A DNA stretch of 64,000 bases from Novosphingobium arvoryzae. GTDB taxonomy: Bacteria > Pseudomonadota > Alphaproteobacteria > Sphingomonadales > Sphingomonadaceae. The notes beneath the pieces were generated by a model that saw only the letters and a list, made by a program, of their open reading frames with translations, was not told the origin of the DNA and did no database searches. Each line of letters opens with the position of its first letter. Position 1 is the first letter of the stretch. Shown in pieces: positions 1 through 64,000 of the stretch. The stretch is taken from contig NZ_BMZD01000006.1 of NCBI RefSeq assembly GCF_014652615.1, positions 124,001-188,000 on the forward strand, read 5' to 3'. A program made the position numbers and the translations under genes.

Positions 1-68
1 GGCCGCCCGCGCCGGATGCCCGCCCCGTGGCGCGCGGCATTTGCCACGATTTTAATTGAAGGACCGCA

Positions 69-770
69 ATGACTGCTCTCGATATTCTGGCCGCCGCCGG
101 TGCGCCGACGCGCCTTGATCCGGTGAAGCTGTTTCTGGATGCCGATATCGTCGTGCAATTGGTGATGGCCGGGCTGGTGCTGGCCAGCGTCTGGGTGTGG
201 ATGATCGTCGTCGGGTTCAGCCTGCGTATGGCTGGCATCCGCAAGCGCTGCGACGCTTATGAGCGCGATTTCTGGAAGGCCGGCAACATCGACGAGTTTC
301 AGGCCGAGCGCGGGAAGGGCGACATCCCTTCCGCCCGGGTCGTCGCCGCTGGTCTCGCCGAATGGCGCCGTTCCACTGCGGGCAAGGTAATTGACCGCGA
401 CGGCACCCGCCAGCGGCTGGCCGGGGTGATGGACAGCGCCGTCGCGCAAGAGGCAGACAAGCTGGCCGAGCGGCTGAACTTCCTGGCCACGGTCGGTTCG
501 GTTGCGCCGTTCGTGGGGCTGTTCGGCACGGTCTGGGGGATCATGAACAGCTTTTTCCAGATCGGCGCGCAGCAGAACTCCTCGCTCGCGGTGGTGGCCC
601 CCGGCATTTCCGAGGCGCTGTTCGCCACCGCGATCGGCCTGTTTGCGGCGATCCCGGCGGTCATCGCATACAACCGCTTTTCCCACCGGGTCGACCAGCT
701 GGAAGCGCGACTGCAGCGTTTTGCTGACCGTTTCCATGCCAGCCTGAGCCGCGAGCTGGAGGCGGTCTGA
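69..770 (+). CDS. tolQ: Tol-Pal system proton channel subunit TolQ
   Basis: Inner-membrane subunit that, with TolR, uses the proton motive force to energise TolA for outer-membrane constriction at division. The 233-residue product has the MotA/TolQ/ExbB layout: one membrane segment near residues 24-50, a long cytoplasmic loop, then paired segments near 138-162 (motif VGLFGTVWGIM) and 180-204. It is followed directly by tolR, tolA, tolB and pal, which separates it from an exbB. A GAAGGA ribosome site precedes the ATG. The 68 bases before it hold no complete gene; a ybgC gene usually sits further upstream and would lie outside the window. Confidence 0.96.
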   Translation: MTALDILAAAGAPTRLDPVKLFLDADIVVQLVMAGLVLASVWVWMIVVGFSLRMAGIRKRCDAYERDFWKAGNIDEFQAERGKGDIPSARVVAAGLAEWRRSTAGKVIDRDGTRQRLAGVMDSAVAQEADKLAERLNFLATVGSVAPFVGLFGTVWGIMNSFFQIGAQQNSSLAVVAPGISEALFATAIGLFAAIPAVIAYNRFSHRVDQLEARLQRFADRFHASLSRELEAV

Positions 771-1208
<438 letters not shown>

Positions 1209-1217
1209 GCTCGATTG

Positions 1218-2144
1218 ATGGCAGTTTCCGCGCTCAACCGCGAAGAACGCATCGGCCTGGCGATTGCGCTGGCCGCGCACGTCGCCCTTGGCGCGGTGCT
1301 GATCGCGCGCCCGGCCGCTGCGCCAACGATCCCGCTGCCCGAACGGATGACCGTGACGTTGAGCGAGGATGTGGGGCTGACTTCGACCGCGCCTAGCGTG
1401 GCCGATCCCGCGCCTGACGAAGCCCTCGAATTGGGCGAGGCCGCGCCGGAACCCGCCCCCCAGCCCACGCCAGTCCCGCCCCGGCCGGAGCCCAAGGTCC
1501 AGCCGAAGCCCGAACCGAAAGTGCAGCCAAAGCCGGTTGTGACCAAGCCCAGGCCGGCTCCGACAGTAGCCGCCAAGCCTCTGCCGCAGCCAACCAAGGC
1601 CGCGACCCCGCCCAAAGCGGCACCGAAAGCTGGACCGGCACCAAAGCCCAGCAACGCGCCCACGACTGCACCGAAAGGTGCCACCAGCACGGCACGAACG
1701 CCCAACGCCGCCGCGACCCAGCCCGCCAAGGCCGGGGGCAGCCGGATCGGCAGCGATTTCCTGAAAGGGGTGAGCGGCGCGACCGGCAAGCAGGCCACTA
1801 CCGCGCCGCCCGCCGCCACAGTCGGCCCGGCGGTGCGATCAGCGCTGGCCGGGGCGATCTCCCGCCAGCTCAAGCCGAAATGGGCCGCACCGCAGGGGGT
1901 CGATGCCGAGTTGCTGGTGACGGTGCTGTCCTGGGATCTCAACCCCGATGGCACCTTGGCCGGATCACCGCGCGTGGTGCGGCAGGATGGGATCACCGAT
2001 GCCAACCGCGCGCAGGCCCAGCGCCATGCCGAACAGGCGATGCGCGCGGTGCGGCTGGCCGCGCCGTTCAACCTGCCGCCCGAATATTACCCTGCCTGGA
2101 AGCGCGTCAGCGACTTCCGCTTCGACCGAAAGCTATCGCAATGA
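1218..2144 (+). CDS. tolA: TolA-like cell envelope protein
   Basis: Bridges the TolQR motor to TolB/Pal across the periplasm. The 308-residue product has a short cytoplasmic tail, one membrane helix near residues 10-30, a long Pro/Ala/Lys-rich stretch (about 70-185, with repeated KPEPKVQPKP units) in place of the helical domain of E. coli TolA, and a C-terminal TonB/TolA-like domain from about residue 200. A TTG lies 3 bp upstream of the ATG used here. Position between tolR and tolB supports TolA; sequence alone would also fit a TonB family protein. Confidence 0.88.
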   Translation: MAVSALNREERIGLAIALAAHVALGAVLIARPAAAPTIPLPERMTVTLSEDVGLTSTAPSVADPAPDEALELGEAAPEPAPQPTPVPPRPEPKVQPKPEPKVQPKPVVTKPRPAPTVAAKPLPQPTKAATPPKAAPKAGPAPKPSNAPTTAPKGATSTARTPNAAATQPAKAGGSRIGSDFLKGVSGATGKQATTAPPAATVGPAVRSALAGAISRQLKPKWAAPQGVDAELLVTVLSWDLNPDGTLAGSPRVVRQDGITDANRAQAQRHAEQAMRAVRLAAPFNLPPEYYPAWKRVSDFRFDRKLSQ

Positions 2145-3511
2145 ACCTTCGCCTGATTTCCGCGTTGGCACTCGTGCTGGCCGCGCCCGCCGCCGCGCAG
2201 CAATCCCTGCCCACGCCACAGCCAACCGAGCAGGTGCCCGAAGAAGGACTGTCCGGCGCGGTGTCGGACGACAGCGACTGGCAGGACCTGGGCATTGCCA
2301 TTCCGGCCTTTGCCACCGATGCCGATGTGCCGACCCAGACCAGCGCCGGATCGACCGCGGCGCTGGGGATGAGCCTGGCGCGGGTGATCAACGATGACCT
2401 GAAGAACAACGGCCTGTTCAAGCCGGTCGGCCCCGATGCCCTGCCCCGCCCGGCCTTTGGTGAAGTGCAGGCCCCGGCCTATGACACGTGGGCGGGCCGC
2501 AGTGCGGAAATGCTGGTGCAGGGCTATGTCCGCGCAGCAGCCGGCGGGCAGGTGACGGTGGGGTGCTACCTCTACGACGTCGCGCTGAAGCAGCAGCTGG
2601 CCAAGGCCGGGTGGACCGTCGCCCCCGGGGACTGGCGCCGTGCCGCGCACAAGTGCGCGGACATGGTCTATTCGCGGCTGTCCGGCGAAAGCCCGTTCTT
2701 TGACAGCCGCATCGCCTACATCGCGGAAACCGGACCGAAGGACCGCCGGATGAAGCGTCTGGCGATCATGGATTCGGACGGGGCGAACCACCGCTATCTG
2801 ACTACCGGGCAGACCACGGTGCTGACCCCGCGCTATTCGCCGGATTATCGCTCGATCCTGTATCTCAGCTATTTCAACGGCAGCCCGCGGATCTACATCT
2901 ACGACCTGGAAAGCAACACCCAGCGGCTGCTGCTGCAATCCAGCAACGCCGTGTTCGCGCCGCGCTGGTCGCCCGATGGCAAGTGGGTGCTCTATTCGAT
3001 GGCCATTGCCGGCAATACCGACATCTACAAGATGCCGGCGGGCGGTGGTGCGGCGGTGCGGCTGACCGACAGCCCCGGCATCGACATCGGCGGCAGCTTC
3101 AGCCCGGATGGCACCCGGATCGTGTTCGAAAGCGACCGGGGCGGCAGCCAGCAGGTCTATGTGATGAATGCGGACGGCAGTGATCAGCGCCGCATCACCT
3201 TCTTCGGCGGGCGCAGCGCCACGCCGGAATGGAGCCCGCGCGGCGACCAGATCGCCTTCACCCACATCGCCGGCAATTTCCGCATCGCGGTGATGACCCC
3301 GGAAGGGCGGGAAATGCGCTACCTGACCGACAGCTGGCAGGATGAGGCGCCGACCTGGGCGCCCAACGGCCGGATCATCCAGTTCTTCCGCACCACGCGC
3401 GGCAGCGGCAAGGCCGGAATCTGGCAGGTCGACCTGACCGGGCGGAACGAGCGCAAGCTGGCCACACCGGTCGACGGGTCGGACCCCGCCTGGGGGCCCC
3501 TGCGGCCGTAA
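2141..3511 (+). CDS. tolB: Tol-Pal system beta-propeller protein TolB
   Basis: Periplasmic protein that docks on Pal and is released by TolA. The 456-residue product starts with a signal peptide (ends ...AAPAAAQ, about residue 19), an N-terminal TolB domain to about 180, then WD40-like PD40 repeats with SPDG signatures (RWSPDGKW, SFSPDGTR, EWSPRGDQ). The ATG at 2141 overlaps the tolA stop (ATGA). The same frame is open upstream of 2141, but the signal peptide and the overlap fix the start here. Confidence 0.96.
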   Translation: MNLRLISALALVLAAPAAAQQSLPTPQPTEQVPEEGLSGAVSDDSDWQDLGIAIPAFATDADVPTQTSAGSTAALGMSLARVINDDLKNNGLFKPVGPDALPRPAFGEVQAPAYDTWAGRSAEMLVQGYVRAAAGGQVTVGCYLYDVALKQQLAKAGWTVAPGDWRRAAHKCADMVYSRLSGESPFFDSRIAYIAETGPKDRRMKRLAIMDSDGANHRYLTTGQTTVLTPRYSPDYRSILYLSYFNGSPRIYIYDLESNTQRLLLQSSNAVFAPRWSPDGKWVLYSMAIAGNTDIYKMPAGGGAAVRLTDSPGIDIGGSFSPDGTRIVFESDRGGSQQVYVMNADGSDQRRITFFGGRSATPEWSPRGDQIAFTHIAGNFRIAVMTPEGREMRYLTDSWQDEAPTWAPNGRIIQFFRTTRGSGKAGIWQVDLTGRNERKLATPVDGSDPAWGPLRP

Positions 3512-3594
3512 GGGAAACGGCCGCACTGCGACCGATTCGCAAGATTGACTCCGGGGGCGTTAACACCGAACCTGCGACTTAAGGAGAAAGCCCG

Positions 3595-4122
3595 ATGACT
3601 TCACCCCGCACCATCCGGACCGCGATCCTGCTGCTGGCCAGTTCCGCCGCGCTGGCCGCCTGCGCCAGCAAGGCCCCCAAGCAGTTGCCGCCCGATCCGG
3701 GCGCCAACGTATCCACCAACACCGCGCAGGAACCGGTGCAGGGCAACACCATCACCCCCGGCAGCCAGGCCGATTTCGTGGCGCAGATGATGGGCCAGGA
3801 CACGATCTATTTCGATACCGACCGCTACAACATCGACAGCGCCGACATGACCGCGCTGCAGGCACAGGCGCAATGGCTGGCTCAGTATCCGGGCAAGCGC
3901 GCCACGGTCGAAGGCCATGCGGACGAGCGCGGCACCCGTGAATACAACCTTGCGCTGGGCGAACGCCGCGCCAACGCGGCCAAGAACTATCTGGTCAGCG
4001 TCGGCATCGACGCCGCCCGCCTCTCGACCGTCAGCTACGGCAAGGAGCGCCCGGTCGCGCTCGGTTCGGACGAAGCGAGCTGGGCGAAGAACCGCCGTGC
4101 GGTAACGATCACGATCGACTGA
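3595..4122 (+). CDS. pal: Peptidoglycan-associated lipoprotein Pal
   Basis: Outer-membrane lipoprotein that anchors the envelope to peptidoglycan. The 175-residue product has a lipoprotein signal with lipobox LAAC (Cys about residue 22), a short linker, and an OmpA-like domain with the peptidoglycan-binding GHADERGTREYN segment near residues 108-119. A strong AAGGAG site lies 8 bp before the ATG. It ends the tol operon and is followed by a hairpin terminator. Confidence 0.96.
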   Translation: MTSPRTIRTAILLLASSAALAACASKAPKQLPPDPGANVSTNTAQEPVQGNTITPGSQADFVAQMMGQDTIYFDTDRYNIDSADMTALQAQAQWLAQYPGKRATVEGHADERGTREYNLALGERRANAAKNYLVSVGIDAARLSTVSYGKERPVALGSDEASWAKNRRAVTITID

Positions 4123-4130
4123 CACGAAAA

Positions 4131-4158
4131 AGGCCGGAGCGGATCGCCGCTCCGGCCT
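4131..4158. terminator. Terminator hairpin after pal
   Basis: Twelve-base perfect inverted repeat AGGCCGGAGCGG / CCGCTCCGGCCT with a four-base ATCG loop, preceded by a run of A and followed by GTTCATTT. It lies between pal (plus) and a small gene ending at 4198 (minus), so it can serve both strands. Confidence 0.75.
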
Positions 4159-4197
4159 GTTCATTTCGGCCTGTTCACTTCGAATTGCCGGGCAGCG

Positions 4198-4377
4198 TTA
4201 CTGCAGCGCGGGCAGCAGGCTGCCAAGATCGGGCAGGCTGGCGGCTTCCGCCGAATAGCCCACCTGCGGGAGCAGGGCGATGTTGCCGCCAACGGAAATC
4301 AGGTCGGTGCCCAGCAGGGCGAAAACGGCCATTGCCAGCACCGAAACGGCGGCGGACATGGTCAGCTGCTTGCTCAT
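4198..4377 (-). CDS. Small hypothetical secreted or membrane protein
   Basis: A 59-residue protein I do not recognise. It has a basic N-terminus (MSKQLTM) and one hydrophobic stretch (about residues 8-25, SAAVSVLAMAVFALL) that could be a signal peptide or anchor, then a short neutral tail ending in LPDLGSLLPALQ. The start at 4377 is chosen because AGGGAG lies 9 bp upstream; the frame is open 66 bp further upstream but without a ribosome site. It stands alone between pal and the J-domain gene. Confidence 0.6.
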   Translation of the reverse strand: MSKQLTMSAAVSVLAMAVFALLGTDLISVGGNIALLPQVGYSAEAASLPDLGSLLPALQ

Positions 4378-4519
4378 GACGGTGAACTCCCTGAAGCCAG
4401 TGAACCCGATATGGGGTTCGTCGATGATATTGCAATGCACCATTGCGATGTGAAACTTAATACGGGATGAAGGCCATGCTGGCTTGCACCGCCCCGGCCC
4501 TTCGGCCTATCGGACAGGC

Positions 4520-5053
4520 ATGAGGCGTTCCGGGCGAACCAATGACTGGGGCTTTCCCCGCTGGCGCGGGTATGAAGGCGCGCGCGATGCGGCGACGATC
4601 CGGCTGTGCGACCGGCACGGCTGCACCGAACGCGGCGATTGCCCCGCGCCGAAATCGCCCAACAGCCCCGAACGCTGGATGTTTTGCCAGAAGCACGCGG
4701 CCGAATACAACCAGGGCTGGGACTACTTCGCCGGGCTGGATGCCGAGGAAGCCGCCCAGCGCGAAAGCAGCGAGCGCCAAACCCATTCCGGCTACGCCGA
4801 ATCCGCGCATTATGGCTGGGCCTCCAGCGGCGACGGCACGCGCAGCCGCGACGAGCTGCGCGCGCTGGAAGTGCTGGGCCTGTCGCCCGATGCCGACTTT
4901 GACGAAGTGCGCAAGGCCTGGCGAACCAAGGCCAAGAAAGTCCACCCGGACGTGCGCCCCGGCGACAAGGACGCCGCCGATGCCTTTACCGCGCTGCAAC
5001 TGGCCTATGAAGTGCTGCGCCAGGCCGAAGAACGGCGGGAGTGGCGGGGTTAG
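4520..5053 (+). CDS. J-domain (DnaJ-like) protein
   Basis: A 177-residue protein whose last 65 residues form a J domain with the HPD triad at 142-144, so it probably stimulates an Hsp70 (DnaK) ATPase. The first 70 residues carry four cysteines (C30, C35, C41, C56) in a compact arrangement that resembles a small zinc-binding module; this is inference. The J domain is C-terminal, unlike DnaJ itself, as in several alphaproteobacterial J-domain proteins. ATG 4520 is preferred over an in-frame TTG at 4484. The 3' end overlaps the convergent thioesterase gene by 4 bp. Confidence 0.85.
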   Translation: MRRSGRTNDWGFPRWRGYEGARDAATIRLCDRHGCTERGDCPAPKSPNSPERWMFCQKHAAEYNQGWDYFAGLDAEEAAQRESSERQTHSGYAESAHYGWASSGDGTRSRDELRALEVLGLSPDADFDEVRKAWRTKAKKVHPDVRPGDKDAADAFTALQLAYEVLRQAEERREWRG

Positions 5054-5529
5054 GACTTCGTCCTGAACCGCTTGATCGTGCCGGAAAAGGCCAGCACGTT
5101 CCGCTCCCCCTCCGCGATCATCCCGCGCACGAACACCAGGCTGCCCCCGGCGCGCACCACTTCGCCGCGCGCGGTCAGCAGCTTGCCCGGTTCCGCCGCA
5201 CCGACGAATTCGCAATTCATCGTCACGGTCACGCCATGCACCGCCGTGTCCATGCCGCCCGCGATCATGAACAGGGCATAGTCGGCAAACGTCATCAGGG
5301 CGCCGCCGTGGATATTGCCGCCACCGTTGCGGTTCTTCGCCTCGGGCATGAACGCGCACTCGATCCCGTCGCCGTCCGGGCGGCAGAAGAACGGGCCGGC
5401 GTGTTCCTCGAAGTGATCGACCGGTTCCCAGCGATACCAGCCCGCCCACGGCCCTTCGGTCATCTGCGCCAGGCCCGGACGCAGCGACGGCAGATCGGGC
5501 TGAAGCTTGTCATGCGGATGTTCGGACAT
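5050..5529 (-). CDS. PaaI-family hotdog acyl-CoA thioesterase
   Basis: Predicted hotdog-fold thioesterase (159 residues) that hydrolyses acyl- or aryl-CoA esters in the cytoplasm. The GGNIHGGALMTFADYA segment is the hallmark of PaaI/YbgC-type enzymes (acidic residue after HGG in the long helix). The frame is open much further upstream, but that part is the tRNA-Gly gene and intergenic DNA, so the start is placed at the methionine at 5529 (MSEHPHDK). Substrate cannot be told from sequence. Confidence 0.85.
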   Translation of the reverse strand: MSEHPHDKLQPDLPSLRPGLAQMTEGPWAGWYRWEPVDHFEEHAGPFFCRPDGDGIECAFMPEAKNRNGGGNIHGGALMTFADYALFMIAGGMDTAVHGVTVTMNCEFVGAAEPGKLLTARGEVVRAGGSLVFVRGMIAEGERNVLAFSGTIKRFRTKS

Positions 5530-5577
5530 CGGTTGCGCCTTCAAGGGGGGAAACAGGATCCGCCAGCGCATGCGGGC

Positions 5578-5651
<74 letters not shown>

Positions 5652-5793
5652 GCATCAGCGCTGCTGATCGGACGGCGGCGCTTGCCACCAAGTCCGGTGC
5701 GCCGTCAATCACTTTACCGCGCGCGAAAGTCAAGGTCGCCCGCGCCAGCCGCCGCGCTGCTGCCCCGCTGCTGCGGCCCTGCATCAAACCGCC

Positions 5794-5831
5794 TTGACCA
5801 AGTGAACGTTATCAGTTAGGTGAACGTTCAC
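5794..5831 (+). promoter_or_regulatory. Candidate promoter and double LacI-type operator for the receptor gene
   Basis: Two copies of GTGAACGTT start 18 bp apart, at 5802 and 5820; the second completes a perfect 12-bp palindrome GTGAACGTTCAC (5820-5831). A TTGACC hexamer at 5794-5799 lies just upstream, with TAGGTG 17 bp further on as a weak -10. A regulator bound here would cover the -35/-10 region. The same core, GAACGTTC, recurs before the GH3 gene (16955-16962), and a LacI regulator is encoded in the locus. Confidence 0.65.
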
Positions 5832-5883
5832 AATCGGCGGTCCTGCACTTGGATCGCACGAGAAACGGGAGGAGAATCGGATT

Positions 5884-8853
5884 ATGAGAGGTTTGCGCGA
5901 ACTCGCCTTGGGCCGCCTGATGCTGGGTGTTTCCGCCGCCGCGATCGCCATGGCCGCACAGCCCGCGCTGGCTCAGGATGACAGCGCCGCCGCGGCCGAG
6001 GAAGGCGATGCGATCGTCGTGACCGGCATCCGCGCCAGCTTGCGCGCCTCACTGGACGTCAAGCGCGAATCGCAGGGCGTGGTCGATGCGATCTCCGCCG
6101 AGGACATCGGCAAGTTCCCGGACACCAACCTCGCCGAATCGCTCCAGCGCATCACCGGCGTGTCGATTGACCGCAACAGCGGTGAAGGCTCCACCGTCAC
6201 GGTCCGTGGCTTTGGCCCGGACTTCAACCTGGTGCTGCTGAACGGCCGCCAGATGCCCGCATCGGGCCTGGGCAGCTGCTGCGAAGCGCCGGCCTCGCGC
6301 AGCTTCGATTTCGGCAACCTCGCCGCCGAAGGCGTTGCCGGGGTGGAAGTGTACAAGTCTGGTCGCGCAGCCCTGCCCACGGGCGGCATCGGCTCGGTCA
6401 TCAACATCAAGACCCCGCGCCCACTGGATCGCCCCGGTTTCAAGGGCAGCATCGGCGTGAAGGGCGTCTACGATACGTCGCGCTTTGAAAGCACGCCGGT
6501 CACTCCGGAAATCTCGGGCATCCTGTCGAACACCTTTGGCGATGGCACCATCGGCATTCTGGCGACCGCGTCGTACCAGCGCCGCAAGGCCAGCCAGGCC
6601 CAGTTCAACGCGGGCTGGCGCGAAGGCTACCTCGGTTCGGAAAACAACTGGGGTTCGCTGCCGCTGGACGCCAACGACTGGCGCGGCAACTTTGCCCGCA
6701 CCGAAAACCGCCCGGACCCGACCGACATCTATCAGGTCACCCAGAACGCCGGGTATGACTTCACCGACCTGGACCGCGAACGCATCAACGGCCAGCTGGT
6801 GCTGCAGGTGAAGCCCACTGACACGCTCTCGCTGCTGGTCGACTACACTTATTCGCAGAACACCATCAACGCCCGCACCAGCAGCGTCGGGGTGTGGTTC
6901 AACCACGATCAGACCAGCAGCAGCTGGACCGACGGCCCGGCCGCCGGCCCGAACTTCTATTCCGAAGCCTTCGCCCCCGGCAAGGACCTGGCGATTACCG
7001 GCGCGCTGGCCGCGAACCGTTCGATCAACCGCTCGATCGGCGGCAATCTGGAATGGGACGGCCCCGGCGGGCTGCGCCTCGTCCTCGACGGGCATCACTC
7101 GACCGCCGAGAGCAAGCCGACCTCGCCCTATGGCAGCAACATCGCGGTCGGCAGCGCGATCTTCGGCGTGCAGTCGCAGAAGGTGGACTTCACCACCGAC
7201 ATGCCGGTCATTTCGGTCAACATGTATCCGGGCAGCGCGGCTGACAACGCGGTCAACATCCGCCCGGCCGGCAACGCGTTCCGCAATGCCTACATGCGCG
7301 ACGAGATCAACGAAGTCTCGCTGAAGGGCGGCTATGACTTCGACACCTCGTTCATCAAGAGCCTGGATTTCGGCGCCACCTTCACCGACAACAAGGTCCG
7401 TTCGGCCTATGGCTTCATCCAGAGCGACAGCTGGGGCGGCACCCTGTCCGCCGCCGAAACGCCCGACAACCTCTACACCCCGGTGGGTCTGCCCGGCCGT
7501 CTGGCGGGCATGAACGGGTCCAACGGGACCGGCATTCTCCAGAACTACTTCAAGGTCGATACCGCGGCCCTAATCACCCTGCTGGAAAGCAAGGTCGGCA
7601 TCTGCTCGGCCCCGTGGACCGGCAAGGCCGCGCCCGGCACCTGCCTCGCGCAGTTCCAGGCCGACCGCCGCGTGCACGAACAGACGATTGCACCCTACCT
7701 GCAATCGACCCACCAGTTCGACCTGTTCGCCAACCCGGCCAACCTGCGCCTCGGCATCCGGTACGAAAAGACCAAGGTCAATTCGTCCGCGCTGGTGCCG
7801 ATCCCAACCGGCACGTCGTGGGTGGGCGATAACGAAATCGCCATCGTCTATGGCAACGCACAGGACTTCGTGACCCAGAAGGGCGAATACGAAAACTGGC
7901 TGCCCGCGATCGATTTCGACATGGAGCCGATCGAGAACGTCAAGCTGCGCGCGGCCTATAGCCACACGATCACCCGTCCGGACTATGCCAGCCTGCAGGG
8001 TGGCACCACGCTGGACGCTCCGATCCGCGTGGGCGGCAGCACCGGCCGCAGCGGCAATCCCGGCCTGCTGCCCTACAAGTCGAAGAACATCGATGTCTCG
8101 GCCGAGTGGTATTACGACCGCGAAAGCTATGTCTCGGTGGGCTTCTTCCACAAGCGGGTCGGCAACTTCATCAGCAACACCACGGTCAACATGCCCGCGT
8201 TCGGACTGACCAACCCGGCGGCCGGTCCGCGCGTGGCCGAAGCGCAGTCCGCGCTGGGGGCGGGCGCCACGACCTCGCAGATCCGTTCGTGGATCGCCGC
8301 GCGCTATCCGGCGCTGGTCGATACGGCCACCGGCGGCATTCGCGGCCAGTCGAACGATCCGCTGGTGAACTTCGTGGTGACCCAGCCGGTCAACAGCGAC
8401 CAGAAGGCCAAGCTGTGGGGCTGGGAATTCGCGATCCAGCACCGCTTTGGTGAAACCGGCTTCGGCACGATCCTGAACTACACCGTGGTCAGGAGCGATA
8501 CGAAGTTCGACAACACCCAGCGCTACACCGTGCCGCAGTTCGCGGTGAACGGGGTCAGCGACAGTGCCAACGCCGTGCTCTATTATGACAAGAACGGCAT
8601 CCAGGCGCGTGTAGCCTACAACTGGCGCGACGGGTTCCTGTCGGGCTACGGGTTCGATCCGTACTATGTCGAAGCCTATGGCCAGTTCGATGTCAGCGCG
8701 AGCTATGAGTTCCGCAAGGGCATGACCGCCTTTGTCGAAGGCATCAACATCACCAACGCCGACCGTCGCGGTCACATGCGCAACGAGAAAACCGCCTTCT
8801 TCGCGGCTCCCGGTTATGCGCGCTATGCGGCTGGCGTGCGGTTCACCTTCTGA
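5884..8853 (+). CDS. TonB-dependent receptor, probable glucan importer
   Basis: Outer-membrane receptor (989 residues) of the large TonB-Xanth-Caul type used by sphingomonads and Caulobacter for carbohydrate uptake. A signal peptide ends near residue 30 (ALAQ), followed by a TonB-box-like DAIVVTGIRASL segment, the plug domain (about 50-190; FPDTNLAESLQRITG) and a long beta-barrel ending in aromatic F. A GGAGGAGA ribosome site precedes the ATG. It heads a locus with GH16 and GH3 hydrolases, a LacI regulator and an MFS transporter, which points to beta-glucan oligosaccharides as ligand; the ligand is inferred from context only. A strong terminator follows. Confidence 0.93.
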   Translation: MRGLRELALGRLMLGVSAAAIAMAAQPALAQDDSAAAAEEGDAIVVTGIRASLRASLDVKRESQGVVDAISAEDIGKFPDTNLAESLQRITGVSIDRNSGEGSTVTVRGFGPDFNLVLLNGRQMPASGLGSCCEAPASRSFDFGNLAAEGVAGVEVYKSGRAALPTGGIGSVINIKTPRPLDRPGFKGSIGVKGVYDTSRFESTPVTPEISGILSNTFGDGTIGILATASYQRRKASQAQFNAGWREGYLGSENNWGSLPLDANDWRGNFARTENRPDPTDIYQVTQNAGYDFTDLDRERINGQLVLQVKPTDTLSLLVDYTYSQNTINARTSSVGVWFNHDQTSSSWTDGPAAGPNFYSEAFAPGKDLAITGALAANRSINRSIGGNLEWDGPGGLRLVLDGHHSTAESKPTSPYGSNIAVGSAIFGVQSQKVDFTTDMPVISVNMYPGSAADNAVNIRPAGNAFRNAYMRDEINEVSLKGGYDFDTSFIKSLDFGATFTDNKVRSAYGFIQSDSWGGTLSAAETPDNLYTPVGLPGRLAGMNGSNGTGILQNYFKVDTAALITLLESKVGICSAPWTGKAAPGTCLAQFQADRRVHEQTIAPYLQSTHQFDLFANPANLRLGIRYEKTKVNSSALVPIPTGTSWVGDNEIAIVYGNAQDFVTQKGEYENWLPAIDFDMEPIENVKLRAAYSHTITRPDYASLQGGTTLDAPIRVGGSTGRSGNPGLLPYKSKNIDVSAEWYYDRESYVSVGFFHKRVGNFISNTTVNMPAFGLTNPAAGPRVAEAQSALGAGATTSQIRSWIAARYPALVDTATGGIRGQSNDPLVNFVVTQPVNSDQKAKLWGWEFAIQHRFGETGFGTILNYTVVRSDTKFDNTQRYTVPQFAVNGVSDSANAVLYYDKNGIQARVAYNWRDGFLSGYGFDPYYVEAYGQFDVSASYEFRKGMTAFVEGINITNADRRGHMRNEKTAFFAAPGYARYAAGVRFTF

Positions 8854-8888
8854 TCGGCCCAGACCGATCCGCAAGGTGAGTTGAGGAC

Positions 8889-8923
8889 AAGAGCCGCGCT
8901 GCCCCCGCAGTGCGGCTCTTTTT
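8889..8923 (+). terminator. Intrinsic terminator after the receptor gene
   Basis: Twelve-base-pair stem (8891-8902 with 8907-8918, one G-U pair) closed by a CCCC loop and followed directly by TTTTT (8919-8923). It sits 35 bp after the receptor stop and 36 bp before the first halogenase gene. It would lower read-through, keeping receptor mRNA in excess over the downstream enzymes unless those have their own promoter. Confidence 0.88.
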
Positions 8924-8959
8924 CTCTGGCGACAGGCAAATGTCCGGTATGGTCGGGGC

Positions 8960-10501
8960 GTGATGACGGGTTCGATTCAACGCGTGGTGATTGTCGGCGG
9001 AGGCACCGCCGGGTGGCTGGCGGCCGGGCTGCTGGCCGCGCGCCGGCCCGATTTGTCTGTCACCCTGATCGAAGCCCCCGATATCCCGACCATCGGCGTC
9101 GGCGAAGGCACCTGGCCGACGATGCGCGAAACGCTGGCCAGCATCGGCATCGCCGAGGAGGAGTTCCTGCGCGAATGCGACGCCAGCTTCAAGCAGGGCT
9201 CACGCTTTGACGGCTGGGTCGATGGCACCGCGGCTGACAGCTACCTCCACCCCTTCACCGCCCCGCCGCCGGGGGACATGCGCGACCTGCTGGCCGCGTG
9301 GCGGGCAAGCTGCCCGGATGCGCCCTTCGCCGCCGCGATGACCCCGCAGGCCGCCGCCTGCGCGCGCGATCTGGCCCCGCGCCAGCGGGCGATGCCGCCT
9401 TATGCTGGCGCGCTGAACTATGGCTATCACCTTGACGCGGGCAAGTTCGCCGCGCTGCTCGCCCGCCATGCCACCACCCGGATGGGCGTGACGCGGATCG
9501 CTGCCGAAGTGACCGGCGTGATCGCGGCCGACAATGGCGACATTGCCGCGCTCACCCTGCGCGATCAACCAGCACTGGCGGGCGACCTGTTCCTCGATTG
9601 CTCCGGCCAGGCCGCGATCCTGATCGGCGGACATTGCGATGGCGGCTGGATCGACCGCAGCGACGTGTCCTTCAACGACCGCGCGCTGGCCGTGCAGGTG
9701 CCGACCGCGCGCGATGCGCCCATTGCCGCGCAGACTGTCGGCACCGCCCATGCCGCTGGCTGGCTGTGGGACATCGCATTGCCCACCCGGCGCGGGATCG
9801 GCTGCGTCTATGCCGCGCGCTTCATGGATGAGGAAGCCGCGCGGGCCGTGCTGCTCGACTATGTCCGCACCCACGTTCCCGGCGCTGATGCAGACCAGTT
9901 GCAGCCCCGCCAGCTGATTTTCCGCACCGGCCACCGCGAGCGGTTCTGGGATCGCAATTGCCTGGCCATCGGCCTGTCCGCCGGGTTCATCGAGCCGCTG
10001 GAAGCATCGGCCATCGTCCTGATCGAACTGTCGCTGAACGCGCTGATCGAAAACTTTCCCGCCAGCCGCGCCGCGATGACGATCCATGCCAGCCGCTTCA
10101 ATGAACTTTTCCGCTATCGCTGGGACCGCATCGTCGAGTTCCTGAAACTGCACTATGCCCTGAGCCGCCGCAGCGAACCCTACTGGCTGGCCCAGCGCGC
10201 TCCGGACACGATCCCGGCCCGGCTGGCCGAACAGCTGGAACTGTGGCGAGACCAGCCGCCGTCCAGCTGGGACTTCCCGCGCGTGGACGAGATCTTTTCC
10301 GCCGCCAGCCAGCAATACGTCCTTTACGGCATGGGCTGGCCCGCCCCGCCTGCCGCCGCGCCATCACCCGCCGCTGCTGCGCGGCTGGTCGAAGTGCGCG
10401 AGCGCGCCCGCGCGCTGGCCGCCGCACTGCCCGCCAACCGCACCTACTTCACCGCCGCAGCCGCTGCTGCCGCGCCGCACGAAAGACTTGTCCGGACATG
10501 A
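8960..10501 (+). CDS. Tryptophan 7-halogenase family flavoprotein A
   Basis: FADH2-dependent halogenase homologue (513 residues). The N-terminal GGGTAGW dinucleotide-binding motif (13-19) is present. Lys78 in ASFKQG matches the lysine that forms the chloramine intermediate in PrnA, and the Glu-containing EPLE motif follows near residue 345. The WxWxIP signature is altered to WLWDIA (268-273). Either GTG 8960 or ATG 8963 could start translation. It is the first of five overlapping genes ending with GH16. No NRPS, PKS or tryptophan-metabolite genes lie nearby, so its substrate is unknown; family members of this subgroup often sit beside TonB-dependent receptors. Confidence 0.9.
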
Positions 10502-11217
10502 GCAACCACCAGATCCTGAACCCCGCCGATCACGGGACCTTGCGCGTCCACACCGGGGCGGGTGCGCAGTTTGGCGATACGGTGATGGCCTGCCTGACCG
10601 TGCCGCTGGAATTCCGCGCGGTGCAGGCCCACTACCCCATCGTGTTCCGCCGCGATGCCGCCAGCGGGCAGTTTTCCGCGCTGGCGATGTTCGGGTTCGA
10701 CAACGGTGAGAACCTGTTCCTTGAAGGGGACCGCTGGGATGCGCGCTATCGCCCGCTGGCGATGGCGATCCAGCCATTCCTGATCGGCCGGCCGGCCGCT
10801 GGGAGCGACACGCCGCAAGTCCACATCGACATGTCCCACCCGCGCATCGACCACGGCGGCGAAGGCACCCGCCTGTTCGACGAGGACGCCCGCCCCACGC
10901 CTTACCTCGAAACGATGGCCGGGCGGCTGGGTGATCTGGACCACGGCTACCGCCAGTATCCCGCGTTCTTCGCCGCGCTGGAACGGCACGACTTGCTGGA
11001 GCCTTTCACATTGGACGTGCCGCTGGACAACGGCGCGCGCCATTCGCTGGTCGGCTATCACGTGATTGCCGAGGACCGGCTGGCCGCGCTGGATGGCGGC
11101 GCTCTGGGCGAATTGCAGCTTGAAGGACAGCTGCTGCCGATCTTCATGGCGGTCGCCTCGCTGGGGCGGTTTGCCGATCTGGTGGCGCGCAAGAATGCAC
11201 GGGTCGCCCTTGGCTGA
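10498..11217 (+). CDS. SapC-family protein
   Basis: A 239-residue protein of the SapC family (motif HYPIVFRRD near residue 44, then the conserved [10 protein letters not shown] region). The family name is historical: there are no membrane segments and it is not an ABC permease. Its role is unknown, but it travels with tryptophan-halogenase homologues and JmjC-like cupins beside TBDR genes in several proteobacteria. The start at 10498 overlaps the halogenase A stop (ATGA), which rules out longer versions of the frame. Confidence 0.85.
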
Positions 11218-12241
11218 AACCGCCGCCTCGCCCCTGAGCCGCCTGCCCGCCGTGGCAGAGCGCAGCGCGGCTGATGCCGCCGCGCTCGACGCCCTGCTGC
11301 GCGGCGCGCGTGAGCCATTCGTGCTGCGCGGGCTGGTGGCGGACTGGCCGCTGGTCCGGGCCGGGCTGGAATCCCCCCGCGCGGCCCGCGCCTATCTGCT
11401 GGAACGCGCCCGCGAAGTGCCGTTCGCCGTGTCCATCGGCGAACCGGGGCACGACGGACGGATGTTCTATGACGCCGCAATGGGGATGAATTTCCGCATG
11501 GCGCGCGGGCGGCTGGCGGATATCTTCGCCGGGATCGACGCCAACGAAGGGCGCGCCGACGCGCCCACCATCTACCTCGCCTCGATCGATGTGCCGGGCC
11601 ATTTCACCACGGTCGATGCCGAAAACAGCGTCGAACTGGGCGACCGCGACCCGCTTGCCAGCCTGTGGATCGGCACCCCCACCACCATCGCCGCGCATAA
11701 CGACTTTCCCGACAACCTGGCCTGCTGCGTGGCCGGTCGCCGCCGCTTCACCCTGTTTCCGCCCGATCAGTTCGCCAACCTTTACCTTGGCCCGGTGGAC
11801 AACACACCCGCTGGCCGCGCGGTCAGCATGGTAGATTTCCGCGCGCCGGACTTTGCCGCCCACCCCCGCTTCGCCGCCGCGTTGGAGCAGGCCCAGGTGG
11901 CGGAACTGGAACCGGGCGATGCGCTGTTTGTGCCGTCGATGTGGTGGCACCATGTCGAAGGGCTGGCCCCGTTCAACATCCTGCTCAACTACTGGTGGCG
12001 AGACACGCCGCGCTGGCTGGGCCAGCCGCAGGACGCGCTGAACCACGCCATGCTGGCAATTCGCGACCTGCCCGCCGCCGACAAGGCGATCTGGCGCGAA
12101 CTGTTCGACCACTATGTTTTCGACAACGGGCCGCTCGTTACCGACCATATCCCGGCCGGTGCGCGCGGCGTGCTGGACCCGCTGACCGCCGAATCCGCCG
12201 GACGCCTGCGGGCCTTTCTGCTGAGGACCCTGAGCCGATGA
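11195..12241 (+). CDS. JmjC-like cupin protein (cupin_8 family)
   Basis: A 348-residue predicted non-haem iron and 2-oxoglutarate-dependent oxygenase of the FIH/cupin_8 type. The metal-binding HxD is HND (168-170), within IAAHNDFPDN, and the distal histidine lies in PSMWWHHV (His252). The family usually hydroxylates protein side chains; no activity is known for this subgroup. The ATG at 11195 overlaps the sapC end by 23 bp; a TTG at 11210 is an alternative start. Gene order halogenase-SapC-cupin-halogenase suggests the four products act on one target. Confidence 0.85.
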   Translation: MHGSPLAETAASPLSRLPAVAERSAADAAALDALLRGAREPFVLRGLVADWPLVRAGLESPRAARAYLLERAREVPFAVSIGEPGHDGRMFYDAAMGMNFRMARGRLADIFAGIDANEGRADAPTIYLASIDVPGHFTTVDAENSVELGDRDPLASLWIGTPTTIAAHNDFPDNLACCVAGRRRFTLFPPDQFANLYLGPVDNTPAGRAVSMVDFRAPDFAAHPRFAAALEQAQVAELEPGDALFVPSMWWHHVEGLAPFNILLNYWWRDTPRWLGQPQDALNHAMLAIRDLPAADKAIWRELFDHYVFDNGPLVTDHIPAGARGVLDPLTAESAGRLRAFLLRTLSR

Positions 12242-13740
12242 AAAGCGAATATACCAGCCGCCGGATCGTGATCGCCGGGGGCGGCACCGCCGGATGGATG
12301 GCCGCCGCCGCACTGGCGCGGACGATGGGCCACGCGATCGACCTCACGCTGGTCGAATCCGATGCCATCGGCACGGTCGGCGTGGGCGAAAGCACGATCC
12401 CGCCGCTGGTCACCTACAACCGCCTGCTGGGGATCAGCGAGGCCGAATTCATGCGCGAGACGCAGGCCACCTTCAAGCTGGGGATCGAGTTCGAGAACTG
12501 GAAGCAGCAGGGCGAGAAGTACTTTCACTCCTTCGGGCTGACCGGGCGCGATCACTGGTCGGCAGGGTTCCAGCATTTCTGGCTGCACGGGCTGACCAAG
12601 GGCCACACCGCCAGTTTCGACGATTACTGCCTGGAGCTGAAGGCAGCCCATGAGGGCCGGTTCGCCCACCTGCCCGACAACCGCATGAACTATGCCTATC
12701 AGCTCGATTCCACGCTCTATGGCCGGTACTTGCGCAAGCTGGCTGAAGCGGACGGGGCCAAGCGCGTGGAAGGGCGGATCGCGCAAGTCGAACTCGCGCC
12801 GGAAAGCGGCAATATCGCCGCGCTGGTGCTGGACGGCGGGCAGCGGATCGAGGGCGACCTGTTCATCGACTGCACCGGCTTTCGCGCGCTGCTGATCGAG
12901 GGGGCGCTGCACGTCGGCTATGACGACTGGACGCATTACCTGCCATGCGACGGGGCCATCGCAGTGCAGACCGCCAGCGTCCGCGCGCCGATCCCCTATA
13001 CCCGCGCCATTGCGCACGATGCGGGGTGGCAGTGGCGCATTCCGTTGCAGCACCGCCAGGGCAACGGCATCGTCTATTGCAGCCGCTATCTGGAGCGTGA
13101 CGCCGCGCTCGACCGGTTGCTGTCCACTGCCGAAGGCCAGCGGCTGACCGAGCCGAACTTCATCCGGTTCACCACCGGTGCGCGGCGCAAGCAGTGGCAC
13201 CGCAACTGCATCGCCGTGGGCCTGTCAGGCGGGTTCCTGGAACCATTGGAATCGACCAGCATCCACCTGATCCAGCGCGCGATCCTGCGCCTGATCCGGA
13301 TGCTGCCGATGGGCGAAGTGAGCGAGCGCGACGTTGCCGAATTCAACGACCAGCAGCTGACCGACATGTATCAGGTCCGCGATTTCCTGATCCTGCACTA
13401 CAAGGCCACCGAACGCCGCGACAGCCCGTTCTGGCGGCAATGCGCGGCGATGGAAATCCCCGACAGCCTGACCCAGAAGATCGAACTGTTCCGCGAAACC
13501 GGCCGCGTGTTCCGCCGCAACGAGGAACTGTTCGCCGAGAACAGCTGGGTCCAGGTGATGATGGGTCAGGGGATCATGCCCAAGGCTTACCACCCGGTCG
13601 CCACCAAGCTGAGCGATGCCGAACTGGAGCAGCTGCTGGCCGGCCTGCGCGACAGCGTGGAGAAGACCGTCGCCAGCCTGCCGGAACACCACGCCTATGT
13701 GGCGCGCTATTGCGGCGTGGTGGATGCCGCAGCGGCATGA
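12238..13740 (+). CDS. Tryptophan 7-halogenase family flavoprotein B
   Basis: Second FADH2-dependent halogenase homologue, 500 residues. All family signatures are intact: GGGTAGW (14-20), Lys80 in TFKLG, WQWRIP (264-269, the flavin-halogenase WxWxIP motif) and the EPLEST motif (335-340) with the catalytic-region glutamate. It is clearly diverged from halogenase A. The start overlaps the cupin stop (ATGA) and its own stop overlaps the GH16 start (ATGA), so it is coupled in translation to a secreted glucanase. A flavin reductase, which such enzymes need, is not encoded in the locus. Confidence 0.92.
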   Translation: MKSEYTSRRIVIAGGGTAGWMAAAALARTMGHAIDLTLVESDAIGTVGVGESTIPPLVTYNRLLGISEAEFMRETQATFKLGIEFENWKQQGEKYFHSFGLTGRDHWSAGFQHFWLHGLTKGHTASFDDYCLELKAAHEGRFAHLPDNRMNYAYQLDSTLYGRYLRKLAEADGAKRVEGRIAQVELAPESGNIAALVLDGGQRIEGDLFIDCTGFRALLIEGALHVGYDDWTHYLPCDGAIAVQTASVRAPIPYTRAIAHDAGWQWRIPLQHRQGNGIVYCSRYLERDAALDRLLSTAEGQRLTEPNFIRFTTGARRKQWHRNCIAVGLSGGFLEPLESTSIHLIQRAILRLIRMLPMGEVSERDVAEFNDQQLTDMYQVRDFLILHYKATERRDSPFWRQCAAMEIPDSLTQKIELFRETGRVFRRNEELFAENSWVQVMMGQGIMPKAYHPVATKLSDAELEQLLAGLRDSVEKTVASLPEHHAYVARYCGVVDAAAA

Positions 13741-14669
13741 TCCGGAGCGGGCTGGCCGTGCTGGCGCTGGCCGTCAGCCATCCCGTCTGGGCTGAAGAGT
13801 GGCAGCTCGTCTGGGCCGACGAGTTCGACGGCACCGCCATCGACCCCGCCAAGTGGGGCTTCGAGGTCGATTGCTGGGGCGGCGGCAACAATGAACGGCA
13901 GTGCTACACCGCCAGCACCCGCAACGCGGCGGTGGTGGACGGCAAACTGGTCATCACCGCGCGCCGCCAGCGCGCCACCGGCCCCGCCCTGCCCAAGGCG
14001 CTGCGCACTGCCGGGACCGATCAGAACGCGGTGGTCAGCCGTGATTTCACCTCGGCCCGCCTGACCACCAAAGGCAAGGCCGCGTGGCGCTATGGCCGGA
14101 TCGAGGTGCGCGCCAGCCTGCCGCAAGGGCAGGGCACCTGGCCCGCGATCTGGATGCTGCCAGAGGCTGACCGCTATGGCCGCTGGGCCGCATCGGGCGA
14201 AATCGACATTCTGGAAGCCGTCAACCTGGGCGTGCCATGCGCGGCCTGCCCCGGCGGGCGGGAAAACACAATCCTCGGCACGCTGCACTTTGGCGGCGTC
14301 TGGCCCGCCAACGCCCAGGCCAGCACCGAAGTCCACGCGCCGCAAATGCTGGAGGGCTTTCACACTTACGCCATCGAGTGGCAGCCAGACCGGATCGTCT
14401 GGCAGATCGATGGTCGCACTTTTGCAGAGCGGCGTTCCAGCGAATGGTGGTCCGCCGGGTCCACCGCGCCGGGGGCGCCGTTCGACCAGCCGTTCCACCT
14501 GATCCTGAACCTCGCCATCGGCGGCAAACTGGCTGAAACGCGAGGGGCTGGCGGCATCTCGGACCGCGATTTCCCCAAGCAGCTGGCGATTGACTGGGTT
14601 CGCGTCTGGCAAAAGCCTGCCGACCCGGCTACCGCTGCGGCTGGCGAGGCCAACCGGGGGGGCAAGTAG
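13737..14669 (+). CDS. GH16 endo-beta-glucanase (laminarinase type)
   Basis: Secreted glycoside hydrolase family 16 enzyme, 310 residues, expected to cut beta-1,3 or mixed-linkage beta-glucans inside the chain. A signal peptide (about residues 1-19, ends VWA) is followed by the lectin-like jelly roll. The catalytic motif is GEIDILEAV: nucleophile Glu155, Asp157 and acid/base Glu160, in the form with the extra residue typical of laminarinases. The ATG at 13737 overlaps the halogenase B stop. The frame stays open upstream, but the signal peptide fixes the start. Confidence 0.92.
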   Translation: MIRSGLAVLALAVSHPVWAEEWQLVWADEFDGTAIDPAKWGFEVDCWGGGNNERQCYTASTRNAAVVDGKLVITARRQRATGPALPKALRTAGTDQNAVVSRDFTSARLTTKGKAAWRYGRIEVRASLPQGQGTWPAIWMLPEADRYGRWAASGEIDILEAVNLGVPCAACPGGRENTILGTLHFGGVWPANAQASTEVHAPQMLEGFHTYAIEWQPDRIVWQIDGRTFAERRSSEWWSAGSTAPGAPFDQPFHLILNLAIGGKLAETRGAGGISDRDFPKQLAIDWVRVWQKPADPATAAAGEANRGGK

Positions 14670-14672
14670 CGC

Positions 14673-15734
14673 ATGGCGAGGCGGCGGCAGGCTGTCACCA
14701 TCAAGCACGTGGCTGCGGACGCTGGCGTGTCCCTGCAGACGGTCAGCCGCGTCATCAACAACGAGCCGAACGTCCGTGCCGAGATGAAGCAGCGGGTGCA
14801 GGCCTCGATTGACAAGCTGGGCTATGTCCCCTCGATCGCCGCCCAGCGGATGAGCGGATCGCGCTCCTACCTGATCCTCGCCATCAACGACCGCGAACGC
14901 ACCATTGCCGACTGGCGTGCCCGGCAAGGGACCGACTGGGTCGACCAGATGCTGCTGGGCGGAATGCTGAAATGCGCCGAGCACGGCTATCGGATGATCT
15001 TCGAGCTGATCGACACCCATGACGACCATGTCGAGCGCGAACTGCTGGCCGCGATTGCCGCCTTGCAGCCCGATGGCATCATCCTGACCCCGCCGCATTC
15101 CGACAATCCCCAGATCGTGGCGTTCCTGGCCGGTCAGAACATCCCGTTCGTGCGGATCGGATCGCACGAGGACGGCGCGGGCATTCCGCTGTCGATGGAT
15201 GATGAAGGGTCGGCCCGCACCGCCACCCGCTATCTGATCGGGCGCGGCCATGCCCGCATCGGGTTCATCGCCGGATCGGACGAATACAACCTCAGCGGCT
15301 GGCGCGTCGATGGCTGGCGTGCGGCCATGGCCGAGGCGAACCTGCCAACCGAGGCGCTGCTGGAAGCGGGCGATTTCAGCTATGCCTCGGGCGAGCGCGC
15401 CGCCCGCCGCCTGCTGCAACTGCCGCAGCGCCCCACCGCGATCATTGCCAGCAATGACCAGATGGCACTCGCCACGCTGGAAGTCGCGCGCGATCTGGGG
15501 CTGACGGTGCCGGATGACCTCTCGGTCATCAGTTTCGACAACACCCCGCTGGTCCACTTCACCCAGCCGCCGCTGACCGCCATCGACCAGCCGATTGCCG
15601 CCACGGCATCGCGCGCGGTCGAACTGATCATCGCCGCACAGAAGGGCGAGGAACGCCCCGCCGAACTGACCGTGATTTCCGCCGATCTGGTCGAGCGCGG
15701 CTCGGTCGCCCCGCCGCCCGCCAGCATCCGTTAA
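14673..15734 (+). CDS. LacI-family transcriptional regulator
   Basis: Cytoplasmic sugar-responsive repressor, 353 residues. The N-terminal helix-turn-helix reads VTIKHVAADAGVSLQTVSRV (about residues 7-26) with the LacI hinge LGYVPSIAAQRM, then a periplasmic-binding-protein-like effector domain. It lies 3 bp after the GH16 stop and 7 bp before the MFS gene, inside the glucan locus. The GAACGTTC palindromes before the receptor and GH3 genes have the even symmetry and CG centre expected of LacI operators and are its likely targets. Confidence 0.93.
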   Translation: MARRRQAVTIKHVAADAGVSLQTVSRVINNEPNVRAEMKQRVQASIDKLGYVPSIAAQRMSGSRSYLILAINDRERTIADWRARQGTDWVDQMLLGGMLKCAEHGYRMIFELIDTHDDHVERELLAAIAALQPDGIILTPPHSDNPQIVAFLAGQNIPFVRIGSHEDGAGIPLSMDDEGSARTATRYLIGRGHARIGFIAGSDEYNLSGWRVDGWRAAMAEANLPTEALLEAGDFSYASGERAARRLLQLPQRPTAIIASNDQMALATLEVARDLGLTVPDDLSVISFDNTPLVHFTQPPLTAIDQPIAATASRAVELIIAAQKGEERPAELTVISADLVERGSVAPPPASIR

Positions 15735-15741
15735 GGCCGCG

Positions 15742-16896
15742 ATGCCCCGGTTCCTGCTGCTCTACGCGCTGGCCTGGGCGGGCGCGGCAATTGCCTATGT
15801 CCCGTTCCTGTCGATCCTGCTGCCAGTGCGGGTGGCCGGACTGGCGGGCGCGGCGGATGTCAGCTGGCTGGCCTATATCGCCTTTGCCGGAGCGATCGCG
15901 GCCAGTGCCGGGCATATCGCGTTCGGCTATTTCAGCGACATCACTGGCAACCGCCGCGGCTGGATCTGCGCGGGCCTGATCCTGTCCTGCACGCTGCTGT
16001 TTGCCATCACCCGCGCGCGCGATCTGCCCACGCTGATTGCGCTGATCGTGGGATGGCAGTTGGCGCTGAACATGATGCTGGCCCCGCTGGCGGCACTGGC
16101 GGGGGACTGCGTTCCCGATGCGCACAAAGGCCTGCTGGGCGGGCTGATGGCTTTCGCCCCCGGCCTCGGCGCGCTGTCGGGCGCGGCGGTGACCATTCCC
16201 GGCCTTGCCTTGCCCGATGCGCGGCTGGCGCTGGTGGCGGGGATTGTGGCGTGCTGCGTCATCCCGGTGCTGCTGGTGCGCCTGCCCCCACGCGTGCCCG
16301 ATCCGCCCGTTGCCCATGACGCCGGTCCACGCCACCTGTGGCAGGGGGCGATGCCGCGCATGTGGGTGGCGCGGCTAGCCGTGCAGATCGCCGAGGCCGC
16401 ACTGTTTGCCTATCTGTTTGTCTGGCTCCGCTCGATCGACCCGGCGATGAGCGACAACCAGACCGCCCGGGTGTTCAGCGCCGTCCTGATCCTGTCCGCA
16501 CCGCTGGCGCTGCTGGCCGGGCGCTGGGCCGACCGGCAAGAGCGTCCGCTGCTGCCGCTGGTGCTCTGTGCCGCGATTTCTGCCTGCGGGCTGGCGGGCA
16601 TGGCGCTGTCGGGAACGCTGCAAACGGCCATTGCGGCCTATGCCCTGTTCGGAATCGCCAGTTCGGTATTCCTGGCGCTGCATTCCGCGCAAACCCTGCG
16701 CGTGCTGCCTCGCTCCGACCGGCGCGGGCGCGACCTGGGGCTGTTCAACCTGACCAACACCCTGCCCTCGCTGATCATGCCCTGGCTGACGCTGGCGCTG
16801 GTGCCATGGTTCGGGTTCACCGGGCTGTTCGTGGTCTTCGCCGCGCTGGCGTTGGGCGCGGGCCTGCTGCTTGTGCCACTGGCCCGCCGCACCTGA
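15742..16896 (+). CDS. MFS transporter, probable sugar importer of the glucan locus
   Basis: Inner-membrane major facilitator, 384 residues, about 12 hydrophobic segments. The loop after the second segment (FGYFSDITGNRRGW) is the usual MFS motif A region. It lies 7 bp downstream of lacI and before GH3, and would import mono- or disaccharides released in the periplasm. Substrate is inferred only from neighbours. Confidence 0.85.
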   Translation: MPRFLLLYALAWAGAAIAYVPFLSILLPVRVAGLAGAADVSWLAYIAFAGAIAASAGHIAFGYFSDITGNRRGWICAGLILSCTLLFAITRARDLPTLIALIVGWQLALNMMLAPLAALAGDCVPDAHKGLLGGLMAFAPGLGALSGAAVTIPGLALPDARLALVAGIVACCVIPVLLVRLPPRVPDPPVAHDAGPRHLWQGAMPRMWVARLAVQIAEAALFAYLFVWLRSIDPAMSDNQTARVFSAVLILSAPLALLAGRWADRQERPLLPLVLCAAISACGLAGMALSGTLQTAIAAYALFGIASSVFLALHSAQTLRVLPRSDRRGRDLGLFNLTNTLPSLIMPWLTLALVPWFGFTGLFVVFAALALGAGLLLVPLARRT

Positions 16897-16951
16897 TTTC
16901 CCCATTGGCTGGCGACGCTTGATTTTACCGGCGGCGCGTGTCAGAGAGATT

Positions 16952-16965
16952 TGAGAACGTTCACA
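16952..16965 (+). promoter_or_regulatory. Candidate LacI operator before the GH3 gene
   Basis: TGAGAACGTTCACA is a near-perfect 14-bp palindrome around GAACGTTC, 24 bp before the GH3 ATG. It shares the core with the palindrome at 5820-5831 before the receptor gene. The position close to the start codon fits repression. Confidence 0.6.
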
Positions 16966-16988
16966 CAGAGGCGTGAAAGAGGATTCCC

Positions 16989-19442
16989 ATGGTGATCAGG
17001 CGCTCGTTTTTTGCGGCAACCCTCGTGCTGGCAGGCTGCGCCGCCCCCGCGCTGGAAAGCGGGCTGGCTGCACAGGCACCCACAACGCCGCAGGTCCGCC
17101 CGGAAGCCCGCGCCAACCCCGCCGCCTGGCCCGCCGCGCGCAGCCCCGCCGCGATCACCGATCCCGCGACCGAGGCGCAGATTGCCGCGATCCTGCGCAA
17201 GCTGACGCTGGAGCAGAAGGTCGGCCAGATGATCCAGGCCGACATCAGCGCGATCACCCCCGCCGATCTGGCGCGCTATCCGCTCGGCTCGATCCTGGCG
17301 GGCGGCAATTCCGGTCCCTATGGTGATGAGCGCGCCGATGCGGCCAAGTGGGGCAAACTGGTCGAAGAATTTCGCGCGGCATCGCGCGCAAGCGGCGCGG
17401 GCGTGCCGATCCTGTTCGGGGTCGATGCCGTCCACGGTCATTCCAACCTGCCCGGCGCCACGATCTTTCCCCACAACATCGGCCTTGGCGCGGCCAACGA
17501 CGCCGACCTGATCGAGCGCATCGGGCGCGTCACCGCTGCCGAAGTGGCCGCCAGCGGGATCGAGTGGACCTTTGCGCCCACGCTAGCCGTGCCGCAGGAC
17601 TTGCGCTGGGGCCGGACATACGAAGGCTACGCTGCCGATCCGGCGCTGGTCGAGCGCTATGCCACGGCCATGACCATCGGCCTGCAAGGCACGCTGCTGG
17701 CCGGACGGCCCCTGCCTGCCAACCGCGTGGCCGCCACCGCCAAGCACTTCCTGGCCGATGGCGGCACCAGGGACGGCAAGGATCAGGGTGACGCCGCGAT
17801 CAGCGAAAGCGAACTCGTCTCGGTCCACGCGCGTGGCTATCCCGCCGCGATCGATGCCGGCGCACTGACCGTGATGGCCAGCTTTTCCAGCTGGAACGGG
17901 GTCAAGCACCACGGCAACCCCACCCTGCTGACCGACGTGCTGAAGGGTCGGATGGGCTTTGCCGGGCTGGTCGTGGGTGACTGGAACGGCCACGGCCAGG
18001 TCGCGGGCTGCACCGTGACCGACTGCGCCGCCAGCTTCAACGCCGGGCTGGACCTCGCCATGGCGCCTGACAGCTGGAAGGGCCTGTTCGAAGCCACCCT
18101 GCGCGATGCCCGCAGCGGCGCAATCCCGCTCGGCCGGATCGACGATGCCGTCACCCGCATCCTGCGGGTCAAGGCCAAGCTGGGCCTGCTGGGCGATGCC
18201 CCGGTCCAGCGCGGCGCTCCGGCACAGGTCGGCGCGCCGGAACATCTGGCGGTTGCGCGCGAAGCGGTCGCCAAATCGCTGGTCCTGCTGAAGAACAATG
18301 GCGGCGTCCTGCCACTGCGCCCCGGTGCGCGGGTGCTGGTTACCGGCCCCGGCGCAGACAGCATGGCAATGCAGTCCGGCGGGTGGACCGTGACCTGGCA
18401 GGGGACAGACACCAGCCCCGCCGACTTCCCCAACGGCCAGACGATCGGCCGCGCGATTGCCGATGCCGTCGGCGCGGCCGGGGGCAAGGCCGTGCTGGCC
18501 ACCGATGACGCCGCAACCGCGCAGGCCGATGTGGCCGTGGTCGTATTCGGCGAGAAGCCCTATGCCGAGTATCAGGGCGATATTCCCAATCTCGCCTACC
18601 GCTCCCACGCCGGAGAGCTGGAGCTGATCGCCAGGCTGCGCGCGCGCGGGATGAAGGTCGTCTCGGTGTTCCTTTCGGGCCGGCCGATGTTCACCGGATC
18701 GCTGATCAATGCGTCAGACGCCTTCGTCGCCGCCTGGCTGCCCGGCACACAGGGCGCGGGCGTGGCCGATGTGCTGGTCGCCGCCCGCGATGGCAAGCCG
18801 CCGCGCGACTTCACCGGCCGCCTGCCCTTCGCCTGGCCTGCCGATGCCGCCTCGCCAATTACCGCCCCGCTGTTCCCGGCGGGTTACGGGCTGGACTATA
18901 GCCGTGCCAGCACGCTCGGCCCGGTCAACGAAGACCCGCGCGTCGATCTGGCCGCCTCCACCAGCGAGGATGCCTACCTGACGCGCGGCGTCATCCCGTC
19001 GCCCTGGCGGCTGGGGCTGGACAGTGCCGTTCTGGCCCGCGCGACGGACCTTTCCGCACAGGAAGACGCACGCCAGTTCCGCTGGACCGCGCCCGGTGCC
19101 TTCGCCATCGATGGTCCGCCGGTCAACCTGATGCGCCAGCTCGATGGCGGGTTCGTGCTGCAACTGGACTGGCGGGTCGATACCGCGCCAACCGGCCCGG
19201 TCAGCCTGTCGCTGGGCGGCGGCGCGCTCGACCTCGGCCCGGCGCTGCGCGCCGCGAAGCCGGGTGAACCAGTGCTGACCCGCATTCCGCTGCGCTGCTT
19301 CAAGGATGCGGGCGGCGATCTTGCGGCGGTCGGCACCCCGTTGCGGCTGCGCGCGGACACGGGCCTCGTCGTGACGATCCGCAACATCCGGCTCGATTCC
19401 GCCGGCCTGCCGGTGCCCTGTCCGGCCAAGGCCGCGAACTGA
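16989..19442 (+). CDS. GH3 beta-glucosidase / exo-glucanase lipoprotein
   Basis: Glycoside hydrolase family 3 enzyme, 817 residues, that would release glucose from beta-glucan oligosaccharides in the periplasm. Lipobox LAGC (Cys17) marks a lipoprotein. The N-terminal barrel has KHFLADGGT and the nucleophile Asp331 in GDWNGH; a second alpha/beta domain (about 430-640) and a C-terminal beta-rich extension of about 170 residues follow. This resembles ExoP-type GH3 enzymes, which are also long. It carries its own operator-like palindrome upstream. Confidence 0.93.
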   Translation: MVIRRSFFAATLVLAGCAAPALESGLAAQAPTTPQVRPEARANPAAWPAARSPAAITDPATEAQIAAILRKLTLEQKVGQMIQADISAITPADLARYPLGSILAGGNSGPYGDERADAAKWGKLVEEFRAASRASGAGVPILFGVDAVHGHSNLPGATIFPHNIGLGAANDADLIERIGRVTAAEVAASGIEWTFAPTLAVPQDLRWGRTYEGYAADPALVERYATAMTIGLQGTLLAGRPLPANRVAATAKHFLADGGTRDGKDQGDAAISESELVSVHARGYPAAIDAGALTVMASFSSWNGVKHHGNPTLLTDVLKGRMGFAGLVVGDWNGHGQVAGCTVTDCAASFNAGLDLAMAPDSWKGLFEATLRDARSGAIPLGRIDDAVTRILRVKAKLGLLGDAPVQRGAPAQVGAPEHLAVAREAVAKSLVLLKNNGGVLPLRPGARVLVTGPGADSMAMQSGGWTVTWQGTDTSPADFPNGQTIGRAIADAVGAAGGKAVLATDDAATAQADVAVVVFGEKPYAEYQGDIPNLAYRSHAGELELIARLRARGMKVVSVFLSGRPMFTGSLINASDAFVAAWLPGTQGAGVADVLVAARDGKPPRDFTGRLPFAWPADAASPITAPLFPAGYGLDYSRASTLGPVNEDPRVDLAASTSEDAYLTRGVIPSPWRLGLDSAVLARATDLSAQEDARQFRWTAPGAFAIDGPPVNLMRQLDGGFVLQLDWRVDTAPTGPVSLSLGGGALDLGPALRAAKPGEPVLTRIPLRCFKDAGGDLAAVGTPLRLRADTGLVVTIRNIRLDSAGLPVPCPAKAAN

Positions 19443-19490
19443 CCTAAAGCCGCTATTGCGGGACGGGGGGCGGCGCGCGCATTTGCCCCC

Positions 19491-21023
19491 ATGTCCCGCA
19501 CGCTTGTCCTGATCCTGGGTGACCAGTTGTCGCCGGCACTGTCGTCCCTGCGCGGGCTGGACCCGGCGCGGACGACCGTGCTGCTGTGCGAAGTGATGGG
19601 TGAGGCCAGCTATGTGGGCCACCACCAGAAGAAGATCGCCTTCATCTTCTCTGCGATGCGCCACTTCGCGCAGGAGCTGCGGGGCGCGGGCTGGACAGTC
19701 GATTACGTCACGCTGGACGATCCGGCCAACACCGGGACGCTGGTGGGCGAAGTTACCCGCGCCATCACTCGCCATCAGGCAAGCAAGGTACGCGTCACCG
19801 AACCCGGCGAGTGGCGCGTGCTGGCGGATCTGCAGTCCCTCACCCCCGTCCCCGATATCCTGCCAGACGACCGCTTCCTGTGCAGCCACGCCGAGTTTCA
19901 GGACTGGGCGGAGGGGCGCAAGGCGCTGCGGATGGAGTATTTCTACCGCCTGATGCGCCGCAAGACCGGGCTGCTGATGGACGGGGACGAACCCGCTGGC
20001 GGGCAATGGAACTTCGACCACGACAACCGCAAGCGCGCCGCGCCCGATCTGTTTATGCCCCAGCCGCCGCGCCACGCGCCCGATGCAATCACCCGCGACG
20101 TGCTCGATCTGGTGGCGCAGCGCTTTGGCAGCAATTTCGGCACGCTGGAGCCATTCTGGCTGCCCGTCACCCGCGCCGATGCAGAGCGCGCCGCGCAGAC
20201 TTTCATCACCGCCGCCCTGCCCCACTTTGGCGACTATCAGGACGCCATGCTGACTGGGCAGAAGTTCCTCTACCACAGCCTGTTGTCCCCGCTGATCAAC
20301 GTTGGCCTGCTCGATCCGCTGGCCATGTGCCGGATGGCGGAGGCAGCGTGGCGCGATGGGGCCGCGCCGCTGAACGCGGTGGAAGGGTTCATTCGCCAGA
20401 TCATCGGCTGGCGCGAATACGTGCGCGGGATCTATTGGCGCGAGGGGCCGGATTACGTCCGACGCAACGCGCTTGACGCTGTTCGCCCGCTGCCCGCGCT
20501 ATACTGGACCGGACGGACCGGCATGGCCTGCATGGCCGCCGCGATCGGCCAGACGATCGAGGAAGCCTATGCCCACCACATCCAGCGGCTGATGGTGACC
20601 GGCAATTTCGCGCTGCTCACGGGCATCGATCCCCACGCGCTGCACGAGTGGTATCTGGCGGTCTATTTCGATGCGTTCGAATGGGTCGAAGCGCCCAACA
20701 CCATCGGGATGAGCCAGTTCGCCGACGGCGGCCTGCTAGCCTCCAAGCCCTATGCTGCCAGCGGCGCCTATATCGACCGGATGTCGGATTATTGCGGCTC
20801 GTGCCGCTACAGCGTGAAGCTGAAAGTGGGCGACAAGGCCTGTCCGCTCAACGCGCTCTACTGGGATTTCATCGCCCGCCACCGCGATCGGTTCGCGGGC
20901 AACCCGCGCATGGCGCAAATAGTGCGCACGTGGGACAGGATGGCCGAAACCCAGCAGGCGGCGCTGCGCCAGTCCGCCGCGCGATTCCTAGAGCGACTGG
21001 ACGAAACCGGCACCGATTTGTGA
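19491..21023 (+). CDS. Iron-sulfur photolyase/cryptochrome, PhrB type
   Basis: Member of the prokaryotic Fe-S photolyase and cryptochrome group (PhrB/CryB), 510 residues. PhrB of Agrobacterium repairs (6-4) photoproducts with FAD, a lumazine antenna and a [4Fe-4S] cluster. The N-terminal LVLILGDQLS is typical. Cysteine ligands are visible: one in GMACM (about residue 346) and the trio C-X2-C-X12-C in DYCGSCRYSVK...KACP. It stands alone on the plus strand, with its stop 3 bp from the convergent photolyase stop. Confidence 0.92.
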   Translation: MSRTLVLILGDQLSPALSSLRGLDPARTTVLLCEVMGEASYVGHHQKKIAFIFSAMRHFAQELRGAGWTVDYVTLDDPANTGTLVGEVTRAITRHQASKVRVTEPGEWRVLADLQSLTPVPDILPDDRFLCSHAEFQDWAEGRKALRMEYFYRLMRRKTGLLMDGDEPAGGQWNFDHDNRKRAAPDLFMPQPPRHAPDAITRDVLDLVAQRFGSNFGTLEPFWLPVTRADAERAAQTFITAALPHFGDYQDAMLTGQKFLYHSLLSPLINVGLLDPLAMCRMAEAAWRDGAAPLNAVEGFIRQIIGWREYVRGIYWREGPDYVRRNALDAVRPLPALYWTGRTGMACMAAAIGQTIEEAYAHHIQRLMVTGNFALLTGIDPHALHEWYLAVYFDAFEWVEAPNTIGMSQFADGGLLASKPYAASGAYIDRMSDYCGSCRYSVKLKVGDKACPLNALYWDFIARHRDRFAGNPRMAQIVRTWDRMAETQQAALRQSAARFLERLDETGTDL

Positions 21024-21026
21024 ACG

Positions 21027-22568
21027 TCAGAAGCTGAATTCACCCTGCCCCGGCGTTGGGGCGGGCTTTGGCGCGCGGCGCTTGCCGGTGGGCGGCAGAC
21101 CCGCCTTGCGGCTGCCGTGGCGCTGCTGGATACCATTGGCGGTCTGGCGAAAGTCTGCGCCTTTGCGCACTGTATAGATCCGCTCCCGCGCGAACCGCGC
21201 CGCCGCGACGTGATCGACCAGCGGGCGCGGATAGGTCACCCCCGGCTCCACCCCCCAGCCGCGCAGCACGGTATCCGGCGCGGTCCATGGCTGGTGCAGG
21301 AATTCGATCGGCACGGCCGCCAGTTCCGGCAACCAGCGGCGGATGAACACGCCGTCCGGGTCCTGATCGAGCGACTGCTTGACCGGGTTATAGATCCGCG
21401 CGGTGTTCACGCCGGTCGTGCCCGATTGCATCTGCGCCTGCGGGAAATGGATGCCGGGCTCGAAATCCGTGAACAGCCGCGCCAGTTCCTGCGCGGGGCG
21501 GCGCCAGTCCTGCCACAAGTGATAACTGGAAAAGGCCATCACCATCGAGCGCATCCGGAAGTTGAGCCACCCCGTCGCGCCGAGCGAGCGCATGCAGGCA
21601 TCGACGAAGGGAAACCCGGTCTGACCCTGTCGCCAGGCCGCGACCAGCGCTTCGTGCTCCGGCCCGACCGGGCGCAAGTCGGCATAGGCCGGGTGCAGGT
21701 TGGTGTGCTCGATCGAGGGCTGGTCTTCCAGCTTCTGGATGAAGTGGCAGTGCCAGTGCAGCCGCGCGATGAATGAGCGGATCGAGCCGGTCCAATGCTT
21801 GTCCTCGCGTTCGCTCCAGCGCAGCAGCGCGCGCGTTGCGGCCTGATGGGACTCGCGCATGGAGAGGCATCCGAAGGCGAGGTGGGCGGAAATGCGCGAG
21901 CAGGCCTCGGCCCCCTCGAGCGGGCTGGACATCGCGCTGCGATAGAACTGCCCGCGCTCGGTCAGGAACGATCCAAGCAAGGCAATCCCCTCGCGCCGCC
22001 CGCCGCGCTGACGGTCGGGGCAGGGATCGTCCGCCAGCCACAGTTCGGCCGCATCGGGCCAGGGGTCTGACGGCAGGATAGCCGGCCGCGTCAACGCGGG
22101 CCGGGGCAGGACGGGAGCGGCCATCATCCGGTCCCACCGTGCCGCCCAGCCATCGCGCCGGTTCAACGCGCGCCAGACGCCGTGCTGGCGATGCTCCACC
22201 AGTGGCACCCCGGCCTGCCGCGCCCAGCGGCGCACCGCCTTGTCGCGGGCGAAGGTCCATTCCAGCCCAGTTTCCTCGTGCGCGTGGATCTGCGCGATGC
22301 CGTGGCGGGCGTGGAGATCGGCCAGCACATGCACCGCATCGCCCGTGCGCCGCACCAGCGCGCCCCCGCAGCCGCGCAACTGCCGGTCCAGATCATCCAG
22401 GCATTCCCCCAGGAACGCGAACTGCCGCCCGGACAGCGCGGGTTGCCGCCACAGCTCCGGCTCGACGATATAGAGCGCCAGCACCGGGTGCCCGCTCGCC
22501 ACCGCGGCGGTGAGCGCGGCGTGATCGTGAACGCGCAAGTCGCGCTTGAACCAGACGACGCTGATCAC
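21027..22568 (-). CDS. phr: Deoxyribodipyrimidine photolyase / cryptochrome family protein
   Basis: FAD-dependent CPD photolyase family protein, 513 residues. The antenna domain opens with VVWFKRDLRVHDHAAL; the C-terminal FAD domain has the NTARIYNPVKQ and DPDGVFIRRWLPEL segments. These resemble the class III photolyases related to plant cryptochromes more than E. coli PhrB (inference). Translation must start at GTG 22568, because the residues after it begin the first beta strand; upstream sequence belongs to the intergenic gap and neighbouring gene. It is third in a minus-strand set with the domain-swapped photolyase-like gene and the renalase-like gene. Confidence 0.9.
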   Translation of the reverse strand: MISVVWFKRDLRVHDHAALTAAVASGHPVLALYIVEPELWRQPALSGRQFAFLGECLDDLDRQLRGCGGALVRRTGDAVHVLADLHARHGIAQIHAHEETGLEWTFARDKAVRRWARQAGVPLVEHRQHGVWRALNRRDGWAARWDRMMAAPVLPRPALTRPAILPSDPWPDAAELWLADDPCPDRQRGGRREGIALLGSFLTERGQFYRSAMSSPLEGAEACSRISAHLAFGCLSMRESHQAATRALLRWSEREDKHWTGSIRSFIARLHWHCHFIQKLEDQPSIEHTNLHPAYADLRPVGPEHEALVAAWRQGQTGFPFVDACMRSLGATGWLNFRMRSMVMAFSSYHLWQDWRRPAQELARLFTDFEPGIHFPQAQMQSGTTGVNTARIYNPVKQSLDQDPDGVFIRRWLPELAAVPIEFLHQPWTAPDTVLRGWGVEPGVTYPRPLVDHVAAARFARERIYTVRKGADFRQTANGIQQRHGSRKAGLPPTGKRRAPKPAPTPGQGEFSF

Positions 22569-22579
22569 ACCCGGCCCCG

Positions 22580-23758
22580 TTATACCAGACCGGCGACCAG
22601 TTTGGGGATGTGCTGGCGGAAGGCGAAAAAGCCCTTGGTGGCGAGCGGCCAGCACTGCGTGTCCCACGCGCGCCTGACGCGGACCAGCCGGATCGAGACA
22701 AGGGCCAGCGCGCGCTCGATCTCGTCCAGCACCGGGGCAGAGGGGCCAAGCGGGGCACACGCCGTGACCACCTCGCTCACCCCTGCGTCCAGCGCCCATG
22801 CCGCGACCGCTTCCGGGGCAAGCAACTGCCCCGCCAGACCAAACTGCGCCCCCGCCCGGTCCAGTCCATCGGCCAGCGCCCCGGCAGCGAACCGCCCGGC
22901 CGGACTGTCGGCTGACGGCGTGGTCAGCGCGGCGAGCGCGACCACCGTTGCCCCCACCGGCAGCGTTTCGGGCGAGAGGTCTTCCTCGGTCAGCAGCAGG
23001 GCAACCCGGTCCGTCGCTGGCACCTGCGCTGGCGGGATCGCGCCCGGCGGCGGGTTGGGTGCGACCATCGGCACAGGCAGAGCCTGTTCATCCAGTTGTC
23101 CCGCCGGATCGAACCGCCCCAGCGTGTTCAGGCGGATGTTCTCCGCCCGCGCAAGGTAGTGCTTGCCCGGCGTCTGCAAGCCCGCAACCCAGCGCCACGA
23201 CAGCGTGTTGGAAGCCGGGTCCGCATCGAGCAGATGCTGCGCCATGAACGCCGCGCCCAGTTCCCACGGCAGGCGCAGGGTAAAGATCCAGATCGAGGCA
23301 AACCACATCCGCGCGTGGTTGTGCAGCCAGCCGGTCCGGACCAGTTCCGCCGCCCAGGCATCGAAACAGGCGATTCCCGTCTGCCCGCCCCGCGCCGCCG
23401 CCAACGCGGCGCTGTCCGCCCATTCCGCTGAAAGCCGCGCCGCCGCCGCGTGGTAATCCGCCAGCACGCCGGGGCGCAGTTCCAGCCATCCTTTCCAGTA
23501 GGTCCGCCAGCAGACCTCCTGAATGAACTTGTCCGCCCGCGCGAAGCCGTGGCGGCGCAGCACGGCGGCGATCACTTCCTCCTCGGTCAGGATGCGGCGG
23601 CGAATCCACGGCGACAACGCGGAAACATTGCTGCGATCATCCGGCCCCCGATCGATGTTGCGCAGCCGCGCGTAATCGGCCCCGGCATGGGGCAGGAACT
23701 CTGCCAGCCGCTCCAGCGCCGCCGCGCGGGTCGGAGTCCAGTCAGTCAGGCCGGGCAT
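22580..23758 (-). CDS. Photolyase-like FAD-binding protein with swapped domain order
   Basis: A 392-residue protein beginning with a photolyase FAD-binding helical domain (about residues 5-225: TRAAALERLAEF, SNVSALSPWIRR, KFIQEVCWRTYWKG, WMHNH-like WLHNHARMW and TLSWRWVAG). The remaining 150 residues look like an alpha/beta Rossmann unit (DRVALLLTEEDL ... WDTQCWPLATKGFFAFRQ), similar to the antenna domain that normally comes first. Whether it repairs DNA is unknown. Start chosen at 23758 (MPGLTDW), overlapping the upstream gene by 13 bp. It is followed 11 bp later by the canonical photolyase. Confidence 0.75.
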   Translation of the reverse strand: MPGLTDWTPTRAAALERLAEFLPHAGADYARLRNIDRGPDDRSNVSALSPWIRRRILTEEEVIAAVLRRHGFARADKFIQEVCWRTYWKGWLELRPGVLADYHAAAARLSAEWADSAALAAARGGQTGIACFDAWAAELVRTGWLHNHARMWFASIWIFTLRLPWELGAAFMAQHLLDADPASNTLSWRWVAGLQTPGKHYLARAENIRLNTLGRFDPAGQLDEQALPVPMVAPNPPPGAIPPAQVPATDRVALLLTEEDLSPETLPVGATVVALAALTTPSADSPAGRFAAGALADGLDRAGAQFGLAGQLLAPEAVAAWALDAGVSEVVTACAPLGPSAPVLDEIERALALVSIRLVRVRRAWDTQCWPLATKGFFAFRQHIPKLVAGLV

Positions 23759-24735
23759 GAGGCCGCCGCCTCTGCCATTGCGCGCGCCAGTTGCTGGCCA
23801 GAGAGCCACGCGCATTCCACACGCGGGGCGAGCAGCCAGTCACCGCACGCACCCAGCCCCAGCGCCGGATTCCACAGCGCCCCCCGGCCCAGCGCGGCGC
23901 TTTGCGCATAGCGCCAGCGGTGCGCGCTGGCGGTAACCGGTTCAGGCAGGTCCGCACTTAGCGCCCCGGCCAGTTCCGCCAGCAGCCGCGCGGCAATATC
24001 GGGCGCGTCGCCTTCCAGATTGGCTTCGGACCAGTCCGGGCTGCCTTGCACCACCCAGGCTTCCGGGCCGGTGCGTCCCGGCTTGGCGCTGTTGCGCGCC
24101 GCCCAGCCAATCGCGCCGCAATCGCGCAGGATATCGCGCCCGCCCGGCAGCGGTTCTGCAAAGGTGAACATCGCGGTCCAGCACGGCTGCGAGCGGGCGA
24201 CCAGAGCCGCGCCCGCCATCTCGAAATCATGCAGCGAGAGGAACGGCAGCGCCTGCTCCGCCGGGATCGCCAGAACCAGAGCATCGAACGGCCCCAGCGG
24301 CCCGGCGTCGGTATGAACCAGCCAGCCCCCGTCCTGCCGCACGATCCGTTCCGCCCGCGTGTTCCAGCGCACGTCATGCGCAGAGGCGAGCGCCTTGATC
24401 ACGGCATTCATCCCCGGCGTGCCGACCCAGGCATCCGCGCCCGCGACTGGCCACGGCGCCGCGACGCCTGCCGCCGCCCACTCTGCCACCTGCTGGCGAA
24501 AGCCGGGATCGCGCGCCGTGAAATATTGCGCGCCGTGGTCGAACGCGGCCTGCCCCAGCGGCGTCTCCATCCGCCGGGTCGACATCCGCCCGCCCGGTCC
24601 GCGCGCCTTGTCGATCAGCGTCACTGCATGGCCGACGCTGGCCAGCGCGCCAGCGCACGACAGCCCCGCCATGCCCGCGCCGACAATCAGGACGCTGGAA
24701 AATGCGCGGGTTGGCGTGGGTTCGGGGCTGGGCAT
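23746..24735 (-). CDS. Renalase-like FAD-dependent amine oxidoreductase
   Basis: A 329-residue NAD(P)/FAD flavoprotein. The dinucleotide motif VGAGMAGLSCA starts at residue 18, and RGPGGRMSTRR near residue 45 is the FAD-contact motif seen in bacterial renalases. Bacterial renalases oxidise isomeric, non-productive forms of NAD(P)H; that role is inferred from the family. First gene of a three-gene minus-strand set with two photolyase-family genes, a pairing also known in pseudomonads. Confidence 0.82.
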   Translation of the reverse strand: MPSPEPTPTRAFSSVLIVGAGMAGLSCAGALASVGHAVTLIDKARGPGGRMSTRRMETPLGQAAFDHGAQYFTARDPGFRQQVAEWAAAGVAAPWPVAGADAWVGTPGMNAVIKALASAHDVRWNTRAERIVRQDGGWLVHTDAGPLGPFDALVLAIPAEQALPFLSLHDFEMAGAALVARSQPCWTAMFTFAEPLPGGRDILRDCGAIGWAARNSAKPGRTGPEAWVVQGSPDWSEANLEGDAPDIAARLLAELAGALSADLPEPVTASAHRWRYAQSAALGRGALWNPALGLGACGDWLLAPRVECAWLSGQQLARAMAEAAASCPA

Positions 24736-24814
24736 GGGCGATAGTCCTTCAAACGCGTTGCTCCCGCCTTGGCCTTGCCGCCTTCAAGCCGCAACATGAC
24801 CAAAGGGCCAGCGC

Positions 24815-26146
24815 TCAGGCTGGCTCCGCCGTTCCCGCAATCGAATCCGCCACCATTTCGCGCAGCGGCAGCCTTGCCTGCATCCGCACCGCCAGCAGCG
24901 CGGTGCCGCTGACCTTGCGCTGGACAAACAGCGTGTCGGCGGGCGGAATGTGCCAGGCCGCGCGATCAGCCGCGATCCCTTCGGCATGGCGGCGCACCTG
25001 CTCCACGAACGAACGGTCCGCGAAATCGAACAGCCCCGGCTTGCCCAGATGCGCCATCAGCACCGCGATCATGGCGTCGAGGGCGGCGCCGTGGCGTTCC
25101 AGCGTGGTGGAAGTGACGAAGCCGACCTCCACCAACGCGGCGCGCAGGGCAGCCTGATCCTCGGCCAGCCCGGCCTGCATCAGCCGGCGATAGGCCGCCG
25201 TGGTGGCTGCGGGAACGGCCCGCGCCGCGCCAAAATCCAGCAACACGATCCGGCCGGTGTCCGCCTGCCAGCGATAATTGGCAAAGTTGGGATCGGTCTG
25301 CATGAAGCCGAATTCGAACAATTCGCGCAGCACCAGCCCCAGCAGCGCGCCCATCGCCGCATCGCGGGTTTCAGCCGGAGCCTCCTGCAACGTCTCGATG
25401 CTCTGGCCCGGCACGAAATCCATCGCCAGCACCCGCCCGGTCGACAGGTCATCCACCGGCGCGGGCAGGACGAAGGCCGGATCGCCCGCCAGCAGCGTGT
25501 GATAGCGGCGCATCTGCTCCGCCTCGCGGCAATAATCGGCTTCCTCGTGCAGCTGTCGCTTCGCCTCCGCCAGCAGCGGCGCGATGTCGAGCGAGGCGGG
25601 CAGCAGGCTGGACAGGCGCAGCAGCGTGGCGACATTGTCGACATCGGCATCGATGCTGTCGGCCACGCCCGGATACTGCACTTTCACTGCCAGCACGCGC
25701 CCATCGGCCATTTGCGCGCGGTGGACCTGTCCGATCGAGGCGGCGGCCAGCGGCGTCGCCTCGAACCGGGCGAACCGCCGCCGCCAGTCCGTCCCCAGTT
25801 CTGCCGCCAGCACCCGGTTGAGCTGCGCGGGCGGCATGAAGTGCGCGGAATCGCGCAGCCTGGCCAGGATCGTGGTCAGTTCCGCGGGCAGCAGATCGCC
25901 CGCGTCCATGGAAATCATCTGCCCCAGCTTCATCGCCGCACCACGCAGGCGCGACAGCTGCTCGGTCACGCGCGCCGCATTGGCCGGGGTCAGCAGCAGT
26001 TGCGACAGCTGCGGCCGCTCCCCCGCCGCCAGCCGCCGCGCCCCTTCGGCCAGCACCCCGCCCGCGATCCCGCCCGCCATCTGCCCGAACGAGGCCAGCC
26101 GCGACAGGCGAGCGGAGGGAACCTTGCGATAGCGGGAATCGCTCAT
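24815..26146 (-). CDS. ABC1/UbiB-family atypical kinase (AarF domain)
   Basis: A 443-residue ABC1/ADCK family protein, the group that supports ubiquinone synthesis. The KxGQ motif (AMKLGQMIS), the alanine-rich loop replacing the glycine loop (LAAASIGQVH), the invariant lysine (LAVKVQYP) and the metal-binding DFGAAR are all seen. Start at 26146 gives MSDSRYRK and overlaps the DCC gene stop (ATGA). No C-terminal transmembrane pair like that of UbiB is obvious, so it is a paralogue rather than UbiB proper. Its neighbours do not include other ubi genes. Confidence 0.88.
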   Translation of the reverse strand: MSDSRYRKVPSARLSRLASFGQMAGGIAGGVLAEGARRLAAGERPQLSQLLLTPANAARVTEQLSRLRGAAMKLGQMISMDAGDLLPAELTTILARLRDSAHFMPPAQLNRVLAAELGTDWRRRFARFEATPLAAASIGQVHRAQMADGRVLAVKVQYPGVADSIDADVDNVATLLRLSSLLPASLDIAPLLAEAKRQLHEEADYCREAEQMRRYHTLLAGDPAFVLPAPVDDLSTGRVLAMDFVPGQSIETLQEAPAETRDAAMGALLGLVLRELFEFGFMQTDPNFANYRWQADTGRIVLLDFGAARAVPAATTAAYRRLMQAGLAEDQAALRAALVEVGFVTSTTLERHGAALDAMIAVLMAHLGKPGLFDFADRSFVEQVRRHAEGIAADRAAWHIPPADTLFVQRKVSGTALLAVRMQARLPLREMVADSIAGTAEPA

Positions 26147-26496
26147 GCCAGCAGTCTTTGCAGTTGGGGGCGAACTTTCAGAAACGCCAGATAGGCCCGC
26201 TCGAACAGAGCGGCGAACACGGGCAGCCGCGCCAGCAGGCCCAGCGGGCGCAGCAGCGGGATGGCCCGCCACATCGCGGCAAACGCCGCCGCCCCGCTCA
26301 GCATCACGCCGTTTTCCTGCGCATGGAACCGCGAGAGCAACACTGCCCGGTCAAGCGGGCACGAGGCGTCGCCCTTTGCCGCGTCGATGAACCGGATGCG
26401 CCCGGCCCGGTCCAGCCGCCGCATCAGCGCGATTTCGCGCTGGCACAGCGGGCAGGCGCCGTCATGCCAGACAGTCAGGGGTTCGGCCTCGGTCAT
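26143..26496 (-). CDS. DCC family thiol-disulfide oxidoreductase (DUF393)
   Basis: A 117-residue protein with the DCC-family motif HDGACPLCQREI at residues 11-22 (x-D-x-x-C-x-x-C), a thioredoxin-like CxxC active site. Hydrophobic C-terminal half. The stop overlaps the ABC1 kinase start, so the pair is co-translated. Physiological partner is unknown. Confidence 0.85.
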   Translation of the reverse strand: MTEAEPLTVWHDGACPLCQREIALMRRLDRAGRIRFIDAAKGDASCPLDRAVLLSRFHAQENGVMLSGAAAFAAMWRAIPLLRPLGLLARLPVFAALFERAYLAFLKVRPQLQRLLA

Positions 26497-26556
26497 GAAC
26501 TACCCCTAGGCCGCGCGCCCGCAGGCTGCGAGCCGCCTTTTGGACCATGTCCTGCT

Positions 26557-28353
26557 TCAACGCGCCGTGACCGGTTCCTCGAACATCAGCGACCGCACGT
26601 ATTTCGCGGGCGGAGAGCCGTACGACAGCACCGTATCGTGATAGCGCCGCAGGGTGAAATCCTTGCCCCAGCGGCGCTCCGCCTCGGCGCGCAGATCCTT
26701 GTGTTCCTCGTAGCCGGTGAAATAGCTGAGCAGCTGGACCGAGGTCAGGCTGGCGCGCACCCACTTGCCCGCCGCTTCGCGTTCCTGCTGGAACGCCCCG
26801 CGCATCATCAGGTCCATCGCCGCCTCGCGGCCCATCCCCTCGGTATGGATGCCGATGTCGAGCAGCGTGTTGGTGATCGAACGCAGCCGCATTTTCAGCA
26901 CTGTCAGCGCGAACAGCGGATCGCCGTTCAGATAGCCCGCGTCCTTCATCACCCCTTCGGCATAGACCGCCCAGCCTTCCACGAACGGCCCGGACCACAG
27001 GACCGCGCGCAGCGTGCTGGGGCTGCGGTTGGAATGATCGAGCTGGGTGTAATGCCCCGGCATCGCCTCGTGGATGCCCAGATCGTGGATCATGTAGTCG
27101 TTGTATTCGGACAGGTAGCTGGTTGCCTGCTCCTCGCTCCACTCCGCCGGAACGGGCGAGACGGCGTAGAAGTTCTGCAAGTGCCGCTCCAGCGGCCCCG
27201 GCGGATCGTTGTAGGCGACGGAGTTGCCTTGCTGGAACTTGGGCATGGTGATGACCCGCACCGGCCCGTCTGGCATCCGGATCAGGTTGTTCGCGCGGAC
27301 GAATTCGGTCGCTTCGGCCAGGGTTTCGCGAGCGCGCTGTTCCAGCTGGTCGCGCGGCGGACGCTTGGCATAGGACAGCGCCAGCGCCGCCTCGATCACC
27401 GCCTGCTGCTGCGCGGCGTTGGGCGCATCGGGCATTTCGAGCGTGCTGTTCCTGTCGGCCAGCGCCTTGCGCGACAGGGCGTACATTTCGGCGCGGGTCG
27501 CGGCAAAGGCGGCCTCGGCCCGCTGCTTCAGCTGGGGCCGGGTAATGTCGGACAGCAGCGCGAACTGCATCTTCTGGTCGTAGATCTGCGCGCCCAGCCG
27601 GAAATCGCCCTTGGCCTGCGGGACCAGCACCGTATCCAGCCAGACCTGCTGCTCTGCCACCGCCTGCTTGAGGTTCTTCAGCGCCGTGTCGAAGCGCGCC
27701 CGGTCGGCGGGCTTCAGCACCCCGGCCTGCGGGGCGAGCATCCCTTCGGCGATCTCCACGATCCCGCCGTTCTGGCTGGCGACGACTTCGGCGAACACCC
27801 TGGGCACGCGCGCGGGGACCAGCTGGCGGCGGCTTTCACGCAGGAACCGGGGCAGCGCCTCCATCCGCGCGGTCGCGGATTTCAGGCGGACGTCCCACGG
27901 GGCAAAGTCGCGCGCGGCTAGGCCATAAAGCGCCCCGGCGGCGATATCGTTGTAAACCTGCGCGTTCCACGCCCAGTCCTGCACCGTGTCCTGCATCCAC
28001 AGCCGATAGCGCAGCTCGTTCTCCAGCATGGCCGCATCGACCTGATTCTCGCGCGAGAGCTGCGCCCGGTCGATCCGGCCGAGGGCGCCGAGTAACTGCC
28101 GCCAAGCTGCGGCGCGGGCGGCGCGGCCCTTGGCGGTCACATCGGGCAGCAGGTGGTCGTGGCGGTGTTCGCCCAGCACCGTCGCCTCGACCGGGGACAG
28201 GCGCGTGGACAGGGTGATGAACAGGTCGGCGATGCCGGCGAACTGCGCGTCGGCGGTCTGCGGTTTGGCAACCTGCGCCGCCGGGGCGGCCAGGGCGGGG
28301 CTGGCCACCAGTGTGGCGGCGGCAAGGGCAAATGCGGTGCGAAGCGTGGTCAT
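26557..28353 (-). CDS. DUF885 family secreted metallopeptidase-like protein
   Basis: A 598-residue protein with signal peptide (ends ALAAPA, about residue 23) and the DUF885 fold. The zinc motif HEAMPGH lies near residues 427-433 and EGWAVYAE follows about 35 residues later, matching the HExxxGH ... E pattern of this family. Members include dipeptidase-like enzymes; substrate unknown. Full family length. A DMT exporter gene lies just upstream on the same strand. Confidence 0.88.
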   Translation of the reverse strand: MTTLRTAFALAAATLVASPALAAPAAQVAKPQTADAQFAGIADLFITLSTRLSPVEATVLGEHRHDHLLPDVTAKGRAARAAAWRQLLGALGRIDRAQLSRENQVDAAMLENELRYRLWMQDTVQDWAWNAQVYNDIAAGALYGLAARDFAPWDVRLKSATARMEALPRFLRESRRQLVPARVPRVFAEVVASQNGGIVEIAEGMLAPQAGVLKPADRARFDTALKNLKQAVAEQQVWLDTVLVPQAKGDFRLGAQIYDQKMQFALLSDITRPQLKQRAEAAFAATRAEMYALSRKALADRNSTLEMPDAPNAAQQQAVIEAALALSYAKRPPRDQLEQRARETLAEATEFVRANNLIRMPDGPVRVITMPKFQQGNSVAYNDPPGPLERHLQNFYAVSPVPAEWSEEQATSYLSEYNDYMIHDLGIHEAMPGHYTQLDHSNRSPSTLRAVLWSGPFVEGWAVYAEGVMKDAGYLNGDPLFALTVLKMRLRSITNTLLDIGIHTEGMGREAAMDLMMRGAFQQEREAAGKWVRASLTSVQLLSYFTGYEEHKDLRAEAERRWGKDFTLRRYHDTVLSYGSPPAKYVRSLMFEEPVTAR

Positions 28354-28374
28354 GCCGCGCAGGCTAGCGGGCGA

Positions 28375-29271
28375 TCACGCCGCCGTCGATGGTTTCCCGG
28401 ACCCGCGCACCAGAACGAGACCAGCGGCGACCAAGGCCATACCGATGGCGTCCAGCGGGCTCAGCACCTCGTCAAACCAAACCCAGCCGACCGCCACCGA
28501 GACCACCGGCTGGGTCAGCAGTGCCAGCCCCACCACCAGCGGCGAAAAGTGGCGCAGTGCAAACACCAGCAGCCCCTGCCCGATCAGCTGGCTGGTAATC
28601 GACAGCGCGACGACCGGCGTCCAGTCCGTCGGCCAGAACGGTTCGCCCAGCGCAAGCGCCACGCCGACCATCACCGGCAGGCCCGCCAGGCTCGACCAGA
28701 ACAGCAGGCTCCAACTGCCCAGCGTCTCGCGGCCCTTCTGCGCCAGCAGGATGTAGAAGGTGTAGAGGAACCCGGCGAGCAGACAGAGCAGATCGCCGAC
28801 CAGCGTGGTGTGATCGATTTCCAGGCTGCGCCCCAGCAGGATCGCGCTGCCCACAATCGCGGCGGCAAAGGCCAGCCATTCGTTCGCGCGCGGCGCGCGG
28901 CGCAGCACGAACAGGCCCCACGCGACGATCAGGATCGAGCCGGAATTGCCGAACAGGGTGGCGTTGCCCAGCCGCGTGAGCTCGATCCCCAGATGCCAGC
29001 TCGACAGGTCGAGCGCGAAGAAGATCCCGCCAGCCATGACCGCCAGCAAGACCCCGCGCGGCACGCCGCCCAGCCGCTGGCCGTTGGCGCGGGCCAGCAG
29101 CGCGAAGAACGGGATCGCCAGCGCCAGTCGCCAGAAACCGGCGGATACCGGCCCGGTATCGGCCAGCCGCACCCACAGCGGCCCCAGCGCCAGCGCCACG
29201 TTTCCGCCCAGCAATGCGGCAAAGTGCCACGCGTTCCAGCCCCGATCCGCGCCCGCGGTTGCATTCGTCAT
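28375..29271 (-). CDS. DMT superfamily transporter (EamA domains)
   Basis: Inner-membrane drug/metabolite exporter family protein, 298 residues with about ten hydrophobic segments arranged as two EamA repeats. The stop lies 21 bp before the DUF885 start, so the two may share a transcript; its start is 54 bp from the divergent old-yellow-enzyme gene. Substrate cannot be told. Confidence 0.88.
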   Translation of the reverse strand: MTNATAGADRGWNAWHFAALLGGNVALALGPLWVRLADTGPVSAGFWRLALAIPFFALLARANGQRLGGVPRGVLLAVMAGGIFFALDLSSWHLGIELTRLGNATLFGNSGSILIVAWGLFVLRRAPRANEWLAFAAAIVGSAILLGRSLEIDHTTLVGDLLCLLAGFLYTFYILLAQKGRETLGSWSLLFWSSLAGLPVMVGVALALGEPFWPTDWTPVVALSITSQLIGQGLLVFALRHFSPLVVGLALLTQPVVSVAVGWVWFDEVLSPLDAIGMALVAAGLVLVRGSGKPSTAA

Positions 29272-29325
29272 GCGGTTGCCTTAGCCGCACGATTAAATTC
29301 GCAAAACATATTTGGTGGAGGTTCC

Positions 29326-30420
29326 ATGCACGAAGCCCTGTTCCAGCCGGTCCAGCTGGGCGCAATTTCCGCTGCCAACCGCATCCTGATGGCCCCGCTG
29401 ACCCGCGGCCGCGCCGATGCGGATGCCGTGCCTAGCGCGCGGATGGCCGAATATTACCGCCAGCGGGCCTCTGCCGGGCTGATCATTTCCGAAGCGACCG
29501 CGATCAGCCGCGAAGGCTATGGCTGGCACGCCGCGCCGGGCATCTGGACCCCGGGCCAGACCGAAGCGTGGAAGCCGGTGACCGAAGCCGTGCACCAGGC
29601 CGGCGGGAAGATCGTGATGCAGCTGTGGCACATGGGCCGGATTGTCCATTCGGACTATCTGGACGGGCAGGCGCCGCTCTCCGCATCGGCCACCACCGCG
29701 CCCGATCATGCGCACACGCCCACGGGCCGCAAGCCGCACGTAGAGGCGCGCCCCGCGACCCTGGATGACATTGCCCGCACCCTCGACGATTACGCCGCCG
29801 CCGCCCGCAACGCCAAGGCCGCCGGGTTCGACGGGGTGCAGCTCCACGGCGCGAACGGATACTTCATCGACCAGTTCCTGCGCCTGTCGACCAACCACCG
29901 CGATGACGACTACGGCGGCAGCCCGGAAAACCGCACCCGCCTGCTGCGGCAGGTGCTGGAGCGGCTGGTCGCTGTCTGGGGCGCGGACCGGGTATCGGTG
30001 CGCCTTTCCCCCAATGGCGATTCACAAGGCTGCGACGATCCCGATCCCGCCGCGATCTTCAGCGAGGCGGCGCGGGTCTGCCAGACGCTCCAGCTGGGCT
30101 TTGTCGAGCTGCGCCAGCCGGGGCCGGAGGGCACCTTCGGCCGAACCGACGTGCCCAAGCAGGATGCGCTGATCCGCTCGATCTACACCGGGCCGCTGGT
30201 GCTCAACAGCGATTACACCGCCGCCGAGGCTGACGCCGACGTGTCGTCCGGCCGCTGCGACGCGGTCAGCTTTGGCCGTCCGTTCATTTCCAACCCGGAC
30301 CTGCCCGCACGCATCCGCGCCGGCGCGGAATGGGCGCCCAATGTTAACGTCCCGCAAAGCTGGTATCTGCCAGGAGAGGCGGGTTATATCGACTACCCCG
30401 CGATGGACGCGGCGGGCTGA
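29326..30420 (+). CDS. Old yellow enzyme family alkene reductase
   Basis: FMN-dependent NAD(P)H oxidoreductase (364 residues) of the OYE/NemA type, reducing activated C=C bonds or nitro compounds. Signatures: APLTRGRA near residue 23, MQLWHMGRI near residue 100, HGANGYFIDQFL (FMN and substrate contact His/Asn) near residue 180, and FGRPFISNPDL near the C-terminus. GGTGGAG precedes the ATG. The CoA-ester lyase gene begins 17 bp later, so the two are likely cotranscribed. Confidence 0.93.
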   Translation: MHEALFQPVQLGAISAANRILMAPLTRGRADADAVPSARMAEYYRQRASAGLIISEATAISREGYGWHAAPGIWTPGQTEAWKPVTEAVHQAGGKIVMQLWHMGRIVHSDYLDGQAPLSASATTAPDHAHTPTGRKPHVEARPATLDDIARTLDDYAAAARNAKAAGFDGVQLHGANGYFIDQFLRLSTNHRDDDYGGSPENRTRLLRQVLERLVAVWGADRVSVRLSPNGDSQGCDDPDPAAIFSEAARVCQTLQLGFVELRQPGPEGTFGRTDVPKQDALIRSIYTGPLVLNSDYTAAEADADVSSGRCDAVSFGRPFISNPDLPARIRAGAEWAPNVNVPQSWYLPGEAGYIDYPAMDAAG

Positions 30421-30437
30421 GCGGAGTGCAAGGCAAG

Positions 30438-31319
30438 ATGGCATACCGGTCATGGCTGTTCGTCCCCGGCGACAGCGCCAAGAAGCTGGACAAGGCGGCT
30501 GGCACGGCCGCCGATGTCATCATTGTCGACCTGGAAGATTCGGTCACGCCGGACAACAAGCAGCGCGCCCGCGAACAGGCGGTGGAATGGCTGAATGCCC
30601 ACCGCCGCCAGGTGACCGAGCGGCGGCTGGGGCGCTGGGTGCGGATCAACCCGCTGGACAGCCGGATGTGGCGCGACGATCTGGTGGCGGTTATGGCCGG
30701 GGCGCCCGAAGGGATCATGCTGCCCAAGTCCGCCGGGCCGGAATCGGTCCAGCACCTCGCCGCCGAACTCTATGAACTGGAACAGCGCAACGGCGTGCCG
30801 ACCGGCAGCACCAAAGTGCTGGCGCTGGTCAGCGAAACGGCAGCGGCGGCGATTTCCATCCCGGCCTATGCCACCGCATCGCTGCCGCGCCTCGCCGGGT
30901 TGACCTGGGGCGCGGAGGACCTGTCCGCCGCGATCGGCGCCACCCGCAAGCGCGACAAGACCGGCAACTGGACCGACACGTTCCGGTTCGCCCGCACCCA
31001 GACCCTGCTGACCGCACATGCGCGCGGGGCGATGGCGATCGACACGCTCCACGCCGACTTTGCTGATGCCAAGGGGCTGCAGCGCGCAGCGGAAGAATCG
31101 CGCGCGGACGGCTTTACCGGGATGCTGGCGATCCATCCCGCGCAGTGCGAAATCATCAACGCCGCGTTCACGCCATCGGACGAGGAACTGGCCGAGGCCC
31201 GCGCGATTGTGGAGGCATTTGCCGCCAATCCGTCCGTCGGCGCGCTCCAGATCGACCGCCGGATGATCGACCGGCCGCACCTCAAACTGGCGCAGCGCCT
31301 GCTGGGGATTAGGGAGTAG
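30438..31319 (+). CDS. HpcH/HpaI (CitE-like) CoA-ester lyase
   Basis: A 293-residue TIM-barrel lyase of the citrate lyase beta/malyl-CoA lyase family. Seen: RSWLFVPGD at the N-terminus, DVIIVDLEDSV with the acidic metal ligands, GIMLPKSAG, WGAEDLSA and IHPAQCEIIN. The family cleaves or hydrolyses 3-hydroxyacyl-CoA thioesters such as citramalyl- or malyl-CoA. Stand-alone, without citrate lyase alpha or gamma genes, so not a citrate lyase subunit. ATG 30438 preferred over GTG 30426. Its last 11 bp overlap the convergent lipoprotein gene. Confidence 0.88.
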   Translation: MAYRSWLFVPGDSAKKLDKAAGTAADVIIVDLEDSVTPDNKQRAREQAVEWLNAHRRQVTERRLGRWVRINPLDSRMWRDDLVAVMAGAPEGIMLPKSAGPESVQHLAAELYELEQRNGVPTGSTKVLALVSETAAAAISIPAYATASLPRLAGLTWGAEDLSAAIGATRKRDKTGNWTDTFRFARTQTLLTAHARGAMAIDTLHADFADAKGLQRAAEESRADGFTGMLAIHPAQCEIINAAFTPSDEELAEARAIVEAFAANPSVGALQIDRRMIDRPHLKLAQRLLGIRE

Positions 31320-31593
31320 GCGCGCTTTCGCCGGCTGCGGCAGGCGCTTCATCCGCCACGGCAGCGGCTTCCTCTGGCGCTTCGCTGGCGGCGGCCTTGG
31401 CCTTGTCCCCGCCCTCTGCCCTGGGCGCGAGCGGGGCTTGCGAGCGGACGGAATCGAGCGGAATCATCGCGTCGCTGGCCGAACCGGGCAGAATCTCGCC
31501 CGCAGCAGTACCGGCGCCTTCGTCCTTCTTTGACTGGTTGCAGCCCGTCAACGCGGTCAGCACCAGCAGCGCGGTAATCGTGGCAATGCGCAT
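31309..31593 (-). CDS. Small hypothetical lipoprotein with Ala/Glu-rich tail
   Basis: A 94-residue protein with a signal sequence and lipobox LTGC (Cys about residue 18), then a hydrophilic tail rich in Ala, Glu and Pro. No domain recognised. AGGAG lies 11 bp before the ATG; an upstream GTG at 31605 is too close to it. It begins 9 bp after the lipB stop, so it is probably cotranscribed with lipB. Confidence 0.7.
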   Translation of the reverse strand: MRIATITALLVLTALTGCNQSKKDEGAGTAAGEILPGSASDAMIPLDSVRSQAPLAPRAEGGDKAKAAASEAPEEAAAVADEAPAAAGESAPTP

Positions 31594-31601
31594 GGGTCCG
31601 C

Positions 31602-32279
31602 TCACTCCTGCCCGCAGGGCTTGTCCAGCGCGGCCAGAAATTCCGGTGCGCGCGCCAGCAATGCCCGATCCCAGGTATCGAAATCAACCGCGACGCCCAG
31701 CTTTTGCAGGCTGGTGACGCCAAACTCCTCGATCCCGCAGGGGACGATCCCGCTGAAGTGCGACAGATCGGGCGCCAGGTTTACAGAAAAGCCGTGCATC
31801 GTCACCCAGCGGCGGATGCGCACGCCGATGGCGCCGATCTTCGCCTCGCGCCCGTCGGTATCGCGGCACCAGATGCCGATCCTGCCTTCGCTGCGCCAGC
31901 TTTCGACACCGAAATCGCCCAGCGTGGCGATCACCCAGCCTTCCAGCGCATGGACGAACCCGCGCACGTCGCGCGCGCGCCGCTTCAAATCCAGCAGGAC
32001 ATAGCCGACCCGCTGGCCTGGGCCGTGATAGGTATAGCGCCCGCCGCGTCCGGCCTCCACCACTTCAAAGCGGGGGTCCAGCAGTTCGGCCACTGCCGCG
32101 CTGGTCCCGGCGGTATAGACGGGCGGATGTTCCAGCAGCCAGACCAGTTCACGCGCCTCGCCCGCGGCAATCGCGGCGTTGCGCGCGGTCATTTCATCCA
32201 GCGCGGCGCGATAGGGAACGGGCGCGTCATCGCGCCGCCATTCGATCGATTCGGGAAGGCTATCGGGCAACTTGTCCAT
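31602..32279 (-). CDS. lipB: Octanoyltransferase LipB
   Basis: Transfers octanoyl from acyl carrier protein to lipoyl domains, first step of protein lipoylation, cytoplasmic. 225 residues. Visible signatures: [12 protein letters not shown], the catalytic lysine in [10 protein letters not shown], and the catalytic cysteine in [15 protein letters not shown]. Start placed at 32279 (MDKLPDS); the open frame upstream overlaps the divergent membrane-protein gene. Confidence 0.95.
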
Positions 32280-32343
32280 CACGCGCGTTGCGTGGCGGCA
32301 ATTGCTGTGGTTATCAAGTGACTTCAACGGGAAGAGGTGCGCA

Positions 32344-33159
32344 ATGCGGTTTGACAGCAATCTGGCATGGAAGGACGCGGCCAGCGCCGTTTCGGCCAAT
32401 CGCGATGTCCTGCTGGCGCTGGCGGGGGTGTTCTTCGTCCTGCCCAGCTTTGCCTTTGCACTGCTCTATCCCCAGCCGGAACCGCCCGCCGGCGCCGCGC
32501 CGGAACAACTGTTCGAACTGATGGGGGCGTTCTATCGCCAGGCCTGGCCGGTCCTGCTGGCCATCGCCGCCGTGCAGATGGTGGGCACCCTGGCGATGCT
32601 GACCCTGTTCACCGATCGTAGCCGCCCGACTGTGGGGCAGGCGCTGGCACAGGGCCTGAACGGATTGGTCCCCGTCATCGCAGCACAATTGCTGCTGGGC
32701 ATGGGACTGGGTCTGGTCGCGCTGATTCCGCTGGTCGCCGCCGGGGCCACGGGCATTCCCGCCGCCGTCGCGCTGGTGATCGTGCTGGCCGGGGCAGTAA
32801 TGCTGTGGGCCTATATCCGCTCGGCGCTGGTCAGCCCGGCCGTGGTGGTGGACGGGATCCGCAATCCGGTGGCCGCCCTGCGCCGCAGCTTCGCCTTGAC
32901 CCGGGGCAACGCCGGGCGGATCGCGCTGTTCTTCCTGCTGCTGGTGGTCGCCTTCGTGATCGTCGTGGGGGTGATTTCAGCCTTGCTGGGAATGCTGTTT
33001 GAAGTGGTGATCGGCGGGGAAACCGCCACGGCGCTGACCGCGCTGGTATCCAGCGCGGGCGAAGCGGTGATGGCTGTCTATTTCGTGGCGGTGGTCGCCG
33101 CGACGCATCGCCAGCTGGCGGGGCCATCGGCAGACGCAACGGCAGCCCGCTTCGAATAG
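32344..33159 (+). CDS. Hypothetical multi-span membrane protein, copy 1
   Basis: A 271-residue inner-membrane protein with about six hydrophobic segments. It resembles the membrane domain found with glycerophosphodiester phosphodiesterases but has no catalytic domain. Features shared with the next gene: [23 protein letters not shown]-type segment after the fourth helix and an AATHRQLAG end. Function unknown. Divergent from lipB with 64 bp between starts. Confidence 0.75.
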
Positions 33160-33190
33160 CGCAGCGGGGGCAAAACGGGGGGGAAACGAT

Positions 33191-34036
33191 ATGCGCTTCA
33201 GTGGCAGCCGGGCCTTGTCGGAGGCTCTACAGATCATGCTGGCCCGGATTGGCCCGCTGATCGCGGTGACGATCATCGGCTATGTCGCGATCTTCGCGCT
33301 CAGCGGCGGAGTGCTGGCCAGCATGTTGCCCGCCATGCTCGGCAGCGCGCAGGAGGGCACGGCGCAAACGCCCGACGCCCTGTTCGCACAGTTCGGCGGC
33401 GGGATATTCCTGCTCTACATCGTGATCTACGCGGTCAGCTTTGCCCAGCAGGCGGCCTCTTGCCGGCTCTGTTCCGACCGGCACGAAGCCTCGATCGGCG
33501 GGGCAATCAGCGCCGGGATCAAGTGCGTGCCGACCCTGTTCGGGGTGGCGATCCTGCTGCTCATTGCCCTGCTCGCGCTGGCGCTGGTGGCCAGCCTGGG
33601 CATGGCCGGGATCGTGGCCGGAACCGAATCGGCGGGGCTGAGCTTTGTGCTGGCGCTGCTCATGCTGGCGGGTTTCATCTATGTCTTCGTGCGCCTGTCG
33701 ATGATCCTGCCGGTGGTGGCCATCGACGATGTCCGCAACCCCATCACCGCCATCGGCAATGCCTGGCGGATGACCGGCGGCAACGTGCTGCGGCTGGTGC
33801 TGGTATACCTGCTGGTCCTGGTGGTCATGGGGGTGCTGTTCATGGTGCTGAGCGCGCTGACGCTGGGTTCGTTCAACCCCGGCGCGGCCCCGTCGCTGGG
33901 CAACATGGTCGGCTTTGGCGTGCTGATGCTGGTCTATGGCCTGACCGTGGGGCTTTATTTCCTGGCGCTGGTCGCCGCGATCCATCGCCAGCTGGCCGAC
34001 ACTTCGGTCAGCGCGGTGGAAGAGACCTTTGCCTGA
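33191..34036 (+). CDS. Hypothetical multi-span membrane protein, copy 2
   Basis: A 281-residue membrane protein paralogous to the product of 32344-33159: the same placement of DDVRNPITAIGNAWRMTGGN after a long helix and a matching AAIHRQLAD end. About six hydrophobic segments. The 31-bp gap indicates an operon of two related proteins, possibly a heteromer (inference). Followed by a hairpin. Confidence 0.75.
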   Translation: MRFSGSRALSEALQIMLARIGPLIAVTIIGYVAIFALSGGVLASMLPAMLGSAQEGTAQTPDALFAQFGGGIFLLYIVIYAVSFAQQAASCRLCSDRHEASIGGAISAGIKCVPTLFGVAILLLIALLALALVASLGMAGIVAGTESAGLSFVLALLMLAGFIYVFVRLSMILPVVAIDDVRNPITAIGNAWRMTGGNVLRLVLVYLLVLVVMGVLFMVLSALTLGSFNPGAAPSLGNMVGFGVLMLVYGLTVGLYFLALVAAIHRQLADTSVSAVEETFA

Positions 34037-34049
34037 CCTGCCCGGCAGT

Positions 34050-34074
34050 CCGGGGTGGCCGGTGGCCGCCCCGG
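34050..34074. terminator. Hairpin between convergent genes
   Basis: Eleven-base-pair stem (34050-34060 with 34064-34074, one G-T pair) and a three-base loop, in the 39 bp between the membrane-protein stop and the PmtA-like stop. No clear T run on either side, so bidirectional termination is likely but not certain. Confidence 0.5.
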
Positions 34075-34075
34075 T

Positions 34076-34702
34076 TCAGTCCTTCCAGCCCCAGTAGAGC
34101 TTGCACGGCAGCACATTGAGCGGTTCGAAGCCGGCATCGATGTGGGTAAAATGCCGCGCCATGTAATCGCGCGCGGCAGCCGTGAACTGATAGACCAGAA
34201 ACGCGCCGCCCGGCCGCAGCACCTTGTGGGTCGCCGCCGCGATCGCTTCACCCACGCCGTCCGGCAGCGTGGAAAACGGCAGGCCCGACAGCACGTAATC
34301 GGCATGGTCGTGCCCGTGGGCGCGGATGATTTCCTCGACATCGGCCGCCGACCCCAGCACCGGGATGAAGCGGCTATCGGTGATCGTCGCCTTCAGATAG
34401 TCGATATAGAGCGGGTTCGTATCGATCACGATCAACTGCCCGTCGCGCGGCAGGCGTTCCAGCACCGGGCGACAGAATGTGCCGACGCCGGGACCGTATT
34501 CAACGAACAGCTTGCACTCGTTCCACTTCACCGGGGCCAGCATCTTGGCAATGGTGAAACGGGATGACGGGATGATCGATCCGACCATCACCGGCTCCTT
34601 CAGAAAGCCTTCCAGGAAGACCCCCCAGGGGCCGGCCATCCGCTTGATTCGGCGCGCAAACCGCTGTGGCCAGGCCTCTTGGGCAAGCTCGGTCGTGGTC
34701 AT
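34076..34702 (-). CDS. PmtA-like phospholipid N-methyltransferase
   Basis: SAM-dependent class I methyltransferase, 208 residues. The glycine-rich SAM motif is VEYGPGVGTF (near residue 68). The GSIIPSSRF segment before it and LSGLPFSTL after it match bacterial phosphatidylethanolamine N-methyltransferases of the Rhodobacter/Agrobacterium PmtA type, which make phosphatidylcholine precursors. The related KsgA/rRNA group is less likely. Divergent from an MFS gene. Confidence 0.8.
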   Translation of the reverse strand: MTTTELAQEAWPQRFARRIKRMAGPWGVFLEGFLKEPVMVGSIIPSSRFTIAKMLAPVKWNECKLFVEYGPGVGTFCRPVLERLPRDGQLIVIDTNPLYIDYLKATITDSRFIPVLGSAADVEEIIRAHGHDHADYVLSGLPFSTLPDGVGEAIAAATHKVLRPGGAFLVYQFTAAARDYMARHFTHIDAGFEPLNVLPCKLYWGWKD

Positions 34703-34801
34703 GCTGGATCGCTGGTCCCGTAATGGAAACTGTCAGCCCGGTCGTTTGCAAATTTGACCAGCCATTGCAAGGCGCATCGGACCGGACTAGCCACAGCAAC
34801 G

Positions 34802-36166
34802 ATGACCAGTAGCAACCTGCAACCGGACGCCCCGCCCAACCAGCCGACCACCGCGACCCTGCCGCGCGGGCGGCTGGTGCTGTTGTTCATGGTGATGCTG
34901 GTGACGGCCGCGGGCAACACCGCGATGCAATCGGTCATGCCCGCCATCGGCACCGCCCTGAAGGTGGAGGATTTCTGGATCAGCCTGGCCTACACTTGGT
35001 CGGCGCTGCTCTGGATGATCTGCGCACCGTGGTGGGCGCGCAAGTCCGACCAGCGCGGGCGCAAGGCGATGATGGCCATCGGGCTGATGGGCTTCATCTC
35101 CAGCTTCGGGCTGTGCGGGCTGGCGCTTTATCTGGGATTGCATGGCTACCTTGGCGCGCTGGGCACCCTGCTGCTGTTCGCGTTGTGCCGTTCGCTTTAT
35201 GGCCTGTTCGGATCGGCTGCGCCGCCTGCGGTGCAGGCTTATGTCGCCAGCCGCACCAGCCGGGCGGAGCGGACGCAGGCGCTCTCGCTGATCTCGTCCA
35301 GCTTCGGCCTTGGCACGGTGCTGGGCCCGGCGCTGGCTCCGCTGCTGATCCTGCCGCTGCTGGGGCTGGTCAGTCCATTCCTGGCCTTCACCCTGATCGC
35401 GGTGATCGTGCTGATCGCACTGCGGCTGCGCCTGCCCGACGATACCCCCGCCTTTGCCGGGCGCGGCGATGTGATGGCCGCGCCGTTCAGCGCCAATTCC
35501 AACGCCAGCCGCCAGTCCGATGATGATGACACCGAAGCCGAAATCGCCGACGCCGCCGCGCCGCCGCCGGACAAGCTGTCGTGGAAGGACAGCCGGATGC
35601 GGCCCTGGCTGGTCGCCGGATTGCTGGGCGGGCATGCCCAGGCGGCGGTCATGGGGATCATCGGCTTTCTGGTGCTCGACCGGCTGGGCCTGCGCGCCAC
35701 GCCAGAGCTGGGTGCGGGGCCGACCGGGCGCATCCTGATGATGGGCGCGCTGGCGACGCTGCTGGCGCAGTGGGGGCTGATCCCGATGCTGAAGCTGGGG
35801 CCGCGCGCATCGTGCCTGTGGGGTATTGCCCTGGCCGCGATCGGGACGGGGCTGCTCGCCTTCGCCCACGCCGAACACACCATCATGGTCTGCTTCGCGC
35901 TCGCTTCGCTGGGGTTCGGGCTGTTTCGCCCCGGCTTTACCGCCGGCTCATCGCTGGCGGTCAGCCGCGCGGAACAGGGGCAGTCCGCCGGGATCGTGGC
36001 CTCGGTCAACGGCGCGGCCTATATCTTCGCGCCGGCCATCGGCGTGTGGCTTTATGGCCATTCGCAGTGGATCGGCTTTGCCGTGATCGAGGCGCTGTGC
36101 CTGGCCGTGATCGTGCTCGGCTGGCGCTCGCTCAGCGTTGATGACGGCTTGACCGGCGCGCGCTGA
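34802..36166 (+). CDS. MFS transporter
   Basis: Major facilitator, 454 residues, 12 predicted membrane segments split by a longer acidic central loop (RQSDDDDTEAE near residue 240). The motif-A-like ARKSDQRGRKAMM follows the second helix. Drug-efflux-like organisation; substrate unknown. ATG 34802 (MTSSNLQ) selected over an upstream in-frame start. Its stop is 9 bp from the convergent arsC-like stop. Confidence 0.85.
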   Translation: MTSSNLQPDAPPNQPTTATLPRGRLVLLFMVMLVTAAGNTAMQSVMPAIGTALKVEDFWISLAYTWSALLWMICAPWWARKSDQRGRKAMMAIGLMGFISSFGLCGLALYLGLHGYLGALGTLLLFALCRSLYGLFGSAAPPAVQAYVASRTSRAERTQALSLISSSFGLGTVLGPALAPLLILPLLGLVSPFLAFTLIAVIVLIALRLRLPDDTPAFAGRGDVMAAPFSANSNASRQSDDDDTEAEIADAAAPPPDKLSWKDSRMRPWLVAGLLGGHAQAAVMGIIGFLVLDRLGLRATPELGAGPTGRILMMGALATLLAQWGLIPMLKLGPRASCLWGIALAAIGTGLLAFAHAEHTIMVCFALASLGFGLFRPGFTAGSSLAVSRAEQGQSAGIVASVNGAAYIFAPAIGVWLYGHSQWIGFAVIEALCLAVIVLGWRSLSVDDGLTGAR

Positions 36167-36175
36167 AATCCGCGC

Positions 36176-36520
36176 CTACAGGATTTCGTGGACCTTTTCC
36201 TGCGGACGGCACAGGCGCACGCCCTTGTCCGTCTCAACCAGCGGACGTTCGATCAGCTTCGGCTCTGCCGCCATCGCCGCCAGCACGGTGGCGTCATCGG
36301 CCTGCGGCAGGCCGCGCTCCTCCGCATCGGTGCCGCGCAGGCGCAAGCCCTGCTGCGGGTTGATCCCGGCATCGCGATAGAGCTGCGCCAGCTTGTCCGC
36401 GCTGGGCGGGTTCTGCAAGTACTCGATCACTGTCACGTCCAGCCCCGGCGTCTCCTGCAGGATCGCCAGCGTCTTGCGCGAAGTGCCGCACGCCGGGTTG
36501 TGCCAGATGGTTGCCTGCAT
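36176..36520 (-). CDS. ArsC-family arsenate reductase-like protein
   Basis: A 114-residue thioredoxin-fold protein of the ArsC/Spx family. The active-site cysteine is Cys11 in HNPACGTSRKTL, matching glutaredoxin-coupled arsenate reductases, and KGVRLCRPQE near the C-terminus holds the arginine region. No arsB, acr3 or arsR gene is adjacent. Start at 36520 gives MQATIWHN. Confidence 0.85.
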   Translation of the reverse strand: MQATIWHNPACGTSRKTLAILQETPGLDVTVIEYLQNPPSADKLAQLYRDAGINPQQGLRLRGTDAEERGLPQADDATVLAAMAAEPKLIERPLVETDKGVRLCRPQEKVHEIL

Positions 36521-36601
36521 GGTTGCCGTTCCTTTCGTGCCAGCCAGTTCTGCCGCGCCTTTGGCACAAAATCGGTCAGCGGGAAATTTGATCCTTGTCA
36601 A

Positions 36602-36650
36602 TGAGAGCGATTCGCATTAGCGGCATCATCGTTGTTGCAAATCATTCGCA
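36602..36650 (+). promoter_or_regulatory. Two Fur-box-like sites before the siderophore receptor
   Basis: TGAGAGC-G-ATTCGCA (36602-36616) and TGCAAAT-C-ATTCGCA (36636-36650) each fit the 7-1-7 inverted repeat layout of Fur boxes; the second matches in 6 of 7 symmetric positions. They lie in the 141-bp gap between the ArsC-like gene and the receptor. Suggests iron repression. Confidence 0.6.
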
Positions 36651-36661
36651 TTAAGGATCCC

Positions 36662-38764
36662 ATGACCCACACCCCGCGCCTTCGCCAGTTCGCCCTTCTC
36701 TGCACCAGCGCGCTGGGAACCCTGGGCTGGGCCGCCCCCGCGATGGCCGAAATGGCGGCCGATGCGGCGGATTCGCCGACGATCATCGTCTATGGCCGCC
36801 CCGACGGCTACGACACCGAAAAGACCCCGACCGCAACCAAGACCAGCACCCCGCTGGTCGATGTGCCGCAGGCGATGAACGTGATCAGCCGCGAACAGCT
36901 GAACGATCAGGGCATCGATTCTCTGGGCGATGCGCTGCGCTTCGTCCCCGGCGTCGTGCTGGGCCAGGGCGAAGGCCACCGCGACCAGATCACCCTGCGC
37001 GGGCAAAGCTCCACCGCGGATTTCTTCGTCGATGGCCTGCGTGACGATGCGCAATACTACCGCCCGCTCTACAACGCCGAGCGTGTCGAAGTGCTGAAGG
37101 GCGCCAACGCGCTGATCTTTGGCCGGGGTGGCGGCGGCGGGGTGATCAACCGCGTATCCAAGGCCCCCGAATATGACCGCACCCGCGTGGGCGCCAATGC
37201 CAGCGTTGACACGTTCGGTGGCTGGACGCTGTCGGCGGACCTCGGCGCGCCGCTGTCCGACACCATCGGCACCCGCATCAACGCCGCCTATGAGGAATTC
37301 GACAACCACCGGCAGAACTATGGTGGCCACTTCATCGGCGTGACGCCCACGATCGGCGCACAGCTTGGCGAAGCCACCACGCTGACCGTGACCTATGAAT
37401 ACGCCGAGGATGACCGCCTGACCGACCGCGGCGTCCCCTCGCGCGCGGGCCAGCCGCTGACCGGCTATGACGCCACCTTCTTCGGCAGCGTCGATCTCAA
37501 CCGCAGCGAAGTGACCGCGCATCTCGCCCATATGCGGCTGGACCACGCCTTTTCCGACAGCCTGAGCGCCAATTTCAACGCCCAGTACGCCCATTACGAC
37601 AAGTATTATGGCAACGTCTTCCCGCGCGCGGCGGTGACCGCCGCCAATACGGTGGAGCTGACCGGTTACAATAGCACCACGGTGCGCGAAAACGGGATCG
37701 TGCAGGGCAATCTTGTCTGGACCGGCGACACCGGCGGAATTGGCCACACCTTGCTGCTGGGCTTTGAAGCCGCAACCCAGGACACCGCCGCTACCCGCGC
37801 CGATGCCAGATTTGGCGGTGCGACCGTGACCTCCGTGGCTTTGGCCAAGCAGATCACCTTGCCGAGCGGGATCACGTTTGGCCCGATCACCAGTTCGTCC
37901 GTATCCGATGTTCGCGCGCTGTCCGCCTATGTGCAGGACCAGATCGACATCGGTGAGCACCTGAAGCTGGTCGCCGGCCTTCGCTATGACGACTTCCGCA
38001 TCACCTCCACCAACCGGATCAACGGGTTCAAGGGACAGCGCAGCGACGGCAAGTGGTCCCCCCGGCTGGGCGTGATCGTCAAGCCGCAGGACAACCTCTC
38101 GCTCTATGCCAGCTATGCCAAGAGCTTCCTGCCGCAGTCGGGCGACCAGTTCACCGTGCTGGACGCCACGACCCAGGCGCTGGCCCCCGAATCGTTCCGC
38201 AATCTGGAAGCCGGGGTGAAGTGGGATATTTCGACCGCGCTGGCCTTTACGCTGGCCGCCTATCAGCTGGACCGCACCAACACCCGCGCGACCGATCCCG
38301 TCACCGGCAACGTGGTGCAGACGGGCAAGAGCCGGACCAAGGGCATCGAGGCATCACTGGTCGGGCAGCTGACCGACGGGCTGCAAGTCTCGCTCGGCTA
38401 TGCCCTGCAGGACGGCGAAATCCGCGCCACCACCACCGCTGCCCCTGCCGGGCGCCGTCTGGCGCAGCTGCCGCGCCACCAGCTGTCGGCCTGGGGCCGC
38501 TATCAGCTCACGGACAAGCTGGGGATCGGACTGGGCCTGCTGCACCAGTCTAGCCAGTTCTCCACTATCAGCAGCGCGGTGCGCATGCCCGCCTTCACGC
38601 GCCTCGATGCCGGGGTGTTCTATGACGTGTCGGACCGGATCGCGCTGCAGCTGAACGTCGAGAACCTGACCGACGCGGACTACTTCCCCAGCGCGCATAC
38701 CGATAACAACATCACGGCCGGCGAACCGCTCAATGCAAAACTGACGCTGCGGGTGAAGTACTGA
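36662..38764 (+). CDS. TonB-dependent siderophore receptor
   Basis: Outer-membrane ferric-siderophore receptor, 700 residues. Signal peptide ends near residue 30 (APAMA), followed by TIIVYGRPDGY, a plug domain with VDVPQAMNVISREQL and RFVPGVVLGQGEGHRDQITLRG, and VEVLKGANALIFGRGGGGGVIN, all typical of the TIGR01783 siderophore receptors. Barrel ends in an aromatic residue (RVKY). Two Fur-like boxes lie upstream. The ligand is not evident and no siderophore synthesis genes are near. Confidence 0.93.
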   Translation: MTHTPRLRQFALLCTSALGTLGWAAPAMAEMAADAADSPTIIVYGRPDGYDTEKTPTATKTSTPLVDVPQAMNVISREQLNDQGIDSLGDALRFVPGVVLGQGEGHRDQITLRGQSSTADFFVDGLRDDAQYYRPLYNAERVEVLKGANALIFGRGGGGGVINRVSKAPEYDRTRVGANASVDTFGGWTLSADLGAPLSDTIGTRINAAYEEFDNHRQNYGGHFIGVTPTIGAQLGEATTLTVTYEYAEDDRLTDRGVPSRAGQPLTGYDATFFGSVDLNRSEVTAHLAHMRLDHAFSDSLSANFNAQYAHYDKYYGNVFPRAAVTAANTVELTGYNSTTVRENGIVQGNLVWTGDTGGIGHTLLLGFEAATQDTAATRADARFGGATVTSVALAKQITLPSGITFGPITSSSVSDVRALSAYVQDQIDIGEHLKLVAGLRYDDFRITSTNRINGFKGQRSDGKWSPRLGVIVKPQDNLSLYASYAKSFLPQSGDQFTVLDATTQALAPESFRNLEAGVKWDISTALAFTLAAYQLDRTNTRATDPVTGNVVQTGKSRTKGIEASLVGQLTDGLQVSLGYALQDGEIRATTTAAPAGRRLAQLPRHQLSAWGRYQLTDKLGIGLGLLHQSSQFSTISSAVRMPAFTRLDAGVFYDVSDRIALQLNVENLTDADYFPSAHTDNNITAGEPLNAKLTLRVKY

Positions 38765-38777
38765 GGGGCGCTGGCCC

Positions 38778-39314
38778 CTACTCCCCCCGCATCGCCGGAA
38801 CCGCGCGGGCGGCGTCTTCGGGCGTCAGGCCCGGAGCGGGGGCCGCGCTGATCGTTTCCAGCCGCCGCATCACGCGCCCGGCGCGCTGGATCGCGCGGAC
38901 CAGCCGGGGATAGACCCCGCATCGGCACAGGTTCGGCACGGCAGCGGCGATATCTTCCGGCGTGGGATCGGCATTGCGCGCCAGCAGCGCGGCGGCCGAA
39001 ATGGCGATGCCGGGGGTGCAGAACCCGCACTGGATCGCCTGTTCGGCCACCAGCGCCTGCTGCACCGGATGCGACCGGTCGGGCGAAAGCCCCTCAATCG
39101 TGGTGACGACCCGCCCTTCCGCTTCGCCCAGCGTGATCAGGCAGCTGCGCAGCGCCGCGCCGTCGACCAGCACCATGCACGCGCCGCAATCGCCCGATCC
39201 GCAGCCATACTTGGTCCCGGTCAGGTTCGCGGCGCTGCGCAGGCCCCACAGCAGCGGGGTCTGCGGGTCCATCCGAAATTCGAGCGGACGGTCATTGACG
39301 GTCAGGCGGGTCAT
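38778..39314 (-). CDS. [2Fe-2S] subunit of a xanthine dehydrogenase-family oxidoreductase
   Basis: A 178-residue small electron-transfer subunit of molybdenum hydroxylases (IorA/CoxS type). The ferredoxin-like cluster has C38-X4-C43-X2-C46 and C58, and the second four-helix cluster has CGFC and CRCG. The C-terminal 25 residues are an Ala/Pro-rich tail. The molybdopterin large subunit that should sit beside it is absent on both sides: a receptor gene lies 13 bp downstream and an aldolase gene 11 bp upstream. Confidence 0.9.
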   Translation of the reverse strand: MTRLTVNDRPLEFRMDPQTPLLWGLRSAANLTGTKYGCGSGDCGACMVLVDGAALRSCLITLGEAEGRVVTTIEGLSPDRSHPVQQALVAEQAIQCGFCTPGIAISAAALLARNADPTPEDIAAAVPNLCRCGVYPRLVRAIQRAGRVMRRLETISAAPAPGLTPEDAARAVPAMRGE

Positions 39315-39325
39315 CTAGCGCGAAA

Positions 39326-40099
39326 TCAGTCGCGCCAGCTGCGGTCGATCTTGTCGATCCGGCGGGTCCACGCCTCGAAATCGCCCTGCCCCGGCAGCTT
39401 GCCCGGCACCTGCCCCTGCGCCAGATCGCGCTGGTGGACGGCCACGACCTCGTCCGGCACCAGCACGGGCTTGCCCATCGCCAGCGTCGCCATCTGGATT
39501 TCGCACGCGCGCTGCAGCGACCAATGCTGGATGAAGATTTCCGGGATCGAGCGGCCCAGGATCACAGGGCCGTGGTTCTTCAGCATCAGGATGCGCTTGT
39601 CACCCAGGTTGGCGAGCAGCCGCTCCCCTTCCTCGGCGCGCACGGTGATGCCTTCGAAATCATGATAGGCCAGCTTGCCGATGAAGTTGCAGGCATAAAA
39701 GTTCACCGGTTGCAGCCCGCCTTCCAGGCTGCACACCGCCATCGTCGCGGTGGTGTGGGTGTGGACGATGGCATGGGCCCACGGCACGTGGCGATGGAAA
39801 TAGCTGTGCTGCACGAACCCGGCCTTGTTCACCGGATAGGGGCTGCCATCCAGCGTGTTGCCATCGATGTCGATCTTGACCAGGTTCGAGGCGCAGACTT
39901 CGGAATAGAGCAAGCCGAACGGGTTGATCAGGAACGCGTTATCCTCACCCGGCACGCGCACCGAGATGTGGTTGTAGATCGACTCGGCCCAGCCAAGGTG
40001 ATCGAAGATGCGATAGCACGCGGCCAGTTCCTGCCGCGCCTGCCATTCTTCCTCGCTGCATTCGATGTTGCGCGCATGCGCGTTCAACTGGGTGGCCAT
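39326..40099 (-). CDS. Class II aldolase/adducin family protein
   Basis: A 257-residue zinc-dependent aldolase-fold protein. Metal-ligand histidines are seen in VHTHTTATM and KNHGPVILG. The family splits or decarboxylates sugar phosphates and related substrates; the actual reaction is unknown. Start at 40099 (MATQLNA) has GGAG 6-7 bp upstream, while the ATGs at 40111 and 40114 lack a site. It lies 11 bp before the [2Fe-2S] subunit gene on the same strand. Confidence 0.85.
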   Translation of the reverse strand: MATQLNAHARNIECSEEEWQARQELAACYRIFDHLGWAESIYNHISVRVPGEDNAFLINPFGLLYSEVCASNLVKIDIDGNTLDGSPYPVNKAGFVQHSYFHRHVPWAHAIVHTHTTATMAVCSLEGGLQPVNFYACNFIGKLAYHDFEGITVRAEEGERLLANLGDKRILMLKNHGPVILGRSIPEIFIQHWSLQRACEIQMATLAMGKPVLVPDEVVAVHQRDLAQGQVPGKLPGQGDFEAWTRRIDKIDRSWRD

Positions 40100-40187
40100 C
40101 GGCGTCTCCATCATTTTGTCGTTGAGGCGGCACCGGAGCGGGGGAGCGGGCCGGTGCCGTCTGTTGCGCCAGCAACACTAAGCCAAA

Positions 40188-42194
40188 TCAACGCCCGATG
40201 GAAACGCTCAATCCGGCCCAGACCGTGCGGGGCGTGCCCAGGTCGATGGAGCCGCCCTGATTGCGGGTGACGATGGTTTCGTCGGTCAGGTTCTCACCCC
40301 GCAGCACCACTGTGAAGCGCGGGCTGAGCGGCACGCGGATCACCGCGTCGAGCGTGGTCGCGGACGGCTGGAGATCGGTTTCCAGATCATCCTCATACTG
40401 CGCACCGATGTGCCGCAGCGTGGCCGACAGCAGCCAGCCATCGCGCGGCATCCACGCCACCGTTGCGCTGGCGGCCAGCTTGGCGACTTGCGCGGGACGC
40501 TTGCCATCCAGCGCCAGCGAGGCCCCGCTGGCCTGCACTTCGGCATCGGTCAGCGCCAGCGCGCCATCGAACCGGACCGTCCCCAGCCTGGCCGAGGCCG
40601 CCAGTTCCACCCCGCGCGAATGCACCGCATCGACATTGCGGCGCTCGCGCAGGTTGGTGCCAATGGTGACGTTGGCGATGGCGTTCTTCACCTTGTTGTC
40701 GAACGCGGTCAGGTTCAGCGTCACGCCGTCAACCGGGGCGAGGTCCACGCCCGCCTCGAACCCCAGCAATTCCTCATTCCGCAAGGCCGCATTGGCGCGC
40801 GTGGTGACGGGGAACACGGCGAAGGGCCGGTAGAGTTCGTTCAGGGTCGGCTGGCGCAGACTGGTATAGGCCGCCGCCCGCAGCGCCACGCCTGCTGCCG
40901 CCTGCACCCGCGCGCCGCCACGCCAGCTGACGTCCCAGCCCGCGCGGTCTGCAAAGATGTTGTTGATGGTGGTCGTCCCGGCAGCGTTCGCCTCGGTGAA
41001 GCTGCCATCGCGGATCGTCCAGCGATCGGCCCGGACGCCGCCGGTCAGCGTCAGCGCGTCCAGCGTCCAGCTGTCCTCCAGATAGAGCCCCAGATCAGTG
41101 TTGCGCCCGCCTGCGCGGCGGCGCGCGGTGACGAGGCCGGTAACCCCGCTGTAGGCCTCTTCCTGCGTGCGCCCGGTCATGCTGCGCCAGTCCGCACCCA
41201 GCCGCACTTCATGCCCGCCGCCCACCGGTGGGCGCAGTTCCAGCTTGCCGCCGATCCCGGTGGCGGGGGTGCGGCGCTGGTGCAGCGTCTTGCGGAAACT
41301 GGTGGAGCTGATCACGATATTGGAGAAATCGCGCGCCTGCACATAAGCCAGCGCATCGAACTGCCACGCGCCCCGGCCGACCAGCCGCACGCTGGCGTCC
41401 TGCCCGCGCGTGGCGGTATCTGCCCCGGCAAAGCGCAAGGTGCGCTGATCGTCATAGGCCAGCCCCCGGACCTGCAGTTCCACTGTGTCGGTCAGCGGCG
41501 CGACCGCGCGCAGCCCTGCCGACCAGCTGTCATAGCGCGCCCGTGCGCTGGCCGCGACGCGCTGGGCCACGGGCGTGGTCCAGAACCCCTGCCCCCGGTC
41601 CCAGCGCCCGCTGAGCACGGCAAAGCCCTGCCCCAGTTCCGGTGCGAGCGTGGCGGACAACTCGCTTTCGCCCCGGTCGTTGACCAGCACGCTGGCGTTC
41701 AGCAGGTCCAGTTCATCCGCGCCCGCGCTGACCATTTCGATGGTTCCGGCCACCGCCCCCGCGCCGAATGCGCCAGATCCGCCCCCACGCGTCACCAGCA
41801 CGCGCGACAGGCGTTCGGGCGCGATGCCGGAAAACGGGATGTAGCCAAAGAACGGGTCGGCCTGCGGCACGCCGTCGAGCAGGATCAGCGTGCGGCTGGA
41901 GGCATTGCCGCCCAGCCCGCGGAACGTCACCCCTTGCGCGGACGGATTGGCCGAGCGGCTGTCCGAGCGGCGAAACTGCTGAAACCCCGCAGCGGACGCC
42001 AGCACGTCCTCCAGCCGCCCCGATGCCGCGCCAGCGATCCGGTCACGCGCGATCGCCTGTACGCCATAGATGCCGTCTTCGGCAGTGCGGTCCAGCCCCT
42101 GTCCGGTAACGACGATGGTCTGGTCATCCGCCGTTTCGGCGTGGGCGGAAACCGGCAGGGCGAGAAGGGCGACGGGGATCAGGACATAGCGCAT
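40188..42194 (-). CDS. TonB-dependent receptor adjoining the phosphate regulon
   Basis: Outer-membrane receptor, 668 residues, of the compact BtuB-like type. Signal peptide ends near residue 20 (SAHA), TonB-box-like DDQTIVVTG follows, then the plug (RLEDVLASAAGFQQF, GVTFRGLGGNASSRTLILLDG) and barrel. It starts 44 bp after the phoB stop on the same strand, so it may be read with pstSCAB-phoU-phoB. This suggests uptake of a phosphorus compound; no ligand motif shows it directly. ATG 42194 (MRYVLIP) fits the signal peptide better than the ATG seven codons earlier. Confidence 0.88.
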   Translation of the reverse strand: MRYVLIPVALLALPVSAHAETADDQTIVVTGQGLDRTAEDGIYGVQAIARDRIAGAASGRLEDVLASAAGFQQFRRSDSRSANPSAQGVTFRGLGGNASSRTLILLDGVPQADPFFGYIPFSGIAPERLSRVLVTRGGGSGAFGAGAVAGTIEMVSAGADELDLLNASVLVNDRGESELSATLAPELGQGFAVLSGRWDRGQGFWTTPVAQRVAASARARYDSWSAGLRAVAPLTDTVELQVRGLAYDDQRTLRFAGADTATRGQDASVRLVGRGAWQFDALAYVQARDFSNIVISSTSFRKTLHQRRTPATGIGGKLELRPPVGGGHEVRLGADWRSMTGRTQEEAYSGVTGLVTARRRAGGRNTDLGLYLEDSWTLDALTLTGGVRADRWTIRDGSFTEANAAGTTTINNIFADRAGWDVSWRGGARVQAAAGVALRAAAYTSLRQPTLNELYRPFAVFPVTTRANAALRNEELLGFEAGVDLAPVDGVTLNLTAFDNKVKNAIANVTIGTNLRERRNVDAVHSRGVELAASARLGTVRFDGALALTDAEVQASGASLALDGKRPAQVAKLAASATVAWMPRDGWLLSATLRHIGAQYEDDLETDLQPSATTLDAVIRVPLSPRFTVVLRGENLTDETIVTRNQGGSIDLGTPRTVWAGLSVSIGR

Positions 42195-42238
42195 AGCGTG
42201 ATGCCTTTGCCGCAATCCCCGCGCTTTTCAATGCGGAC

Positions 42239-42925
42239 TTAGGCCAGTTCCATCGAATAGCCGGCGGCGCGCACGGTGCGGATCAGGCTTTCCTCGTCCG
42301 GCCGGTCGATCGCCTGGCGCAGGCGGCGGATGTGGACGTCCACGGTGCGCTCGTCGATCTCGCGGTCCATGCCCCAGACGGCGTCGATCAGCTGCTGGCG
42401 GGAATGGACCCGGCCCGGCCGTTCCATGAAGTGGCGCAGCAGGCGGAACTCGGTCGGCCCCAGCTTCAGCGTCTCGCCCGCCCGGCGTACGCGGTGGGCG
42501 ACCGGGTCCAGTTCCAGATCGGCCACTTTCAGCACGTCGCCTTCCAGCGCGGGACGGCTGCGGCGCAGCAGCGCCTCGACCCGGGCGAGCAGTTCACGCG
42601 GGGAGAACGGCTTGGTCACGTAATCGTCGGCGCCGGTCTTCAGGCCGCGAATGCGGTCTTCCTCCTCGCCACGCGCGGTCAGCATCAGGATCGGCACGCG
42701 GGCGCTGTCCTTGTGGCGGCGCAGCTGGCGGCAGACCTCGATCCCGGACAGGTTCTCGATCATCCAGTCGAGGATGATCGCGTCGGGCACGCTCTCGCGG
42801 ACCATGACCAGCGCTTCCTCGCCATCGGGCGTGACGCGCACGTCATACCCTTCGGACTTGAGGTTCCATTCCAGCAACTCGGACAGTGCCGCATCGTCCT
42901 CGACGATGAGGATCGAGGCGGCCAT
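42239..42925 (-). CDS. phoB: Phosphate regulon response regulator PhoB
   Basis: OmpR-family regulator, 228 residues, activated under phosphate limitation by PhoR. Receiver domain with acidic pocket (VEDD, 8-11), phosphoacceptor Asp53 in AIILDWMI and Lys in TKPFSPREL; the C-terminal winged helix has VDVHIRRLRQAI. Its start overlaps the phoU stop (ATGA). It should bind the PHO box at 47783-47800. Confidence 0.96.
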   Translation of the reverse strand: MAASILIVEDDAALSELLEWNLKSEGYDVRVTPDGEEALVMVRESVPDAIILDWMIENLSGIEVCRQLRRHKDSARVPILMLTARGEEEDRIRGLKTGADDYVTKPFSPRELLARVEALLRRSRPALEGDVLKVADLELDPVAHRVRRAGETLKLGPTEFRLLRHFMERPGRVHSRQQLIDAVWGMDREIDERTVDVHIRRLRQAIDRPDEESLIRTVRAAGYSMELA

Positions 42926-43617
42926 CAGTCGGCCTTCTCGACCCCGGCAGGCAACTCGCGCGAGGCGTGGTAGATGCCGGTCGCCGCGAAATAGACCATT
43001 TCCGCCACGTTGGTCGCATGGTCGCCGATGCGTTCCAGGTTGCGCGCCACGAACAGCAGCTGCGCCGCGCTGGAAATCGTCGCCGGGTTTTCCATCATGT
43101 GGGCCACCAGGTTGCGGAAGATGCTGTCGTAGAAGTTGTCGAGCTTTTCGTCGCGCGCGATCACTTCCAGCGCCAGTTCCGCATCGCGCGAACCATAGGC
43201 GTTGAGCACGTCGCGGACCATACCCTGGGCGATTTCCGCCATGGCGGGGACCAGGATCAGCGGTTCGAACTTCTTCAGCCGCTCGATCTGGCCGACGCGC
43301 TTGGCGATGTTCTTGGCATAGTCGCCAATCCGCTCGACCACACCGGAAATCTTGAGCGCGGCGATCACGTCGCGCAGGTCGTCCGCCATCGGCGCGCGCA
43401 GCGCGATCACGCGCACGGCCAGCCGGTCCACTTCTGCTTCCAGCGCGTCCAGCTTGGCGTCGGCCTGGACCACGGTCTGGGCCAGCACTTCATCGCGCTG
43501 CACCAGCGCTTCCACCGCGTCGCGGATCGCGACTTCGGCCAGTCCGCCCATTTCGGCGACCAGCCCGCGCAACTGCGCGATTTCGTTATCGAATGCCTTG
43601 ACGGTATGTTCGGCCAT
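42925..43617 (-). CDS. phoU: Phosphate signalling protein PhoU
   Basis: Cytoplasmic negative regulator that links PstB activity to PhoR; 230 residues with two three-helix PhoU repeats, each with an E/D-rich metal-binding signature (ISGVVERIGDYAKNIA and RNLERIGDHATNVAE). Lies 10 bp after pstB and overlaps phoB. Confidence 0.95.
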   Translation of the reverse strand: MAEHTVKAFDNEIAQLRGLVAEMGGLAEVAIRDAVEALVQRDEVLAQTVVQADAKLDALEAEVDRLAVRVIALRAPMADDLRDVIAALKISGVVERIGDYAKNIAKRVGQIERLKKFEPLILVPAMAEIAQGMVRDVLNAYGSRDAELALEVIARDEKLDNFYDSIFRNLVAHMMENPATISSAAQLLFVARNLERIGDHATNVAEMVYFAATGIYHASRELPAGVEKAD

Positions 43618-43627
43618 GATCGTTTCC

Positions 43628-44395
43628 TCAGCCGTAGCGGCCCGTGATGTAATCCTTGGTGCGCTCTTCGCGCGGATTGGTGAAGATGTCCTCGGTCACG
43701 CCGTATTCGACGACCGTGCCGAGGTGGAAGAACGCGGTGCGCTGTGACACGCGCGCAGCCTGCTGCATCGAGTGGGTGACGATCACGATCGCGTAGCGTT
43801 CCTTCAGATCGTCGATCAGCTCCTCGATCCGGGCGGTGGCGATGGGGTCCAGCGCAGAGCACGGCTCGTCCATCAGGATCACTTCGGGGCTGACCGCGAT
43901 GGCGCGGGCAATGCACAGGCGCTGCTGCTGGCCACCGGACAGGGCAGTACCGGATTCGGCCAGCCGGTCCTTGACCTCGTCCCACAGGCCGGCGCGGCGC
44001 AGCGACTTTTCGACAATCGCGTCCATGTCGGCCTTGTTGCCGGCCAACCCGTGAATGCGCGGGCCATAGGCCACGTTTTCATAGATCGACTTGGGGAACG
44101 GGTTGGGCTTTTGAAACACCATGCCCACCCGCGCGCGCAGTTCGACCACGTCCATGCCGCTGGCGTAGATGTCCTGCCCGTCCAGCGCGATCTGGCCTTC
44201 CACGCGGCATCCCGCGATGGTGTCGTTCATCCGGTTGAGCGTGCGCAGAAACGTCGACTTGCCGCAGCCCGACGGGCCGATGAACGCCGTCACCACGCCG
44301 GTCGAGATGTCGATCGAGACATCGTTGATGGCCTGCTTCGCGCCGTAGAACACGTTCACGTTGCGGGCCGCGATCTTGAGTTTCTGTTCTGTCAT
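43628..44395 (-). CDS. pstB: Phosphate ABC transporter ATPase PstB
   Basis: ATP-binding subunit of the high-affinity phosphate importer, 255 residues. Walker [10 protein letters not shown], signature [14 protein letters not shown], Walker [13 protein letters not shown] and the switch histidine in IVTHSMQQA are all present. Ends KDYITGRYG as PstB proteins do. Start lies 4 bp after the pstA stop. Confidence 0.97.
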
Positions 44396-44399
44396 GGGG

Positions 44400-45290
44400 T
44401 TACCAACGGGTCTCGAACTTGTTGCGCAGATAGATGGCCAGGCCGTTCATCGCCATCAGCAGCACCAGCAGCACGATGATCGCGGCGGAGGTGTTCTGGA
44501 CAAAGGCCTGGTCGATTTCGTCCGACCACAGGAAGATCTGCATCGGCATGACGCTGGCCGGATCGGTGATCCCGCCCGGCGGGGTGGCGACAAAGGCGCG
44601 CATCCCGATCATCAGCAGCGGCGCGGTTTCACCCAGCGCGCGGGCCATGCCGATGATGGTCCCGGTCAGGATTCCGGGCAGCGCCAGCGGCAGGACATGG
44701 TGGAACACCGCCTGCACCGGGCTGGCGCCGACGGCCAGCGCGGCATCGCGGATCGACGGCGGCACCGCCTTGATCGCGTTGCGCCCGGAAATCACGATCA
44801 CCGGCATCGTCATCAGCGCCAGCGTCATGCCGCCCACCAGCGGCGAGGAGCGCGGCAGGTGCATGACGTTGATGAACACCGCCAGCCCCAGTAGGCCGAA
44901 AATGATCGAAGGCACGGCCGCAAGGTTGTTGATCGATACTTCGACCCATTCCACCCAGCGCCGGCCCTTGGGCGCGAACTCTTCCAGATAGACGGCCGCC
45001 AGCACCCCCAGCGGGAACGACAGCGCCAGCGTGACGCCCATCGTCAGGATCGAGCCCTTTGCCGCCCCCCAGACCCCGGCGACGGTCGCGTCGGTGGAAT
45101 CCGATCCGGTCAGGAACGCCCAGTCGATCCCGCCCAGCCCCTGCCGCAGCATGGTGAACAGCAGGAACGCCAGGAACAGCAGGCTGGTGGCGATGGCGAC
45201 CAGGCCCAGCGCCTTGAACCGGCGCTCTGCCGCATGGCGGCGGGCCAGCCGCCGCTGCATTTCGGGCGCTTGCCAGGACGAATTAATCAT
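44400..45290 (-). CDS. pstA: Phosphate ABC transporter permease PstA
   Basis: Membrane permease subunit, 296 residues, about six helices with the ABC permease coupling-loop region [21 protein letters not shown]. The gene overlaps pstC by 8 bp. Works with PstC, PstB and PstS in phosphate import. Confidence 0.96.
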
Positions 45291-46656
45291 ACGCTTCCCG
45301 ATACTTCTTCACGACGCGCAGGGCGACGATGTTGAGCGCCAGGGTAACCACGAACAGCACCAGACCCAGCGCGAAAGCCGACAGGGTCTTGGGACTGTCG
45401 AATTCCTGGTCGCCGGTCAGCAACTGGACGATCTGGAACGTCACCGTGGTCATGCTGTCAAACGGATTGGCCGACAGGCGCGCGGCGGCACCGGCGGCCA
45501 TCACGACGATCATGGTTTCCCCGATCGCCCGGCTGACCGCCAGCATCACGCCCGCAACGATGCCGGGCAGCGCGGCCGGCAGCAGCACGCGCTTGATCGT
45601 TTCGGACTTGGTCGCGCCCATCGCCAGGCTGCCATCGCGCATCGCCTGCGGCACGGCCGCGATGCTGTCATCCGCCATCGAGGACACGAACGGGATGATC
45701 ATCACCCCCATCACCACGCCCGCGGCCAGCGCGCTTTCGGTCGACGGGTTTTCGGCCCCCATCGCGGCGGCGAAATCGCGGACCAGCGGAGCGACCGTCA
45801 GCGCGGCGAAATAACCGTACACCACGGTCGGGATACCCGCCAGGATCTCCAGCGCGGGCTTCAGCCACTTGCGCATGGTCGCCGAGGCATATTGCGTCAG
45901 GAACACCGCGCTCATCAGGCCCAGCGGGATCGCCACGATCATCGCGATGACCGCACCGATGAACAGCGTGCCCCAGAACAGCGGGACCGCGCCGAAATCC
46001 TTGCCCAGTTCCGCATCGAACCCGGTGCGCGGCGCCCAGTGGGTGCCGGTCAGGAAATCGATGGGGGAAACGTGGCGGAAGAACAGGCCGGTTTCATAAA
46101 CCAGCGAAATGACGATGCCCGCTGTCGTCAGGATCGCGATCAGCGATGCGACCAGCAGGGTCATCAGCGTGGCCCGTTCGACGCGGGTCCGCGCCGGGAA
46201 GCCCGCCTTGACCCGCGTATAGCCAAACGCGCCGCCCGCAAACGCCGTCAGCGCCGCCAGCGCCGCGCCGATCATGGCAAAGCGGGTTTCGATGCCGCGC
46301 ACCACTTCGGCCAGTTGCTGGGCCATCGGGTTGAATGCCGCCGCATCGGGATTGCGGGCCAGCTGGCTGGCTTCGGCCAGGATCGCGTCGCGCTCCATAT
46401 CGAAGGCCGGCAGCTGCGCCGCGGCCGGATCGGCCAGGATCGCGCCGCGAACCAGCCCCGGAGAGATCCCTCCCCAGACAGCCCAGACCAGCACGGCCGG
46501 GACCACGATCCACAGCAGCATGTGCCAGCCATGATAGGACGGGACGGCGGCCAGCGAGCCCCGTCCGGTGTAAAGCGCCTGAGCCTTGGCGCGGGCGGCA
46601 AACCAGCCAGCCACACCAAGGCCCAGAACGACAAGTAGTACAAACTGCGAGATCAC
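45283..46656 (-). CDS. pstC: Phosphate ABC transporter permease PstC
   Basis: Permease subunit, 457 residues, which is longer than E. coli PstC because of an N-terminal extension with two extra hydrophobic segments (LVVLGLGVAGWFA and the MLLWIVVPAVLVWAVWG stretch) and a soluble loop of about 100 residues before the core. The core has the coupling loop RDGSLAMGATKSETIKRVLLPAALPG. This long form is common in alphaproteobacteria. Starts 34 bp after the pstS stop. Confidence 0.95.
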   Translation of the reverse strand: MISQFVLLVVLGLGVAGWFAARAKAQALYTGRGSLAAVPSYHGWHMLLWIVVPAVLVWAVWGGISPGLVRGAILADPAAAQLPAFDMERDAILAEASQLARNPDAAAFNPMAQQLAEVVRGIETRFAMIGAALAALTAFAGGAFGYTRVKAGFPARTRVERATLMTLLVASLIAILTTAGIVISLVYETGLFFRHVSPIDFLTGTHWAPRTGFDAELGKDFGAVPLFWGTLFIGAVIAMIVAIPLGLMSAVFLTQYASATMRKWLKPALEILAGIPTVVYGYFAALTVAPLVRDFAAAMGAENPSTESALAAGVVMGVMIIPFVSSMADDSIAAVPQAMRDGSLAMGATKSETIKRVLLPAALPGIVAGVMLAVSRAIGETMIVVMAAGAAARLSANPFDSMTTVTFQIVQLLTGDQEFDSPKTLSAFALGLVLFVVTLALNIVALRVVKKYREAYD

Positions 46657-46690
46657 GCGGCGGCCTTTCGCCAGAGAGTGCTGGCAGGGC

Positions 46691-47734
46691 TTACTTCAGA
46701 ACCGACGGGTCCATCAACGTGAGCTTCGCGGCGACGTCCGCATTCTTGGTGCGCACGTCTTCCGGCGCGATCACCATGCCCTTCGCCTTCAGCACGCCAT
46801 CGGGACCCCACGACTTGGCCCACTCGGCCACGTATTCCTTCAGGCCCTTGATCGCTTTGAGGTGCCCGGCCTTGACGTAGATGTAGAGCGGGCGGGCGCC
46901 CGGGTAGCTGAAATCGACGATCGATTCATAGGTGGGCATCACGCCCGACATCGGGATGCCCTTCAGCTTCGTGGTGTTTTCTTCCAGGTAGGAGAACCCG
47001 AACACGCCGATCGCCTTGGGGTTTTCGGCAATCTTCTGGACGATCAGGTTATCGTTCTCACCCTGGACGACATAGGCACCGTCTTCACGCACGCCGGTGC
47101 AGACCTTCTTGTGCGCATCCTTGTCGGTGTCCTTCAGCGCCTTCATCGCCGGGTCGCTTTCGCAGCCCTTGGTCAGGATCAGTTCGGCCAGCGCGTCACG
47201 CGTGCCAGAGGTCGACGGCGGGCCATAGACCATGATCGGAATAGCGGGCAGCGCCGGGTTCACATCGGCCCAGGTCTTGGCGGTGTTGGGCTTGCCGAAC
47301 GGGTTGGCGGCCAGCGCCTTGTACACATCGACCGGAGTCAGCTTCATGTCGGGGCCGTTGGTGCCTTCGGCGAAGGCGATCCCGTCAAGCCCGACCTGGA
47401 TTTCGATGATGTCCTTCACGCCGTTCTTGGCGCAATCCTCGTACTCGGACTTCTTCATCCGGCGCGAGGCGTTTTCGATATCGGGGTGCTGCGCGCCAAG
47501 GCCGGCGCAGAACAGCTTCATCCCCGCACCGGTACCGGTCGATTCGACCACGGGCGACTTGATCCCGGCCGACTTGGCCGCGTTTTCCGCCACGGCGGTG
47601 GCAAACGGATAGAGGGTGGAGGAACCCACCACGCGGACAAAGTCCCGCGCGCCGGACGAGGATTCGCCGGAACCGCAGGCGGCCAGCGCCAGCGAGGAAA
47701 GGGTCAGGACGGCAACGGTACGAATCGAGCGCAT
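46691..47734 (-). CDS. pstS: Phosphate-binding lipoprotein PstS
   Basis: Substrate-binding component of the phosphate importer, 347 residues. Lipobox LAAC (Cys about 20) suggests membrane tethering. The phosphate-loop signature VVGSSTLYPF opens the mature protein, and a second loop GPPSTSGTRDAL is typical. ATG 47734 with AGAGG upstream is chosen; the longer frame would run across the PHO box. Confidence 0.96.
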   Translation of the reverse strand: MRSIRTVAVLTLSSLALAACGSGESSSGARDFVRVVGSSTLYPFATAVAENAAKSAGIKSPVVESTGTGAGMKLFCAGLGAQHPDIENASRRMKKSEYEDCAKNGVKDIIEIQVGLDGIAFAEGTNGPDMKLTPVDVYKALAANPFGKPNTAKTWADVNPALPAIPIMVYGPPSTSGTRDALAELILTKGCESDPAMKALKDTDKDAHKKVCTGVREDGAYVVQGENDNLIVQKIAENPKAIGVFGFSYLEENTTKLKGIPMSGVMPTYESIVDFSYPGARPLYIYVKAGHLKAIKGLKEYVAEWAKSWGPDGVLKAKGMVIAPEDVRTKNADVAAKLTLMDPSVLK

Positions 47735-47782
47735 GGCAACCTCTTGGTCTGCATCTGTCGAGAGGCCGGATATGAAGGTTGC

Positions 47783-47800
47783 ATGACAGTTTAATGACAA
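47783..47800 (-). promoter_or_regulatory. PHO box (PhoB site) for pstS
   Basis: Minus-strand TTGTCATTAAACTGTCAT closely matches the PHO box of two CTGTCAT repeats 11 bp apart. A -10-like TATCCG (47772-47767) lies 10 bp downstream, the spacing expected when the box replaces the -35 element. A third partial repeat TGTGACGAC lies just upstream. The pstS ATG is 48 bp past the box. Confidence 0.88.
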
Positions 47801-47831
47801 GTCGTCACAGCGCCGGAAAATCGGGCGATGA

Positions 47832-48842
47832 TCAGGGCATCAGCGGCAGAATCAGCGATGCGACAGTGCCTTCGCCGGGGCGACTGGCAATATCGAATCG
47901 GCCCCGGTGGCGCTCAACGATGTGCTTGACGATCGCCAGCCCCAGCCCGGTTCCCCCTGCCGCGCGGCTGCGGCTGGCATCGGCGCGATAGAACCGCTCG
48001 GTCAGGCGCGGCAGGTGTTCCGGGGCAATCCCTTCACCCTCGTCCCGCACGCTCAGCGAAACCCGGCCCGATGGCGTAACCTCGATCGTCACCGCCACTT
48101 CGCCATCCGGCTTGCCATACTTGATCGCGTTGTCGATCAGGTTGCGCAGCACTTGTGCCAGTTGCCCGCGATCCCCGGCGACTTGCGCCGCTTCGGTGTT
48201 GGCGGTGACCGACACATTCGCCCGCTCGCCGACCTCGCCCGCACATTCGCGGGCCAGCGCAACCAGTTCGACCGGCGCGGTCGGCGCGTCGTGCTTGACC
48301 GCCTCGATCCGGGAAAGCGACATCAGGTCCTCGATCAGGGCCTGCATCCGCCGCGCTTCGTGGCGAATGATGCCCAGGAACCGCTTGCGGGTCGCCTCGT
48401 CCGCCCCGGCCTTGGGGTCATCCAGCGTTTCGACATAGCCCAGGATCGCGGCCAGCGGCGTGCGCAGCTCATGGCTGGCGTTGGCGACGAAATCGGCGTG
48501 GGCGCGGGCCACGCTGACCCGCACCGACAGGTCTTCCAGCACCAGCAACCGCGCGCCGTCCTCCAGCACATGACAGGCCACGTTCCAGCGGCTGCCCCGC
48601 ACCGAGAGCCCGTCCACCGTCACGTTGCCGCCGCCAGGCTGGGCGATCAGCGCCACGACCTTGGGATCGCGGATCGCGATCCGGGGGTCCTGCCCCACGA
48701 TATGCGCACCCAGCACATCGCGCGCGGCGGCATTGGCAAAGCGCACCTGGCCACCGGAAATCAGCAGCGCGGGAGTGGCGACATAATCGAGCAGGCGGGG
48801 GTCGGTTGGCTTCATGAATTGCAGCTTATGGCGCTTCTCCAT
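47832..48842 (-). CDS. phoR: Phosphate regulon sensor histidine kinase PhoR, apparently soluble
   Basis: Histidine kinase, 336 residues. A PAS-like N-terminal domain (about 15-105) leads into the H box ASHELRTPL with phosphorylated His124, then N box RNLIDNAIKYG and G boxes DEGEGI and GTGLGLAIV. Unlike E. coli PhoR there is no hydrophobic membrane anchor, and only 66 bp separate the start from the divergent dehydrogenase gene. An alternative start lies at 48815. It is upstream of the PHO box, so it is not under the pstS promoter. Confidence 0.92.
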   Translation of the reverse strand: MEKRHKLQFMKPTDPRLLDYVATPALLISGGQVRFANAAARDVLGAHIVGQDPRIAIRDPKVVALIAQPGGGNVTVDGLSVRGSRWNVACHVLEDGARLLVLEDLSVRVSVARAHADFVANASHELRTPLAAILGYVETLDDPKAGADEATRKRFLGIIRHEARRMQALIEDLMSLSRIEAVKHDAPTAPVELVALARECAGEVGERANVSVTANTEAAQVAGDRGQLAQVLRNLIDNAIKYGKPDGEVAVTIEVTPSGRVSLSVRDEGEGIAPEHLPRLTERFYRADASRSRAAGGTGLGLAIVKHIVERHRGRFDIASRPGEGTVASLILPLMP

Positions 48843-48908
48843 GAAAGAAAATGGTCAGGCGCAGATAACAGGTTGGCAAGCGCCGCATGGCTTGATCAAA
48901 TGGCGGAC

Positions 48909-50036
48909 ATGGACACCGCCCTTTCACCTGAGCTCAGCGCCTTTCGCGACGAAGTGCGCAGCTTCATCGCCGCCAATCTGCCGGACGATCTGCGCCGCGC
49001 CGCGCGCCGCACCCCGTCGGTATTCCACGATCCGGATGTATCGCTGCCGTGGCAGCGCATCCTGAACGCGCGCGGATGGGCGGCGCCGGACTGGCCGGTG
49101 GAGTTCGGCGGGCCGGGCTGGGACGCGGTCCAGCGCTATATCTTCATTTCCGAATGCGTTGCCGCCGATGCCCCGCATCTGGCGCCGATGGGACTGAAGA
49201 TGGTCGCCCCGGTGCTGATGCATTACGGCACGCCGCAGCAGCAGGCCTATTATCTGCCGCGCATCCTGTCGGGCGAGGATTACTGGTGCCAGGGCTTTTC
49301 GGAACCGGGTTCAGGCTCGGACCTTGCCTCGCTGCGGCTGCGGGCGGACCGGGATGGCAGCGATTACGTGCTGAACGGGTCGAAGATCTGGACCACCCAC
49401 GCCCATTTCGCCAACCGGATGTTCTGCCTGGTCCGCACCTCGGCAGAGGGCAAGCCGCAAGCCGGGATCAGCTTCCTGCTGATCGACATGGACACCCCCG
49501 GCATCCGCATCAGCCCGATCCACACGCTGGCGGGCGATCATGAATTGAACCAGGTGTTCTTCGACGATGTCCGCGTGCCGCAGGCCAACCGGCTGGGGGC
49601 AGAGAACGATGGCTGGTCGGTGGCCAAGCATCTCCTCGCGTTCGAGCGTGGCGGGGTTTACGCCCCGGCGCTGGTCGCGCGGCTGCGCGAGGTTGAGCGG
49701 GCCTGCCCGGAAGATCCGGTGCTGCGCCAGAAGATCGCACGGCAGGCCGTGTCGCTGGAAGCCCTGCAGGCGATCGAGCTGAAGGCCCTGCGCAAGGAGG
49801 GGCCGACCGCGATGTATCCCTCGATCCTGAAAGTGCTGGGGACCGAAGCATCGCAGGCCATCGACGTGCTGGCCTGCGACATCCTGGGCACCCCCGGTTG
49901 GCGCGCGCGCGAGGCGGATCTGCCAGACGACATCGCGGTGACCGTGCCGCGCTATCTCAACAACCGCGCGGCCTCGATCTACGCCGGATCGAACGAGATC
50001 CAGCGCGATATCATCGCCAAGATGATGCTCGGTTAA
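48909..50036 (+). CDS. Acyl-CoA dehydrogenase family protein, catalytic-type subunit
   Basis: Flavoprotein of 375 residues that would form a 2,3-double bond in an acyl-CoA. The FAD/substrate segments CQGFSEPGSGSDLASL and SKIWTTHAHFA are intact. The usual catalytic glutamate of the YEG motif is alanine here (IYAGSNEIQR), but a glutamate is present in the helix-G position (LAFERGG), as in isovaleryl-CoA and steroid side-chain dehydrogenases. An ATG at 48900 is an alternative start. Convergent with a second, shorter dehydrogenase gene. Confidence 0.88.
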   Translation: MDTALSPELSAFRDEVRSFIAANLPDDLRRAARRTPSVFHDPDVSLPWQRILNARGWAAPDWPVEFGGPGWDAVQRYIFISECVAADAPHLAPMGLKMVAPVLMHYGTPQQQAYYLPRILSGEDYWCQGFSEPGSGSDLASLRLRADRDGSDYVLNGSKIWTTHAHFANRMFCLVRTSAEGKPQAGISFLLIDMDTPGIRISPIHTLAGDHELNQVFFDDVRVPQANRLGAENDGWSVAKHLLAFERGGVYAPALVARLREVERACPEDPVLRQKIARQAVSLEALQAIELKALRKEGPTAMYPSILKVLGTEASQAIDVLACDILGTPGWRAREADLPDDIAVTVPRYLNNRAASIYAGSNEIQRDIIAKMMLG

Positions 50037-50045
50037 GCGATCGGC

Positions 50046-51035
50046 TTAAAGCGCCGCGAAGTGCCGCCGCGCGGGGCCAAGCTCTGCGCCGATGGCAAGG
50101 CCGCGCTTGTAGAACCGGCCCAGCGTCAACTCGCCCGTCAGGCCCATCGCGCCGTGCATCTGCACCGCGCCTTCGCCCACCGCGCGGACCGCATCGATCA
50201 CTTCAATCGCGGCGGCGCTGACCGCATGGCGGCGCGTGGTGGGATCGGCGGTTTCCGCTTGCACCGCCACTTCGGTGAGAGCAGCGGCTTTCAGCACGGT
50301 CATCTGCATGTCGGCCACGCGGTGGCGCAGCACCTGGAAGCGGGCGATGGGCTGGCCGAACTGCTGGCGCTGACCGAGGAAGGCAACCGTATCGTCCAGC
50401 ATTCGCCGCATCAGGCCGCACGCTTCCGCACAGCGCCCCGCGATCAGTGCATCGCGCGCCAGCGCGGCCAGTGCGGCGGCGGCATTGCCCCCGGCGATCA
50501 TCTCGGCCGGCGGAGCGGCAAAGGCGATGTCACCGCGCGCCGTTCCGTCCAGCATGGGGCGCGGCGTGGTTGCGGCTTCCGCGCTGCCAAGGCGAACGAG
50601 CTGCACGGCGGAATCGTCCAGCACCAGCGCCCAATCCGCCGCGCCCGCACCGGCCACCAGTTCGGCGATGCCGGTCAAGGGGTTAGCACTAAACCCGGCA
50701 TGGGCCGCCACATCGACCAGAGCAATCCGCTGCTGTCCCAGCGCCAGCGCGGGCAATGCGGCATGATCGGGCGCGGCACGGGCAAGCAGCTCGGCCGCCA
50801 ATACGTGCGGCAACCAGTCCGCGGCCGCCAGCGTCGGTCCCAGTGCCGCGGCCGCCAGCGCGCGCTCGGTTGCCCCGCCGCCAAATCCGCCCGCGCTCTC
50901 CGGGATGCCGATGCTCATCAACCCCAGATCGCCCGCCAACTGCGTCCAGCCGGGCTGGTTGTGGTCCGCCAGATAGCGTGCGATCCCGTCACGCAGGGTG
51001 GTCTGGTTGTCGTCAAGCGGAAGGTCCAGCGGCAT
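50046..51035 (-). CDS. Acyl-CoA dehydrogenase family protein, possible non-catalytic subunit
   Basis: A 329-residue acyl-CoA dehydrogenase-like protein, shorter than the usual 380. The C-terminal helical domain is recognisable (RQQFGQPIARFQVLRHR, QMHGAMGLTGELTLGRFYKR), but the middle beta domain is reduced, and neither the YEG-type nor the helix-G glutamate is seen (ALARDALIAG at the latter place). Such subunits pair with a catalytic partner in heteromeric enzymes of sterol and terpenoid degradation; the partner could be the product of 48909-50036. Start at 51035 (MPLDLPL). Confidence 0.82.
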   Translation of the reverse strand: MPLDLPLDDNQTTLRDGIARYLADHNQPGWTQLAGDLGLMSIGIPESAGGFGGGATERALAAAALGPTLAAADWLPHVLAAELLARAAPDHAALPALALGQQRIALVDVAAHAGFSANPLTGIAELVAGAGAADWALVLDDSAVQLVRLGSAEAATTPRPMLDGTARGDIAFAAPPAEMIAGGNAAAALAALARDALIAGRCAEACGLMRRMLDDTVAFLGQRQQFGQPIARFQVLRHRVADMQMTVLKAAALTEVAVQAETADPTTRRHAVSAAAIEVIDAVRAVGEGAVQMHGAMGLTGELTLGRFYKRGLAIGAELGPARRHFAAL

Positions 51036-51186
51036 GGCGGCGAAAGAATCCCAACAAGCAATTAAGCGTCCAGCCTGATGGCTTAACTGGGGCCTGTCCA
51101 GTCCGCGCGCGAATCCAATGCCGGAATCGGCGGCGCTGGCCGCGATCGCTCTGGCCAAACCGAGCGCCCTGCGACAGAGAGGGGCC

Positions 51187-52068
51187 GTGAACCTGCGCGA
51201 TTTCATCCTGCTGACGCTGATCTGCCTGATCTGGGCGGCCAGCAACGTGCTGAGCAAGATCGTGGTGGGTGACTGGCAAGTGCCCCCGCTGTTCTTTGCC
51301 GCGATCCGGTTCGCGCTGGTACTGGCGGTCACGCTGCCATGGTTGCGCCCGGTGCCGCGACCGGTCTGGCGGATCGTGCTGATCGGCGTACTGATGGGCG
51401 CGGGCAATTTCGCGCTGCTGTTCATCGGCTTGCAAACGGCATCCCCGTCGGCTGCGGCAGTGGTGATTCAGGCCGGGGTGCCGATCACCACGCTGCTGTC
51501 GATCGTGCTGCTGGGCGAACGCATCCACTGGCGCCGCGCGCTGGGCATCGCGCTGACGCTGGTCGGGGTGCTGGTGGTGGTATGGCGGCCTGGGCTGGCG
51601 TTGTCTGCCGGGTTGGTGTTCGTGCTGGGCGCGGCGTTTTCCGGCTCATTGGGCGCGGTGCTGATGAAGCAGACGGAGGAGATCGCCCCGTTGCGGTTTC
51701 AGGCGTGGGTCGCACTGACGGCCTGCATCCCCCTGACACTGGCTACTACCGCATTCGAAACCGGGCAGTGGAGCGCGGCGATTTCGGCGGGCTGGCCGTT
51801 CCTCGCCGCACTGCTGTTTTCCGCGCTGATCGTCTCGGTGATTGCCCACACCGCCTATTACGCCCTGATCGCGCGGTATGAAGCGAACCTGCTGGCCCCG
51901 CTGACGCTGATTACCCCGCTGGCGACCATCGCGCTGGGGGTGATGATCACGGGCGATCAGCTGGACGAACGGATGATCGCCGGGTCCGCGATTGCGCTGC
52001 TGGGCGTGCTGATCGTGGCCGTCCGCCGCACCGGGGCGCCGATTGCCCAGGCCCAGGAACACGCCTGA
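51187..52068 (+). CDS. DMT superfamily transporter (EamA domains)
   Basis: Inner-membrane drug/metabolite exporter family protein, 293 residues with ten hydrophobic segments in two EamA repeats. GTG 51187 follows AGAGGGG and begins right before the first helix; an ATG at 51118 would add 23 residues without a ribosome site. Substrate unknown. Confidence 0.87.
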   Translation: MNLRDFILLTLICLIWAASNVLSKIVVGDWQVPPLFFAAIRFALVLAVTLPWLRPVPRPVWRIVLIGVLMGAGNFALLFIGLQTASPSAAAVVIQAGVPITTLLSIVLLGERIHWRRALGIALTLVGVLVVVWRPGLALSAGLVFVLGAAFSGSLGAVLMKQTEEIAPLRFQAWVALTACIPLTLATTAFETGQWSAAISAGWPFLAALLFSALIVSVIAHTAYYALIARYEANLLAPLTLITPLATIALGVMITGDQLDERMIAGSAIALLGVLIVAVRRTGAPIAQAQEHA

Positions 52069-52079
52069 GCGCGTGGCAA

Positions 52080-55000
52080 TCAGCCTTCCGCCAGCGGTTT
52101 CCCATCATCGCGCAGGACAATGTAGATCGCCGGGATGACCAGCACGGTCAGCAGGGTCGACGACATCAGCCCGAACAGCAGCGAGATTGCCAACCCCTGG
52201 AAGATCGGGTCGGTCAGGATCACCGCCGCGCCGATCATCGCCGCCGCCGCCGTCAGCACGATCGGGCGGAACCGGATCATCCCGGCTTCCAGCAGGGTTT
52301 CACGCAGGGACTTGTCGGCGCTGCGGGTGTGATTGATGAAATCGACCAGCAGGATCGAATTGCGCACGATGATCCCGGCCAGCGCGATGAACCCGATCAT
52401 CGAGGTTGCGGTGAACGGCGCATTGAACAGGATGTGGCCGATCACGATGCCCACCAGCGTCAGCGGTACCGGAGTAAGGATCACCAAGGGGATCGTGAAG
52501 CTGCGGAACTGGCCCACGACCAGCACATAGATGCCCAGCAAGGCCACCATGAACGCCGCGCCCATATCGCGGAACGTCACCCAGGTGATTTCCCATTCGC
52601 CATCCCACAAGAGCGAGACGCGGCTTTCGTCATCCGGCTGGCCGTTGAGCAGCACATCGGGCTTTTGCAGGCCCTTGCCCGCCCAGTCGAACGCATCGAC
52701 CGCGTCGGCCACGGCAAGCATGCCATAGATCGGCGCTTCATAGCGGCCGGCGAGTTCCGCCGTCACCATCGTCGCCCCGCGCCCGTCGCGGCGGAAGATC
52801 GCCTGCCCGCCCGGTTCCATCCGCGCGGTGACGAGTTCGCCCAGCTGGATCAGCTGGCCGGATGGCGCCACCGCCACCGGGGTCGCCGCCAGCGCGGCGG
52901 ACCAGCTGCGCTGCGACTGGTCGAGCGACAGTTCGATCGGCAGCGGATCGCGATCCGCACCGCGCGCGGCATAGCCGACGATTTGCGTGCCCATCAGCGC
53001 GCCGATGCTGTCAAACAGCTGGCGTTCGGATAACCCGTAGTGGTCCAGCTTGGCCCGGTCGGGGATCAGCTTCAGCGTCGGGCGCGGCTGGCCGAAACTG
53101 TTGTCGACATCGACGATATAGGGAACCGACTTGAAGATCTGCTCCACCTGCTCCGCCGTCTTGCGCCGGGTCGCTTCGTCCGGGCCATAGATTTCGGCCA
53201 GCAGGGTCGCCAGCACTGGCGGCCCCGGCGGGGTTTCCACGACCTTGAGCGAGCCACCCGCCGGGAGCGCAATGGCCTTCAGCTTTTCGCGCAAGTCCAC
53301 CGCCACGTCATGGCTGGAGCGTGAGCGGTCGCCCTTGGGCAGCAGGGTGACCATCAGGTCGCCCATTTCCGGCTGGGCGCGCAGGAAGTAATGCCGCACC
53401 AGTCCGTTGAAGTTGAACGGGGCGGATGCGCCGACATAAGCCTCCATCGAGACGACTTCCGGCACGGTGCGCGCCACGGCGGCGGCCTGCTCCAGCACCC
53501 GCGCGGTGCTTTCCAGGCTGGTGCCTTCGGGCAGGTCGGCCACCAGCTGGACTTCGCTCTTGTTGTCGAACGGCAGCAGCTTCACCGTCACCGCCTTGAA
53601 ATAGAACATCGAGCACGCCACCAGCGTGGCCACGCCCACCCCGATGAGGAATCGCTTGGCGCTTTGCGGGGTGGCGATCACCTTGCTGGCGTAGTGCCGG
53701 TAGAGCGTGCCCAGTTTGCCGCCGTGGTCATCATGCCCGTGGCCGTGACCTTCACCGGCCAGTGCCTTGCGGGCAAAACGGATCATCAGCCAGGGCGCGA
53801 TGATCACCGCAACGAAGAACGAAAAGATCATCGCCGCCGACGCGTTGATCGGGATCGGCGCCATGTAGGGCCCCATCAGGCCAGACACGAACAGCATCGG
53901 CAACAGCGCGGCGACCACGGTCAGCGTGGCGATGATCGTGGGGTTGCCGACTTCGGCCACGGCCTCGACCGCGGCGTCGATCCGGGTGCGCCCGCCGTCC
54001 GTGCCAACATCCGGCATCGCCCAGTGGCGGGCGATATTCTCGATCATCACGATCGCGTCGTCGACCAGGATGCCGATGGAAAAGATCAGCGCGAACAGGC
54101 TGACGCGGTTGATGGTAAAGCCCATCACGTTCGATGCGAACATCGTCAGCATGATCGTGGTCGGGATGACGATGGCGGTCACCCCCGCCTCGCGCCAGCC
54201 GATCGTGAAGCCGATCAGCGCGACGATGGAAATCGTCGCCAGCGCGAGGTGGAAGATCAGCTCATTCGCCTTTTCGTTGGCGCTTTCGCCATAGTTGCGG
54301 GTTACCGCCACATCGACGCTGGCGGGTATCAACCGCCCCTTCAGCGTTTCGACGCGGTGGACCACGCTTTCCGATACGGTCACCGCGTTAGCCCCGGCGC
54401 GCTTGGCAATGGCGATGCTGACGGCGGGGGCCATCGTCCACTGGCCGTCTTCACCCTTGACCCAGCGCCACGCGCGGGCCTGATCCTGCGTCGCGGCCTG
54501 CTCCACCCGCGCAACGTCCGACAGCAGCACCGGCGCGCCGCCGACCGACCGCACGGTCAATCCGGCGAGTTCCTGCGCATCGCGCAGCGTCTGCCCGGCC
54601 ACGACGAGCGCTGCCTGCCCGCCTTCGCGCACGGTTCCGGCCGGAAAGGCGCGGTTGGCCTGGCTGACGGCCTCGATAAGGTTGCCCAGCGGCACGCGGT
54701 AGAGCGCCAGCTTGGCCGGGTCCGGCACCACGCGCAGCGCCATGCGCTGCCCGCCGGTCAGGAAAGTCAGGCCAATGTCATCGACCTTGGCAATCTCGGT
54801 CCGCAGCTTGCCCGCCAGTTCAGCCAGCGCCTGGTCGTTCCAGTTGCCCGCCGCGCCGGGCTTCGGCGTCAGCGTCAGCACCACAATGGGCACGTCGCTG
54901 ATCCCGCGCACCGTCACTTGCGGCGCGGGGATGCCCACCGGAATGCGGTGCTTGTTGGCCTCGATCTTTTCATTGATGCGGATCGCGGCGTCTTCCGGGT

Positions 55001-55313
55001 CGGACCCGACGAGGAACCGCGCCGTCACCATCGCGCCGTTATCCTGCGCCTGGGTATAGACGTGCTCGACCCCGTCGACGCTCTTGACGATGGTTTCCAG
55101 CGGCTTGGCCACCAGTTCCACGGCTTCGGGCGCGGACAGGCCCGGTGCCTGGACCATGATGTCCACCATCGGCACCTTGATCTGCGGCTCTTCCTCACGC
55201 GGGATGGTGATCGTGGCTATCAGGCCGACGATCATCGCCGCCAGCAGCATCAGCGGAGTCAGCGGGGACTGGATCGTCGCCCGCGTCAGCTTGCCGGAAA
55301 TCCCCAGGTTCAT
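52080..55313 (-). CDS. RND efflux pump inner-membrane permease
   Basis: Proton-driven resistance-nodulation-division transporter, 1077 residues, 12 helices with two large periplasmic domains. The proton-relay pair Asp-Asp lies in IGILVDDAIVMIE (about residue 415). The cytoplasmic loop between the two halves has a His-rich run HGHGHDDHGGK (about 520-530). The ATG overlaps the adaptor gene stop by 4 bp, so the two are coupled. Part of a minus-strand set rhodanese-adaptor-permease, divergent from SQR-DUF2892-TolC. Confidence 0.94.
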   Translation of the reverse strand: MNLGISGKLTRATIQSPLTPLMLLAAMIVGLIATITIPREEEPQIKVPMVDIMVQAPGLSAPEAVELVAKPLETIVKSVDGVEHVYTQAQDNGAMVTARFLVGSDPEDAAIRINEKIEANKHRIPVGIPAPQVTVRGISDVPIVVLTLTPKPGAAGNWNDQALAELAGKLRTEIAKVDDIGLTFLTGGQRMALRVVPDPAKLALYRVPLGNLIEAVSQANRAFPAGTVREGGQAALVVAGQTLRDAQELAGLTVRSVGGAPVLLSDVARVEQAATQDQARAWRWVKGEDGQWTMAPAVSIAIAKRAGANAVTVSESVVHRVETLKGRLIPASVDVAVTRNYGESANEKANELIFHLALATISIVALIGFTIGWREAGVTAIVIPTTIMLTMFASNVMGFTINRVSLFALIFSIGILVDDAIVMIENIARHWAMPDVGTDGGRTRIDAAVEAVAEVGNPTIIATLTVVAALLPMLFVSGLMGPYMAPIPINASAAMIFSFFVAVIIAPWLMIRFARKALAGEGHGHGHDDHGGKLGTLYRHYASKVIATPQSAKRFLIGVGVATLVACSMFYFKAVTVKLLPFDNKSEVQLVADLPEGTSLESTARVLEQAAAVARTVPEVVSMEAYVGASAPFNFNGLVRHYFLRAQPEMGDLMVTLLPKGDRSRSSHDVAVDLREKLKAIALPAGGSLKVVETPPGPPVLATLLAEIYGPDEATRRKTAEQVEQIFKSVPYIVDVDNSFGQPRPTLKLIPDRAKLDHYGLSERQLFDSIGALMGTQIVGYAARGADRDPLPIELSLDQSQRSWSAALAATPVAVAPSGQLIQLGELVTARMEPGGQAIFRRDGRGATMVTAELAGRYEAPIYGMLAVADAVDAFDWAGKGLQKPDVLLNGQPDDESRVSLLWDGEWEITWVTFRDMGAAFMVALLGIYVLVVGQFRSFTIPLVILTPVPLTLVGIVIGHILFNAPFTATSMIGFIALAGIIVRNSILLVDFINHTRSADKSLRETLLEAGMIRFRPIVLTAAAAMIGAAVILTDPIFQGLAISLLFGLMSSTLLTVLVIPAIYIVLRDDGKPLAEG

Positions 55314-56338
55314 TGGGCGGCCGCCTGCTTCGGGGCGACCAGCGTATCGCCCGCCACCGCGCCGGACAGGATTTCCACCTTGCCCGCCTCAAGCGAAGGG
55401 CCGGTCTGCACCGGCACGTCCGCCGCGCTGCCATCCTTGGCAAGGACGGTGACGTAATCGATCCCGAACCGGCTGGAGATGTAATTCGCTGGCACCAGCA
55501 GCGCCTTGCGCGTGCCGGTTTCCACACGTGCCGCGACACGCCGCCCGATCAGGCGGTTGTCGATGCCGGGCATGTCGACATCGGCGGTCACTTTGCCCGC
55601 CGTGATCGCGGGGTAGAGCTTGATGACAGTGCCGACGCCGGACCCGGTGCCGATCCCGGTGGCCATCACGCGCGATCCGGGGCGGACCTTGTCGGCCAGC
55701 GATTCGGGCATTTCCAGCCGCACGATGGTCGGTCCGGCGGTGATGACGGCAATCGCCATGCCCGGCGCGACCGGCGATCCGGCCGGCACGTCGGCGCGCA
55801 GCACGCGGCCTGTCGCCGGGGCGATCACCGCGCCCTGCCCCGCCACCGCGCCAACGGCGGCCTGCTGGGCCTGCGCGGCGCGGATCTGGGCCGTGGCGGC
55901 AGCGGCGGCAGCTTCGGCCTGATCCAGCCGCGCCTTGGCATAGACGCCGTTCTGATAAAGGAACTTCACCCGCACCAGTTCAGCCTGCGCCTGCGCCGCC
56001 TGTGCCTGTGCGGCGGCGGCTTGCGCCCCGTAAGCGCTGGACTGGTACCCCAGCTGGGTATCGACGATCCGGCCAATCGCCTGCCCCTTGGTCACCATAT
56101 CGCCTTCGCGCACGGTCAGGGTGGTGAGGATGCCGGGGATGCGGGCGAGAACCTGCGCCTGATCGACGGTGGCGATTTCCGCGCTGACGTCCTGCCAGGC
56201 GGCGGTATCCGCCGCCGCCAGCACCAGCCGGGGACCGGCGGGGGCCTGGACGACCGGAGCCGTTTCCTCAGCGCTGCCGCAGCCCGCCAGCGTCAGGGCC
56301 AGCGCCGCCGCGCCAAGGGCCAACCAGGTCTTCCGCAT
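55310..56338 (-). CDS. RND efflux periplasmic adaptor lipoprotein
   Basis: Membrane-fusion protein (HlyD/AcrA type), 342 residues, joining the RND permease to TolC. Lipobox LAGC (Cys about 20), a barrel-sandwich half motif (VREGDMVTKGQAIGRI), an Ala/Gln-rich coiled-coil hairpin (about 100-165) and a beta-barrel. ATG 56338 has AGGGG 7 bp upstream, better placed than the ATG at 56344. Confidence 0.92.
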   Translation of the reverse strand: MRKTWLALGAAALALTLAGCGSAEETAPVVQAPAGPRLVLAAADTAAWQDVSAEIATVDQAQVLARIPGILTTLTVREGDMVTKGQAIGRIVDTQLGYQSSAYGAQAAAAQAQAAQAQAELVRVKFLYQNGVYAKARLDQAEAAAAAATAQIRAAQAQQAAVGAVAGQGAVIAPATGRVLRADVPAGSPVAPGMAIAVITAGPTIVRLEMPESLADKVRPGSRVMATGIGTGSGVGTVIKLYPAITAGKVTADVDMPGIDNRLIGRRVAARVETGTRKALLVPANYISSRFGIDYVTVLAKDGSAADVPVQTGPSLEAGKVEILSGAVAGDTLVAPKQAAAQ

Positions 56339-56372
56339 CGCCATTCCCCTGCTGTTCGCGCGCGCTACTTGC

Positions 56373-56711
56373 TTACCGTTCGACCGGCAGGCCAGCTGCC
56401 TGCCAGGCGTTAAACCCGCCGGCCAGGTGCGTATCGACCGCCGCCTGCGCGACCCCGCACTTTTCCAGCGCCATGCCCGAACGCTTGCCGCCCAGGCAGT
56501 TCAGCACCAGTTGCTTGTCGCCGGTGTCCGGCAGCTGCGAGGGCTGGAACGTGGACAGCGGCATGTTGATCGCGCCGGGGATATGACCCTGCGCGAATTC
56601 GTCCACTTCGCGCACATCTACCACCACCACTTCGCCCGCACGCACCATCGCGTCCAGTTCCTGCGCGGTCACTTCCCGGTGCGCGGCGCCCTTGCCAAAT
56701 CCGAAGACCAT
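56373..56711 (-). CDS. Single-domain rhodanese
   Basis: A 112-residue sulfurtransferase domain. The active-site loop is Cys72 in NCLGGKRSGM, preceded by the conserved VVVDVREVDEFAQGHIPGA. It would carry a persulfide and hand sulfane sulfur to cyanide, thiols or a partner. First gene of the minus-strand set with the RND pump, and divergent from an SQR gene; both point to a sulfide or polysulfide role. MVFGFGKG start at 56711 is chosen; upstream residues fall in the promoter region. Confidence 0.9.
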   Translation of the reverse strand: MVFGFGKGAAHREVTAQELDAMVRAGEVVVVDVREVDEFAQGHIPGAINMPLSTFQPSQLPDTGDKQLVLNCLGGKRSGMALEKCGVAQAAVDTHLAGGFNAWQAAGLPVER

Positions 56712-56780
56712 TCGATCACCCTTTCCTTCAGTGTCCCTGCCGACAGTTGGTGCCGCCAACGGGGATCACAACATTACCGC

Positions 56781-56813
56781 TTGCTCATATTATAATTGCC
56801 TTATATAAGTCAA
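56781..56813. promoter_or_regulatory. AT-rich divergent control region of the sulfur/efflux genes
   Basis: In the 193-bp gap between rhodanese (minus) and SQR (plus), an AT-rich tract stands out from GC-rich flanks. It contains the inverted repeat TATAA-TTGCC-TTATA (56791-56805), the palindrome CTTATATAAG (56800-56809) and a minus-strand TTGACT (56813-56808). One regulator could control both directions; the protein is not known. Confidence 0.5.
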
Positions 56814-56904
56814 GTGCGTTGCTGGCGGGTCCTGAAGAAACCCCTGGCCGGAAACGCAGTGGTGGCGGCCCCGCCGGGCGGGACCAGAGGACGGGAGAAT
56901 GGGA

Positions 56905-58185
56905 ATGTCATTGCCCCAGATCATCATTCTTGGCGCAGGGCTGGGCGGCACCATCGCCGCCTATGAAATTCGCGACGCGGTAAAGGGCAAAGCGACCGTT
57001 ACCGTCGTCAACGACCAGGAGGACTACTGGTTCGTCCCCAGCAACCCGTGGGTTGCGGTGCGCTGGCGCGAGCCGGATGCGATTCGCGTCCACCTGCCCC
57101 CGATCATGGCGCGCAAGGGCATCGGCTTTACCTCGGTCGGGGCAAAGCGCGTCCATCCGGCTGAAAACCGCGTGGAACTGAACGACGGCACATCGCTTTC
57201 CTATGACTATCTGGTGATCGCCACCGGGCCGGACCTGGCCTTTGACGAGGTCGAGGGACTGGGCCCGGCCGGCTTCACCCAGTCGATCTGCAAGACCGAT
57301 CACGCCGCCCACGCGGCTGATGCGTTTGAGGCATTCTGCGCCAATCCCGGCCCCATCGTGGTCGGCGCGGCGCAGGGCGCATCGTGCTATGGCCCGGCCT
57401 ATGAATTCGCACTGATCCTCGACACGGAACTGCGCCGCCGCAAGATCCGCGACCGGGTGCCGATGACCTACATCAGCCCCGAACCCTATATCGGCCATCT
57501 GGGGCTGGACGGGGTCGGCGACACCAAGACCCTGCTGGAAAGCGAGCTGCGCAACCGCCACATCAAGTGGATCACCAATACCCGCATCACCAAGGTCGAA
57601 AGCGGGACGATGCATGTGGAGGAAGTGGCCGAGGACGGCGCGGTCAAGGACACCCACGATCTGCCGTTCGGCTATTCGATGATCCTGCCGGCCTTCCGGG
57701 GCATCGCGGCGGTCCACGGGATCGAAGGGCTGACCAACCCGCGCGGGTTCGTCCTGGCGGACAAGCACCAGCGCAACCCCACCTTCAGGAACGTCTATTC
57801 GCTGGGCGTCTGCGTCGCGATCCCGCCGATCGGGCCGACCCCGGTGCCGGTGGGCGTGCCCAAGACCGGGTTCATGATCGAATCGATGGTCACCGCCATT
57901 GCCCACAACCTGAAGCTGGAACTCGACGGCAAGGAACCGACCGAGGAAGCGACCTGGAACGCGGTCTGCCTGGCCGACTTCGGCGATGGCGGCGTGGCCT
58001 TCGTCGCCCAGCCGCAGATCCCGCCGCGCAACCTCAACTGGTCGTCCAGCGGCAAGTGGGTGCACCTCGCCAAGATCGGGTTCGAGAAATACTTCCTCCA
58101 CAAAGTCCGGCGCGGGACCAGCGAGCCGTTCTATGAAAAGCTGGCGATGCACGCGCTGGGCATCCGCAAGCTGCGCTTCAAGTAA
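56905..58185 (+). CDS. sqr: Sulfide:quinone oxidoreductase (type I-like)
   Basis: Membrane-associated FAD enzyme, 426 residues, that oxidises sulfide to sulfane sulfur and passes electrons to quinone. Dinucleotide motif LGAGLGGT (9-16). Three cysteines fall at the positions known for Acidithiobacillus SQR (128, 160, 356): Cys129 in SICKTD, Cys161 in GASCYGP and Cys354 in NAVCLAD. The PVPVGVPKTGFMIESM segment is also typical. ATG 56905 has GGGAG 7 bp upstream; ATG 56899 is too close to it. Followed by a DUF2892 gene after 12 bp. Confidence 0.9.
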   Translation: MSLPQIIILGAGLGGTIAAYEIRDAVKGKATVTVVNDQEDYWFVPSNPWVAVRWREPDAIRVHLPPIMARKGIGFTSVGAKRVHPAENRVELNDGTSLSYDYLVIATGPDLAFDEVEGLGPAGFTQSICKTDHAAHAADAFEAFCANPGPIVVGAAQGASCYGPAYEFALILDTELRRRKIRDRVPMTYISPEPYIGHLGLDGVGDTKTLLESELRNRHIKWITNTRITKVESGTMHVEEVAEDGAVKDTHDLPFGYSMILPAFRGIAAVHGIEGLTNPRGFVLADKHQRNPTFRNVYSLGVCVAIPPIGPTPVPVGVPKTGFMIESMVTAIAHNLKLELDGKEPTEEATWNAVCLADFGDGGVAFVAQPQIPPRNLNWSSSGKWVHLAKIGFEKYFLHKVRRGTSEPFYEKLAMHALGIRKLRFK

Positions 58186-58197
58186 GGAGAACGTCCC

Positions 58198-58401
58198 ATG
58201 ACTCTCGATGCCGCCGTGCTGCGTTTCGCCGGGTTCGTCGTCATCGCCAGCGCCTTGCTGTCGATTTACGTGCACCCCTACTGGATCGGGCTGACGATCT
58301 TTGCGGGCCTCAACTTGCTGCAATCCAGCTTCACCGGGTTCTGCCCAGCCGCCACGGTGTTCAAGAAGCTGGGCGTGCGGCCCGGAAACGCGTTCAAGTA
58401 A
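58198..58401 (+). CDS. DUF2892 (YgaP-type) small membrane protein
   Basis: A 67-residue protein with two hydrophobic segments and the family signature FTGFCPAATVFKKLG near the C-terminus. In E. coli YgaP this module is fused to a rhodanese domain; here the rhodanese is a separate divergent gene. The motif cysteine may take part in sulfur transfer at the membrane (inference). Lies between SQR and TolC. Confidence 0.88.
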   Translation: MTLDAAVLRFAGFVVIASALLSIYVHPYWIGLTIFAGLNLLQSSFTGFCPAATVFKKLGVRPGNAFK

Positions 58402-58418
58402 GCGGAAAAAGACAGCCG

Positions 58419-59684
58419 ATGCGCCGCCTGATCCTGCCGCTCACCGCCCTCGCCTGCTGCCTGTCCGCCCCGGCGGCGCGGGCGCAGGACCTGGCCGCCG
58501 CGATTGCCGATGCCCTTGCCAACGCCCCCGCGCTGGCCGAGGCCAAGGCCGGGGAAGCCGCCGCCAGGGCGCGGCTCGATCAAGCCAGGGCCGAGGGCAA
58601 TCCGCTGCTGCGGGTCGAAGGCTCTTACGGCGCGGGGCGGATCGACAACGGCGGGTTCTTCGGGATCACGGCGGACAACGTCAGCCCGCTGGCGGTGCAG
58701 GCCACGGCGGAAATGCCGCTCTATGCCGGGGGCCGGATCGCCGCTGCCACAGCGCAGGCGCGCGGCGGTACCGACATCGCCCGGCTGGGAGCCGAACAGG
58801 CCCGGCTGCAAACCATCGTCCGCGCGGTCGCGGCCTATTCCGATGTCCTAACCACCCGCAAGCTGGAGGCGCGCTTTGCCCAGCTCGTCACCGCCTTGAC
58901 CGAGATGGAGCGGCAGGCCGGCCTGCGCTTCAAGGCGGGCGAAATCGCCAGTTCCGATGTGGCGCAGGCCCGCGCCCGCAAGGCAGAGGCCGACGCCGGG
59001 TTCGCGCAGGCCGCAGGCCGCCGTATTGCGGCTGAGGCGGCCTATGAACGGCTGACCGCCAAACAACCCGGCGATCTGGCTCCGCTGGCCGATCTGCCGC
59101 CCGTGCCCCCATCGCTGGGCGAGGCGCTGGAACAGGCCCGCGCCGCCAACCCGGCGCGCCAGCAGGCCGAAGCCGCCGTCGCCGTCGCCCGCGCCGGGGT
59201 GCGCGCCGCACAGGCCGAGGGCCTGCCCACCGTTGGTGCCTTTGCCGAAGCGGCGCACGTGCGCGACCAGTTCTTCCCCGGCTACAAGGCGGATTCCGTT
59301 TCCGTCGGCGTGCGCGGCCGCTGGACGCTGTTCGCGGGCGGGCGCGTGGCCGCCAAGATCCGCGCCGCCGATGCCGAAGTGGACGCCAGCGCGGCGCGGC
59401 TGCGGCAGGCCGATCAGGCATTGGACGGCATGGTAATCGATGCCTGGCAAGGCCTTGCCACGGCCCGCCAGATGGTCGCCGCATCGCGCCTGCGCCGCGA
59501 TGCGGCCGCCGAGGCGCTGCGCGGCACCCGGCTGGAAGCGCAAGTCGGCGCGAAACCGACGCTGGCCGTGCTCGACGCCGAACGCGAGAACATCGAGGCT
59601 GAGGCCGCGCTGCTTCAGGCCGAGGCGATGCAGACCCTCTCAGCCTGGCAGCTGGGCGCGCTGACCGGGCAACTGGGGCGTTAA
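58419..59684 (+). CDS. TolC-family outer-membrane efflux protein
   Basis: Outer-membrane channel, 421 residues. Signal peptide ends near residue 21 (ARAQ), then two TolC repeats of long Ala/Glu/Arg-rich helices; no lipobox. It would complete the tripartite pump with the divergent adaptor and RND permease. Starts 17 bp after the DUF2892 gene; its stop is 3 bp from the convergent LysR gene stop. Confidence 0.9.
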   Translation: MRRLILPLTALACCLSAPAARAQDLAAAIADALANAPALAEAKAGEAAARARLDQARAEGNPLLRVEGSYGAGRIDNGGFFGITADNVSPLAVQATAEMPLYAGGRIAAATAQARGGTDIARLGAEQARLQTIVRAVAAYSDVLTTRKLEARFAQLVTALTEMERQAGLRFKAGEIASSDVAQARARKAEADAGFAQAAGRRIAAEAAYERLTAKQPGDLAPLADLPPVPPSLGEALEQARAANPARQQAEAAVAVARAGVRAAQAEGLPTVGAFAEAAHVRDQFFPGYKADSVSVGVRGRWTLFAGGRVAAKIRAADAEVDASAARLRQADQALDGMVIDAWQGLATARQMVAASRLRRDAAAEALRGTRLEAQVGAKPTLAVLDAERENIEAEAALLQAEAMQTLSAWQLGALTGQLGR

Positions 59685-59687
59685 CGC

Positions 59688-60524
59688 CTAACCCACGACC
59701 GTCTCTGCAAGTGCCGACCGGACCGCCGGATGCGGTGCGGTGTGCGCGCCCGATACCAGCCCGATCCGCCGCACCGGGCGGAACCCCCGGATATTGACCA
59801 TCGCCACCCCATCCCGCCCCAGCGAACGCGGCGCGACCGTCACCCCCAGCCCGGCCCGGACCATCGCCATCACCCGGTCATCGTTGGCAGAGCGCAGCGC
59901 GAACAGCGGGCGCACGCCGTGCTGGGTGAAGAACCGGCTGGTATCGGCCAGCACTTCGCAGGCACGCCGTGCGATCATGGTGTCTCCGGCGACGTCTGCT
60001 GCCTCCACCCAGGCATTACCAGCCAGCGGATGCGATGCCGGCAGGGCCATGCAATAGTCCTCCTCCAGCAGCGCCCCCGCCCCATCGCCGACCAGCGTCA
60101 GCGCCAGATCGATGCTGCCGCTGGCGAGCGCGGCGGAGAGTTCGCGTTCTGAGCCCTCGGTCAGTTCCAGTGGCTCATCCCCGGCATAGGCGGCAACCGC
60201 GCGTTCCAGCCAGCCGGTTGCAACCGTGTCCAGCACCCCCAGCCGCACCGGGCGCGCGGGGACGGGGAGGCTGCCCACCTGCCGTTCGGCCAGATGGAAA
60301 TCCCGCTCGATCCCGCGCGCGAGCGGCAGCAGCGCATTGCCCGCCGGGGTCAGCCGGATTCGGCGGCGTTCGCGCACGAACAGGCGCGTGCCGAGTTGCC
60401 GTTCCAGTTCCGCAATCCCGCCCGACAGCGATGGCTGCGCGATGTTCAGCACACCCGCCGCGCGGGTGAAGCTGCCGGAATCGACAACGGCCAGGAATTG
60501 CCGGATCTGGGTGCGGCTTAGCAT
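59688..60524 (-). CDS. LysR-family transcriptional regulator
   Basis: DNA-binding regulator, 278 residues, with N-terminal winged helix (FTRAAGVLNIAQPSLSGGIAEL, written here in part: SFTRAAGVLNIAQPS) and a type-2 periplasmic-binding effector domain. Two cysteines lie in the effector domain (Cys158 and Cys189). Adjacent to tolC (3 bp, convergent) and divergent from the acyl-CoA carboxylase gene. A 15-bp palindrome overlaps its start codon, which suggests autorepression. Target could be the efflux/sulfur genes or the catabolic genes. Confidence 0.92.
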   Translation of the reverse strand: MLSRTQIRQFLAVVDSGSFTRAAGVLNIAQPSLSGGIAELERQLGTRLFVRERRRIRLTPAGNALLPLARGIERDFHLAERQVGSLPVPARPVRLGVLDTVATGWLERAVAAYAGDEPLELTEGSERELSAALASGSIDLALTLVGDGAGALLEEDYCMALPASHPLAGNAWVEAADVAGDTMIARRACEVLADTSRFFTQHGVRPLFALRSANDDRVMAMVRAGLGVTVAPRSLGRDGVAMVNIRGFRPVRRIGLVSGAHTAPHPAVRSALAETVVG

Positions 60525-60537
60525 AGGTTTAACCTAT
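60523..60537. promoter_or_regulatory. LysR-type palindrome overlapping the lysR start codon
   Basis: ATAGGTT-T-AACCTAT is a perfect 7-1-7 inverted repeat covering the lysR ATG (60524-60522). It fits the LysR T-N11-A rule and also the OxyR half-site pattern ATAG-N-T-NNN-A-N-CTAT. Probable autoregulatory site and possible control site for the divergent gene at 60654. Confidence 0.65.
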
Positions 60538-60653
60538 ACAACTTCACCGGCAATTCCAGTTTTTCCATTGGCGCAAGGCGCGGTATCACCATGTGCGAAC
60601 GCGGGCGAAGAACGCGGCGCGGGATGATTGGACAGCCTGGGGAACGAGCCGGA

Positions 60654-62504
60654 ATGATACGCGCATTGCTGATCGCCAACCGGGGCGAAATCGCCTGCCG
60701 GATCATCCGCACCGCGCGGGCCATGGGCATCCGCACCATCGCGGTCCATTCCGATGCCGATGCGCAGGCGCTGCACGTGCGCATGGCCGATCAGGCCGTC
60801 GCCATCGGCCCGGCCCCGGCGCGCGAAAGCTATCTGGTGGGTGAAAAGATCCTTGCCGCCGCGCGCGCAAGCGGCGCGGACGCGGTCCATCCCGGCTACG
60901 GCTTCCTCTCCGAAAATGCCGAGTTCGCGCAGGCGGTGATCGACGCCGGGCTGATCTGGGTCGGGCCGAAACCGCATTCGATCACCGCGATGGGGCTGAA
61001 GGACGCGGCCAAGCGGCTGATGCAGCAGGCGGGCGTCCCCACGACGCCGGGTTATCTGGGCGAGGATCAGGACCCGGCGCGGCTGGCCGCGGAAGCCGCG
61101 CAGATCGGCTATCCAGTGCTGATCAAGGCGGTCGCGGGCGGCGGCGGCAAAGGCATGCGGCTGGTTGAGCGGGCCGAGGATTTCGCCGATGCGCTTGCCT
61201 CGTGCCAGCGCGAGGCGGCGGCCTCGTTCGGCAACGATCACGTCCTGATCGAGAAATACATTCTCTCCCCCCGCCACATCGAAGTGCAGGTGTTCGGCGA
61301 TGCCCACGGCAACGTGGTCCACTTGTTCGAGCGCGACTGCTCGCTGCAACGCCGCCACCAGAAAGTGATCGAGGAAGCCCCCGCCCCCGGCATGGACGCG
61401 GCCACCCGCGCCGCCGTCTGCGCCGCCGCCGTCCGCGCGGCACAAGCGGTGCAATATGAGGGCGCAGGCACGATCGAATTCATCGCCGACGGCAGCGAAG
61501 GGCTGCGCGCGGACCGCATCTGGTTCATGGAAATGAACACCCGCCTGCAAGTCGAACACCCGGTGACCGAGGCGATCACCGGGGTCGATCTGGTCGAATG
61601 GCAACTGCGCGTTGCGGCGGGCGAACCGCTGCCGTGCCGGCAGGACGATCTGACGATCAACGGCTGGGCGATGGAAGCGCGGCTCTATGCCGAAGACCCG
61701 GCGCGCGGGTTCCTGCCCTCGATCGGGCGGCTGGAAGTGCTGCGGTTCGGTTCGGCCCACGGCGGGCGGATCGACACCGGGGTTTACGAAGGCGCGGAAG
61801 TATCCCCGTTCTACGACCCGATGATCGCCAAGGTCATCGCCCACGGCGCCAGCCGGGATCAAGCGGTGGAGCGGCTGGACGAAATGCTGCGCGGCACCGC
61901 CGTCTGGCCAGTGCGCACCAACGCGGCGTTTCTGGTCAAGGCGCTGGCCCATCCGCAATTCCGCGCCGGAACGGTCGATACCGGGCTGATCGGGCGCGAC
62001 GGCGATACGCTGGCGCAGCCGCCCGTTCCATCAGACGCCGCGCTGGAATGTGCCGCGCAAGCCCTCGTCCCCCGCTCCGATGCGCCCGGTTTCCGGCTGA
62101 ACGCCGCGCCCCGGCTGCGCGCGCGCTTCCTGCTGGACGGAGAGCCGGTGGAGATCGCGCTGTCTGGCCACGGCACCGCGCAGCCTGCGGCGTCCGCGCT
62201 GGTGATGGATCAGGGGCAGGTCTGGCGGCTGGAGCCGTGGCGGCGCGATGGCGTCCACGGCGCGGCGGCGGGCGACGGGGCGATCCTCGCGCCGATGCCG
62301 GGCAAGGTCATCGCCGTTGCCGTATCCGAGGGCGAGGCGGTGACGCGCGGACAGAAACTGCTGACGCTGGAAGCGATGAAGATGGAACACACCCTGACCG
62401 CGCCGTTCGACGGGATCGTCACCGAATTGAAGGTCAGCGCCGGAGCGCAAGTGCAGGTCGAGGCACTGCTCGCGCGGATTGAAGCTGAAGAAGGAGCCGC
62501 CTGA
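60654..62504 (+). CDS. Biotin-dependent acyl-CoA carboxylase alpha subunit (methylcrotonyl-CoA type)
   Basis: Biotin carboxylase plus biotin carrier subunit, 616 residues. Biotin carboxylase N-domain RALLIANRGEIACRI, ATP-grasp glycine loop AVAGGGGKGM, catalytic EMNTRLQVEHPVTE, and a C-terminal biotinyl domain with biotinylated Lys576 in EAMKMEH. Followed by MaoC and isovaleryl-CoA dehydrogenase, so 3-methylcrotonyl-CoA carboxylase (LiuD/MccA) of leucine breakdown is the best fit; propionyl- or geranyl-CoA carboxylase are alternatives. The carboxyltransferase partner is not in the window. Start ATG 60654. Confidence 0.9.
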   Translation: MIRALLIANRGEIACRIIRTARAMGIRTIAVHSDADAQALHVRMADQAVAIGPAPARESYLVGEKILAAARASGADAVHPGYGFLSENAEFAQAVIDAGLIWVGPKPHSITAMGLKDAAKRLMQQAGVPTTPGYLGEDQDPARLAAEAAQIGYPVLIKAVAGGGGKGMRLVERAEDFADALASCQREAAASFGNDHVLIEKYILSPRHIEVQVFGDAHGNVVHLFERDCSLQRRHQKVIEEAPAPGMDAATRAAVCAAAVRAAQAVQYEGAGTIEFIADGSEGLRADRIWFMEMNTRLQVEHPVTEAITGVDLVEWQLRVAAGEPLPCRQDDLTINGWAMEARLYAEDPARGFLPSIGRLEVLRFGSAHGGRIDTGVYEGAEVSPFYDPMIAKVIAHGASRDQAVERLDEMLRGTAVWPVRTNAAFLVKALAHPQFRAGTVDTGLIGRDGDTLAQPPVPSDAALECAAQALVPRSDAPGFRLNAAPRLRARFLLDGEPVEIALSGHGTAQPAASALVMDQGQVWRLEPWRRDGVHGAAAGDGAILAPMPGKVIAVAVSEGEAVTRGQKLLTLEAMKMEHTLTAPFDGIVTELKVSAGAQVQVEALLARIEAEEGAA

Positions 62505-62505
62505 C

Positions 62506-62961
62506 ATGGCCGGAAAGCATTTCGACGAATGGCAGGTGGGGATGCGGATCGAGCATGAGATCCGCCGCACCGTGACCGAGACGGACAACCTGCTGTTCTC
62601 CACGATGACCCACAACCCCCAGCCGCTGCACATCGATGTGGAAGCCGCGCGGGCCAGCGAATTCGGCCAGATCCTGGTCAACGGCACCTTCACTTTCGCG
62701 CTGATGGTCGGCCTGTCGGTGGGGGATACCACGCTGGGCACGCTGGTTGCCAACCTGGGCTATGACAAGCTGGTGATGCCCAAGCCCGTGTTCATCGGCG
62801 ATACGATGCGCGCCACCAGCGAAGTGGTGGAACTGAAGGAATCGAAATCCCGCCCGAATGCCGGGATCGTCGTGTTCCATCACGAGCTGATCAACCAGCG
62901 CGGCGAAGTGGTGTGCAGTTGCCTGCGCTCCGCGATGCTGAAGCGCAGCGCCGCTGCCTGA
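62506..62961 (+). CDS. MaoC-family (R)-enoyl-CoA hydratase-like protein
   Basis: A 151-residue hotdog-fold hydratase of the MaoC family. The catalytic Asp/His pattern is not in its most usual form, but the surrounding [19 protein letters not shown] is typical of the MaoC hydratase-2 motif (D-x4-H with N-P-L-H-D). Lies 1 bp after the carboxylase stop and 28 bp before the dehydrogenase, so one operon. Probably acts in short branched acyl-CoA breakdown. Confidence 0.85.
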
Positions 62962-62989
62962 CCGAAACCTCAGACCAAGGAACCGCCCC

Positions 62990-64000
62990 ATGCGCGCCAC
63001 CCCAGATTTTGACTTCGGCCTGACCGAAAGCGCCCAGATGATCCGCGAGGCGGCAGGCCGCTTTGCCGACGAACAGATCATGCCGCTGGCGGCAGAGATT
63101 GACCGCAACGACCGCTTCCCGCGCGAGCTGTGGGAGCCGATGGGCGCGCTGGGCCTGCACGGCATCACGGTTGAGGAAGAATGGGGCGGGCTGGGCCTGG
63201 GCTATCTCGATCACGTGATCGCGGTGGAGGAAGTCAGCCGGGCGAGCGGTTCGGTCGGCCTGTCCTATGGCGCGCATTCCAACCTCTGCGTCAACCAGAT
63301 CCGCCGCTGGGGCAATGATGAGCAGAAGGCGAAATACCTGCCCAAGCTGATTTCGGGCGAGCATGTCGGCAGCCTCGCCATGTCGGAAGTCGGCGCCGGG
63401 TCGGACGTCGTCTCGATGAAGCTGCGCGCCGATGCGGTGCCGGGCGGCTATCGCCTCAACGGCACGAAGTTCTGGATCACCAATGGCACCTATGCCGATA
63501 CGCTGGTGGTCTATGCCAAGACCTCGCCCGAAGCGGGCAGCCGGGGGATCACCGCGTTCCTGATCGAGCGCGGGATGCCCGGTTTCTCCATCGGCCAGCA
63601 GATCGACAAGATGGGGCTGCGCGGCAGCCCGACCTGCGAACTGGTGTTCGACGATTGCTTCGTGCCCGAAGAACAGGTCATGGGCCCGCTCCACGGCGGC
63701 GTCGGCGTGCTGATGAGCGGGCTGGACTATGAGCGCGTGGTGCTGGCCGGGATGCAGATCGGGATCATGCAGGCCTGTCTCGACGTGGTCATTCCCTATG
63801 TGCGCGAGCGCAAGCAGTTCGGCCAGCCGATTGGTTCCTTCCAGCTGATGCAAGCCAAGATTGCCGACATGTACGTCGCGGTGCAGTCCGCGCGGGCCTA
63901 TGTCTATGCCGTGGCCAAGGCCTGCGACGCGGGCCAGACGACCCGGTTCGACGCGGCGGGCGCAATCCTGCTGGCGTCCGAAAACGCCTTCCGCGCGGCG
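62990..64000 (+). CDS. Isovaleryl-CoA dehydrogenase (3' end beyond window)
   Basis: Acyl-CoA dehydrogenase opening with [11 protein letters not shown] and still open at the window end (337 codons visible; full proteins are about 385). Converts isovaleryl-CoA to 3-methylcrotonyl-CoA. Seen: [28 protein letters not shown], and [12 protein letters not shown], the last with the helix-G glutamate characteristic of isovaleryl-CoA dehydrogenases. AAGGA lies 8 bp before the ATG. Product would be the substrate of the carboxylase encoded upstream. Confidence 0.9.

Follow-up and report, generated by a model that had tools for sequence, protein, structure and literature searches.

A widespread TonB-dependent receptor gene placed behind the Pho operon in one small clade of Novosphingobium type

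Introduction

In the alphaproteobacterium Caulobacter crescentus, PhoB controls several TonB-dependent receptors, and the authors of that work think that phosphate donors are imported (PMC11208175, as far as its excerpted text goes); a further Caulobacter report, likewise available in part, describes a TonB-dependent receptor that is found in low-phosphate stalks and whose expression is constitutive (PMC2996285). At the tonB2-fiuA locus of Sphingobium SYK-6, which belongs to a related genus, a TonB-dependent receptor gene is also transcribed from the promoter of the gene upstream, and control elements lie in the receptor's own gap too (PMC7376174, from the portion of the text available). With respect to structure, the small cofactor receptors BtuB and PqqU are, together with siderophore receptors, among the closest solved structures to the receptor studied here: they are alike in size, plug and barrel, share about 17-19% identity with it in structure alignments, and have NCBIfam models whose cut-offs the receptor falls far below.

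Here we analyse a receptor gene of Novosphingobium arvoryzae that follows phoB in a stretch of 64,000 nucleotides (NZ_BMZD01000006.1, positions 124,001 to 188,000; henceforth ‘the window’). The locus is like that of Caulobacter in joining a TonB-dependent receptor to phosphate starvation in an alphaproteobacterium, but the Caulobacter tie comes from transcriptome data, whereas the present one is known from gene order alone and most orthologues are unlinked to Pho genes (PMC11208175, excerpted text). It would resemble tonB2-fiuA in being transcribed from upstream and having control elements in its own gap as well, and differs in that iron and Fur are involved on the SYK-6 side (PMC7376174, portion available). 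A literature search found no paper on this receptor or on its linkage to the phosphate operon. A sequence-only reading of this DNA had proposed that the receptor is induced by phosphate starvation and imports phosphorus compounds across the outer membrane. The case illustrates how little a gene's place next to a regulator reveals about its substrate: copies of this receptor are widespread in the family and mostly not Pho-linked. If the rewiring behind the Pho operon is true, the four species that have the linkage and their unlinked relatives would offer a natural comparison of an operon taking over its neighbour.

Results

A TonB-dependent receptor gene follows phoB

The receptor gene is open throughout, from ATG 42194 to the stop codon at 40188-40190, and its product contains both domains by which a TonB-dependent receptor is recognised, with the plug (PF07715) at 56.5 bits against a Pfam cut-off of 23.9 and the barrel (PF00593) at 154.2 bits against 27. 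The mean pLDDT of the AlphaFold model is 86.6, and TonB-driven transport is predicted. The receptor itself is an ordinary protein. Because the whole genome contains 38 PF00593 matches, 37 of them above the cut-off and representing about 36-37 genes, a single TonB-dependent receptor gene adjoining phoB would on its own be no great surprise. As listed in Table 1, the gene order phoR-pstSCAB-phoU-phoB described by the sequence-only reading was confirmed, with PstS and PhoR scoring below their NCBIfam cut-offs, as was the position of the receptor on the same strand 44 nt after phoB.

Table 1. Coordinates of the features at the receptor locus, numbered along the window.
Feature	Position	Strand	Basis or remark
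2Fe-2S protein gene	38778..39314	-	PF01799, PF00111
class II aldolase family gene, after receptor	39326..40114	-	PF00596
TonB-dependent receptor, 668 aa, plug + barrel	40188..42194	-	Pfam, AlphaFold model
phoB-receptor gap, 44 nt, with promoter-like element	42195..42238	-	same layout in three more species
phoB	42239..42925	-	TIGR02154 332.2 bits, cut-off 296.2; stop 42239-42241
phoU	42925..43617	-	TIGR02135 219.8 bits, cut-off 130.25
pstB	43628..44395	-	TIGR00972 over cut-off
pstA	44400..45290	-	TIGR00974 over cut-off
pstC	45283..46656	-	TIGR02138 over cut-off
pstS, likely start ATG 47734	46691..47734	-	PF12849; TIGR02136 137.6 bits, below cut-off 206.6
Pho box TTGTCAT-TAAA-CTGTCAT + weaker third half-site	47772..47800	-	pattern + matrix
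phoR	47832..48842	-	best NCBIfam match TIGR02966 276.3 bits, below cut-off 334.2

The main Pho box (47783-47800) lies ahead of pstS and is the sole mismatch-free match to TGTCATNNNNCTGTCAT in the 3.3-Mb genome, where up to two mismatches give 34 matches compared with 5 for a reversed control. The longest pstS open reading frame begins within the box, at TTG 47800; ATG 47734 is the likelier start and opens a lipoprotein-like signal sequence (read by eye). A Pho matrix was built from 16 pstS-upstream sites, 15 from relatives and one from the window, after 19 pstS loci had been scanned and four (L106, L111, L113 and L081), whose best site had four mismatches, left out; its training scores of 18-31 are high by construction, as poor sites were dropped. 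The pstS box scores 29.8 and 12.6 with this matrix, the only scores above 10 in the window. Elsewhere in the same genome (L121:1812-2511), two overlapping Pho boxes precede a gene pair, which we take from its sequence to encode a DUF47 protein and a Pit phosphate permease and which is likely a second PhoB target.

The linkage belongs to one clade of a widespread receptor

By this protein, the closest relatives with a name are Novosphingobium records and MAGs assigned to that genus or to Sphingomonadales, and the genus samples used here are taken to be of Novosphingobium. Taking matches of 1e-60 or better as orthologues, we found the receptor in 117 of 119 genomes of the genus (at 54-73% identity when the window's genome is set aside) and in 153 of 197 genomes of the order; PhoU is present in 114 of the 119 and 186 of the 197. 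Only 2 of the 113 genus genomes having both genes place them within 3 kb of each other, the remaining 111 having them farther apart on the same contig (31) or on different contigs (80). In the order sample (122 of the 197 genomes with a row for the receptor, 131 with one for PhoU and 116 with both, weaker rows from other families being dropped) the receptor adjoins phoU in 1 of the 116 genomes compared, namely the window's own, while in the other 115 the two are farther apart on one contig (62) or on different contigs (53). The different-contig cases (80/113 and 53/116) could hide a few adjacencies. Among 80 named loci, taken with flanks of at most 3 kb, phoB and phoU lie upstream of the receptor in three, again the linked G358, G033 and G363, and not in the other 77. 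A deeper scan of 195 genus genomes, of which 12 passed 1e-290, gave six new close orthologues that were inspected for linkage: G363 (92% identical) and G358 (73%) have phoB upstream, and the other four have no upstream phoB within the stretches fetched. In G027 the receptor divergently adjoins phoR, 6.5 kb from phoU and at a contig end, with no Pho box between phoR and receptor (best score 6.2), and at L208:6702-7661 a phoR-like gene lies convergently about 1.8 kb after the receptor; closeness of the receptor to Pho genes may thus recur, judging from these two cases. The orthologues of G111 and G023 (L025 and L026) each contain a single in-frame TAG inside the matched stretch.

A tree built from 34 receptors unites the four linked ones in a single clade (100/100), and its sister (joint fork 91/84) consists of six receptors that follow tRNA-Thr. 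ARAGORN found tRNA-Cys and tRNA-Thr in the four sister-type loci scanned (L082, L083, L084 and L091). The RNase II gene and the two tRNAs that mark this sister context are, in the genome of the window, on another contig, C1, without the receptor, and in G033 the RNase II gene is adjoined by tRNA-Cys only. In 20 relatives that have the Pho operon elsewhere, simple gene calls place the gene after phoB on the other strand in 16. Since the linked receptors are a single clade and the contexts elsewhere are different, the phoB-receptor joint appears confined to this clade, where a single rearrangement would have brought the receptor, aldolase and 2Fe-2S genes and the end of the Pho operon together. 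The PhoB proteins of G093, G053 and G071 (L108, L109 and L110) form a deep branch apart from G114 (L101) and the linked species; their receptors are nonetheless close. One genus thus has two types of Pho operon, perhaps through replacement.

Probable read-through from the Pho operon and a candidate own promoter

The sequence-only reading had seen no terminator between phoB and the receptor, and indeed neither a terminator-like nor a consensus promoter-like site is listed in the 44-nt gap, where the RNA folds no better than shuffled sequences (z -0.62). As the genes share a strand, the gap is short and free of a terminator-like site, a PhoB box lies upstream of the operon and the linkage is kept in four species, the sequence is consistent with membership of the Pho operon and read-through into the receptor is plausible. 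We favour, with a probability of roughly 0.55, a reading in which a widespread receptor has been joined once to the Pho operon and would be transcribed both by read-through and from its own promoter. When phosphate is low, the PhoB-driven pst-phoU-phoB operon would read through into the receptor gene, with weak additional transcription from a near-leaderless promoter in the gap, and phosphate shortage may in this way help to switch on the receptor in the linked clade.

The candidate promoter in the window reads TTGAAA-N17-AAAGGC, followed by the ATG 8 nt on. Most positions differ between the four linked gaps, and what is kept is CATTGAA and RA(A/T)GG at a fixed 17-nt spacing, so that all share TTGAA(A/T)-N17-RAWGGS with the ATG 8-10 nt downstream. 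The usual first T of the -10-like hexamer is absent in all four. This element, whose pattern was picked post hoc, resembles a near-leaderless promoter belonging to the receptor gene itself, its -10 being weak. Zymomonas, which belongs to the same order as the window's organism, has sigma-A promoters of the form TTGNNN-17-TANNNN with a discriminator of mostly 6 bp, and leaderless mRNAs are not rare there, with 119 leaderless gene pairs among 2,675 (PMC7566282, excerpted text). At 15 of 69 receptor loci TA(A/G/T)(A/G)G occurs 4-14 nt ahead of an ATG or GTG that is in frame, compared with a mean of 5.7 in shuffled sequences, and the -35 place of these 15 loci agrees with TTGACA at 3.4 of 6 positions against 2.3 in shuffles; such promoter patterns were chosen after the sequences had been seen, and their counts are a guide only.

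The same element could mean that the adjacency is accidental and that the receptor is transcribed from its own promoter only, without a response to phosphate. The sequence-only reading had itself named a separate promoter unresponsive to phosphate as a finding that would count against it, a point on which this element has a bearing. The conservation of the element in all four gaps, the excess of the TA-type pattern with its better -35 match, and the occurrence of receptor and phoU within 100 kb of each other in several relatives, such that a chance rearrangement nearby might bring the two together, speak for this reading; against it, a gap without a terminator-like site leads one to expect read-through, the -10-like hexamer is weak in every linked species, and the pattern, picked by inspection, is absent from 54 of the 69 loci. 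We regard an own promoter as sole source of transcription as unlikely, if still a serious contender. The loss of the first -10 T in 4/4 linked species, set against the TA-type -10 in 15/69 loci, also raises the thought of a regulon capture in progress in this one clade, whereby the -10 decayed after the joining, transcription passed to read-through from the PhoB-driven operon, and an old importer unrelated to phosphorus came under phosphate control. This is a doubtful elaboration that we put forward tentatively.

With regard to direct control by PhoB, none of 74 receptor upstream regions, those of the window and G033 included, contains a Pho box at a score of 9 or more, the best reaching 6.8, where mononucleotide shuffles place the 95% level at 6.2 and the 99% level at 13.3. 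The regions ran from -300 to +60 of starts chosen by rule, some of which are wrong yet inside the range covered. The gap of G358 scores 10.4 with the Pho matrix, while in the window 2 of 127,966 positions score that high, both at pstS, and the homologous stretch scores 2.9 in G033, -10.3 in G363 and -19.8 in G000; a weak PhoB site in the G358 gap is possible. A search for a shared regulatory motif in 31 loci of other genera gave no common one, each dyad being limited to at most 5 of the loci (shuffled maximum 3). A Fur-like stretch is visible by eye at a few receptor loci.

Neighbouring genes and the case for phosphorus import

Two further genes, those of the aldolase and the 2Fe-2S protein, follow the receptor on its strand. 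No terminator-like site is listed in the 73 nt that separate receptor and aldolase; they belong to a stretch whose folding is somewhat more stable than that of shuffled sequences (z -1.58; 12 of 200 shuffles fold equally well). In the other three linked species, and in L082, L083 and L084, an aldolase gene likewise comes after the receptor. The 2Fe-2S protein presumably is a small subunit of a molybdenum hydroxylase; no large subunit was found among the open reading frames scanned around window positions 36632-39314, a region in which a second TonB-dependent receptor lies beside the first.

A conserved partner gene was sought by clustering the neighbours at 41 loci, with the receptor called in 35, and was rejected, as the direct neighbours vary: those scanned include glycogen enzymes, RNase II, a flavin monooxygenase, an acetyl-CoA synthetase type, other TonB-dependent receptors, thymidylate synthase, alanine racemase, FAA hydrolase, glutathione transferase, cytochrome b561 and macro domain proteins. 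Within the genus the 2Fe-2S cluster recurs at 15 of the 41 loci and the aldolase at 6, which we read as local synteny. Two adjoining genes 6-10 kb downstream of the receptor (window 32272-34036) match the glycerophosphodiester phosphodiesterase membrane domain GPDPase_memb (PF10110) below threshold, at 25.8 and 24.1 against a cut-off of 29.6, and their cluster recurs at 14 of the 41 loci. Besides the Pho operon and these weak matches, the scanned part of the neighbours holds no phosphatase or phosphonate gene.

These contexts bear directly on the proposal that the receptor is a Pho regulon member importing organophosphate, polyphosphate or phosphonate. It draws on the receptor's place behind phoB in four species, phoR beside or near it in G027 and L208, the PhoB-controlled receptors of Caulobacter (PMC11208175, excerpted text), the PF10110-like genes, and conserved arginines in the plug that could suit an anion. 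These points are outweighed, in our judgement, by the orthologues, which mostly lie beside non-Pho genes in the genus, order and named-locus samples alike, by the upstream regions devoid of Pho boxes and by the scanned neighbours otherwise lacking phosphatase or phosphonate genes, and we consider such import improbable. Orthologues lying mostly beside unrelated genes are also what the sequence-only reading had named as an outcome that would speak against its proposal. Pho regulon membership across the family, which would appear as orthologues beside Pho genes or with a Pho box of their own, was not seen. What stands of the original interpretation is that transcription with the Pho operon is plausible in the linked clade; for phosphorus import no support beyond position was found.

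The ligand

In Foldseek searches of the receptor model, PqqU with PQQ ranked first (E 1.4e-31), BtuB reaching 4.8e-29, whereas VIA-align gave Z-scores of 37.9 for FyuA, 36.8 for BtuB and 34.4 for PqqU, and a profile of the receptor family matched PqqU chains at 1e-15 and Cir better, at 4.3e-19. The receptor scores 27.8 bits with the NCBIfam PqqU model NF041535 (cut-off 1200) and 75 bits with the BtuB model TIGR01779 (cut-off 599.7), and no cobalamin riboswitch was found at the gathering score in the window or at 20 orthologue loci. By sequence and predicted model, then, the receptor falls among BtuB, PqqU, Cir and siderophore receptors with no clear nearest relative. Assigning a ligand by structure comparison was abandoned, as siderophore, B12 and PQQ receptors score alike and none is singled out.

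The import of PQQ or a like cofactor would give the Pho link a purpose, since PQQ-dependent glucose dehydrogenase drives gluconate-based release of mineral phosphate. PqqU with PQQ is the top Foldseek match and the family profile finds PqqU chains, but Cir fits that profile better, FyuA and BtuB stand above PqqU in VIA-align, the PqqU model falls far short of its cut-off, and PqqU is largely absent from Alphaproteobacteria (PMC12124388, according to the part of the text available). A PQQ importer serving mineral phosphate release is consequently, to our mind, very improbable.

The plug stretch FRRSDSRSANPS is invariant or at least 90% conserved at 9 of 12 positions among 27 orthologues down to 42% identity. 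This stretch may be a ligand-facing loop, by analogy with BtuB, and its conservation suggests one ligand common to the receptor family; the ligand is probably the same throughout. Given a probably shared ligand and the lack of a Pho link in most copies, an original role in phosphorus import is unlikely. On the reading we prefer, that of a widespread receptor joined once to the Pho operon, the gene would be the local copy of a family-wide importer of a small ligand of the BtuB, PqqU or siderophore-receptor kind, and the tie to phosphate would be regulatory and lineage-specific rather than a sign of phosphorus in the ligand.

A tRNA end in front of the receptor

A separate observation concerns the start of the receptor in relatives. 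At seven loci (L010, L012, L014, L015, L022, L029 and L030) the 3' end of tRNA-Thr(CGT) lies before the receptor, and at all seven the reading frame is open into the tRNA; six of them have no other ATG or GTG receptor start. By coordinates, a tRNA-Thr end at most about 50 bp before the receptor match occurs in 8 of 119 genus genomes, the pattern itself being present in 55 of 119. A GTG in the T-arm of the tRNA would begin MFESRKRHH followed by a hydrophobic signal sequence, and the tRNA end may thus encode the basic part of the receptor's signal peptide.

Follow-up and report, generated by a model that had tools for sequence, protein, structure and literature searches.

What does an RND efflux pump do beside genes for sulfide oxidation? 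The question is raised by six genes in the stretch of DNA analyzed here (the window, 64,000 nucleotides of a Novosphingobium arvoryzae contig), which the first-pass annotation had described as two divergent units sharing a 193-bp control region and forming one system. Analysis of the open reading frames with Pfam and NCBIfam searches confirmed the divergent block, with every gene on the strand and in the order claimed. Outward from the control region, the minus strand encodes a single-domain rhodanese (56373–56711; Pfam Rhodanese, 7.6e-16), a periplasmic adaptor or membrane fusion protein (55310–56344; NCBIfam RND_mfp, 6.8e-35, above the cut-off), and an RND permease (52080–55313; Pfam ACR_tran, 7e-146), the adaptor and permease genes overlapping by four bases. 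The three genes on the plus strand encode a predicted type I sulfide:quinone oxidoreductase (SQR, 56905–58185, with the Acidithiobacillus SQR as best solved relatives), a DUF2892/YgaP-like transmembrane protein of 67 amino acids (58198–58401; Pfam YgaP-like_TM, 7.2e-10), and a TolC-family outer-membrane channel (58419–59684; Pfam OEP, 3e-47), which a LysR gene (59688–60524) directly adjoins. The length of 193 bp applies to an SQR that begins with the ATG at 56905, the position from which most SQR homologues align; with the alternative upstream ATG at 56899 it becomes 187 bp.

All three catalytic cysteines of SQR are present, as C131, C163, and C357 when numbered from 56899, or as 129, 161, and 355 from 56905; of the positions given earlier (C129, C161, and C354), the last was one residue off. 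Their counterparts in the alignment to the Acidithiobacillus SQR are C128, C160, and C356, the type I positions, and all three are invariant in 95 of 95 homologues. The best match among solved structures is the Acidithiobacillus enzyme (3SZ0; 468.8 bits, 1.4e-139), with 32 bits for the mitochondrial SQR and 47 bits for a relative of FCSD. The cysteine positions and the closest structures place the window SQR in type I, with the corresponding activity predicted. The rhodanese carries the active-site loop C72-LGGKR, in which Cys72 is kept in 68 of 69 homologues, and Cys49 of the DUF2892 protein lies in a GFCP motif, with the cysteine kept in 94 of 94 homologues. Such an invariant cysteine would fit a sulfur carrier, a role for which conservation is no proof.

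Mapping of the permease (1,077 amino acids) onto AcrB identified the proton-relay residues D418, D419, R984, R1014, and T1021. The equivalents of AcrB D407, D408, R971, and T978 are conserved, and R984, at the position of AcrB Lys940, is an arginine in all 94 homologues. The adaptor has a LAGC lipobox with Cys22 and is probably a lipoprotein. With a permease, an adaptor, an outer-membrane channel, and a conserved proton relay, the block is predicted to encode a full tripartite RND pump. In its own genome the permease matches itself (100%) and one paralogue (88%), the next RND protein being only 26% identical, and this drop indicates that the pump subfamily is discrete. The score against the CusA/CzcA model TIGR00914 was 268.9 bits, far below the curated cut-off of 701.45, and the identity of a heavy-metal HME-RND pump was rejected. 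Scores against two curated models of HAE-1 multidrug subfamilies also fell below their cut-offs (429.9 bits against 1250 and 256 against 940), and the permease appears from these models to be HAE-1-like yet outside the named HAE-1 subfamilies. In the AcrB drug pocket, Phe136 and Phe178 correspond to Pro and Thr, and Tyr327 to an invariant Arg; since porter residues map poorly at such low identity, a reading of the substrate from this pocket was dropped.

To place the block in a wider context, we scanned the genome collection with SQR and analyzed the best 80 loci, from Sphingomonadales, Caulobacterales, Rhodobacterales, and Hyphomicrobiales among others, counting genes within 7 kb; because contig ends truncate several of the loci, all counts are lower bounds. 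The RND permease and DUF2892 were each found in at least 66 of the 80 loci, the adaptor in at least 65, an ArsR, dithiol or not, in at least 56, the rhodanese in at least 54, TolC in at least 36, and persulfide-dioxygenase-like and TauE genes in at least 22 each. The pump is divergent from SQR in at least 55 of the 80. All six genes in the divergent layout of the window, whose search in other genomes had been proposed at the outset, recur in at least 32, with TolC joining the block chiefly among Sphingomonadales and Caulobacterales. The block is conserved far beyond chance, and the possibility that it is confined to this strain, which would have counted against the original reading, does not hold.

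Neighborhoods were also collected starting from the pump, with 6-kb flanks, at 36 alphaproteobacterial loci and 14 loci of other Pseudomonadota, and 20 RND loci of the same class retrieved with AcrB served as controls. The pump homologues are 54–88% identical in the alphaproteobacteria and 36–46% in the other Pseudomonadota. DUF2892 was found near the pump at 29 of 36 and 9 of 14 loci, compared with none of the 20 controls (p 1e-9), and a dithiol ArsR at 26 of 36 and 6 of 14, again with none in the controls (p 6e-8). SQR was found at 20 of the 36 alphaproteobacterial loci versus 1 of 20 controls (p 1e-4), leaving 16 that lack it within 6 kb; rhodanese (11/36 versus 0/20) and TolC (7/36 versus 1/20) were rarer. 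Among 190 alphaproteobacterial genomes, 18 have the pump and 10 have type I SQR, with 8 genomes having both, 10 only the pump, and 2 only SQR (Fisher p 5e-8); type I SQR is thus missing from 10 of the 18 pump genomes, and of 11 pump genomes in which SQR is not adjacent, 5 gave no SQR-like match at E 1e-6. A search for another neighbor common to the pump loci without SQR found none. In Azospirillum, the order is DUF2892, ArsR, adaptor, RND, and rhodanese. These counts indicate that the core partners of the pump are ArsR and DUF2892 rather than SQR: the core is ArsR, DUF2892, adaptor, and RND, to which some lineages have added SQR, rhodanese, TolC, dioxygenase, and TauE. The idea of a single system therefore stands as a conserved sulfide-linked unit whose pump subfamily is tied to genes of sulfane sulfur, and is weakened where it ties the pump to SQR as such. 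The pump loci and genomes without SQR point to sulfane sulfur of whatever origin as the inducer, and to a substrate that SQR need not have made.

The pump subfamily or its relatives are carried by 50 plasmids. The conjugative plasmid pISP1 of Sphingomonas sp. MM-1 (L257) bears the full block and an ArsR gene beside cydAB, cydX, and CydDC; bd oxidases resist sulfide. A TlpA-like gene also lies beside the block on pISP1.

A shared operator was found in the control regions. When the intergenic regions of 63 divergent SQR loci were searched for a palindrome by expectation-maximization, ATAT-N12-ATAT was recovered with a score of 439, compared with 36 in shuffled sequence; some 59 of the 63 divergent promoters contain it, about six of them with one base off. 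In the window it has a single match, ATATTATAATTGCCTTATAT at 56787–56806 in the divergent control region, where 0.05 matches were expected, and this is a putative operator of the block. The whole genome has 13 sites, against 1 for a reversed-pattern control. The palindrome is unspecific beyond divergent promoters, occurring within the 6-kb flanks of 15 of 36 pump loci and 5 of 20 control RND loci, and was rejected as a marker of whole loci. The ArsR proteins linked to these blocks match best YgaV, HlyU, BigR, and the ArsR of structure 6O8N, which a review calls SqrR, and match metal sensors such as SmtB and CzrA less well; two cysteines are kept in nearly all of them. In the Novosphingobium clusters (L010–L022 and L004), an ALCxxC stretch contains the second cysteine, while most of the more distant relatives have YC or FC at their end, and the spacing of the sensing pair may differ between these groups. 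Several Caulobacterales blocks (L046, L049, L055, L058, L059, L062, and L082) contain a pair of ArsR genes, of which one follows RND and the other lies between rhodanese and SQR. Separately, near-perfect palindromes ATATAAAG-N4-CTTTATAT were observed at C1:213223, just upstream of a gene for an ArsR-methyltransferase fusion, and at C2:123174; they possibly mark a separate regulon.

Analysis of the rest of the 3.29-Mb genome revealed a second copy of the block (C3:546000–565000, L004, positions 5121–15512), fuller than that of the window. The two copies share 89% identity in SQR, 87–88% in RND, 82% in DUF2892, 80% in the adaptor, 78% in TolC, and 68% in the rhodanese. On one side, the second copy has a 1-Cys peroxiredoxin, a dioxygenase of the metallo-beta-lactamase fold, and TauE; on the other, a dithiol ArsR gene directly follows RND. 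The close solved relatives of the dioxygenase include 4YSK (385 bits), which we take to be the persulfide dioxygenase of Pseudomonas putida. A thioredoxin-like gene follows the second block, and at C3:566 kb (L008) lie a second peroxiredoxin gene and then an ArsR gene without the cysteine pair. A third locus, at about 428–431 kb of C3 (L253/L006), has TauE and dioxygenase genes divergent from a dithiol ArsR gene. The reported absence of a persulfide dioxygenase from the window is accordingly correct and only local, as the genome has two elsewhere, both adjoining copies of the palindrome. Three palindromes are stacked between TauE/dioxygenase and ArsR at the third locus, two lie at the paralogous block, and one at the window block, with others elsewhere. 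The window block has no ArsR gene, and its palindrome is shared with the two loci that do have a dithiol ArsR. As the block keeps the operator without the gene, the simplest reading is that either or both of these ArsR proteins control it in trans, and the palindrome common to all three loci places the window block very probably in a regulon for detoxification that would be inducible by sulfane sulfur.

In the phylogenetic tree, the window copy falls among blocks from other Novosphingobium (support 0.91), apart from the second copy of its own genome. A recent duplication within the genome is thus unsupported, and transfer or an older duplication is likelier. At 28 other LysR loci of the genus, the gene beside LysR is mostly an acyl-CoA dehydrogenase and in no case TolC or RND. 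LysR was therefore rejected as the regulator of the block, and the pairing of LysR with acyl-CoA dehydrogenase in the genus makes an insertion or rearrangement of the block beside LysR probable in this genome.

We are highly confident that the block is a regulated sulfide-detoxification unit. The best explanation overall, held with moderate confidence, is a unit of the SqrR/BigR type, inducible by sulfide and persulfide and equipped with its own tripartite RND pump. In the proposed mechanism, a dithiol ArsR encoded elsewhere in the genome would sit on ATAT-N12-ATAT between the two units, as its sequence and characterized relatives suggest. Sulfane sulfur would bridge its cysteines and release it from the operator, turning both units on together. 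SQR, judged by its family and conserved cysteines, would convert H2S to sulfane sulfur and pass the electrons to ubiquinone, and the rhodanese and the DUF2892 membrane protein may handle the sulfane sulfur formed. RND pumps take substrates from the periplasm and the outer leaflet. The pump would capture from there a sulfane-sulfur species or a related toxic product and expel it through TolC, candidate cargoes being polysulfide, an organic persulfide, and S8 dissolved in the membrane. The persulfide dioxygenases and TauE proteins of the other two loci would oxidize the cytosolic fraction and export the sulfite. Relief of repression through the ArsR cysteines has been shown for SqrR (PMC9995734), and a periplasmic location has been reported for one type I SQR (Schutz 1999, as cited in PMC9995734). 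Periplasmic capture by RND pumps together with such a periplasmic enzyme makes the export of polysulfide, persulfide, or S8 plausible. Among the roles predicted for the pump, exporting polysulfide, persulfide, or elemental sulfur ranks as the most probable, though sulfane sulfur can be named as its substrate only tentatively, at somewhat below an even chance. The further proposal that the subfamily is a dedicated sulfane-sulfur exporter, supplying the missing step by which bacteria with SQR place zero-valent sulfur outside and with DUF2892 as the membrane carrier that loads it, is bolder and rather doubtful.

The pump may instead be an HAE-1-type multidrug generalist that came under a promoter responsive to sulfide and that clears out electrophiles or compounds harmful to membranes, without a sulfur substrate in particular. 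We regard this as unlikely, although promiscuity is common among RND pumps, some pump modules have no SQR, and sulfane sulfur is reported to signal to multidrug-resistance regulators in other bacteria (PMC8614764 and PMC9495516); the subfamily is discrete, and its linkage to sulfur genes persists across the alphaproteobacterial and the more distant homologues alike, a persistence over large sequence distance that suggests a dedicated role. Still lower stands the possibility that the pump exports another toxic product of sulfide stress, such as metal-sulfide complexes or metal-thiol adducts, and that the sulfur genes merely share its inducer. The authors of a study on Azospira suillum PS favored metal-sulfide export for its sulfide-induced RND pumps, and deletion of its SQR-RND operon left the rate of sulfide oxidation unchanged, both of which count for this alternative (PMC5358917). 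The histidine-rich cytoplasmic loop of the permease, GHGHGHDDHGG, points the same way, but homologues have anywhere from 0 to 4 histidines in it; moreover, the permease scores far from the CusA/CzcA cut-off (269 against 701 bits) and higher with HAE-1 (430 bits, also below cut-off), and the linked ArsR proteins resemble the YgaV/HlyU/BigR/SqrR type rather than metal sensors. That the SQR and efflux units are chance neighbors, merely divergent and under the adjacent LysR, is highly improbable in spite of the LysR gene adjoining TolC and the lack of an ArsR gene in the window, given the six-gene layout at 32 or more loci, the pump at 66 or more of 80, and the LysR neighborhoods of the genus.

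The sulfane-sulfur reading, with the pump as part of the detoxification unit, offers a specific and testable candidate in a subfamily that extends from Sphingomonadales to other Pseudomonadota and onto plasmids, one of them conjugative. If the pump does export sulfane sulfur, it would add a new class of RND substrate and link sulfide stress to efflux.

Comparison with known systems places the block between several partial precedents. The SQR-RND operon of A. suillum PS (Dsui_3440–3443) was highly expressed under H2S and was flagged by Bar-seq (P 0.0001–0.0005 per gene, P values that carry no direction). These two results favor the detoxification unit proposed here; the unchanged rate of sulfide oxidation after deletion and the preference of the authors for metal-sulfide export weigh against it. 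By gene content alone the operon resembles the window block in joining SQR, RND permease, and adaptor, and a separate DUF2892 gene was induced about 10-fold; it differs in forming one operon that is not divergent, and the sections of the report used here describe no rhodanese, TolC, or regulator with it (PMC5358917). In Rhodobacter capsulatus, type I SQR and rhodanese, as in the window, belong to one regulon, repressed by the dithiol ArsR SqrR and induced by sulfide, but they lie at separate loci (rcc00785 and rcc01557), and no RND pump was among the enzymes examined in that study (PMC9995734). The bigR-type operon on plasmid 1 of Paracoccus denitrificans comprises ArsR, a dioxygenase, a YeeE/DUF6691 pair, and a sulfurtransferase. 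It shares ArsR control and DUF2892 with the window block and has the same pump subfamily directly downstream, the pump lying between this operon and an SQR-like flavoprotein; the window block differs in having SQR, TolC, and rhodanese and in lacking a local dioxygenase, ArsR, and a YeeE-type importer. A literature search for RND, SQR, rhodanese, and DUF2892 in combination did not find the four together. A 2025 survey linked two-cysteine ArsR proteins responsive to sulfane sulfur to sqr, pdo, rhodanese, TauE, and RND genes; its cited part lists the genomic pattern and describes neither a pump subfamily nor a DUF2892 core, an operator, or controls (PMC12423496). In outline, the association of RND pumps with such sulfur genes is already published (PMC5358917 and PMC12423496), and what the present analysis appears to add is the discrete pump subfamily and a DUF2892-ArsR core that is in part independent of SQR, together with the operator and controls.
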